Part shown: positions 1-36,419 of the stretch, piece after piece
Numbering within the stretch: the first letter of the stretch is position 1
Layout of the letters: each line of letters starts with the position of its first letter
Source: Acidobacteriota bacterium
Lineage (GTDB): Bacteria; Acidobacteriota; Terriglobia; 2-12-FULL-54-10
Assembly: GCA_009691245.1 (NCBI GenBank)
Contig: SHUM01000034.1
Location: forward strand, 1 to 36,419
Direction: 5' to 3'
Length of the DNA: 36,419 bases
The notes under the pieces: model-generated
Told to the model about the DNA's origin: nothing
Database searches by the model: none
What the model saw: the letters and a program-made list of their open reading frames with translations, nothing else
Program-made: the position numbers and the translations under genes

Positions 1-80
1 GTCTTCCCGCTGGCCACCGCCACTTCAACCTGCCGCAACACCGTTACGATCTGCTCTGGTTTGTACCTCTGCATCGGCAT
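1..80 (-). mobile_element. IS3-family transposase OrfA, N-terminal part (cut by window edge)
   Basis: Read on the minus strand from an ATG at 80-78, the protein begins MPMQRYKPEQIVTVLRQVEV and runs off the window at base 1. This matches, from memory, the conserved N-terminal helix-turn-helix start of IS3-family OrfA proteins (RYKPEQIV...LRQ.EV). A purine-rich ribosome binding site (GGGAGG) lies about nine bases upstream of the ATG. OrfA is the DNA-binding part that is normally fused by frameshifting to the OrfB integrase. Only 26 residues are visible, so the subgroup cannot be named. The element end must lie between about 81 and 105, because receptor-like coding sequence starts there in the opposite orientation. 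No terminal inverted repeat could be recognised. Confidence 0.7.
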
Positions 81-97
81 ATTCAAATACCTCCCTC

Positions 98-565
98 ATG
101 AGATTCTCTCTCACTTCGGCTGGTATCGAAATCGCCGGGCAGGTCACAGGCGTTGACAGCGGTGGATCGGGAATCCCCGTTGCTTGGCGCCCGGACCTCA
201 TTCCCGGAGGAATTCTTGAACCGGATCCCGTGGAAGGCAATTTGAGAACCTTCCGAGCAGGAGATATTTTCTTTACACCAAGGAATGTGAGCGGCGGCCC
301 GCTGGCCAATTCAATGCCAGACGGAGGAAGTCTTGGACGCAACACATTTCGCGGTCCATCCTTTGCAAACTGGAATGTGAATTTCGCGAAAACTCTCGAA
401 GTATCCGAACACCTTCGGATTCTTTTGCGTGGAGATATAATCAACATCTGGAATCATCGCAATTTCGGCAATCCAGTGGCTAGTATCAACAGCCCCGCGT
501 TCGGGTCCAATACCTCTGATCCAGGAAACCGCGCTGCGATGCTGAGCGCGAAAATTTCTTTCTGA
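98..565 (+). pseudogene. C-terminal fragment of an Oar-like TonB-dependent receptor
   Basis: The translation is the last part of a receptor barrel. It contains a TSAG stretch like the xPFxxTSG segment of the family, WRPDLIPGG, GRNTFRGPSFANWN, the penultimate-strand motif FGNP after an NIWNHRNF segment, and a terminal AKISF ending in Phe, as expected for a BAM-recognised outer-membrane barrel. The corresponding stretch occurs near the C-terminus of the five long receptors in this window. About 150 residues remain of a protein normally over 1,000 residues long. The frame is open to base 2, but the first 30 codons there are antisense to the IS3-type orfA and look unrelated. The ATG at 98 has no convincing ribosome binding site and is probably not a real start. 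The fragment is most simply explained by IS insertion or IS-mediated deletion. Confidence 0.75.
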
Positions 566-972
566 GAATGATTGCATTCCAGTTTTCATGCACTTCGAAT
601 TGGACATCTATAGAAAAGTCTCCGAAAGGCGGCTTGAAACCCTCAACATCAGTATTAGATATTCCACCCTGGCCTATTTATTAGCTGGGGATTCTTGATT
701 CCTAGGATGCTTCTGCATCTGTTCTGAAAATTTTGTTCTCACTTTGGACCAAAGGTATATACTAGCCACTATCGGAAGACCATTATGCAATTTCCGTATA
801 GATTAATAGAACTCGGACACCGCTGGTGCAAGCTACAGCGGATGCCGTTTTGCGCTCCTTAACACTGACTCGGAATCTTCATCGCTTGTGCTGCGATAGG
901 TCTGCGTCCTGACTGACGCCGGCAACAGGTTTGATTGGTAGATCATTTTGATTGGGAAAAGAGGTGGCAGAT
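566..972. other. Intergenic region upstream of the first complete receptor
   Basis: About 400 bases without a supported gene. A weak hairpin (GAATG...CATTC, 566-579) follows the receptor fragment. A possible but poor promoter is TTGTTC at 733-738, 17 bases, then TATATA at 756-761 (TATACT at 758-763 is an alternative -10). This would leave an untranslated leader of roughly 200 bases before the receptor start. The stretch is more AT-rich than its surroundings, as expected for non-coding DNA. No other structure is seen. Confidence 0.4.
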
Positions 973-3900
973 ATGTTCTCCAATACCGTTGCGCGAGCAG
1001 TAGTTCTACCAAGGAACGCGGCGGCACTCGGATGTTCGTCGGCACGCAGGGGTTTCGGCGTAGTCCGCCTGCTCCAGATTTTGCTGATACTGCTTCCGTT
1101 CCTCGCCGGCATCGCCTTCGGACAGGCGACGACGGCACGGCTCTCCGGACAGTTGACCGATGAATCCAGCGCGGTATTGCCTGGAGCGCAAATTTCCGTA
1201 ACCAACCAGGAGACGGGCATCTCCCGCGTGGTTACGTCGGATAGTCAAGGTCGCTTCGTGGTACCCCAATTGCCGCCGGGTCCTTACCAACTGCGCGCGA
1301 CGCTGGCCGGTTTCGACACGCTGGTCCGCAACGGCATCACCTTGTCGATTGGACAAGATGCCAGCCTGCCGTTGCAGATGCGCGTCGGTGGCGTTACGGA
1401 ACAAGTGACCGTTACCGAAGAAGCCCCACTGGTGAACACCACCGGCAGCGCTGTAGCGGGCGTGGTGGAAGAAAAACGCATTGAGGAGTTGCCGCTCAAT
1501 GGCCGCGACTTTACCAAGCTGGCCCTGGTCCAGCCCGGAGTGGTCCTGGCGCGCAAGACCGATGACGTGGGCACCAAAGGCTACGGTACGCGCATCTCCA
1601 TGGCGGGTTCACGCGTGGACCAGACTGCGTGGTTCCTGGACGGCACCAACATCAAAGGAGCATCGATCTTTGGCGTGCCGGGCAGCGCTTCGGGACTGGT
1701 GCTGGGCGTGGATGCCGTGCGCGAATTCCAGGTACTCACCAGCAATTTGAGCGCTGAGTTCGGCGGCACCAGCGGCGGCGTCATCAACATGGTCAGCAAG
1801 TCGGGAACGAATGTTTTTCATGGCTCGCTTTACGCCTACCACCGCAATGATAATTTTGATGCGCGGAATTTCTTCGATCGCGACCCAGCCAACCCGCTGG
1901 TGCGCAGCAATCCTCCTGAATTCAAACGCAATCAATTTGGCGGTTCGATCGGCGGGCCGGTGAAAAAGGACCAAACCTTTTTCTTCGGCAATTACGAAGG
2001 CCTGCGCGAGCGATTGGGTCAAACGAGAACAGCAAATGTCCCCGATCAGAATGCGCGTCAAGGTATTTTGCCGGAATTGACCGCGCCCATTGCCGTAGCG
2101 CCGGCCATCCGTCCGTTTCTGGATACGTACCCGCTTCCCAACAGCACCGCTCTCGGCGGCGGCATCGCGCTATTGATCAGCCCCGCCTCCGTGGTTACCA
2201 ATGAAAATTATTTCATCGGACGAGCGGATCATCGTCTGGATGAAAATCAAAATCTGTTTTTCCGCTTCACCTTTGACAATGGAACGCGCGTCAGCCCGGA
2301 TCTCATACCCGTCACCAACGGGGCCATCTTCACGCGCACTCGCTACACCACCATTCAGTATCAGCGCGTCTTCACATCGCAGTTCCTGGCCACTACGCGG
2401 CTGGCGTACAATCGCTCCGTGAATAAGACGGAGCAGAATCTGATCGCCACCTTCCCCGCCGCCACCTACCTTCTGAGCCCTGAGCTGCCCTCCTCCATTT
2501 CGTTTACCGGCGGCACCGGGATTGGCCCACAGGATGACCCGATTCACAATGCTCATAACCTCTATCAAATTTCAGAAGACATGGTTTACTCCCGTTCCAG
2601 CCACTCGATGAAGATTGGATTTGATTTCCAAAAATTGGGGATGAACTACGACGGCGGCAACCGCGCCTACGGGTCGTTTGGCTGGGCCAACCTGCAGGAT
2701 TTTCTGCTCGACCGCACCATGCAGACCATCACCGTGGGCATCCCCGGAAGCAGCGCCACGCGCACGCTACGGCAGCGCTATTTCGGCGTCTATTTGCAGG
2801 ATGACTGGCGCGTGCGCTCGAATCTGACGCTGAATCTTGGCATTCGCTACGATCCCTACACCGTTCCCACGGAGAAGTGGGGGCGACTGGCCACCATCCG
2901 CGACTGGCGCACGGCGACGCGTTACGAGACGGATATCCCGTTCTTCGAGAATTTCTCCACCAAGAACTTCTCGCCGCGCGCGGGCTTCGCCTGGGATGTG
3001 CAGGGCAACGGCAAGACCTCACTTCGCGGCGGGCTGGGAATGTTCTTCGAGCCTATCACCGGGCCTCACTACCGCACACAATCGTTCCGCAATCAGCCGT
3101 TCTTCGCGCAGCTTCTGGCGCCGCAGGGCGGATTGACCACCGTTGTGGCCGACGTGGCCCGAGTCGGCCCCACGCTGCAAACGACGCGGCTGACTGAAAA
3201 TTCGTTCATCCAGTTGCCCGAGTATCAGGCGAAATCTCCTTATGAGATCAAGTTCAACCTCAGCGCGGAACGCGAGCTGATGAGCGGTCTGTTCCTGGGC
3301 TTGGGCTATGTCGGGGGAAGAGCCATTCACCTGTGGCGGCTGGATTCCTGCAACACCATCGAGCCTATCATCCGGGACGGCCGGACTTTCATTGTCGCCG
3401 GTACTCCCAGGCCGAACCCCATCGCGGGCCGCTGCGCGATGAACTACTCGGACGCGCAGTCCTTCTACAATGGACTTCATGTGGAGCTGAAGAAACGCTT
3501 CAGCCAGGGCTTCCAGTTTCAAACTTCCTACACCTGGTCGAAGACCATTGATGATTCCACTAGCGGCGTGGTCTCCACCGACTACGGTGAGGGCGGCAGT
3601 TCGCAGCCCTCCAACCCCAAGGCCGACCGCGGCCTCTCCGCGCTGCACGTCGGGCAGAACTTCGTGGTCAACGGCATCTACGCGGTGCCGTCACTACGCG
3701 ACTCAGGATGGATGCGGCTGCTGCTGGGCGGCTGGCAGATTTCCAATGTCTTCTCCGCTGCGTCGGGCATTCCCTTCTCCGCCCAATCGTCCGGCACCAA
3801 CGCGCCGGATCTGAACCGGTCGAACGGAAGGCAGCGGCCAGAATTGGCTGCGGGCCGCAGCAATGACGATATCGTCAGTGGCACGTCCGCCGGCTGCACG

Positions 3901-4272
3901 GCACCGGGTGGCGTGGTTACCATTCCCGCTGGCACGCGGCTGGGAACCCCGGATATGTACTTTGATCCCTGCGCGTTTTTCCTGCCGCCGCTGGGATTCT
4001 ACGGCAATGCGGGACGCAACATCATGATGGGACCCGGCCTGCTGAGTTTCGATCTTAGTCTGCAGAAGTCGCTGCCGATGGGCGGGCGGGAAGCCACTCA
4101 GTTGGAATTTCGCGCCGATATCTTCAATCTATTCAACCACGCCAACTTCGGCAGCCCCAGCGAGGCAGTGCTGAATCCCACCAACCGCAGGTACATCGCG
4201 GGCTCTGGACTTATTACTAAAACAACTACCTCCGCGCGACAGTTGCAACTGGGGTTGCGACTGACGTTTTGA
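973..4272 (+). CDS. Oar-like TonB-dependent receptor with carboxypeptidase-regulatory domain
   Basis: Outer-membrane receptor predicted to import a ligand with energy from TonB/ExbBD. The 1,099-residue protein has a long positively charged N-terminus, a hydrophobic signal segment at about 31-50 ending AFGQA, and a carboxypeptidase-regulatory-like beta-sandwich (about 55-145) with the family's SG.LTDESS and GRFVVPQLPPGPY segments. The plug begins around 165 with EELPLNGRDFT and contains QTAWFLDGTNI, and a long barrel ends LRLTF. The ATG at 973 is chosen over an in-frame TTG at 952 because GAGGTG at 961-966 is correctly spaced for 973. It is first in a probable operon: the hydrolase-like gene starts 39 bases after its stop and the metallo-beta-lactamase gene follows. 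The ligand cannot be deduced from sequence. Confidence 0.93.
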   Translation: MFSNTVARAVVLPRNAAALGCSSARRGFGVVRLLQILLILLPFLAGIAFGQATTARLSGQLTDESSAVLPGAQISVTNQETGISRVVTSDSQGRFVVPQLPPGPYQLRATLAGFDTLVRNGITLSIGQDASLPLQMRVGGVTEQVTVTEEAPLVNTTGSAVAGVVEEKRIEELPLNGRDFTKLALVQPGVVLARKTDDVGTKGYGTRISMAGSRVDQTAWFLDGTNIKGASIFGVPGSASGLVLGVDAVREFQVLTSNLSAEFGGTSGGVINMVSKSGTNVFHGSLYAYHRNDNFDARNFFDRDPANPLVRSNPPEFKRNQFGGSIGGPVKKDQTFFFGNYEGLRERLGQTRTANVPDQNARQGILPELTAPIAVAPAIRPFLDTYPLPNSTALGGGIALLISPASVVTNENYFIGRADHRLDENQNLFFRFTFDNGTRVSPDLIPVTNGAIFTRTRYTTIQYQRVFTSQFLATTRLAYNRSVNKTEQNLIATFPAATYLLSPELPSSISFTGGTGIGPQDDPIHNAHNLYQISEDMVYSRSSHSMKIGFDFQKLGMNYDGGNRAYGSFGWANLQDFLLDRTMQTITVGIPGSSATRTLRQRYFGVYLQDDWRVRSNLTLNLGIRYDPYTVPTEKWGRLATIRDWRTATRYETDIPFFENFSTKNFSPRAGFAWDVQGNGKTSLRGGLGMFFEPITGPHYRTQSFRNQPFFAQLLAPQGGLTTVVADVARVGPTLQTTRLTENSFIQLPEYQAKSPYEIKFNLSAERELMSGLFLGLGYVGGRAIHLWRLDSCNTIEPIIRDGRTFIVAGTPRPNPIAGRCAMNYSDAQSFYNGLHVELKKRFSQGFQFQTSYTWSKTIDDSTSGVVSTDYGEGGSSQPSNPKADRGLSALHVGQNFVVNGIYAVPSLRDSGWMRLLLGGWQISNVFSAASGIPFSAQSSGTNAPDLNRSNGRQRPELAAGRSNDDIVSGTSAGCTAPGGVVTIPAGTRLGTPDMYFDPCAFFLPPLGFYGNAGRNIMMGPGLLSFDLSLQKSLPMGGREATQLEFRADIFNLFNHANFGSPSEAVLNPTNRRYIAGSGLITKTTTSARQLQLGLRLTF

Positions 4273-4311
4273 GGCGCGAGCATTCATGTCAGAAAGATGA
4301 GGGAGAAAAAA

Positions 4312-5805
4312 ATGAGTTTACTTCGCTGTCGGAAACAGATTCTCTGCACCATCGCATGGCTGGCGATCATTTGTTGTTTCGGGACCAGCAACCTGTACTC
4401 GCAGGCGGCCAGCGGTCGCAGCGAAGCCGTGGTCTCCTTCCCCACCGAGGACGGCAAAACCATCTGGGGGACGCTGCATCTGCCCAAGGCCGGCGGGCCG
4501 CGAGTTCCCGGCATCGTGATGTTCGCCGAATCGGGTTGGATTGTCCGCACCACGCTGGAGGCGCCCGGGCGCGAGATGGCGGAGAAGTATGGCATGGCCG
4601 TGCTCACCGCCGATCATCGCGGCAACGGCAGGAGCCTCAATGGCAAACAGTTCTATACCTATTCTCCTGAGGAGAAAGACGGGTTGCAGCTCGATTATCG
4701 CGGCGCCGTCAAGTTTCTTGCCTCGCAAAAGATGGTAGACCCGCAGCGCATCGGCATACTCGCCGTTGGCATCGGCGGAAATTACGCCGTTCTGGAAGCG
4801 GCCCATGACCCCGCCATTCAAGCGCTCGTGCTGGTCTCCACCACCTTGGGAGAAACCGGGCGCGAAGTGCTCCGCACGCGGCCTGATCTGCCCATCTACT
4901 GCATGGCCGGCCCTGACAACAAAGAGGACTTTCGTGTGATGGCGGATATCTTTTCTCTCTCCGCGCACAAAGACAGCAAGTTTGTGCAGACGCACAGCGG
5001 ACACGGCACGGGCATGTTCAGCCGCACGGTCGGCTCCTGGGTGGATGTCGAAAAGTGGTTCGTTGCCAATGTCAAAGCTGTGGGCATTGATTCGGAGATC
5101 ACTCTGAAGACTAGTGACGGATGGAAGCTGCACGGGCACCTGCGTGTGCCGGACGATCTCGCCGCCGGCGCGCGAGTCTCCGCCGTGGCCTTCTCGCATG
5201 GAGCCAATCACGATCAGGATACCTTCATCGATTTCACCAAGACGCTGGCCAAGGCCGGCATCGCCAGCATCATCTATGATCGGCGCGGGCGCAATACCGA
5301 CCCCGCGGAACCTCGGCCGCAGTTCGCCGGCGGCGGGCTGGGCGACGACTCTCTTGATCTGAAGGCCGCCATCGACTATCTCGCGGCGCAAAAGGAAGTG
5401 GATGCCGGGCGCATCGGCGTGGTGGGAGCGACGGCGGGAAACCAGCCCGTCTTCAAGGCCGCTATTGATGACATGCGCATCAAGACCATCGTGGCATTGA
5501 CGCTCGAGAACATTTCCGGCACGGTTACGCAGGCCGTCACCACGCGTGATATCCCCATTTTCTACATTGCCAGCACGGAGGACCTGAACACCACGCGCGA
5601 ACCTCCCGAGCATCCTTACCTCGCCGATAACTCGCGCGACGCCTACCGCATCAGCAAGAACCGCTGGTCGCAATTTTTGCTTTATGACGACGCCGGTCGC
5701 GGCTCGGAGATGGTGAAGGAGAAACCGGAGATTGAAGGCATGATGGTGCGCTGGTTTCTGGACAAGCTCGGAGCAACCCCCTCAGCGGCCAAGGCTGGGA
5801 AATAA
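4312..5805 (+). CDS. Exported tandem alpha/beta-hydrolase-fold protein (paralogue 1 of 5)
   Basis: A 497-residue protein with a signal segment (hydrophobic about 11-29) and two consecutive alpha/beta-hydrolase domains resembling dienelactone-hydrolase or acyl-peptidase-like folds. Domain 1 spans about 40-255 and domain 2 about 260-490. Each has an N-terminal DG(K/W)..G.L.(L/V)P hairpin and a DHRG or DRRG loop. The nucleophile elbow that is normally G-x-S-x-G reads AVGIG at 151-155 (Gly153 instead of Ser) in domain 1 and GATAG at 372-376 (Thr374) in domain 2. The usual His is present in domain 1 (H231, SGHG) but is Arg463 (AGRGSEM) in domain 2. Normal hydrolysis by a Ser triad is therefore doubtful. 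The ATG at 4312 is preferred over 4297 because GAGGGAG sits seven to eight bases before it. It lies between the receptor and the metallo-beta-lactamase, with short gaps on both sides. Confidence 0.85.
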   Translation: MSLLRCRKQILCTIAWLAIICCFGTSNLYSQAASGRSEAVVSFPTEDGKTIWGTLHLPKAGGPRVPGIVMFAESGWIVRTTLEAPGREMAEKYGMAVLTADHRGNGRSLNGKQFYTYSPEEKDGLQLDYRGAVKFLASQKMVDPQRIGILAVGIGGNYAVLEAAHDPAIQALVLVSTTLGETGREVLRTRPDLPIYCMAGPDNKEDFRVMADIFSLSAHKDSKFVQTHSGHGTGMFSRTVGSWVDVEKWFVANVKAVGIDSEITLKTSDGWKLHGHLRVPDDLAAGARVSAVAFSHGANHDQDTFIDFTKTLAKAGIASIIYDRRGRNTDPAEPRPQFAGGGLGDDSLDLKAAIDYLAAQKEVDAGRIGVVGATAGNQPVFKAAIDDMRIKTIVALTLENISGTVTQAVTTRDIPIFYIASTEDLNTTREPPEHPYLADNSRDAYRISKNRWSQFLLYDDAGRGSEMVKEKPEIEGMMVRWFLDKLGATPSAAKAGK

Positions 5806-5838
5806 ACCTATTTCGCCGAACGAATGAGAGGAGAGTTT

Positions 5839-6783
5839 ATGTCTAGTCGAGTGGATCAGAAAGTTGCAACGTGGCGCTGTGGCGCCTCCGCCATGATGGC
5901 CCTGGCCATTCTGCTGGCCTCCCTTTGCGCGGGAGCAGGCAGAGCCATCGCCCAGGATTCCCGCACCGAGTTGCCCGAGGGCAAGCATTCCATCAAGCCG
6001 TTCCACATCATCGGCAACATCTATTACGTGGGCCTGAACGACAACACTTCGTATCTCATCACCTCGCCGCAGGGGCATATCCTGCTCGATATGACTTATG
6101 AATCAGGCGTGCCGTTTATCCGCAAGAACATTGAAAGCCTCGGCTTCAACATCAAGGACATCAAGTACCTCATCAACGCGCACGCGCACACCGATCACGT
6201 CGGGGGGCTGGCACAATTCAAGGAACTGACCGGCGGCAAGGTCTTCGCCATGGCCGAGGATGTCCCTGCCATCTCCGGCGGCGGCCGCAGCGACCATCGC
6301 AACAAGGACGGCAAGGAACAGTGGCGGCCCGTGAAAGTGGATGAAGCGTTGAAGGACAACCAGACTGTCAGCCTGGGCGGCAATGCGCTCACCGCGCACC
6401 TGACGCCGGGCCACACCAAGGGCTGCACCACATGGACCACTACGGCGGAAGAAAACGGCAGGAAGTATAGCGTGGTGTTCGTGTGCAGCGTGGGGCTTTC
6501 CGGCATCGGCGTCGACACGGGCGTTACCTTGCTGAACAATCCCAAGTATCCCGCCATGGCGGAGGACTTCGCCAAATCGTTGAAGTTCCTGAAGAGCCTG
6601 CCGGTGGAAGTGTTCCTGGCATCGCATGGCAGCTTCTTCAGCATGGCCGAGAAGATTGAGCGTGCCGAGAAGGGCGGCGGCGCGCAAGTGTGGGTGGACC
6701 CCGCAGGCTACAAGACCTATCTGGCCAACGCCGAAAAAGCGTACCTCGCTGAAATTGCAGCGGAACGCACCAGTTCCCGATAG
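5839..6783 (+). CDS. bla: Subclass B3-type metallo-beta-lactamase, exported
   Basis: A zinc hydrolase of the metallo-beta-lactamase superfamily. The 314-residue protein starts with a signal peptide (hydrophobic about 18-38, AIAQD). It carries HAHTDH at 115-120, the third zinc ligand His192 in TPGHTKG, and His263 in ASHGSFF. The lack of a Cys at the B1/B2 ligand position, the spacing and the SHGSFF signature fit subclass B3, whose members hydrolyse penicillins, cephalosporins and carbapenems. Environmental members may act on other amides or lactones. The ATG at 5839 is chosen over 5824 because GAGAGGAGAG lies just upstream. It is third in the receptor/hydrolase operon, 33 bases after the preceding stop. 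Transport genes and a LysR-type AmpR regulator are absent, so a catabolic role is as plausible as a resistance role. Confidence 0.88.
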   Translation: MSSRVDQKVATWRCGASAMMALAILLASLCAGAGRAIAQDSRTELPEGKHSIKPFHIIGNIYYVGLNDNTSYLITSPQGHILLDMTYESGVPFIRKNIESLGFNIKDIKYLINAHAHTDHVGGLAQFKELTGGKVFAMAEDVPAISGGGRSDHRNKDGKEQWRPVKVDEALKDNQTVSLGGNALTAHLTPGHTKGCTTWTTTAEENGRKYSVVFVCSVGLSGIGVDTGVTLLNNPKYPAMAEDFAKSLKFLKSLPVEVFLASHGSFFSMAEKIERAEKGGGAQVWVDPAGYKTYLANAEKAYLAEIAAERTSSR

Positions 6784-7014
6784 CCTCAGTTTTTACTTTT
6801 CTGTGTCTGGTGATTTCAAAAATGCTCCGGTATGTGGGAGCACACCTGAATACTGAATCTCCTTGACAAGGACTGGTAGCGCGTATAATTTGGCTTCGAA
6901 TGTAGCCTTACTTTCTGGAGTAAGTTCGCGAGATTAACAGCGTTTCTTGGAAGATGAATCTCACTTAGGCGATTTCGCCAGTTCGATACAAAATGAAAAG
7001 TTCAGGAGGGATCT
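6784..7014. other. Intergenic region between two receptor operons
   Basis: 231 bases with no gene. A T-rich stretch follows the metallo-beta-lactamase stop. An imperfect hairpin (TGCTCC at 6823-6828 pairing with GGAGCA at 6837-6842) has no T-run after it, so it is a poor intrinsic terminator. A strong promoter-like pair lies further on and is listed separately. Confidence 0.5.
6863..6889 (+). promoter_or_regulatory. Sigma-70-type promoter for the second receptor operon
   Basis: A perfect -35 hexamer TTGACA at 6863-6868 and a perfect -10 hexamer TATAAT at 6884-6889 face the receptor gene starting at 7015. The spacer is only 15 bases, shorter than the optimum of 17; reading the -35 one base earlier (CTTGAC) gives 16. 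The leader would be about 115-120 bases long. Confidence 0.6.
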
Positions 7015-7563
7015 ATGCGTCGGGTAAAAGTCCTTGTGGGGTTGTCCGCCATCTGGCTACTGTTCTCCTCCGTGGCGTTCACGCAGCTTACGACAGGCAC
7101 AATCTCTGGAACGGTCAGTGATCAAAGCGGGGCTTCCGTGCCAGATGCCTCCGTGACCATCAAGAACGTCGACACTGGAATGTCCAGAGCGACTGTGACC
7201 AATGCGCAAGGACGTTACGAAGCATCGAATCTTCCCATTGGGAGATATGAAGTCGGCGTGGGCATGACCGGCTTCCAAACCAGCGTGCGCACGGGGATCG
7301 AGCTGACCGTGGGACGACATGCGGTAGTGAACACGGCGTTACAGGTTGGCGAAGTAGCCCAATCCATCACCGTTACCGGCGAAGCGGCCTACGTGGAGAC
7401 GACGACAGCCACCGTATCCAATCTGGTGGACGAAAAGCGTGTGGAAGAACTTCCGCTGAATAATCGCGACTTGACGCAGCTTGCCTACCTGCAGCCGGGA
7501 GTCCTGCGCATCCCGCAGTTTGGGGAATCCACTCCTCAGGGCGGCATGGGCGAAAAAATTTAG
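7015..7563 (+). pseudogene. Oar-like TonB-dependent receptor, N-terminal part ending at in-frame TAG
   Basis: This part holds the signal peptide (about 1-24, AFTQ), the carboxypeptidase-regulatory-like domain (about 27-115, ISGTVSDQSGASVP) and the first plug segment (EELPLNNRDLTQLAYLQPG). It starts at an ATG with AGGAGGG eight to ten bases upstream. Codon 183 is TAG at 7561-7563. The next codon continues the same frame with VGGSRGTQNVYLLDG, exactly where the other receptors read (I/F)S.(A/S)G.R...(W/Y).LDG. The stop therefore replaces a residue that is Ser in three of the four intact receptors, and one C-to-A change (TCG to TAG) would create it. A truncated 182-residue product could not form a barrel, so this is a nonsense mutation, a sequence error or a suppressed stop. 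Confidence 0.8.
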
Positions 7564-10185
7564 GTGGGCGGCTCGCGCGGAACGCAGAATGTGTACCTCC
7601 TCGATGGAGTGATCAGTGGCGATCATTCCGGGAATCCTCAAGGGGCTACTTCCGGATACGCCGGAGCGGAAACGGTAAAGGAGTTTCTGGTCATTACCAA
7701 CAATTACTCGGCCGAATATAAGAGCGCGGCTGGAGCGATTGTGAGCGCCGTAACCAAATCCGGGACGAACGAGTTTCACGGGTCGCTGTTTGAATTCCTG
7801 CGCAATGACAATGTGGATGCAACTAATTTTTTTAATAACTCCTTCGGCATTCCGAAATCGGAGTTCAAGAGAAACCAGTACGGTGGATCGCTGGGCGGGC
7901 CGGTTCTGCGCGACAGGACATTTTTCTTCGCCAGCTATGAGGGCTTGCGGGAGCGATTAGCTTCCACCGACACAGCACGTGTTCCCTCGGCGGAAGCCCG
8001 TCGGGGAATACTTCCGAACCGCACTGTCAGCGTGAATCCGTCCGTGGCGCCATTCCTGGAACTGTATCCTGTTCCGGGACAGGGCAATAATATTTTGCGC
8101 AACTTTAACGATGGGACGATTCAAATCGCCGGCCCGCGCAGTCAGCCGACGGGTCAGGATTTTGTCGCCGTGCGCATGGATCATCAACTGTCCACCGGAA
8201 AGGCCGGCACGATCTCGGGAACCTACAATTTTGATGATAGCGATCGCTCTCCCTACGGATTGTTGGGAGACGTCGGAGCGGCCGGCGCTGCTTCAATCAA
8301 GCATATTCTGTCCGTCCGGCACACCAGCTTCTTTTCCCCAACCGTGCTGAACGAATTTAGTTTTGGTTTCACGGCCAACGATCCACAGGGAGCGATTCCA
8401 CTGACGACGCGGGATTTCAGTAAAGTTCTTTTTGTTCCGGCTCGCGAAATCCTGGGCGAAATCATCGCCGGTGATTTATCCACCATCGGATACCGGCAAG
8501 GGCGCAGAAGTTTTAACCAGAAAAGTCTGTCGCTCAAGGACGGCGTATCGCTGACACGCGGCAGCCATTCGATGCGCTTTGGCGCCGAGCTGCTGCGTTA
8601 TGGCTATGACTATGAAATCTTCGGGCAAGGATTCGCCGGATCGTACACGTTCAACACACTGGAGACTTATCTAACGGGAACTCCGGCGCGCTTCCAGGCG
8701 TTGCTGCCCGGTGGAGACGACACGCGCAAACGCCTCGCGCAGATTGTGTTTGGTGCTTACGCGCAGGACAACTACACGGTAACGCCCGGGCTGACGCTGA
8801 ATCTGGGGCTGCGCTACGAGTTCGCCACAGTGCCCAAGGAGCTGGACGGCGAGTCGGCTTCACTGGTGAATTTCAATGACAGCCAGGTAACCGTAGGCCC
8901 GCTCTTCACCAACGCCACCTTGAAGAGCTTTAGCCCGCGCGTGGGTTTTGCCTGGGCTCCGTGGGACCGCAAAACTTCATTCCGCGGCGGCGTGGCAATC
9001 TTCTACGAATTTCCGGGGCTCTACCACATCCAGACTTCCATCAGCAGCATGCCGCCCTTCAATTTGCTCGGCGATGCCCGCGACACCGACGCCATCGCGG
9101 CGGGCACCATCCTGCGTTTCCCCAATGCCTACACCACGCAGGAGGCATTGCTGCGCGCGCAACCCAGCATTCGCACCATGGAATTTAATCAGAAGAACAT
9201 GACCACTTACCGCTGGAGTTTCACCATCCAACGCGAACTGAGCCGCGACCTGATCGCCACGCTGGGTTATACGGGAGCGCGCTCGTTGCACCTGTGGCAG
9301 CAGTCGGTTACCAATATCAATCGCTGGCAGGGTTGGCCGGAAAATCCCGCGGGGCCGAAATTCTGGCCCGCGATCACCGGAACTAACTTGATCAATCCAC
9401 GCTTCAATGATATTCGCCTTCAGTCGCCGAACGCGAATTCGTTTCACCACGATCTCGCCTTCGGCTTGGTCAAGCGGCTCAGCCGGGGATTCCAGGTGCA
9501 ACTGGCGTACACTTTCTCGAAGACCATCGATCAGTTCTCCGGCCTCACCAACAGCGGTGATAACCTCGCGCAAACGCAGCGCGGTATCTATGGATGGGAT
9601 ATGCAACTAGCGCGCGGCCCGGCGCAGTTTGATATCCGCAACAGCCTGGTGACCAATTTCTCCTACGAGCCCTCCTTTGCCGCCAACACCTCCGGCATAG
9701 CCGGAATGATCGCCAAAGGATGGCAGTTGAATGGCATCCTGACGCTTTCCGATGGATATCCTCTCACCGTGTTTGATGATCGCGTCGCTCAACGTAATCG
9801 CATCGGCAACGTGGAGGCCCTGCGCGCGGACTTGATCCCCGGAGGCAATGCCAATCCGGTGATTGGCGATCCAAATGGCTATTTCGATGTAACGCAATTC
9901 GCTCCTTCGCAGCTTGGATTCTTTGGGAACTTGGGTCGCAACACTATGGTCGCTCCCGGCTACGCAACTTTGGATGCGTCAATCTTCAAGAATATTTCTT
10001 TCTCGGAACAGTCGCGGCTGCAGTTCCGCGCCGAGCTGTTTAATCTCCTGAATCGCGTGAACTTTGGAGAACCGACAACCAGCATATACTCCACGGCAGG
10101 TGGTCCGATCGGTACAGCGGGGCAGATTACCTCTACCAGAACGACAGCCCGCCAGATCCAATTCGGCTTGCGGTATTCGTTTTAG
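7564..10185 (+). pseudogene. Oar-like TonB-dependent receptor, plug and barrel part after the in-frame TAG
   Basis: 873 codons in the same frame as the preceding fragment. They encode the rest of the plug (YLLDGVISGD, ETVKEFLVITNNYSAEYK), the family signature FKRNQYGGSLGGPV with FFFASYEGLRERL, the barrel, and a C-terminal LRYSF ending in Phe. The first codon is GTG, but no ribosome binding site precedes it and a protein starting here would have no signal peptide, so independent translation as a functional receptor is unlikely. Joined to the upstream part the protein would be about 1,056 residues, the normal family length. No frameshift or further stop is seen. The intact remainder suggests a recent or artefactual lesion. 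It is followed by a large inverted repeat and then the bicupin gene. Confidence 0.8.
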
Positions 10186-10203
10186 ACCATTTGCTGTTGG
10201 TCT

Positions 10204-10289
10204 ATCCGAGCCGCGACCGGGAGGGAGCGGTTGCAAGTGGACACAGTGGCGTTAATTCAGCACCGCTCCCTCCCGGTCGCGGCTCGGAT
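10204..10289. repeat. Perfect 28-bp inverted repeat with 30-base loop
   Basis: The arm at 10204-10231 is the exact reverse complement of 10262-10289. The arm core contains GAGCCGCGACCGGGAGGG. The spacer at 10232-10261 is not repetitive. It sits 18 bases after the receptor stop and 51 bases before the bicupin start, with no T-run after either arm. It may be a dispersed REP or MITE-like palindrome, and as RNA it would form a very stable hairpin that could protect or block the upstream message. No second copy was noticed in this window. Confidence 0.8.
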
Positions 10290-10340
10290 TGATCTACACC
10301 ACCAGTAAGAATGGTCTAGCCTTTGGCATGGAGGAATTTC

Positions 10341-11339
10341 ATGAGTCTTATTTCGCAAAAATTTTCTGCGCTAGCCGTAGGCATCGCTGTATGCATATCA
10401 GCCTCAGTCCGGCTCCACGCGCAACAGGCGAGCGAGACTGTCAACATGAAGCAGTATCCGCTGAAGTTTGATAAAACGCTGGGAGCCGCAGCCGCGCGGA
10501 TCGGTGAAGGGGGGCTCAAGCAGATGGACGTAACCATCGTGGAGATTCCCGCTGGCGGACAGCTCGCTTTGCATCGTCATCTCGCCGAGGAGATGGCTTA
10601 CATCATTTCCGGACAGGGTTACACGGCGATTTGGAACCAAGCCAACGGAAAGAAAGAAAAGTACATTTGGAAGGAGGGCGACTATCTATCGCCAACTCTC
10701 AATTCCTGGCATCAGTATTTCAATACTTCCACCTCCCTGCCATCGCGCATACTCCTGATTACGTCAGCCCCTCTAATCAAGAATCTCTTCAAGAGCGAAG
10801 CGCTGCTCACTTCGGTGGACTACAGTTTTCAGGAGCGATGGGAAAAGTCGGTTGCTCAGAAACCTGAGTACTTCGGCAATGTGGAGGAGGGCGCCGATGC
10901 GGTGCGCATGAAGGTGGGCCAACTGCTGCCGGATTTGCCCGGTCGCGCGATGGACGAGCGCCGCAAAGGGGTTCTGGGGATCACCATTACGCCAGAAGGC
11001 GACATGGCACAGAATCACATTATGGAGATGGAAGTGCGGGAATATCTGAACTCCGAAGAGAATTCGCCGGGGCATCGCCATGTTTGGGAAACGGTATATT
11101 TTATTGTGGGCGGGGACGGCTTCGCCATGTTGCAACGCAAAGACGAATCGGAGCGCCGCTTGAATTGGAAGGCCGGTGACCTGTTCGTTGTCGAGGCCAA
11201 TGAATATCATCTGCACAGGGCGCGCAGCGGCGGGACGGCCCGTGTAGTGCAGGTAAAAGCATCCGGCTATTTTCATGGCGTCGGACTGGCGGATGATTAT
11301 CTGATGCAACCGGGTGGATGGGCTCCTGACAAAAAATAG
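10341..11339 (+). CDS. Exported bicupin-domain protein
   Basis: A 332-residue protein with a signal peptide (hydrophobic about 9-27, LHAQQ) and two cupin beta-barrels, in the arrangement seen in gentisate dioxygenase-like and oxalate decarboxylase-like bicupins. Domain 1 has the metal motif HRHLAEE (H78, H80, E83 or E84) and a second-motif His124 in NSWHQ. Domain 2 has GHRHVWE (H245, H247, E250) and His290/His292 in EYHLH. Both metal sites therefore look intact. The reaction cannot be named from sequence, and secretion is unusual for an aromatic-ring dioxygenase. The start at 10341 is chosen over an upstream in-frame TTG because GGAGG sits six bases before it. It lies between a damaged receptor and a tandem hydrolase-fold gene, 39 bases before the latter, which suggests one transcript. 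Confidence 0.82.
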   Translation: MSLISQKFSALAVGIAVCISASVRLHAQQASETVNMKQYPLKFDKTLGAAAARIGEGGLKQMDVTIVEIPAGGQLALHRHLAEEMAYIISGQGYTAIWNQANGKKEKYIWKEGDYLSPTLNSWHQYFNTSTSLPSRILLITSAPLIKNLFKSEALLTSVDYSFQERWEKSVAQKPEYFGNVEEGADAVRMKVGQLLPDLPGRAMDERRKGVLGITITPEGDMAQNHIMEMEVREYLNSEENSPGHRHVWETVYFIVGGDGFAMLQRKDESERRLNWKAGDLFVVEANEYHLHRARSGGTARVVQVKASGYFHGVGLADDYLMQPGGWAPDKK

Positions 11340-11378
11340 CGAAAGAAAAACTGCGGCAATCAGCATGAAGGATGAATC

Positions 11379-12806
11379 ATGAAAAGACTGGCCATTCTTA
11401 TTTTCGCATTCTGTTCCGTGCCCTCGGCGCAGGCGGAAGTCCGCGAAGTCAGTTTAAAATCAGAAGACGGTTGGAAGATCAGCGGCACCTTGCATGTGCC
11501 AGACGGCATCGGAATAAAGCGAGTTCCGGGCGTGGTAATGTTGCATTCTTCCGAACATGAGCAGCAGGTCTTTGGACTCTCTTCCTATCCCGGCATGGCC
11601 ATTTCTCTTGCGGAACGGGGAGTGGTGGCGTTGCGGATTGACTGGCGGGGCCGCGGGAAAAGTATTGGCGACCTGGAATATCATTCCTTTACCTCGGAAC
11701 AGCGCGCAAAGATTTATCTCGACGTTAAGGGCGCCATAGACTTCCTGGCGGCTCAGAGTAACGTCGATGGCAAGCGCATCGGCATCGTGGGCGAAGCCGA
11801 GGGCGCGAATTATGGCGTGCTGGGAGCCGTGGGCGACGCTCGCGTCAGAGTGATGGCGTTGCTCTCGGCCCGCCTGGAAGCAAAGGCCAAAGAGTACATC
11901 GCGACTAATCCGCAGGTTGGCCTGCTTGGTATTGTGAGTACGGATGATCGGGAAGGATTTAGGGATACTTCCGAGGCTTACAATCTCTCGCAGAATCCGG
12001 AAACAGATATTCTCGTCCAGCGCGAAATGGGCATCGGCACGACCATGCTTTCATTGTTTCGCGGCAAGTATCCGAAAGAAGAGCCGCTCGATCACACCAT
12101 CGCGAATTGGCTTGCCGGAAAGCTGAAGAGCTTGGGTGAAGTTCAGGAGGCCTCGTTCCAAAGCACCGATGGTTTCACGATTTTTGGCAGCCTGCGCATT
12201 CCGGATGGGGCAACAGAAAGCTCCAAGGTACCCGGCGTGGTGATGGTGCACTCCGGCACGCGGGATCGCTACATTTTTCAGGATTTAGAACTGATGGTTG
12301 CCAAGCAGGGACTGGCTGTCTTCAACATTGACTGGCGCGGTCGAGGCCGAAGCCGTGAAAAGGGAATCTATTTTGATTTTCCGCTCGAAGTGCAGGATCG
12401 TGTCTATCAGGACGTACAGGGCGCTATCAATTTCCTGGCAGCGCAGAAAGGCGTCGATCCAAATCGTATCGGCGTGGTGGGCGCAACCTTGGGCGCTCGC
12501 AACAGCGGCAGGGCCGTGGTGGGAGACAAGCGGGTGAAAGCCGCGGTGCTGATCTCCGGATACGGCGACGACAGTGTCAAGAAATACGTCGCCGAAACTC
12601 CGCAACTGGCCGTCTTCGCCATTGCCAGCAAGGGAGACAGCGGCCCTGTGCAGGCCATGACCGAGATTATCCGCAGCTCAAAGAATCCCAATAGCCAGAT
12701 CGTTGTCTTCGGCGGCGCGGCGCGCAGCTCGCAAATATTTCAAGGTCAACCCGACCTCGAACCCAGAATCGCCGAGTGGCTCAAGGAAACATTAAGCGCG
12801 CGCTAG
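11379..12806 (+). CDS. Exported tandem alpha/beta-hydrolase-fold protein (paralogue 2 of 5)
   Basis: A 475-residue protein with a short signal peptide (cleavage near SAQAE, about 19) and two hydrolase-fold domains (about 20-250 and 258-472), each with an IDWRGRG loop. The nucleophile elbows read GEAEG at 138-142 (Ala140) and GATLG at 368-372 (Thr370). The position of the catalytic His is Ile219 in domain 1, and domain 2 has the divergent GGAARSSQ in place of the AGRGSEM of the other copies. It is the most divergent of the five paralogues and has no complete Ser-His pair in either domain. A short GAAGGA ribosome binding site precedes the ATG. It is last in its operon and converges with the minus-strand hydrolase cluster, with only 22 bases between stops and no clear terminator. 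Confidence 0.85.
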   Translation: MKRLAILIFAFCSVPSAQAEVREVSLKSEDGWKISGTLHVPDGIGIKRVPGVVMLHSSEHEQQVFGLSSYPGMAISLAERGVVALRIDWRGRGKSIGDLEYHSFTSEQRAKIYLDVKGAIDFLAAQSNVDGKRIGIVGEAEGANYGVLGAVGDARVRVMALLSARLEAKAKEYIATNPQVGLLGIVSTDDREGFRDTSEAYNLSQNPETDILVQREMGIGTTMLSLFRGKYPKEEPLDHTIANWLAGKLKSLGEVQEASFQSTDGFTIFGSLRIPDGATESSKVPGVVMVHSGTRDRYIFQDLELMVAKQGLAVFNIDWRGRGRSREKGIYFDFPLEVQDRVYQDVQGAINFLAAQKGVDPNRIGVVGATLGARNSGRAVVGDKRVKAAVLISGYGDDSVKKYVAETPQLAVFAIASKGDSGPVQAMTEIIRSSKNPNSQIVVFGGAARSSQIFQGQPDLEPRIAEWLKETLSAR

Positions 12807-12828
12807 CCGCACGCCGCAAGGTCCATAT

Positions 12829-14277
12829 CTATCGCTGACTGACCGCAGTGGGCAAAATTCCCTGTAGTTTCTCGCCGAGCCAGCGCAGGATCATGGGCTG
12901 CAGCTCGGGTTTCACTTTCAACATCTCGGAGCCGCGACCGGCGTCGTCGTAGAGCAGGAACTCACTCTGCTTGCTCTTCGAGAGTTTGTAAATCGCCCGG
13001 GTCGTTCCCGACAAATTTCCCCGCTGATAGTTATTGTCCTCCGTGCTGGCAATGGAAAGTATCGGCGTCTCGCTGGTGGTGAGCAGACGCTCCACCTCGG
13101 GATTGGTCTCGAGCGCGGTCATCAACACGACGGTCTTGACCCGCGCATCGCCCAGCGAGGCTTGCAGCGTATTCACGCAAGCAAGCGTGGCGGCCACCGC
13201 GCCAATGCGATTGCCGTCTATCGCCGGCTGGCTGGCGGCAAACTGGATCGCCGCCTTTACATCCAAATAGACTTTTTCCTGATCTGCATCTTTCGCTGGA
13301 TCTACACTGCGTCCTTTGCCGCGCCAATCGAAGCGGAGCGTTGCCAGGCCCTGCTTGGCGAGCTCCCGCGCCATGAAGAAATAAGTCTGCTGGTCATGCT
13401 TGGCTCCGTGCACCAGAACGACCACGGGCGCTTTGGCACTGGCCGTGGCCCCGTCGGGAAGCCGCAGGTAGCCATGCAGCTTCCAGCCGTCTTCGGACTG
13501 AAACGAAACTTCCTTCTCAGACCCCAGCTTCTTCAGGTTATTCTTCACCCAGTCAACAACTCGCTCTTCCAGTCCCTGCGTATGTGAAAACATGACCGCG
13601 CCGTGTCCGACCGCGACGATGAAATCGCTGGAGCGGTTCGAGGAAACAGCGTATGCCTGTGCCAACGCGCGGAAACTCTCTTTGTCTTCCTTTCCCACCA
13701 CGCCTAAGACAGGAATGCTGTTCTCCGCACTTAAATAGTTTCTTGCCTGACGGCTCAGCGTTCCAGAGATCAACACGAGCGCCTGGATCTGGGGGTTTGT
13801 GGAAGCCTCCAGCAATGCATATTCAGAACTCTCACCAGCACCCACGGCGGCGATCCGATTGCGATCAATTTCCGGTTGTGTTGACAGAAAGTTGATTGCG
13901 GCCCGCAGATCGGTTTGGATGCCCTTCTTGTCTTCGGCGGAAAATTCCTCTAGGAACTCCTTGCCTAAACTGTTGCCGCTGCCCCGCAGATCAATGCTCA
14001 AAGCAGCTATTCCGGCCTTCGCAAAATCGTCGGAAAGGTAGGTGGCATAGATGGAGCGATCGACCCACCCGGGTTCAGTCAACATGACTACCGCGGGAAT
14101 GGGACCACTGGATTGTTGATCAGGCAGTGTCAGGTTGCCGGTGATCTTCCAGCCATCCGAAGTGCTAAACGAAACAACTTTCGTCTTTGCATTTGCTGCC
14201 AGTGGAAGACCCACGTGAAATTGAATGAAAGTTAGTAATAGTAACGGCGTCGCCATGCGCTTAAGTAGTGTTCTCAT
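12829..14277 (-). CDS. Exported tandem alpha/beta-hydrolase-fold protein (paralogue 3 of 5)
   Basis: A 482-residue protein. The ATG at 14277 is chosen over upstream in-frame starts because it opens a proper signal peptide (MRTLLKRM, hydrophobic core about 9-28, AANA) and GGAGAAG lies ahead of it. Domain 1 (about 32-250) has the elbow GAGES at 146-150 with Gly148 where Ser is expected, yet keeps a His at 225 (VGHGAVMF). Domain 2 (about 255-475) has AATLA at 362-366 (Thr364), the oxyanion-type VHGAKHDQQ stretch, FDWRGKG, the acid-loop-like STEDNNY and AGRGSEM with Arg in place of His. It is last of three tandem copies on the minus strand, 73 bases after the stop of the previous one. Confidence 0.85.
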   Translation of the reverse strand: MRTLLKRMATPLLLLTFIQFHVGLPLAANAKTKVVSFSTSDGWKITGNLTLPDQQSSGPIPAVVMLTEPGWVDRSIYATYLSDDFAKAGIAALSIDLRGSGNSLGKEFLEEFSAEDKKGIQTDLRAAINFLSTQPEIDRNRIAAVGAGESSEYALLEASTNPQIQALVLISGTLSRQARNYLSAENSIPVLGVVGKEDKESFRALAQAYAVSSNRSSDFIVAVGHGAVMFSHTQGLEERVVDWVKNNLKKLGSEKEVSFQSEDGWKLHGYLRLPDGATASAKAPVVVLVHGAKHDQQTYFFMARELAKQGLATLRFDWRGKGRSVDPAKDADQEKVYLDVKAAIQFAASQPAIDGNRIGAVAATLACVNTLQASLGDARVKTVVLMTALETNPEVERLLTTSETPILSIASTEDNNYQRGNLSGTTRAIYKLSKSKQSEFLLYDDAGRGSEMLKVKPELQPMILRWLGEKLQGILPTAVSQR

Positions 14278-14350
14278 GATCGGTCTTCTCCATTCAATTC
14301 TGCGCACCTTGAAATGATTGCAGACAATTTTTTGCATATCGAGACAGACG

Positions 14351-15862
14351 CTAACGCGAAGCCGCCACGGCATCTCCCGCTTTTCCGCCTGCGGTGGCAC
14401 CTGGCTTCAGCTTGTCCACGAACCAGCGCAGCACCATTCTTTGCAGTTCGGGCTTGGACTTGAACATTTCCGAGCCGCGTCCAGCATCTTCGTAGAGAAT
14501 CAATTCACTTTCCCTGCTGGTAGAAAGTAAATAGGTTTTGCGCGTCTCCTCGGCGAGACTGCCGCGGTTGTAGTTAATATCTTCGGTGCTGGCCACGGCA
14601 AGAATCGGCCGGCCAGCCTTAACCAGCAAATCCTGTGCCTCTCCTTCGGGGGCAGCAGCAGACGTGAGCAACACCATGGTCTGAATACGGTCATCTCCTG
14701 AGGCAGCGCGCAAAGCGTGATCCGTTCCCGCGGTAGCGCCGATCAGGCCGATCCGCCTGGCATCCACGCTCGTCTCGGAAGCCAGCGCATCAATCGCGGC
14801 CTTCACATCCAGAAAAATCTTTTTCTCTTCTTCCTCGGACATATCGATGCTGTAGGATGGTTTACCTTCCGCAATGCTCGTGCCTTTGCCGCGCCAGTCG
14901 AAACGCAAACTCGCAATGCCCTGCTTGGCCAACTCCTCGGCCAGGTGCTGATAGGTCTGCAGATCATGCCGTGCGCCGTGAACCATCACCACGCCCGACG
15001 CCTTCGCTGTATCGGAGGCTCCCTGTGGAATCCGCACTCTGCCGCGCAGTTGCCAGCCATCGGATGATTTGAACGAGACTTCCCGCTCCGAACCCAGGCC
15101 TGGCAGGTTCTTATTCATCCAGGCGACCACTCGTTCCTCAAGCCCTTTGGTATGCGAAAACATTCCCGCGCCGTAGCCGACTTCAATCAAAATGTCGCTT
15201 GATGGGTTGGGCGAAAGCGCGTAGTTTTCCGCCGCTGTATAGAAACTGTCCTTGTCATCTTTGCCGACCACGCCCAGTAAAGGAACGCTGCGCTCCGAAC
15301 GGAGGTACGCCCGGCTGGCCTCGTTCGCGGTGCCGGAGATCAGGACCAGCGCCCGCACATTAGGATTTTCCTCGGTAGCCTTCACCGCGTAATCCGCGCT
15401 CCAACTCGCCGCGACCAACGCAAGACGGCTGGAGTCAACTTCGGGCCGAGCGGATAGAAATTCCAGCGCCGCGCGCACGTCCAGCATGATTGCGTCGCGC
15501 TCCTCACGCGTGAAATCAAAGAACTCTTTCTTCCCCACGCTGGCGCCGGTGCCGCGGTAATCCAGTGTCAGCACCGCGTATCCATTCTCCGCCAGCTTCC
15601 CGGAGAGGTAAGTCCCGTATACAGTGCGGTCTTCCCAGGCGGGTTCGGATAGCAGCACGGCGGCGGGCACGCGCGCGCTGGTGGGAACTTTGGGGAGATA
15701 CAGAGTCCCAGTCAATTTCCAACCATCGCTGGCGGTGAAATGGACCACCGTTTCAGCGTGAACACGCTGGACCACCACGCCTAGCAGGACGACCAAGGCG
15801 AGTGGGAACCACTTGCGTAGGAGCTGCCCAGTGAGCGCCTTGAACATTTGACAAGTCTTCAT
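14351..15862 (-). CDS. Exported tandem alpha/beta-hydrolase-fold protein (paralogue 4 of 5)
   Basis: A 503-residue protein with a signal segment (about 18-37, VHAE) and two hydrolase-fold domains (about 38-255, 260-485). This is the only copy with a Ser at the first elbow (AASWS, 151-155, Ser153), though the flanking glycines are Ala and Ser and the expected His is Tyr230 (VGYGAGMF). The second elbow is GATAG at 375-379 (Thr377), again with AGRGSEM instead of a His. The ATG at 15862 follows the upstream stop directly (TAG then TGATG overlapping). AAGGA lies eight bases before the ATG, and a GTG at 15865 is an alternative start. The stop/start overlap predicts translational coupling to paralogue 5. 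The N-terminal SDGWKL..G.L.LPK motif repeats at the start of domain 2. Confidence 0.85.
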   Translation of the reverse strand: MKTCQMFKALTGQLLRKWFPLALVVLLGVVVQRVHAETVVHFTASDGWKLTGTLYLPKVPTSARVPAAVLLSEPAWEDRTVYGTYLSGKLAENGYAVLTLDYRGTGASVGKKEFFDFTREERDAIMLDVRAALEFLSARPEVDSSRLALVAASWSADYAVKATEENPNVRALVLISGTANEASRAYLRSERSVPLLGVVGKDDKDSFYTAAENYALSPNPSSDILIEVGYGAGMFSHTKGLEERVVAWMNKNLPGLGSEREVSFKSSDGWQLRGRVRIPQGASDTAKASGVVMVHGARHDLQTYQHLAEELAKQGIASLRFDWRGKGTSIAEGKPSYSIDMSEEEEKKIFLDVKAAIDALASETSVDARRIGLIGATAGTDHALRAASGDDRIQTMVLLTSAAAPEGEAQDLLVKAGRPILAVASTEDINYNRGSLAEETRKTYLLSTSRESELILYEDAGRGSEMFKSKPELQRMVLRWFVDKLKPGATAGGKAGDAVAASR

Positions 15863-15864
15863 CA

Positions 15865-17358
15865 CTAGCGTCCTTGTGAGATTTGCTGGGAAGACTTCGA
15901 CTCGGTGCCCGCGTCCAACTTTTCCGCGAACCAGCGCAGCACCATGCGTTCCAACTCCGGTTTGGACTTCAACATCTCCGAGCCGCGGCCCGCATCGTCA
16001 TAAAGGAGCAACTCACTTTCCTTGTTGTTTGAGAACGAATGCGCTTTCCGCGTCTCTTCGGCCAGGCTTCCGCGGCCATAGTTGATGTCCTCTAGGCTGG
16101 CAATGGCAAAGATGGGTTTCCCGCTTTCCACGATGAACTGCTTGGCCTCGCCCTGCGGAGCCAGGTTGGAAGTCAGCAGGACCACGGTCTGGATGCGGTT
16201 GTCCTTGTAAGCCGCGCGCAACGCATAGCCCGTTCCCGCAGTGGCGGCGATCATCCCTATTCGATTGGCATCGATCGCCGCGTTGGAGGCCAGTATATTA
16301 ACCGCGGCCTTCACGTCGCGATAAGTGGCTTCCGTTTCGGCATCGGACATATTGATCCCGTAGAGATCCTTGCCTTCCGCGATACTGCGGCCCTTACCCC
16401 TCCAATCGAAGCGGATAGTAGCGATGCCCTTCTTCGCCAGCTCTTGCGCGAGTTGGTGGTAAGTCTGCTGGTCGTGTTTGGCGCCGTGAACCATCACCAC
16501 GGCGGGAACTTTTGCGCCCACGGGCAGGCCATCCGGCACGCGCACACTGCCCCGCAAATCCCAGCCGTCTTCGGAGCGGAAGGAAACTTCCGTCTGTGTG
16601 CCAATCCCTTTCAGGTTGGTGGTAAGCCAATCGACGACTTTTTCCTCCAAGCCGGCGGTATGAGAAAACATGGAAGTGCCATGTCCCTTGGCCATGATGA
16701 ATTCGCTATCCACATGTTTGGCATGGGAGTAGGCATCCGCCGCGGATTGGAAACGCTTCTTGTCCTCCCGGCCCACGATGGAGAAGACGGGCACATCGGA
16801 ACGAAAATCAATGGCCTTTTTCGATTCGTCCTCCAATTGCGCAGACAACATCACCAGCGCCTTCACGGCCGGGTTGTCGCCAGCTTCCAGCGCGGCAAAA
16901 TGCGCGCTCAGCCCGGTTCCCAGGATGGCCACGCGCGACGGATCCATGCCCTTGTAAGCTGCAAGGAACTTGATGGCGGCAGTGATATCGTTGCGCAGTC
17001 CTGCCATATCCTTTTCGGAGAATTGCACAGCATCCTTCTTGCCGAGACTGCTGCCCATGCCCCGGAAGTCGATGGCCAGCGCCGCGATATTCCGCTGGGC
17101 CAACTTCTCGGCGAGATAACCGGAAAATGTGGTTCGATCAATCCATTCCGGCTCGGTCAGCAGCAGCACCGCCGGCATGGGCGTCGCTGGCGCCTGCTTG
17201 GGCAGGAATAGCGTGCCGTCAATCGTCCAGCGATCCTGCGTGGGAAAGCTCACACGGGTTTGCGCAGTCGCCTCCTGGGCCATGGACAAGCTAAAGATCA
17301 TAAGCAGCACAGGCTGAATCAGGCTACCGATAAAACCGAAGATGCGTTTTGTGTTCAT
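15865..17358 (-). CDS. Exported tandem alpha/beta-hydrolase-fold protein (paralogue 5 of 5)
   Basis: A 497-residue protein with a signal segment (about 7-33, ATAQ) and two hydrolase-fold domains (about 34-252, 257-482). Domain 1 elbow is GTGLS at 147-151 (Gly149 instead of Ser), with His225 retained in KGHGTSMF. Domain 2 elbow is AATAG at 371-375 (Thr373), with VHGAKHDQQ, FDWRGKG and AGRGSEM (Arg where His is expected). GAGGAG precedes the ATG by seven bases. It is the first of three tandem paralogues downstream of a receptor gene, separated from it by 113 bases containing a terminator-like hairpin, so its expression may be lower than that of the receptor or partly independent. Confidence 0.86.
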   Translation of the reverse strand: MNTKRIFGFIGSLIQPVLLMIFSLSMAQEATAQTRVSFPTQDRWTIDGTLFLPKQAPATPMPAVLLLTEPEWIDRTTFSGYLAEKLAQRNIAALAIDFRGMGSSLGKKDAVQFSEKDMAGLRNDITAAIKFLAAYKGMDPSRVAILGTGLSAHFAALEAGDNPAVKALVMLSAQLEDESKKAIDFRSDVPVFSIVGREDKKRFQSAADAYSHAKHVDSEFIMAKGHGTSMFSHTAGLEEKVVDWLTTNLKGIGTQTEVSFRSEDGWDLRGSVRVPDGLPVGAKVPAVVMVHGAKHDQQTYHQLAQELAKKGIATIRFDWRGKGRSIAEGKDLYGINMSDAETEATYRDVKAAVNILASNAAIDANRIGMIAATAGTGYALRAAYKDNRIQTVVLLTSNLAPQGEAKQFIVESGKPIFAIASLEDINYGRGSLAEETRKAHSFSNNKESELLLYDDAGRGSEMLKSKPELERMVLRWFAEKLDAGTESKSSQQISQGR

Positions 17359-17435
17359 GGAATTTCTCCTCGAGCGCCGCGGCCATGGGGAACTGATACT
17401 ACAGCAGGAACATGGGAATTACTGGAAAATTAGTA

Positions 17436-17465
17436 GGCGGGCGGAAATCTATATTTCCGACCGCC
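17436..17465 (-). terminator. Hairpin between receptor and hydrolase cluster
   Basis: On the minus strand a GGCGG-T-CGGAAAT stem pairs with ATTTCCG-C-CCGCC around a four-base ATAG loop, with one T/C mismatch. It begins about ten bases after the receptor stop. The following bases are TACTAATTTT rather than a clean T-run, so it is probably a partial terminator or 3'-end stabiliser rather than a full stop. Confidence 0.5.
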
Positions 17466-17471
17466 CCATCT

Positions 17472-20400
17472 TCAGAAAGAAAATTTCAAGCCGAACTGCA
17501 TTTGCCTGGAAGTGCTGACGGTGCGCGTGATTTTCCCGGCGTTGTCAACAGGCGCACCCGTGGCGCCACTGATCGCCTGCCGGACGGAGGGGATGGCGAA
17601 ATTGGCACGATTCAACAGATTAAAGAAGTCCGCTCGAAACTCCAGTCGGCTTCCTTCCTTTAAGCCAACAGGGATGTCCTTGCGCAGGCTGCTGTCGAAT
17701 GAGGCAAAGCCTGGTCCAAGCAAAACATTGCGCCCCACGATGCCGTAGGTCCCGACGGGCGGGAGGATGAAGCCAGAGGGATCGAAATACTGGTCGAGGT
17801 TTCCCTCTCTAATCAGGCTTTGGATGCTTCGGCCCACGGCAAAATCAGGCCGCTGAACACTTGCTCGCCCCTGGTCCGGAGCACGCCGCCCATTCAGCGT
17901 AACCAAGAATGGAGTTCCCGAAGATGCCGAAAAGATTCCCGACAGATTCCATCCTCCCAGTACGCCCGACACCACTCCGTGATCCTTCGGGAACGGGATG
18001 GCCCACAATCCATTCAAGACCCAATTGTGTCCCACGTGAATGGCGGAGAGACCACGATCCGCTTTGGTGTTGTGCGGGCGCGAGCTGGCTCCTTCCTGAT
18101 AGTCGGTATTGGCGGTGGCCGTGGAGGAGTCATCGATGGTCTTGGACCATGAATAGGAGCTCTGCAGCTGGAAACCCCGATTCAGTCGTTTCTTGACCTG
18201 AAATTGTAGCCCGTTGTAGAACGATTGAGCGTCCGCGTTCCTGGCATCACCCAGCCCGGCGTTTAGATTTGGACGCGGCGACCCGGCGGCGACGAACTCC
18301 CGGCCATCTTCACGTATCGTACTGTAGCTGGCGTTGGCCACGCTCGAACGCCACAGGTGAACTCCGCGACCGCCCAGATAGCCCAGCGAAACGGACATAT
18401 CTCCGGGCAGTTCCCGTTCCACGGTCAGATTGAACTTGATCTCATATGTGGGGTTCAAGTTGTATTCAATCACTTCGATCAAGCTCGCAGGGTTCATTTG
18501 CGAGGTCAGAATACTGGAGCCGATACCACGCACCGCGGCGATGGTTGAAGCCATATTTCTCTGAGTTCCCAGCGGCTCCTCGATGTTCCCGGCAAATGGA
18601 GGATTCTTCTGGGACATGGATCGATAGTAAAAATTCAGCGTGTCCACGAAGAACAATCCAAATCCACCCCGCACGGCTGTCTTGCCGTCGCTGCCCGGAT
18701 CCCAGGCGAATCCAACGCGCGGCGAAATGTTCTTCTTCGAGGGATTATTCCAGAAGGGGACGCCGACATCGTAGTGCGTGGCGTTCACCCAATCCTTGAT
18801 GACTGAAACACGCCCCCACTTTTCTCTCGGAGTCGTGAATGGCTCATAGCGAACGCCCAGATTCAGGGTGAGGTTGGGCCGCCATTTCCAATCGTCCTGC
18901 AAATAAAGTCCAATCACGTTCTGGCGGAACGAACGATGCGTCGAGCTACCGGGCACGGATACCGCAAAGGCATTCAACGGCCCGATATCCTGGATAAAAC
19001 TGCTCATCGTGGGCCAGTTGAAATCTCCGGTGTCGCCGCCGCCTCCAAAGTTGTGGAACCAATACGCTTCGAGATTTCCGCCAAACTTCATGGAGTGATT
19101 GCCGGGCGTATAGATAAAGCTCTGCGAGAGCTGCCACAGGTTTTGGACGTTGCCGAAGATATTGCGATCCGTCGGCCCCAGCTCTGTGCCGCCCGTAAAG
19201 CCCACCTGAGAAGGAACGGTCTGATTAAAGATGAAGGTTCCGGCTGGGAATTCAACGTTGAGCGCGACATCGGAATTCAACACGGTGCGATTGAATGCCA
19301 GCCGGCTATTGGAAAGAAATTTCGAATTTACGATGCGGTCATATTGGATGGTGTAGTAACCGGTCTGCGTGGGAATAACGCCATCGGTTAGCGGAATCGC
19401 GTCGGGCCGGCTCTTCTCCGTGTCGTCAAATACAATGCGTCCAAACAGGGTTGCCTTTTCCGACAGCACATAGTCCAGGCGACCCATGAAGTAATCCTGA
19501 TTCGTCTTATCCGATCCGGGGATGAAGAGTTCCGCGGTTCCGTTGGGCAATCCATTGGGACCGAGGCCAAGCTTGCCGTTTGGAAGCGGATAAGTATCGA
19601 GGAACGGACGGACCACCGGGGCTACCTGTATCTGCGTCAGAACCCCCTGCGCGTTCGGAAGCAAACCGCGGTGCGCGTTTTCGTCGGGGACTATCGCCAG
19701 GGAAATCAGGCCCAGCCGCTGCCGCATTCCTTCGTAGTTTCCAAAAAAGAATGCTTTGTCTTTTTTTATTGGCCCGCCCACGGAAAATCCGAACTGATTT
19801 CTCTTAAACTCCGGCTTATTGGGAATGTCAAAGAAATTGCGCGCGTCCAAATTGTCATTGCGATGGAAGGCGTATACCGTGCCGTTGATTTCATTCTTCC
19901 CGGACTTGGTTACCATGTTCACCACGCCGCCGCTGTTGCCGCCGTATTCCGCGCTGTAGTTGCTGGTGAGCACCTGAAATTCGCGGATGGCATCGACTCC
20001 CAGCAGCAGGCCGGATGAACTGCCCGGCGTTCCGAAATTGGCCATGCTCTTGATGTTGGTCCCGTCCAGCAGCCAGGCGGTCTGATCCGCTCGCGACCCA
20101 GCCGCCGCCACGCGGACGCCAAATCCCTTGGTGGCCACCTGATCCGTATTCCTGACCGCGACAATGCCCGGCTCGATCAAGGCCAGTTGCGTGAAGTCCC
20201 TGCCGTTCAGTGGCAGTTCCACAATTCTTTTTTGCTCCACCACACCGGAGACGGCGCTGGAAGATGTATCCACCAGTGGAGCTTCTCCCACTACGGTAAC
20301 GCGCTCGGAGACGGCGCCGACCCTCATGCGCATCGCCACCGTCGCCTCTTGGCCGATGGCCAGAGTGATCCCGCTGCGCACTGTGGTCTCGAAGCCTGTC

Positions 20401-20654
20401 ATGGTGGCGGACATTTCGTAGGGCCCCGGCGGCAGTTGCGCGACCACATATCGTCCGTTGTCCTGCGTGGTGGTGGACCGGCGAAGTCCTGTATCCCGGT
20501 TGGTAACGGTGATTGCCGCACCGGCCAGCACGCCTCCCGATTCGTCAGTCGCGGTGCCCGAGATTGTTGCAGTGGTGGTTTGGGCATGCAATGAGCCAAC
20601 GATAAAGAATAGCGAGACCAAAGTTTTTACGATCAGTGAGCCATTCCGAAACAT
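17472..20654 (-). CDS. Oar-like TonB-dependent receptor with carboxypeptidase-regulatory domain
   Basis: A 1,060-residue outer-membrane receptor. Signal peptide about 1-24 (SLHAQ), carboxypeptidase-regulatory-like domain about 27-115 (ISGTATDESGGVLAGA, GRYVVAQLPPGPYEM), plug from about 140 (ELPLNGRDFTQLALIEPGI, QTAWLLDGTNI, IREFQVLTSNYSAEYGGNSGG), then FKRNQFGFSVGGPIKKD and the barrel ending LKFSF. It closely resembles the receptor at 973-4272 in motif order and wording (QTAWxLDGTNIK, DDSTxxxxxTDY.EG.SS), which suggests these two are the closest paralogues. GAGGA precedes the ATG. It lies 84 bases downstream of the cytochrome gene and upstream of the three hydrolase-fold genes, inside a seven-gene minus-strand set. 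Ligand unknown. Confidence 0.93.
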   Translation of the reverse strand: MFRNGSLIVKTLVSLFFIVGSLHAQTTTATISGTATDESGGVLAGAAITVTNRDTGLRRSTTTQDNGRYVVAQLPPGPYEMSATMTGFETTVRSGITLAIGQEATVAMRMRVGAVSERVTVVGEAPLVDTSSSAVSGVVEQKRIVELPLNGRDFTQLALIEPGIVAVRNTDQVATKGFGVRVAAAGSRADQTAWLLDGTNIKSMANFGTPGSSSGLLLGVDAIREFQVLTSNYSAEYGGNSGGVVNMVTKSGKNEINGTVYAFHRNDNLDARNFFDIPNKPEFKRNQFGFSVGGPIKKDKAFFFGNYEGMRQRLGLISLAIVPDENAHRGLLPNAQGVLTQIQVAPVVRPFLDTYPLPNGKLGLGPNGLPNGTAELFIPGSDKTNQDYFMGRLDYVLSEKATLFGRIVFDDTEKSRPDAIPLTDGVIPTQTGYYTIQYDRIVNSKFLSNSRLAFNRTVLNSDVALNVEFPAGTFIFNQTVPSQVGFTGGTELGPTDRNIFGNVQNLWQLSQSFIYTPGNHSMKFGGNLEAYWFHNFGGGGDTGDFNWPTMSSFIQDIGPLNAFAVSVPGSSTHRSFRQNVIGLYLQDDWKWRPNLTLNLGVRYEPFTTPREKWGRVSVIKDWVNATHYDVGVPFWNNPSKKNISPRVGFAWDPGSDGKTAVRGGFGLFFVDTLNFYYRSMSQKNPPFAGNIEEPLGTQRNMASTIAAVRGIGSSILTSQMNPASLIEVIEYNLNPTYEIKFNLTVERELPGDMSVSLGYLGGRGVHLWRSSVANASYSTIREDGREFVAAGSPRPNLNAGLGDARNADAQSFYNGLQFQVKKRLNRGFQLQSSYSWSKTIDDSSTATANTDYQEGASSRPHNTKADRGLSAIHVGHNWVLNGLWAIPFPKDHGVVSGVLGGWNLSGIFSASSGTPFLVTLNGRRAPDQGRASVQRPDFAVGRSIQSLIREGNLDQYFDPSGFILPPVGTYGIVGRNVLLGPGFASFDSSLRKDIPVGLKEGSRLEFRADFFNLLNRANFAIPSVRQAISGATGAPVDNAGKITRTVSTSRQMQFGLKFSF

Positions 20655-20738
20655 GAATTATCCTCTTCGTAACTCTCTTCAAGAACCAGTTTCCACATGA
20701 CAACAAATGGGGAGCAACACTCGCTGGATTGAGACGTC

Positions 20739-21257
20739 TTAATTGGCTTTGTATGCGGGATTGACCGGCGGCTTATCCGCATCCCAGCAGCATTTTTCGC
20801 GGAGGTACATAAGCAGGTCGGCCAGATCGGTGTCGTTAAGGGTGTGGCGGTAAGAGGGCATTCCAGGCCCGCCGTCGCCAATTTTAGCCTTCACATTCTC
20901 GTCATTGGTGGGCTTGCCGGAGCGCATCTGCGGACGTTTGTAAAGGCCCACGAGCGTCGGGGCGGCATTCTTGGGATCGGACTCAATCGCGTATTCATTG
21001 TGGCAAATCCAGCACTTCAGATAATATATGTGCTGGCCGCGCTCGACGCCGCTCTTACCCATCAACTTGTGATAGTAAATCTGACCAGAACGCTGGTAGG
21101 GGTCCAATTGTGAATCCAACTCAGTGCTACGGGCGGGAGCCTGTCCAGACGACTGGGCCGGCGCCGGCTGGCTTGCCGGATATAGGTTCGCAACGAGGGT
21201 CGCCATCCCTACTGAGAAGAGGAGCATCAGTACTACCTTCGAAATTAAATTCCGCAT
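20739..21257 (-). CDS. Exported monoheme cytochrome c
   Basis: A 172-residue protein with an N-terminal hydrophobic segment (about 5-27), then a Pro/Ala/Ser-rich linker and a class I-like cytochrome c domain. The covalent heme motif is CWICH at 82-86, and the likely axial Met is M133 in GPGMPSYRHTL, followed by the usual last helix (LNDTDLADLLMYLREK). An additional Cys pair (REKCCWD) lies near the C-terminus. It would carry electrons in the periplasm or at the membrane. AGAGGAG precedes the ATG. Its gene begins 25 bases after the propeller/heme-motif gene, so the two are very probably co-transcribed and may exchange electrons. Confidence 0.88.
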   Translation of the reverse strand: MRNLISKVVLMLLFSVGMATLVANLYPASQPAPAQSSGQAPARSTELDSQLDPYQRSGQIYYHKLMGKSGVERGQHIYYLKCWICHNEYAIESDPKNAAPTLVGLYKRPQMRSGKPTNDENVKAKIGDGGPGMPSYRHTLNDTDLADLLMYLREKCCWDADKPPVNPAYKAN

Positions 21258-21282
21258 GTGATTCTACTCCTCTTTGGTCCTG

Positions 21283-22932
21283 CTACTCAAGCGGCTGGAT
21301 GCGCACAATGTAACCATACTGGTCGCCATACCAGACCGTAACGGGATCGGTTGAGTTGTCCACGTAAGTCTGCCAGTCAAAAGAAAACGGTTCGGGAAGG
21401 ACGTACTCCACCCAGCCGTGCGTCTTGGGATTGAAGCGGGCGATGCGCCCGGCGCGCATTTCTCCGGCCCAGACTTCGCCGTTCTTATCGGCGCGGGTTT
21501 CGTAGAAAGTATTGTTGGGCGTGGGCGGGGCGTACTCCGCGATGCGGTTGTTCTTGTGATCATACTTCACCAGCACGCCGCCTCTTCCTCCCACCCATAT
21601 ATTCCCATCCGGATCAAAGGAGCCGCGCGAGGCCGCCGACACGCCGCTGGGCGAGGGGATCATCCGCACTTCCTTGGTTTGCCGGTCCATGAACACCACG
21701 CCGTCAAAAGTTCGGTCGCGATTGCCGCCGCCGAAATATCTTCCGTCCCAACTGATGAAGTTGCCGTAAGTGTTGGGAATTTTCCGGCTATCGGGCGGAA
21801 ACTGCTCCACAATTTTCGCTGTCTCGCGATCAAATCGGGAGATTTTGTCTTTGGCCGTGCGCCAGATCGTGCCGTCGGGCGCCAGCGCCATATTGCCCTG
21901 CACGCCCGAACTCATCTTCCTGAAAATCTCGGTGAGCGGATTAAAGTGGATCAGGCTTTGCGACCACGTCTCCGAATACCAGACCGTTCCATCCGGCGCG
22001 GCCTGAATCCAATGCGCTCCGGGATGCTTGCTCGGCGTGCCTGGAATTTTCCAGGACGCAACTTTCCCGGACTTCGGGTCGAGCTTGCCGATCAGCGGGC
22101 TGCGGTTAATGTCAAACCAGATGCCATCGGATTTGGTGTCGCCAAACACATCGTGAACATGCACGCCCAACCACGGTAACTCGTATTCGGTGATCACCGC
22201 GCGCGTGGCAGGGCCTTGCGGACGGGGGAATACTTTCAGCGGCGGATCCTGCGCGTCCGGACCGCGCACGCGCGCCAGCCACTTGATGATAATCTCGCGC
22301 TCGGCCTGCTCGGCGGGAGAGACCTCCCCATCGCCCGGTCCCTGTAGAATGCGACCGTTATAGTCCAACATGCGGTGCATGATCAGCCGCCAACTGCGCT
22401 CGTCAAAGCGCGACCGAAACTGCATTTGATAAGTGTGGCAACCTGTGCCGCAGGTGTTGCTGAACACGCGCTTTTCCTGCGCCGTCCCGTCCAGATTGTG
22501 CAGCCACTCGGCATCGGACAACTGTGAGAGGATGTCGGGCGTGGGCGGCAGGAACTCGGATTCAGTTACTCGCTCCAGCGTGATTTCGGGAAGCCTGGTC
22601 GCTCCGCTGATTTGCACCCCTTCCTTAATAACGCGTTTGAATTCCAGTGGCCGCGGCGTGCGCAGCGTGTAAACTCCAGCTTCAAGCTTGGGAAACTCAT
22701 ACTGCCCCGCTTCGTTGGTAAACACGGTGGTGCGGATGGAAGTCTTCTGCGAGATCAACTGCACCATGACGCCCTCGACCGAAAAACCCTTCGAGGTTTT
22801 CACCGTGCCTGTGGGCCCGCCCGCCAAATCCGCCCGTGGGGCGGCATCACTGGAGACCGTCAGGCATAGCAGCAAGAGTCCATACCAGACGGTCGGAACC
22901 CACCGCCGCCAGCATATCCGTGTTCTGCGCAT
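21283..22932 (-). CDS. Exported carboxypeptidase-regulatory / heme-motif / Vgb-like propeller protein
   Basis: A 549-residue three-part protein. After a signal peptide (about 13-31, SDAA) comes a carboxypeptidase-regulatory-like beta-sandwich (about 38-120: GTVKTSKGFSVEGVMV, EAGQYEFPKLEAGVYTL). A helical middle region carries CGTGCH at 161-166, a CX3CH variant of the heme-attachment motif. A C-terminal beta-propeller (about 245-549) has repeats of the type (A)PDGT(V/I)W and DPDGNIWVGGRGG, as in virginiamycin B lyase-like (streptogramin lyase) proteins. Lyase activity is not implied by the fold. It sits between a receptor (27 bases upstream) and a cytochrome c gene (25 bases downstream), so a role as a ligand-binding or redox periplasmic protein is reasonable. 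Heme attachment at CX3CH is uncertain. Confidence 0.82.
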   Translation of the reverse strand: MRRTRICWRRWVPTVWYGLLLLCLTVSSDAAPRADLAGGPTGTVKTSKGFSVEGVMVQLISQKTSIRTTVFTNEAGQYEFPKLEAGVYTLRTPRPLEFKRVIKEGVQISGATRLPEITLERVTESEFLPPTPDILSQLSDAEWLHNLDGTAQEKRVFSNTCGTGCHTYQMQFRSRFDERSWRLIMHRMLDYNGRILQGPGDGEVSPAEQAEREIIIKWLARVRGPDAQDPPLKVFPRPQGPATRAVITEYELPWLGVHVHDVFGDTKSDGIWFDINRSPLIGKLDPKSGKVASWKIPGTPSKHPGAHWIQAAPDGTVWYSETWSQSLIHFNPLTEIFRKMSSGVQGNMALAPDGTIWRTAKDKISRFDRETAKIVEQFPPDSRKIPNTYGNFISWDGRYFGGGNRDRTFDGVVFMDRQTKEVRMIPSPSGVSAASRGSFDPDGNIWVGGRGGVLVKYDHKNNRIAEYAPPTPNNTFYETRADKNGEVWAGEMRAGRIARFNPKTHGWVEYVLPEPFSFDWQTYVDNSTDPVTVWYGDQYGYIVRIQPLE

Positions 22933-22959
22933 AATTTCTCCTACTCCGGCAAGAGCGTA

Positions 22960-25900
22960 TTAGAACGTCAGCTTCAGGCCAAACTGAATCTGCCGGGCAG
23001 TGGTTGATGTCTTGTTAATCAACACGACGCTGGGAACGACCGCGCCGTCTTGGGTGAAAATTTCATTGGCCGCGCTCGAGTTCCCAAGCTGGCCGGGCTG
23101 CGAGAAGTTAACGCGATTGGTCAGGTTGAACACCTCCGCGCGGAATTGCAGGCGGAACCGCTCACCCAATTGCGTATTCTTGGTTAGTCCAAAGTCCCAA
23201 TTCGCCGAGCCTGGTCCGGTGAGGGTGTTCCGGCCATAGTTGCCGATCTCCCGGGAACTGGCGGAGCAGGCCGGGTTTACAGAGGGATTGGGGACTTGCG
23301 CCCGCGTTTGGCAACCGGGAGGCACAAACGCATTCAGATCGAAGTATGTCTCCGGTCCACCCAGCACAATACTTTCACTGGTGTAGCCGGGAAGCAGGTT
23401 CGGGGAACCGGCGCCGGCCTGATCGGTCAGGGCGCGGGGCAGCAAGGCGCGGATCGTAAAGGGTCCGCCATCCTGGAGGGTGACGATACCGGTTACCTGC
23501 CATCCCCCCAGAAGATGACCTGCGATTCCCGGCGTGCCATTGCCAAAAGGCAGATCGTAAGAGTAATTGGCGGTGAAAGCGTTGGTCAGATTGTACCCGC
23601 TCAATCCTTTGTTGGCATTGCGATCATGGGGATATTTCCATGCGCCACCCCCGCCTGCGCCGACGTGATTGCCGGTGTCTGAGCCGTCCACTTCGCTGAT
23701 GACCCGGGAATAGGTGTAGGAGATTTGCCCCTGCAGGCCGGCGGCCAGTCGCCGCTGGAAAACGGCGGTAAAGCCGTTGTACCAGGCATTGGCGTTGTTG
23801 GAGATGTAGTTGATTTGCCGATAGGCCGGATTGAACCGTTGCGCATTGGCAGGCAGCGCCAGAGAGACGCCATCGAAATCCAGCAGCGGCAGGTTGTTGT
23901 TGCCCAGCGAAGACAGGTTCAGACCGCGGCGTCCGCTGTATCCCAGGGTAACCACATTGCTCGCGCCGATCTGGCGCTGCAGGCTGAGGCTGTACTGCAG
24001 GGCGTGTGGCGAGTCGAAGCCATCAAAGGCAGGTGTATAGATGTCCTGAGTGCCGGGAGTGGAGCGAGCCAGGTTATAAATCGGCAGCGCGTTGGGGAAA
24101 GGCGCGGCATCGGCTGGCGCCAGTGTGACCTGGAGGCGTGGAGAAAATGTCAGCGAGTTCAGGATAGCCACCGTGTAAACCGCCGAATCAATCGGCACAA
24201 AGAAGAGGCCGAACCCGCCGCGCAGCGAAGTTTTTCCCGCTTGCGAGGGACTCCAGGCGAACCCGATCCGGGGACTGAAGTTGGTCCAGGAGCGGTTCTT
24301 CCAGAACGGATTGCCCACGGTGGGCGCCGCGTCAGTGATCTTCCGCTGGTTATCCAGCAAGCCGTTTACTTCGGTGGGGACCGTGTAGGGTTCCCAGCGC
24401 ACTCCCAGATTCAAGGAGAGAGCCGAAGTTACTCGCCAGTCATCCTGCAAGTAGAGAGCCAGGAAGGTTTGCCGAATCCCGCGCCCAAAAATTCCGAATT
24501 GCAGCGGAGTGCCGCGCACGCGGTTCGGGGTGGCCGTCAGGAAACGCTCCAGGTCGGCAAAGCGCCATTCCGCATAGGGACGGAATGGCTGGTAGGGGTT
24601 GTAGCGCAAGCGCTCGACCATTCCTCCGAACTGCATGGCGTGGTTTCCCAGGGTCAGATTCAGATCGTCGTGGAACGCGAAGCGATTGGTTGTATAGAAC
24701 GAGCCGGGGCCCTCCGTATTGCGCATTCCGTTAATGCCGCTAAAGCCCTCAAAGGCCGCCATGTCCGGCTGGCCGGGCACGGAAATCGTTTCCGGCGAGG
24801 GGGGAGGAGGCACGGCGTGGTTGGTCATGGGAACCACGCGGTTGAAGGACATGCGGAAGCTGGAGATCAAGCTCGGGGAGAAAATGTGGGTCTCGGAGAA
24901 GGTAAACAGCCGCGTTTCCAGGAAACCCACTTCAAAGCGGTCCGGATACTCCCGATACGACGAGCGGTTGGCATTCAAGCCCGTAAAGCGGCCAAATAGG
25001 GAATCGTTCGAGGACAACTGGTAATCGATTCGCGCCTGTCCAAAATTCTCCGAAGTGGGTTGCTTGGCTTGGAAAAAGTATTGCGCGCTGCCATTGCCGA
25101 AATTGCGACCGGTGGGACTGGGGTCCGGAAACATCCGCATGAACGGCACGATCCTGGGTGAAACACCCACCGTGCGGCCGCCCGGCAGGATGCCGCGCCG
25201 CGCGTCCAGATCGGGAACGTTGGCGGTGCCGGACTCGGAAAGCGCCTCGCGCAGTCCTTCATAGGCTACAAAGAAGAAGGTCTTGTCGCGAAAAACCGGC
25301 CCGCCGACAGTGGCTCCAAATTGATTGCGCTTGAACGGCGGAGGCTCGCTCCCCTTGTCAAAAAAGTTTCTGGCGTCCACCGCGCTGTTGCGCAGGAATT
25401 CGTAGGCGCTACCGTGCCACTTGTTCGAGCCGGATTTGGTGACGGCGTTGAAGACCCCCCTGAGCGCGCGTCCGTAGGCGGCGCTGAAGGAGTTGGTCAG
25501 CATCTGAAATTCCCGCACCGTCTCGATGCCCGTCAATGCGCCCGTCGGTCCCGCCGGAACGTGGCGATAATAATCGTTGATGTAGCTGCCATCGAGGAGA
25601 TAGGAGTTATCTTCTCCTCTCATGCCGGAGATGCTGAAGCGCTTGGCAAAGCCCTTGTCGGCGTTGCCCCATCGCCCGTTGGAGTTTTGGACTACACCGG
25701 GATTGAGCAGCATCAATTGCGAAATGTCACGCCCGTTGAGCGGCAGGTCGCGGATGGTGCGGTCGTCCACCAGATAACTGATAGCCGCCTCGGTGGTCTG
25801 CACCAGGGGAGCTTCGCCGGAAACCTCGACGCGTTCGGCCACCTGGCCCACCGACATGCTCAGATTCACCACCGCCTCGCGGCCCACGGTCAGCTGGATG

Positions 25901-26178
25901 CCGAAGCGGATTTGCGTTTGAAATCCCGAAATGGTAGCCGTCACCCGATACATGGCTGGTTGTAGCGATGGCGCCGAGTAATGTCCACGTGCATCGGTAT
26001 GCGCGTTCCGGGTGAGGCCGGTCTCCTCATTGTAGATCACCACCTCGGCGCCCGGCATCACCGCGCCGGTGCTGTCCGTTACCGTTCCGGAGATGGTTCC
26101 CGTGGTTACCTGACCGCTCAAGGTTAACGCGGTGGCAAACACTACGACTGCTAACCAGGCACTCTGTCTTGCATTCAT
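22960..26178 (-). CDS. Oar-like TonB-dependent receptor with carboxypeptidase-regulatory domain
   Basis: A 1,072-residue outer-membrane receptor. The ATG at 26178 is chosen over an in-frame ATG at 26226 because it directly opens a signal peptide (MNARQSAWLAVVV..LSGQ) and a promoter-like pair places the transcription start near the upstream ATG, which would leave no leader. Domains: carboxypeptidase-regulatory-like about 25-115 (ISGTVTDSTGAVMPGA), plug from about 140 (DLPLNGRDISQLMLLNPGV, NSYLLDGSYINDYYRH), FKRNQFGATVGGPVFRDKTFFF, barrel ending LKLTF. First gene of the minus-strand set. The next gene, the propeller/heme-motif protein, starts 27 bases after its stop. Confidence 0.92.
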   Translation of the reverse strand: MNARQSAWLAVVVFATALTLSGQVTTGTISGTVTDSTGAVMPGAEVVIYNEETGLTRNAHTDARGHYSAPSLQPAMYRVTATISGFQTQIRFGIQLTVGREAVVNLSMSVGQVAERVEVSGEAPLVQTTEAAISYLVDDRTIRDLPLNGRDISQLMLLNPGVVQNSNGRWGNADKGFAKRFSISGMRGEDNSYLLDGSYINDYYRHVPAGPTGALTGIETVREFQMLTNSFSAAYGRALRGVFNAVTKSGSNKWHGSAYEFLRNSAVDARNFFDKGSEPPPFKRNQFGATVGGPVFRDKTFFFVAYEGLREALSESGTANVPDLDARRGILPGGRTVGVSPRIVPFMRMFPDPSPTGRNFGNGSAQYFFQAKQPTSENFGQARIDYQLSSNDSLFGRFTGLNANRSSYREYPDRFEVGFLETRLFTFSETHIFSPSLISSFRMSFNRVVPMTNHAVPPPPSPETISVPGQPDMAAFEGFSGINGMRNTEGPGSFYTTNRFAFHDDLNLTLGNHAMQFGGMVERLRYNPYQPFRPYAEWRFADLERFLTATPNRVRGTPLQFGIFGRGIRQTFLALYLQDDWRVTSALSLNLGVRWEPYTVPTEVNGLLDNQRKITDAAPTVGNPFWKNRSWTNFSPRIGFAWSPSQAGKTSLRGGFGLFFVPIDSAVYTVAILNSLTFSPRLQVTLAPADAAPFPNALPIYNLARSTPGTQDIYTPAFDGFDSPHALQYSLSLQRQIGASNVVTLGYSGRRGLNLSSLGNNNLPLLDFDGVSLALPANAQRFNPAYRQINYISNNANAWYNGFTAVFQRRLAAGLQGQISYTYSRVISEVDGSDTGNHVGAGGGGAWKYPHDRNANKGLSGYNLTNAFTANYSYDLPFGNGTPGIAGHLLGGWQVTGIVTLQDGGPFTIRALLPRALTDQAGAGSPNLLPGYTSESIVLGGPETYFDLNAFVPPGCQTRAQVPNPSVNPACSASSREIGNYGRNTLTGPGSANWDFGLTKNTQLGERFRLQFRAEVFNLTNRVNFSQPGQLGNSSAANEIFTQDGAVVPSVVLINKTSTTARQIQFGLKLTF

Positions 26179-26224
26179 GGCGGTCCACTTTCCTGCTCGT
26201 GATGGTGGATCAATCTTGGTCGCC

Positions 26225-26252
26225 ATGTTACAACTATCCGGTCCAATGTCAA
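26225..26252 (-). promoter_or_regulatory. Promoter-like site for the seven-gene minus-strand set
   Basis: Read on the minus strand, TTGACA (plus 26252-26247), a 16-base spacer and TAACAT (plus 26230-26225, four of six matches to TATAAT). Transcription would start near 26218, about 40 bases before the chosen receptor start at 26178. Confidence 0.45.
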
Positions 26253-26272
26253 GCGCGGAATTGACAAATGAT

Positions 26273-26302
26273 TTGACATGAGCAAGATGCGCATGATATA
26301 AC
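26273..26302 (+). promoter_or_regulatory. Promoter-like site for the receptor/SoxC operon
   Basis: TTGACA at 26273-26278, an 18-base spacer and TATAAC at 26297-26302 (five of six matches). A second TTGACA occurs at 26261-26266, 12 bases earlier. The leader to the ATG at 26375 would be about 65 bases. It is back to back with the minus-strand promoter-like site. Confidence 0.55.
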
Positions 26303-26374
26303 GCAGCCAGATTTCAATGAGCGTAATCTCGTCTTCGTTTGTCCACGTCAGTTGATTTGCTGGGAGGGAAGCTT

Positions 26375-29300
26375 ATGACGGCAGGCATGTTCAGGAGCAT
26401 GTTGGTGGCGATAGCGGTGGTGTGCCTATCGGCGGCAGCGCTTTGGGCGCAGTTGGGAACGGGAGCTATTGTAGGCACCGTTCACGATGAGAGCGGCGCA
26501 TCCGTTCCGGCAGCCGGCGTAACCGTCACACACACGGAAACGGGCATCAGCCGAACTCTGGTGACCGACACCGCGGGTAGGTACAGCGTTCCGGGCTTGC
26601 TGCCCGGCGGCTACGAGATTCAGGCGCAGGCGCCCGGATTTCAGACGGCGATCCGCCGCGGCATCCAACTCACCGTCGGCTCCGAGCCAGCCATCAACCT
26701 CGTCCTACAGATTGGACAGGTGTCGCAGACCACCATCGTTACCGCCGACGCGCCACTCATCGAAACGGTCTCCAGCAGCGTCGCCGGCCTGGTTGGCGGG
26801 CAGACCATCGTGGACTTGCCGCTCAACGGCAGAAGCTTTGATCAACTGATCGCCTTGCAGTCCGGCGTCTCGCAGATGCGCTTGCGCGGCGGCAGCATCC
26901 AGCACGGGACCGGCGCGCACTTCAGCGTGGCGGGTGCCAGAGGCGTCTCCAACATTTATCTGCTCGACGGCACGGAGATGATCGGCGGCGCCGCCACGTC
27001 ATCGCTGCCCGGCGGCGCCTTCGGCACTAACATGGGAGTGGAGGCTGTGCAGGAGTTCCAGATTGTAACCAGCAACTACACCGCGGTGTACGGCAAGAAG
27101 GCCGGCGGCGTGGTGAATATCGCCACCAAATCCGGCACCAACACGATTCATGGCTCCGTCTATGAGTTCCTCCGAAACGACAACTTCGACGCGCGCAATT
27201 TCTTTGATCCCCGCTCTCAGCCGCCCGAGTTCAAGCGCAATCAGTTCGGCGCCGCGGTCGGCGGGCCGATCCGGCGCGAGCAGACTTTTTACTTTGGCAA
27301 TGTCGAGGTGCTGCGGGAAATTCTGGGAACCACCGGCATCATCATTGTCCCGGACGACAATGCCCGACTGGGGATTCTGCCCACCGGAAATGTTGCCGTA
27401 GCGCCCGCTGCCGTGCCATTCCTGACGCTGTTTCCGCGCGTGAATGGACGGTCGTTTGGAGATGGGAACGGAGAGTATCTGGGTACCAACGCGCGAGTGA
27501 GCAATCAAGAGTACTTTTTGACGCGGGTGGATCATAAGATCACCGACAACGACTTCCTCTTTGGACGCTACAATTTCGCCGATTCCCGCCGGGTCGATCC
27601 GGCCACCAGCGGAATCGTCGGCGGATTTCAGGAAGGGCGCGAGCAGGTGGCCACGGCGGAGTGGAAACGCACATCCTCCACCATTGTCAATTCGCTCCGT
27701 GTGGGATTCAGCCGCGGCAGCACCATTACCGATGACCGCCCGCTGGTGGACATTGACCCTTCCCTGGTTTTCCTGGATGCAGCCGAAACTGTCGGGCAGA
27801 TTGTGTTTGGAGCGGCCTCCACTGAAGGCGTGAACAGCATCGCCGCCGCCGGGACCGGGAACAGCGCCGACCGCTGGTTCACGCAAAACCAATATCAGGT
27901 GGCCGACCAGGTCTTCTATCAAATGGGCGCGCATGCGCTCCAGTTCGGGGGAGAATTGCAGCGCATTCAGAATTACTTTGACTACGCCACCAGCAAGCGT
28001 GGCGAGTACGAGTTCCCCTCGTTCACGCGATTCCTGCAGGGCTTGCCGAACCGCTTCCGGGCGCCCGATCCACGGGGCTCCGCCGATGCGGTGAAGGGCT
28101 ATCGCAGATGGTATTTCTCCACCTACATGCAGGACGATTGGAAGGCGACGCCGCGGCTCACCTTGAACCTGGGTCTGCGCTACGAGGTAACCACGGTTCC
28201 CATCGAGATGTACGACCGCATCTCCAACTTCCGCTATAAAGAGGTCAATGGCTGGAAGACTGTGGACACTCAGGGGACTTTGGGCAGTCCGTTCTGGGAT
28301 GACAACTGGCTCACCTTTGCTCCGCGCGTGGGTTTCGCGTGGGATCCCACGGGCGGCGGAACCACTTCGATCCGCGGCGGATTCGGCATGTTCTACGATC
28401 AGATCGAAGGGGAATTCCGCGCCTTCACGCAAAATAACGTCCCGTTCTTTGGCCTGCTACAAGTGGATAATCCTCCGTTCCCAAGGGGATTTGCCGTCGT
28501 CTCTGGCACCACGCCCCGGCCTGCCCCGGACAGCGTGGACGCCGGGCTGGATGTCCCCACGCGGCAGACTTGGAACTTCAGTGCGCAGCATCAGTTGAAT
28601 GAAAACGTGGCGATAACCGGCACCTATGTGGGTTCCCAGGCGTATCATCTTACGCGGCGCTCGGAGGGCAATGGAGCCTTCCATACGCTTCTGCCCGATG
28701 GCCGCAAGTTTTTTGCCGCAACCTCCACGCGCAGGAATCCGCTGATCGGCGCCAACCGCTACATTCCCTCGGATGTGAATGCCTCGTATCAGAGCTTCTC
28801 ATTCGACTTGAATCAGCGCTTCTCGCGCGGCGTACGCTATAAGGTCGCTTATACCTTCGCGAAGAATCTCGACTATTCCTCGTCTCCCAACGCCGCGCAG
28901 ACACCCAATAGCACCGACACCCCGCAAGACCCGCAGAATCCGCGTGCGGACAAGGCGCTCTCTAGCTATGACATCCGCAACAATTTCTCGGCGAATTTAT
29001 CCTACGACGTGCCGGCGCTTGCCGACAGCGGTGTGGCGCAATACATTCTTGGCGGCTGGCGTCTGGGCAGCATTTTGACGCTGTCCGATGGACTACCCTT
29101 CACTATTACCACCGGCTACAGCCGGTCGCGCGACCAGACTCGCGGCCCGGCGGATCGTCCCAATCGCGGTGCGGGTTCCGATGGCAATCCCATCTTGGGC
29201 GGCCCGGATAAGTACTTTGAACCGGGAGCTTATGTCCTTCCGCTCCTCGGCACATACGGAAACGTGGGCAGGAATACGCTGGTTGGTCCGGGACTGGTGA

Positions 29301-29548
29301 ATGTCGACCTGAATCTCGAAAAGGTGTTCAGTCTCGGTGAAGGTAAGAATCTCAACTTCCGAACTGAAGTATTCAACCTGTTCAACCGTGCGAACTTTGG
29401 GATTCCCGACCCGACGATTTACAGCACGCCTGCCGTGCTCACCACGGAGATTGTTCCCGATAATTTCCGCCGAGGCGCAGCAGGCCGTATCAACAACACC
29501 ATCACCACTTCGCGGCAGCTTCAGTTCGCTCTGAAGTTCGTGTTTTAA
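26375..29548 (+). CDS. Oar-like TonB-dependent receptor with carboxypeptidase-regulatory domain
   Basis: A 1,057-residue outer-membrane receptor. Signal peptide about 1-26 (AALWAQ), carboxypeptidase-regulatory-like domain about 29-118 (IVGTVHDESGASVPAAG, GRYSVPGLLPGGYEI), plug from about 145 (DLPLNGRSFDQLIALQSGV, NIYLLDGTEMIGG, EAVQEFQIVTSNYTAVYGKKAGG), FKRNQFGAAVGGPIRREQTFYF, barrel ending LKFVF. The ATG at 26375 is chosen because GGGAGGGAA lies five bases before it; an in-frame ATG at 26339 adds a non-signal extension. It begins a plus-strand set with SoxC-like, cytochrome c and second SoxC-like genes (44 bases to the first), which suggests that its ligand or product is linked to an oxidation step. 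Confidence 0.93.
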   Translation: MTAGMFRSMLVAIAVVCLSAAALWAQLGTGAIVGTVHDESGASVPAAGVTVTHTETGISRTLVTDTAGRYSVPGLLPGGYEIQAQAPGFQTAIRRGIQLTVGSEPAINLVLQIGQVSQTTIVTADAPLIETVSSSVAGLVGGQTIVDLPLNGRSFDQLIALQSGVSQMRLRGGSIQHGTGAHFSVAGARGVSNIYLLDGTEMIGGAATSSLPGGAFGTNMGVEAVQEFQIVTSNYTAVYGKKAGGVVNIATKSGTNTIHGSVYEFLRNDNFDARNFFDPRSQPPEFKRNQFGAAVGGPIRREQTFYFGNVEVLREILGTTGIIIVPDDNARLGILPTGNVAVAPAAVPFLTLFPRVNGRSFGDGNGEYLGTNARVSNQEYFLTRVDHKITDNDFLFGRYNFADSRRVDPATSGIVGGFQEGREQVATAEWKRTSSTIVNSLRVGFSRGSTITDDRPLVDIDPSLVFLDAAETVGQIVFGAASTEGVNSIAAAGTGNSADRWFTQNQYQVADQVFYQMGAHALQFGGELQRIQNYFDYATSKRGEYEFPSFTRFLQGLPNRFRAPDPRGSADAVKGYRRWYFSTYMQDDWKATPRLTLNLGLRYEVTTVPIEMYDRISNFRYKEVNGWKTVDTQGTLGSPFWDDNWLTFAPRVGFAWDPTGGGTTSIRGGFGMFYDQIEGEFRAFTQNNVPFFGLLQVDNPPFPRGFAVVSGTTPRPAPDSVDAGLDVPTRQTWNFSAQHQLNENVAITGTYVGSQAYHLTRRSEGNGAFHTLLPDGRKFFAATSTRRNPLIGANRYIPSDVNASYQSFSFDLNQRFSRGVRYKVAYTFAKNLDYSSSPNAAQTPNSTDTPQDPQNPRADKALSSYDIRNNFSANLSYDVPALADSGVAQYILGGWRLGSILTLSDGLPFTITTGYSRSRDQTRGPADRPNRGAGSDGNPILGGPDKYFEPGAYVLPLLGTYGNVGRNTLVGPGLVNVDLNLEKVFSLGEGKNLNFRTEVFNLFNRANFGIPDPTIYSTPAVLTTEIVPDNFRRGAAGRINNTITTSRQLQFALKFVF

Positions 29549-29592
29549 TTTCCGTTGCGGGGGCCGTATCGACGAGGCACATGGAGGCAATC

Positions 29593-30885
29593 ATGGCTGA
29601 AAAGAAAGCAAGCCGCCGGCGGTTTTTGCGGCAGGTGGCGATAGTGGGCATCGCGGCGGGAGCGGCGCCGGCGTTGAAGGCTCAGATGGAGATGATGCCC
29701 GCGAGCGGGTCGGCAACTGCCGCCGCGTCCTCTGCGGGCGGGACGCCGCCGCCGGGCAATCCCACGGATAGGCTGGCGTATGGCATACGCTCGCGACATG
29801 AAAAAACTTTGCGCTCATTCGATGTTGATCCGCTGCACATGCACTTTGGACGCATGATGAACGTCTATACGCCGCTACAGGATTTGGTGGGGTCCATCAC
29901 GCCGACATCGCTGCACTTCGTTTCGGCGCATGGCTATGTCCCGCCAGATATTGAACCCACATCGCATCGTCTGATGATTCAGGGCATGGTGGATCGTCCA
30001 CTGGTCTTCACCGTGGATGAGCTGAAGCAACTGCCCGCAACTTCGCGCATCATGTATCTGGAGTGCCAGGCAAACCGGCCCGAATACAAAGCGGAGCGGG
30101 TGGACTTGAGCTTCGGCAAGACGGCGTGCAGCCAGTGGACTGGCGTGCTGCTCTCCGTTCTGCTGAAGGAAGCTGGCGTACGTGCCGACGCCAAGTGGAT
30201 CGTGGCGGAAGGTTCCGAGAATGGGCGAATGACCAAGAGCACGCCGCTATCGAAAGCCATGGACGACGCGCTAATCGCATACGGGATGAACGGAGAAGCG
30301 ATCCGGCCGGAAAACGGCTATCCGATACGCCTGCTGGTGCCCGGTTTCGAGGCGATTCACAGCGTGAAGTGGGTGCGCCAGATCAAAGTTACCGACCGGC
30401 CGTACATGGGATTCCAAGAATTGAGCCGCTACTCGCCGCGCAATCCGAAGGGAATCAACTTCACTTTCGCTCAAGGCGCCAAGTCGGTGATCACCAATCC
30501 TTCGGCCGGACAGCAGCTCATGCGACACGGCTTCCACGAGATTCGCGGCCTGGCCTGGTCCGGCGGCGGCAAAGTCAGCAAGGTGGAAGTATCCGTGGAT
30601 GGCGGCAAGTCGTGGAAAGAAGCGGCGCTGCAAGGGCCGGTGTTGCCAGTCGCGCACACTCGCTTCACGCTGCCGTGGAACTGGAACGGAGAAGAGGCCA
30701 TGCTGATGTCGCGGTGCACGGATGAGCTGGGCGAAGTGCAGCCAACACTAGCGCAGTTTGCCAAGTTCTGGGGAGCCACGTCGGCGGAGTTTCTCGCCGG
30801 CACGGCCAGTGGAGCGGGACACAGCAACTCGATTCAGCCTTGGGGCATTCGCAAAGATGGGAGCGTCTACAATGCAATTTCTTAA
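29593..30885 (+). CDS. soxC: SoxC-like sulfite dehydrogenase, molybdopterin subunit (copy 1)
   Basis: A 430-residue member of the sulfite oxidase family (SoxC/SorA/YedY-like), which binds one molybdenum cofactor and oxidises sulfite or enzyme-bound sulfane groups in the periplasm. The N-terminus is a Tat signal (SRRRFLRQVAIVG), consistent with folded cofactor export. The cofactor-binding Cys is Cys158 in YLECQANRPEY. The conserved ENGYPIRLLVPGFEAIHSVKW segment (GYP.R..VPG....SVKW) and the C-terminal dimerisation (Mo-co) domain with VSVDGGKSWKEA are present. A methionine-rich Ala/Ser linker (QMEMMP) follows the signal. The start at 29593 is preceded by GGAGG. The cytochrome gene overlaps its 3' end, the arrangement of SoxCD and SorAB pairs. 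No soxXYZAB genes are in the window, so sulfite itself or an organic substrate is possible. Confidence 0.88.
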   Translation: MAEKKASRRRFLRQVAIVGIAAGAAPALKAQMEMMPASGSATAAASSAGGTPPPGNPTDRLAYGIRSRHEKTLRSFDVDPLHMHFGRMMNVYTPLQDLVGSITPTSLHFVSAHGYVPPDIEPTSHRLMIQGMVDRPLVFTVDELKQLPATSRIMYLECQANRPEYKAERVDLSFGKTACSQWTGVLLSVLLKEAGVRADAKWIVAEGSENGRMTKSTPLSKAMDDALIAYGMNGEAIRPENGYPIRLLVPGFEAIHSVKWVRQIKVTDRPYMGFQELSRYSPRNPKGINFTFAQGAKSVITNPSAGQQLMRHGFHEIRGLAWSGGGKVSKVEVSVDGGKSWKEAALQGPVLPVAHTRFTLPWNWNGEEAMLMSRCTDELGEVQPTLAQFAKFWGATSAEFLAGTASGAGHSNSIQPWGIRKDGSVYNAIS

Positions 30886-31402
30886 AATACTGGTAGTGGT
30901 CATCGCGCTCAGCGCGGTGTCAGCGTGGGCGCAGGGGCCGGGCTACAAATTAGGCAAGACGGCGACCGCGGAGGAAGTAAAAACCTGGGATACCTCCGTC
31001 GGGCCCGAAGGCAAGGAGTTGCCTGCGGGCAAGGGCACTGCGGCGGAAGGCGAAAAGGTTTTCACCGCGCGAGGGTGCACCTGGTGCCATGGCCCGACGG
31101 GCGAAGAAGGTCCGGCGCCGCACTTGGTGGGCGGAGGCATCGCGGGATGGGCGTTTGCGACTTCCATCTGGGATTATATTAACCGAGCCATGCCCTTGAA
31201 TCACGAAGGAAGCTTGACGCCAAACGAGGTCTACAGCCTCACCGCGTATCTGCTCAACCGCAACAAAATCATCCAGCCTGCCGACGTCCTCGACCAGGCC
31301 ACGCTGCCCAAGGTGCAGATGCCTAATCGCGGCCGCTACATCGCACCGCCGGTCGATCAGTGGAAGCCCGGCACGCCGCGGCCATTCAAAATCGAACCGT
31401 AA
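30872..31402 (+). CDS. Exported cytochrome c subunit partner of the SoxC-like protein
   Basis: A 176-residue protein with a signal peptide (about 1-20, SAWAQ) and a cytochrome c domain. Heme motif CTWCH at 69-73; likely axial Met107 in NRAMPLN, followed by LTPNEVYSLTAYLLNRN, which resembles the SoxD/SorB-type cytochrome ending. Its ATG lies inside the soxC-like gene, overlapping it by 14 bases, with GGGAG eight bases upstream, so translation is probably coupled. It would accept electrons from the molybdenum centre of the SoxC-like partner and pass them to the respiratory chain. A longer in-frame start at 30758 is rejected because it lacks a signal peptide at its N-terminus and runs inside the soxC-like gene. 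Confidence 0.88.
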   Translation: MQFLKILVVVIALSAVSAWAQGPGYKLGKTATAEEVKTWDTSVGPEGKELPAGKGTAAEGEKVFTARGCTWCHGPTGEEGPAPHLVGGGIAGWAFATSIWDYINRAMPLNHEGSLTPNEVYSLTAYLLNRNKIIQPADVLDQATLPKVQMPNRGRYIAPPVDQWKPGTPRPFKIEP

Positions 31403-31480
31403 TCAATGTGGACTAGGAGGTCCGTTACGTTTCTCAAGATCACGAATCATTTATAGCGGCTCATCACTATGGAGGGAACG

Positions 31481-32788
31481 ATGGAGACCAAGAAAGCCAG
31501 CCGGCGGCGTTTCTTGCGGCAGGCGTCGTTGGCAGGCATGGCGGCGGGCATGGCGGTGGAAGCGGCGCCGGCATTGAGCGCGCAGATGGAGATGATGCCC
31601 TCCGGTGGGAGTGCCGCCGCGTCTTCTCCCGGCGCGGGCGCGCCTCCCGGCAATCCTACGGACAGGCTGGCATACGGAGTGCGCTCGCGGCACGAGAAGA
31701 CCATTCGTGCCATCGCGGGAGATTCGGTGAATCCTGAGCACCTGCATTTTGGACGCATGCTCAACGTGCTGACGCCGCTGCAGGATATTGTCGGGTCGAT
31801 CACGCCGACGCCGTTGCACTTTGTGTCGGCGCACGGTTACACGCCTCCGGATATCGATCCCAAGGCTCACCGCTTGATGGTTCAGGGCATGGTGGACCGC
31901 CCACTGGTCTTTACGCTGAATGAGTTGAAACAGTTGCCCTCGGTGTCGAGAATTACGTATCTCGAATGCCAGGCGAACCGTCCCGAGTATAAGCAGGAGA
32001 CGCTGGAGTTGACCTTTGGCAAGACGGGGTGCAGCCAGTGGACCGGCGTACTGCTCTCCGTGCTGCTGAAGGAGGCCGGTGTGCGCGCCGACGCCAAGTG
32101 GATCGTGGCGGAAGGTTCCGAGAATGGGCGGATGACCAAGAGTACTCCGCTCTCAAAGGCCATGGATGACGTGCTGGTTGCGTATGGCATGAACGGGGAA
32201 GCGGTGCGTCCCGAGAACGGTTATCCTTTGCGGCTGGTGGTGCCTGGGTTTGAAGCCATCCACAGCGTGAAGTGGCTGCGGCAGATCAAGGTAACCGACC
32301 GGCCGTATATGGGATTCCAGGAAACAGGGCGATACTCGCCGCGCACTCCTAAGGGGATCGAATTCACCTTCGCGCAGGGTCCGAAGTCGGTGATCACTTA
32401 TCCCTCGGGCGGGCAACGCCTCACTCGGCACGGTTTCCACGAGATTCGCGGACTGGCGTGGTCCGGCGGTGGAAGAGTGAGCAAAGCGGAAGTGTCGCTG
32501 GACGGCGGTAAGACGTGGAAGGAAGCGCAACTGCAAGGCCCAGCACTGCCCATGGCGCATACGCGCTTCACTCTGCCGTGGCAGTGGAACGGGGAAGACG
32601 TGGTGCTGATGTCGCGGTGCACGGATGAATTGGGCGAAGTGCAGCCGACGCTGGTCCAGTTTGCGAAGTTCTGGGGAGCCACCTCGACGGAGTTTCTGGC
32701 CGGAACAGCCAGCGGCGCGGGACACAGCAACGCGATACAGCCGTGGGGAGTCCGTAAGGATGGAAGCGTCTACAACGCCATCACTTAA
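31481..32788 (+). CDS. soxC: SoxC-like sulfite dehydrogenase, molybdopterin subunit (copy 2)
   Basis: A 435-residue paralogue of the gene at 29593, largely identical in motif wording. Tat signal SRRRFLRQASLAG, cofactor Cys163 in YLECQANRPEY, ENGYPLRLVVPGFEAIHSVKW, and a C-terminal domain with VSLDGGKTWKEA. The main differences are around the signal linker and residues 78-90 (AGDSVNPEHLHFG against FDVDPLHMHFG). A 44-base stretch at 32087-32130 is identical to 30184-30227, pointing to a fairly recent tandem duplication or gene conversion. GGAGGG precedes the ATG at 31481. It follows the cytochrome gene by 78 bases. No second cytochrome follows it, so both molybdenum subunits may share the one cytochrome. 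Confidence 0.87.
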   Translation: METKKASRRRFLRQASLAGMAAGMAVEAAPALSAQMEMMPSGGSAAASSPGAGAPPGNPTDRLAYGVRSRHEKTIRAIAGDSVNPEHLHFGRMLNVLTPLQDIVGSITPTPLHFVSAHGYTPPDIDPKAHRLMVQGMVDRPLVFTLNELKQLPSVSRITYLECQANRPEYKQETLELTFGKTGCSQWTGVLLSVLLKEAGVRADAKWIVAEGSENGRMTKSTPLSKAMDDVLVAYGMNGEAVRPENGYPLRLVVPGFEAIHSVKWLRQIKVTDRPYMGFQETGRYSPRTPKGIEFTFAQGPKSVITYPSGGQRLTRHGFHEIRGLAWSGGGRVSKAEVSLDGGKTWKEAQLQGPALPMAHTRFTLPWQWNGEDVVLMSRCTDELGEVQPTLVQFAKFWGATSTEFLAGTASGAGHSNAIQPWGVRKDGSVYNAIT

Positions 32789-32878
32789 AGTGCCGATGTT
32801 GCCTTTGGCTTCCAGTAAACTCCCTCTTCGGGTGTCATGCCAATGTTTGCATAAACACTCCACTTTACAATAGCTCTC

Positions 32879-32916
32879 AAAAAAACAGCGGAGGCGGGCA
32901 TCTAGCCCGCCTCCGC
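32879..32916 (-). terminator. Strong intrinsic terminator of the propeller gene
   Basis: A perfect 12-bp stem (32888-32899 pairing with 32105-equivalent 32905-32916; arm GCGGAGGCGGGC) around a five-base loop. On the minus strand it is followed by TG and seven T residues (plus-strand A-run 32879-32885), which ends transcription coming from the propeller gene whose stop is at 32937. The plus-strand side lacks a T-run, but the stem may also slow transcription from the SoxC set. Confidence 0.85.
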
Positions 32917-32936
32917 ATTCTTGCAAATCGCCGATC

Positions 32937-33746
32937 TCAGAACAACTCGGGGAATGAGAACGTCAGCACTGCGTTGAGGCGCTTGTCGGAGACCATCACC
33001 TCTTTGTGCTTGGCATTCACGGCCACGCCGCGGGGCATTTCAAAGACGCCGTTGGGGCCACCCACGCGCCAGCGTGGCGGGACGTCCCCATTGTCGTGGA
33101 CACTCCAAACGCCGAGATATGCCTTGTCCGAGGCCAGGCCCCCCTCGCCGCGATCTCCGGCCAGTATCCAGCCTTTCGGTGGGTAGAGCGTAAACGGTCC
33201 GGACAAATCCATGAACCCGCTCTTGGGACCGCCGATCACGCGCAACGGCTTGGTGTTGCCCCGCGCCGCGCGATCGTAGATGCGGAAGCGCACGCCTTCG
33301 CGCTGAGTCTCACCTGCAACTACCAGTAAATTGCTTACGGGATCAATACCCACGGCGCTGCCGCCCAGCCCGGTGTCAGGACCCTCCAGCACGCGCACCG
33401 GCGCCACATTCCCATTGGCATCGCGCCGAAACGTCAGCAGACGGTCGCCCTCGGGAACCACAATCTCGTTGTTCACTGGATCAACGCCCAGCCGGTTGGG
33501 GCTGTTCATCTGAGTAAGCGGCCCCTGAATGATGCGCACGGGCGGCTCCTCTCCGCTGGCTCCGCCGCGAAAAGCCAGAATCGCCTGCGGGAACGGAACG
33601 GGAATGTAAAACTCATCATGGATTTCATCGTACGCGACAGCGTGAATCGTCCGGCTCAATAGAGTCGTCTGACCCTCAATCTTGCGCATCGGCTTGGCAC
33701 CACCATCCGCCAACCTGGCGAACGTCGCGATCTGCGGGTGAGCCAC
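32937..33746 (-). pseudogene. Beta-propeller protein, C-terminal part after in-frame TGA
   Basis: 269 codons of NHL/YncE-like propeller blades with repeated segments such as PVRIIQGPLTQM, PVRVLEGPDTGLGG, PLRVIGGPKSG and VDPVNNEIVVPEG. The first codon is GTG, directly after and in the same frame as the TGA that ends the upstream part. There is no well-placed ribosome binding site, and a protein starting here would have neither a signal nor the N-terminal blades. It is therefore most likely the rest of one 744-codon gene. It ends SFPELF at a stop just before the intrinsic terminator. Confidence 0.75.
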
Positions 33747-35171
33747 TCAGTTGGGCACGATAATCTCTTCACGCTTGGAGTCATAAGCGATCGGATGCGG
33801 GTTGCCGATGCCCAGCGCCGCCTCGCCGAGCGGCCCGCTGCGGATCACGCGCAGCGGCGCCGTGTCGCCCGCCGCGCCGCGGCGAAAAACGGTTGCCGCG
33901 TGATTGCCGAAGCTGGCCACCCACAACTCGTCATTCTTCTTGTCGAGGAAGACGCCGGTGGGGTTCTTGATCATCGTCTTAGGCCCCTTCAGAACGCGAA
34001 TGGGAGCGGCGTCTCCGCTGGCGGTGGTGCTGAACACAATGATCGAGTCGCCCATGTCGTTCGCGACGTATAACTCACCACGGTCCTCGTCCACGGCCAG
34101 GTGCGCTGGCCAGTTCATCTGTGTTTTCGATCCGGTGATCACGCGCAGGGGAGCCACATCGCCGCGGGCTTTCAGCGGATAGACGGAGATGGAGGGCGGG
34201 AAAAATTTACCAGAGCCGGGCACTTCCGTGGTGATCGGCCAATTGGCTTTTTGCTGTCCACGCGAGGGCGCGCCACCTGCTTGCTTGGCGTGGTAGTTGC
34301 CGTAGTTGCTGACGAACATGAGGTTGTTCTTGGTGTCGATGGCGATGCCGTGCGGGTCGGCCAGTTGCGTGCGGCCCCCTTGCAGAAGGCGCACCGGAGC
34401 ATCTTCCTTCTGCGCGTACTTGGGGAAGATGATCACCGCGTTATCATGCTGCACGGTGAGAAACATCTCCTGCGCCGCCTCGTCCACGGCAATTCCAAAT
34501 GTGCCGTGCGGCGTGTGCAACTCGCGCGTAGGCGGGACGTTGCCTTTCGCCTGCCGGTTGAAGATCACCAGTGTGTCCACCGTATCATTGTTCACGGCAT
34601 AGATGTCGCCGCTGGCCGGATCGATGTAGAGGCCGCACTGAAATTCGATCTTGGTTTGCAGTCCGCCAATCATGCGCTTCGGTTCCGTCATGCGCGCGGC
34701 GGGCGGCGTGTTAGCCAGGCGATCATAAACCAGAATCTGGAACAGGTTTTCGTCGGTGAGCACCACTTCGTTATTCGCAGGATCAACAGCGACCGCGCTG
34801 TAAGCCGCATAGGGATCGCGGATCATGCGCACCGGCTTCTGCTGGGAATAGTCCACCGTCTGACCCGCGGGTGGAATGGCGCCCGCGGCGCGCTCCTGGG
34901 CTGGCGAAAATGCCACTGGCAGCAGCGCAAGCTTCGCGCCGCCGCTCGACAGATCAGCTGGCGGCTCCCACGGACACATCGATGTTTCTCCTGAAGGTAT
35001 CGGTCGAACTGATACCAGACTCGCCTTTCCGGATGGCTTCGCCGGAACGGGCAACTCGGAAAGTATTGTGCCGGGAACTTGCTGGCTAATTATCAGCGCG
35101 GCCATTACTCCCAATGCCGCCAGACCACCCGCCACTCCCCATGTTTTGCGGGATATTCTTGGTGATTTCAT
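33747..35171 (-). CDS. Membrane-anchored beta-propeller protein (N-terminal part, ends at in-frame TGA)
   Basis: 474 residues beginning with a short charged stretch and a hydrophobic segment (about 11-31) that would be a signal anchor, then a Pro/Ser-rich linker and repeated propeller blades. The blades show the alternating pattern (A)VDPANNEVVLTD, PTRELHTPHGTFGIAVD, PVRLLQGGRTQLADPHGIAID, PLRVITGSKTQMNWPAHLAVD, PIRVLKGPKTMIKNPTGVFLD. This is an NHL/YncE-like fold, usually binding or scaffolding and not necessarily enzymatic. AAAGGAG lies ten bases ahead of the ATG. The frame ends IIVPN at TGA (33749-33747) and continues without interruption as another series of the same blades, so the true product may be about 744 residues. 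Function unknown; it is transcribed on its own and ends at a strong terminator. Confidence 0.8.
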   Translation of the reverse strand: MKSPRISRKTWGVAGGLAALGVMAALIISQQVPGTILSELPVPAKPSGKASLVSVRPIPSGETSMCPWEPPADLSSGGAKLALLPVAFSPAQERAAGAIPPAGQTVDYSQQKPVRMIRDPYAAYSAVAVDPANNEVVLTDENLFQILVYDRLANTPPAARMTEPKRMIGGLQTKIEFQCGLYIDPASGDIYAVNNDTVDTLVIFNRQAKGNVPPTRELHTPHGTFGIAVDEAAQEMFLTVQHDNAVIIFPKYAQKEDAPVRLLQGGRTQLADPHGIAIDTKNNLMFVSNYGNYHAKQAGGAPSRGQQKANWPITTEVPGSGKFFPPSISVYPLKARGDVAPLRVITGSKTQMNWPAHLAVDEDRGELYVANDMGDSIIVFSTTASGDAAPIRVLKGPKTMIKNPTGVFLDKKNDELWVASFGNHAATVFRRGAAGDTAPLRVIRSGPLGEAALGIGNPHPIAYDSKREEIIVPN

Positions 35172-35508
35172 TTGGAAATATCTCCTTTGTTTAAGGTGGA
35201 ATTCCGGATTCTATTCCTAATAGCTCCAGACTATACACCAATCGAGGGGCTTCAGTGCATGATTTGTTTTTGTTGGTTTTATTCCGTTTGCCAGAACTAG
35301 GAATGTGGCACTTCGTGTGAACGCTGTGTGAATGGGCGGGTCTCGAAAATTTTGTTCTTAGGAAGAATCCAGCGGTATTCGAGCTTACTACGCATCAATC
35401 GAATGGAATCGGACAGAGAGATAGACAGGTGGGTAAGCAGTCCCCACGGACTTTCCCCATAAATTTGAATTTAGGTATAAAGGCCCCGCTGTATGCCCTT
35501 GAAAGATT
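35172..35508. other. Intergenic region between the propeller gene and tRNA-Met
   Basis: About 340 bases with no gene seen on either strand. A TATAGT hexamer (minus strand, about 35230-35235) might be a -10 element for the propeller gene, but no good -35 is at the right distance. A small AGTCC...GGACT hairpin (about 35439-35452) lies downstream of the tRNA on the minus strand without a T-run. Confidence 0.4.
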
Positions 35509-35584
35509 TGGTAGCGGCGACAGGAATCGAACCTGTGACCTAGGGATTATGAGACCCTCGCTCTGCCGACTGAGCTACGCCGCC
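35509..35584 (-). tRNA. tRNA-Met (anticodon CAT)
   Basis: A 76-base cloverleaf with encoded CCA. Acceptor GGCGGCG pairs with CGCCGCT (one G-T wobble), D-stem GCTC/GAGC, anticodon stem AGGGT/TCCCT with loop CTCATAA (anticodon CAT; one T-T mismatch at the loop-closing pair), T-stem ACAGG/CCTGT with loop TTCGATT, discriminator A. The acceptor pairs G with T at 1-72, so it is not the initiator with its C-A mismatch. Elongator Met is most likely; a lysidine-modified tRNA-Ile(CAT) cannot be fully excluded. Confidence 0.93.
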
Positions 35585-35666
35585 CGGATATGCCAAATGG
35601 ATTGGCAGTGCCACTGAAGTTGAACGTGGACACTGCCCGCAACAAACTCCATTCATTACAAAATAC

Positions 35667-35687
35667 AAGAAAAACGCTCTTGAGAGC
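35667..35687 (-). terminator. Intrinsic terminator downstream of the DinB-like gene
   Basis: On the minus strand GCTC-TCAA-GAGC (35687-35676) is followed by GTTTTTCTTGT. It lies about 57 bases after the stop of the DinB-like gene and before the tRNA. The stem is short (4-5 bp), so strength is moderate. Confidence 0.55.
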
Positions 35688-35743
35688 AAGGTCAGGCGAT
35701 GGGTCTGGGGAATAGCAGCTCTCCATTCAAGCAGGTGCGTCGT

Positions 35744-36226
35744 TCAGTGGCCCTCCTGCGCGTTGCGCAGGAGGGTGGAATGTGGCGTGATGCCTTTGGC
35801 GCGCAGGTAAAAATACATCTGGTTCAGATGCGCGATTTCGTGCTCCTTCATTCCGCGCATGATGTCCATGGCCGGCCTGTCCGAGCCGTCAAGGTAGCGG
35901 ATCACAGCGGTGGTTAAATCTACGGATCGAGTCATCAGCCGCTCGCGCTGCCGGCGCAAATTGCTCTGCAACGCTCCGAGGAGCGCGTCTTTCGAGAGTC
36001 CTGCGTATGGGTAGAGGTCAAATAGGTCCAGATTGAACTTACCGTTTACTGTGCAGTCCACAAAAACGTCGGCATTGTGCAGGATGTGTTGCAGTTGCTC
36101 GTGGAAGGTTCGGATGCCTGCAAAGGGAGCAAAATCGTATGCGGCTTCCGGCATGTCCCCGGCCGCCTGAATCACGTTGCTGCGCACGCGCTCCCAACCG
36201 GCCAGGAATCTTTCCAATTCGTTCAT
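35744..36226 (-). CDS. DinB-family four-helix-bundle protein
   Basis: A 160-residue protein with the four-helix DinB/YfiT-like fold. Probable metal-binding histidines are H42 in FHEQLQHI with H47 or H50, and H129 and H133 in MKEHEIAHLNQMYFY; the last block is the typical DinB helix-4 signature. Members of this superfamily include thiol-dependent transferases, but most are uncharacterised. The ATG at 36226 is chosen over longer in-frame starts because homology begins there (MNELERFLAGWERVR) and GAGGGGAA lies upstream. It begins 38 bases after the rho stop and is probably co-transcribed with rho. The last ten codons form a strong hairpin. Confidence 0.85.
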   Translation of the reverse strand: MNELERFLAGWERVRSNVIQAAGDMPEAAYDFAPFAGIRTFHEQLQHILHNADVFVDCTVNGKFNLDLFDLYPYAGLSKDALLGALQSNLRRQRERLMTRSVDLTTAVIRYLDGSDRPAMDIMRGMKEHEIAHLNQMYFYLRAKGITPHSTLLRNAQEGH

Positions 36227-36264
36227 CGCCGTTCCCCTCGGCTGCGGTGCTTGGTGGGCTGGAG

Positions 36265-36419
36265 TTAATTGCCGCTCATGGAGGCGAGGAAGTCGGCGTT
36301 GGTGGCGGTCTTGCCGAGCTTGCCGAGGAGCAACTCCATTGCTTCGGTCGGCGACAATTGGTTCAGCACTTTGCGCAGCACCCACATGCGATTCAGCTCG
36401 TCCTTACTCAGCAGCAGCT
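36265..36419 (-). CDS. rho: Transcription termination factor Rho, C-terminal end (partial)
   Basis: About 51 codons read on the minus strand from the window edge to TAA at 36267-36265. The translation includes SKDELNRMWVLRKVL, SPTEAMELLLGKL and KTATNADFLASM, which matches the conserved C-terminus of Rho (the LRK...AMEFL..KL..TK.N..F pattern). Rho is a hexameric RNA helicase that ends transcription. The rest of the gene lies beyond the window. Confidence 0.92.
   Translation of the reverse strand, partial: LLLSKDELNRMWVLRKVLNQLSPTEAMELLLGKLGKTATNADFLASMSGN

Follow-up and report, generated by a model that had tools for sequence, protein, structure and literature searches.

The analysed stretch of 36,419 nucleotides from a soil bacterium, referred to as the window, encodes five putatively exported proteins of about 475-504 amino acids, each of which consists of two alpha/beta-hydrolase domains. 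The genes lie at positions 4312-5805 (P0001, forward strand), 11379-12806 (P0002, forward), 12829-14277 (P0003, reverse), 14351-15865 (P0004, reverse) and 15865-17358 (P0005, reverse), and all five reading frames are open. For P0003, the start was placed at the ATG at 14277, although translation may instead begin upstream, at a GTG at 14400. In all five proteins, the two domains are preceded by a hydrophobic N-terminus of the Sec type, which was recognised by eye from the sequence. Alpha/beta-hydrolase matches above the Pfam gathering scores were obtained for every copy, often in two stretches per protein, and AF2 models likewise contained the fold twice, in agreement with the preliminary description of five two-domain paralogues. 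Within the own genome, a profile built from the five matched only these five copies of the window.

Genes for Oar-type TonB-dependent receptors are located at 952-4272 (forward strand), immediately upstream of P0001, and at 17472-20654 (reverse strand), upstream of P0005 on the same strand; both gene blocks in the window directly adjoin one of these receptor genes. Between P0001 and P0002, on the forward strand, an exported metallo-beta-lactamase-fold (MBL) protein (5824-6783), a further Oar-type receptor (7015-10185) and an exported double-cupin protein (10323-11339) are encoded. The first of these matched the NCBIfam subclass B3 model with 292.9 bits at a cutoff of 240 bits; this subclass-B3-type protein sits in a nutrient-receptor cluster, and beta-lactams or lactones are candidate substrates. 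The frame of the 7015-10185 receptor is broken by a TAG at 7561-7563 (residue 183), whereas a sense codon occupies this place in the open frame of the orthologue from the same genus (L037, 3444-6554). The TAG is either a nonsense mutation or a sequencing error. The double-cupin gene adjoins P0002, and this pairing is conserved in the sister genome G001.

Structure models were obtained for P0005 (mean pLDDT 83.0, pTM 0.74) and P0002 (pLDDT 84.9, pTM 0.81), each with two full series of strands and helices. In domain 2 of P0005, strand beta5 comprises residues 362-373 and the next helix begins at 374 and ends at 383, which places Thr373 at the nucleophile elbow; an alignment to MHETase (9pjb), the best sequence match and one to domain 2, also put Thr373 on the elbow Ser position. 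In domain 1, a strand at 138-148 and a helix at 150-161 place Gly149 at the first elbow. Asp199 and Asp424 follow beta7, and His226 and Arg458 follow beta8. Ala140 and Thr370 of P0002 likewise end or follow beta5 before the next helix. The core order of the alpha/beta-hydrolase superfamily, with an elbow between beta5 and the next helix, was thus found twice per protein, based on AF2 models, PDB matches and Pfam. An intact triad elsewhere in the domains was ruled out for the modelled P0005 and P0002, since the substituted residues occupy the canonical elbow, acid and His positions of the models.

Among the top 50 listed structural matches, no solved structure spanned both domains (TM-score by query at most 0.40). 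The best matches were PET46 (8b4u), the ferulic acid esterase of L. buchneri (7z2u) and a Thermoanaerobacter lipase (7q4h). These feruloyl/PETase-type and lipase enzymes share the core fold with each domain (TM-score by target approximately 0.6-0.7), and the identity of the five proteins to the listed matches is roughly 12-22%. They are single domains with an intact Ser-Asp-His triad, whereas the five are tandem proteins lacking the combination of Ser and His in either domain.

At the second nucleophile elbow, all five proteins carry Thr, as had been claimed: Thr374 in P0001 (codon 5431-5433), Thr370 in P0002 (12486-12488), Thr364 in P0003 (13186-13188), Thr377 in P0004 (14732-14734) and Thr373 in P0005 (16240-16242). 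The residue numbers given earlier were correct; that of P0004 counts from the ATG and becomes 378 if the GTG is counted, as is done for the other residues of this protein below. The acid position in domain 2 is occupied by Asp424 (P0001), Asp414 (P0003), Asp429 (P0004) and Asp424 (P0005). Replacement of the second-domain His by Arg is real, but it affects all five copies (Arg463, Arg449, Arg448, Arg463 and Arg458 in P0001 to P0005); the earlier count of four was slightly low because P0002 also carries the Arg, within the motif AARSSQI.

The first elbows read Gly153, Ala140, Gly148, Ser154 and Gly149 in the order P0001 to P0005, and the corresponding His positions His231, Ile219, His225, Tyr231 and His226, so that the one copy with Ser has Tyr in place of His, as described before. 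Except in P0002, the usual His-Gly of the oxyanion loop is also lost from domain 1, the His position being occupied by Glu at residues 73, 68, 74 and 69 of the four other copies. None of the domains contains a pair of Ser and His, and the combination of a Ser, Cys or Asp nucleophile with an acid and a His within one domain, as in the alpha/beta serine hydrolases (PF12146, PF01738), was not found in the five proteins. Loss of serine-hydrolase chemistry is well supported by these sequences. No NCBIfam family matched the five above its cutoff. The best match for all of them was the N-acyl-homoserine lactonase UilS (NF047920), which was rejected at 50.0-71.3 bits against a cutoff of 400; membership in other named NCBIfam hydrolases was ruled out by scores far below the cutoffs.

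Relatives were found in only 8 of roughly 800 Acidobacteriota genomes searched. The profile of the five recovered full-length relatives in G001, which belongs to the same genus (five copies), G005 (six), G006 (three) and G023 (one), and further ones in G066, G518 and G608. At E ≤ 1e-60, matches were present in 4/7 genomes of the order, 6/399 of the class and 3/396 of the phylum sample; other genomes in the orders of G518 and G608 lacked the family. Among 84,980 species scanned, full-length relatives occurred in Acidobacteriota records only, the remaining matches being partial and to single domains of other hydrolases. A plasmid search returned weak partial matches, none covering 80% of the query. 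The family is rare and patchily distributed.

The family set used for comparison comprised 39 proteins, some of them partial, and a Ser/His pair was present in neither domain of any of them. In the tree, the family was split at full support (100/100) into clade A, containing P0001, P0003, P0004, P0005 and their relatives, and a distant clade B, which unites the divergent copy P0002 and its orthologue with the G518/G608 proteins. The 21 proteins of clade A and of the P0002 orthologue pair, from six genomes, were treated as the lineage of the window. All 21 have Thr at elbow 2, encoded by all four Thr codons (ACG in 9, ACC in 6, ACT in 4 and ACA in 2), and the domain-2 His position is always basic (Arg in 18, His in 2, Lys in 1). 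Of the 482 columns ranked by conservation within clade A, His295 was 3rd, His291 4th, Thr373 11th, Arg75 21st and Glu69 30th (P0005 numbering). Homologues that vary at random in place of the Thr and the Arg, which had been named beforehand as refuting a constrained role, were observed among the G518/G608 relatives and not within the clade of the window. In the former, elbow 2 is Val or Asp (three each) or Tyr, Ser, Ala or Ile (two each) where resolved, and the His position is hydrophobic (Val, Leu or Ile); within clade B, elbow 2 ranked among the least conserved columns (402 of 460). Since both positions vary freely in these two distant genomes, the constraint on Thr is real but lineage-specific, and the residue is not a family-wide catalytic one.

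These data bear on the suggestion that Thr acts as nucleophile. According to this minority reading, domain 2 would cleave activated esters or lactones through Thr373 and Asp424, with His/Arg458 or His295 as the base. It draws on the presence of Thr in 21/21 proteins, the intact oxyanion-loop His-Gly of domain 2, the retained Asp, the invariance of His295 in clade A, and a complete Thr-Asp-His in domain 2 of two relatives in G005 (L158, 10314-11870, on contig C44; L157, 5516-7090, on contig C43). Against this stand the Arg at the base position in 18/21 proteins, including all five of the window, and the freedom of elbow 2 to vary in the sister clade. Natural alpha/beta-hydrolases with a nucleophilic Thr are not known to us, and none came up when the open-access literature was searched for one. 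With the general-base His replaced by Arg, a Thr nucleophile is unlikely in the five proteins, and a Thr hydrolase is regarded as an improbable account; within the family, the two G005 relatives with Thr-Asp-His would be the natural candidates for hydrolysis through Thr. Yet more doubtful is the specific proposal that domain 2 was rewired around the elbow Thr, with the invariant oxyanion-loop His295 or His/Arg458 as base, and that the G005 proteins with Thr-Asp-His are surviving intermediates between Ser-Asp-His and Thr-Asp-Arg; this is given very little credence.

Non-hydrolytic catalysis was also considered, in which the proteins would be lyases, isomerases or cofactor-free oxygenases that employ either His226 of domain 1 or His295 and Arg458 of domain 2. 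An Asp-His pair survives beside the Gly elbow in several first domains, and the fold is known to have been adapted to oxygenation (PMC10548524). Even within clade A, however, the first-domain His position is variable (His in 8, Tyr in 4, Arg in 2, Glu in 1), so that no single chemistry of this kind fits, and such catalysis is considered a slim prospect.

The closest single-domain relatives found (L011, L012, L021, L013 and L014) are 25-35% identical to individual domains. Like the five, these acidobacterial proteins have N-termini of the exported type; unlike them, they possess one hydrolase domain only, and L011, L012 and L021 keep the elbow Ser and the His, which the tandem proteins do not. 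When the domains were placed in a tree separately, all first domains grouped together (92/94), the second domains formed two groups, and the five intact single-domain proteins fell outside or between these groups; the deep branches received moderate support only. This tree fits a single ancient tandem duplication of a serine hydrolase with subsequent loss of the triads. Substituted elbows were also seen in two other acidobacterial alpha/beta-hydrolases, namely L010, with Asn instead of Ser and the His kept, and L015, with Glu at this place and an N-terminal fusion that resembles a CarboxypepD_reg domain.

The first-elbow Ser of P0004 had been described as kept. It occurs only in the orthologue group of this protein (three proteins), always together with Tyr at the His position. 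As the protein is nested among Gly-elbow proteins in the tree and a single change separates its Ser codon (AGT) from the GGT of the relatives, the Ser was more likely regained, which is more parsimonious than retention.

Selection was assessed from dN/dS between the own genome and G001. Values of 0.05-0.06 were obtained for P0001, 0.06 for P0002, 0.03-0.05 for P0003, 0.12-0.14 for P0004 and 0.06 for P0005, similar to or below that of the neighbouring MBL gene (0.11-0.14). The degradation of both triads and the clustering of five paralogues could be taken as signs of decaying duplicates that drift towards pseudogenes. With dN/dS ratios of 0.03-0.14 this is excluded for practical purposes; in addition, the frames are open in both sister genomes and the Thr is invariant over all four of its codons. 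The five genes are maintained, and the earlier view of constraint rather than decay was upheld by these ratios and by the rank of Thr (11 of 482 columns) within its clade.

The neighbour pairs of the window are kept in G001. In G005, one pair of family genes alternates with receptor genes in the order family-receptor-family-receptor, another copy adjoins a receptor gene, and a second pair is separated from receptors by about 3 kb; direct adjacency to Oar-TonB genes was seen on contigs C43 and C44. The receptor nearest the pair at about 3 kb is the best G005 match to the 17472-20654 receptor (55%) and matches the 952-4272 receptor at 60%. Amidase or amidohydrolase genes are close to family copies in G005 and G023. 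The copies in G518 and G608 are dispersed over long clusters with genes for GMC oxidoreductases, amidohydrolases, MFS transporters, aldehyde dehydrogenase, a luciferase-like monooxygenase and haem proteins, and with a TonB receptor gene within. These catabolic clusters (G518 contig 62, L146-L148; G608 contigs 126 and 131, L149-L151) are similar in content, although the two genomes belong to different acidobacterial families; the patchy distribution suggests horizontal transfer. The association with receptors proposed in the preliminary description was recovered in G000, G001, G005 (C43 and C44), G518 and G608, with family genes beside or in a cluster with TonB receptor genes. No receptor neighboured the copies in G006, G023 and on contig C21 of G005, and Oar receptors are numerous, with 78 matches in the own genome of 3.4 Mb, so that some adjacency is to be expected and the link is suggestive only. 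A literature search joining Acidobacteria, TonB receptors and tandem proteins of this type found nothing relevant.

The non-catalytic alpha/beta-hydrolases that we are aware of, including those found in the literature, are mostly animal proteins. The class includes the NDRG family (NDRG3; PMC7022630) as well as the neuroligins and the C-terminal domain of thyroglobulin (PMC5943944), in which, as in the five proteins, the fold is kept and the triad replaced (PMC7022630, PMC5943944). Retention of the fold, loss of the triad and purifying selection, three marks of this class, were all found in the five, and they probably represent a small new branch of these "dead" hydrolase-fold proteins. The animal proteins have one such domain and act as protein partners or chaperones, whereas the five are bacterial, exported, arranged in tandem and encoded beside TonB receptors.

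The chief rival to a binding role for small ligands is a protein-protein scaffold, in which both pockets would be dead and the fold would offer an adhesion or assembly surface for TonB receptors or envelope proteins. It is in keeping with the absence of triads from both domains, the adjacent receptor genes in several genomes and the precedents of neuroligin and NDRG (PMC5943944, PMC7022630). In clade A, moreover, the catalytic-face loops were not conserved significantly more strongly than the remainder of the domain (p = 0.28 and 0.13), which counts against a purely pocket-based account. Contrary to this reading, clade A strongly conserves four pocket positions (Thr373, His291, His295 and the basic residue 458), and clade B shows higher conservation in the catalytic-face loops than elsewhere (p = 0.0004 and 0.02, uncorrected). 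A scaffold is considered unlikely, though it deserves to be taken seriously.

The reading preferred here, to which about even chances are given, is that the five are periplasmic tandem pseudohydrolases serving as ligand-binding accessory proteins of receptor and catabolic clusters. Sequence and tree support the view that an ancestral single-domain serine hydrolase was duplicated in tandem and that both domains then lost serine-hydrolase chemistry. In the lineage of the window, a second pocket consisting of His291-Gly, His295, Thr373, Asp424 and a basic residue at 458 (Arg, His or Lys) was kept under selection, and the first pocket was rebuilt with Glu69-Pro-x-Trp and a Gly elbow. His291, His295, Thr373, Asp424 and Arg458 may line the second pocket and Glu69-Pro-x-Trp the first. 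A small ligand would be bound in the pockets and not hydrolysed; plausible candidates are an ester, or an acid whose carboxylate meets the Arg. As binding or delivery proteins, the five may assist the TonB-dependent receptors and the exported enzymes whose genes lie alongside, and the paralogues presumably differ in specificity.

If this is true, the family would offer a tractable example of how an enzyme fold becomes a binding module: its members are bacterial, exported and tandem, come as several paralogues in a genome, have links to TonB receptors and show reproducible substitutions (in domain 2, Thr for Ser and Arg for His; in domain 1, Gly for Ser and Glu-Pro for His-Gly). It would also point to substrates for the very large and mostly unassigned sets of Oar-type receptors of soil Acidobacteriota. 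The relatives with Thr-Asp-His make the order of triad loss testable.

Two further loci of the window were noted. At 29581-32788, two adjacent genes for SoxC-like sulfite dehydrogenases, both above the TIGR04555 cutoff, flank a cytochrome c gene, and a further TonB receptor gene lies upstream. At 21283-22932, an exported propeller protein resembling Vgb lyase is encoded. Its N-terminal domain is of the CarboxypepD_reg type, and its CGTGCH (CxxxCH) motif is possibly an unusual haem site.
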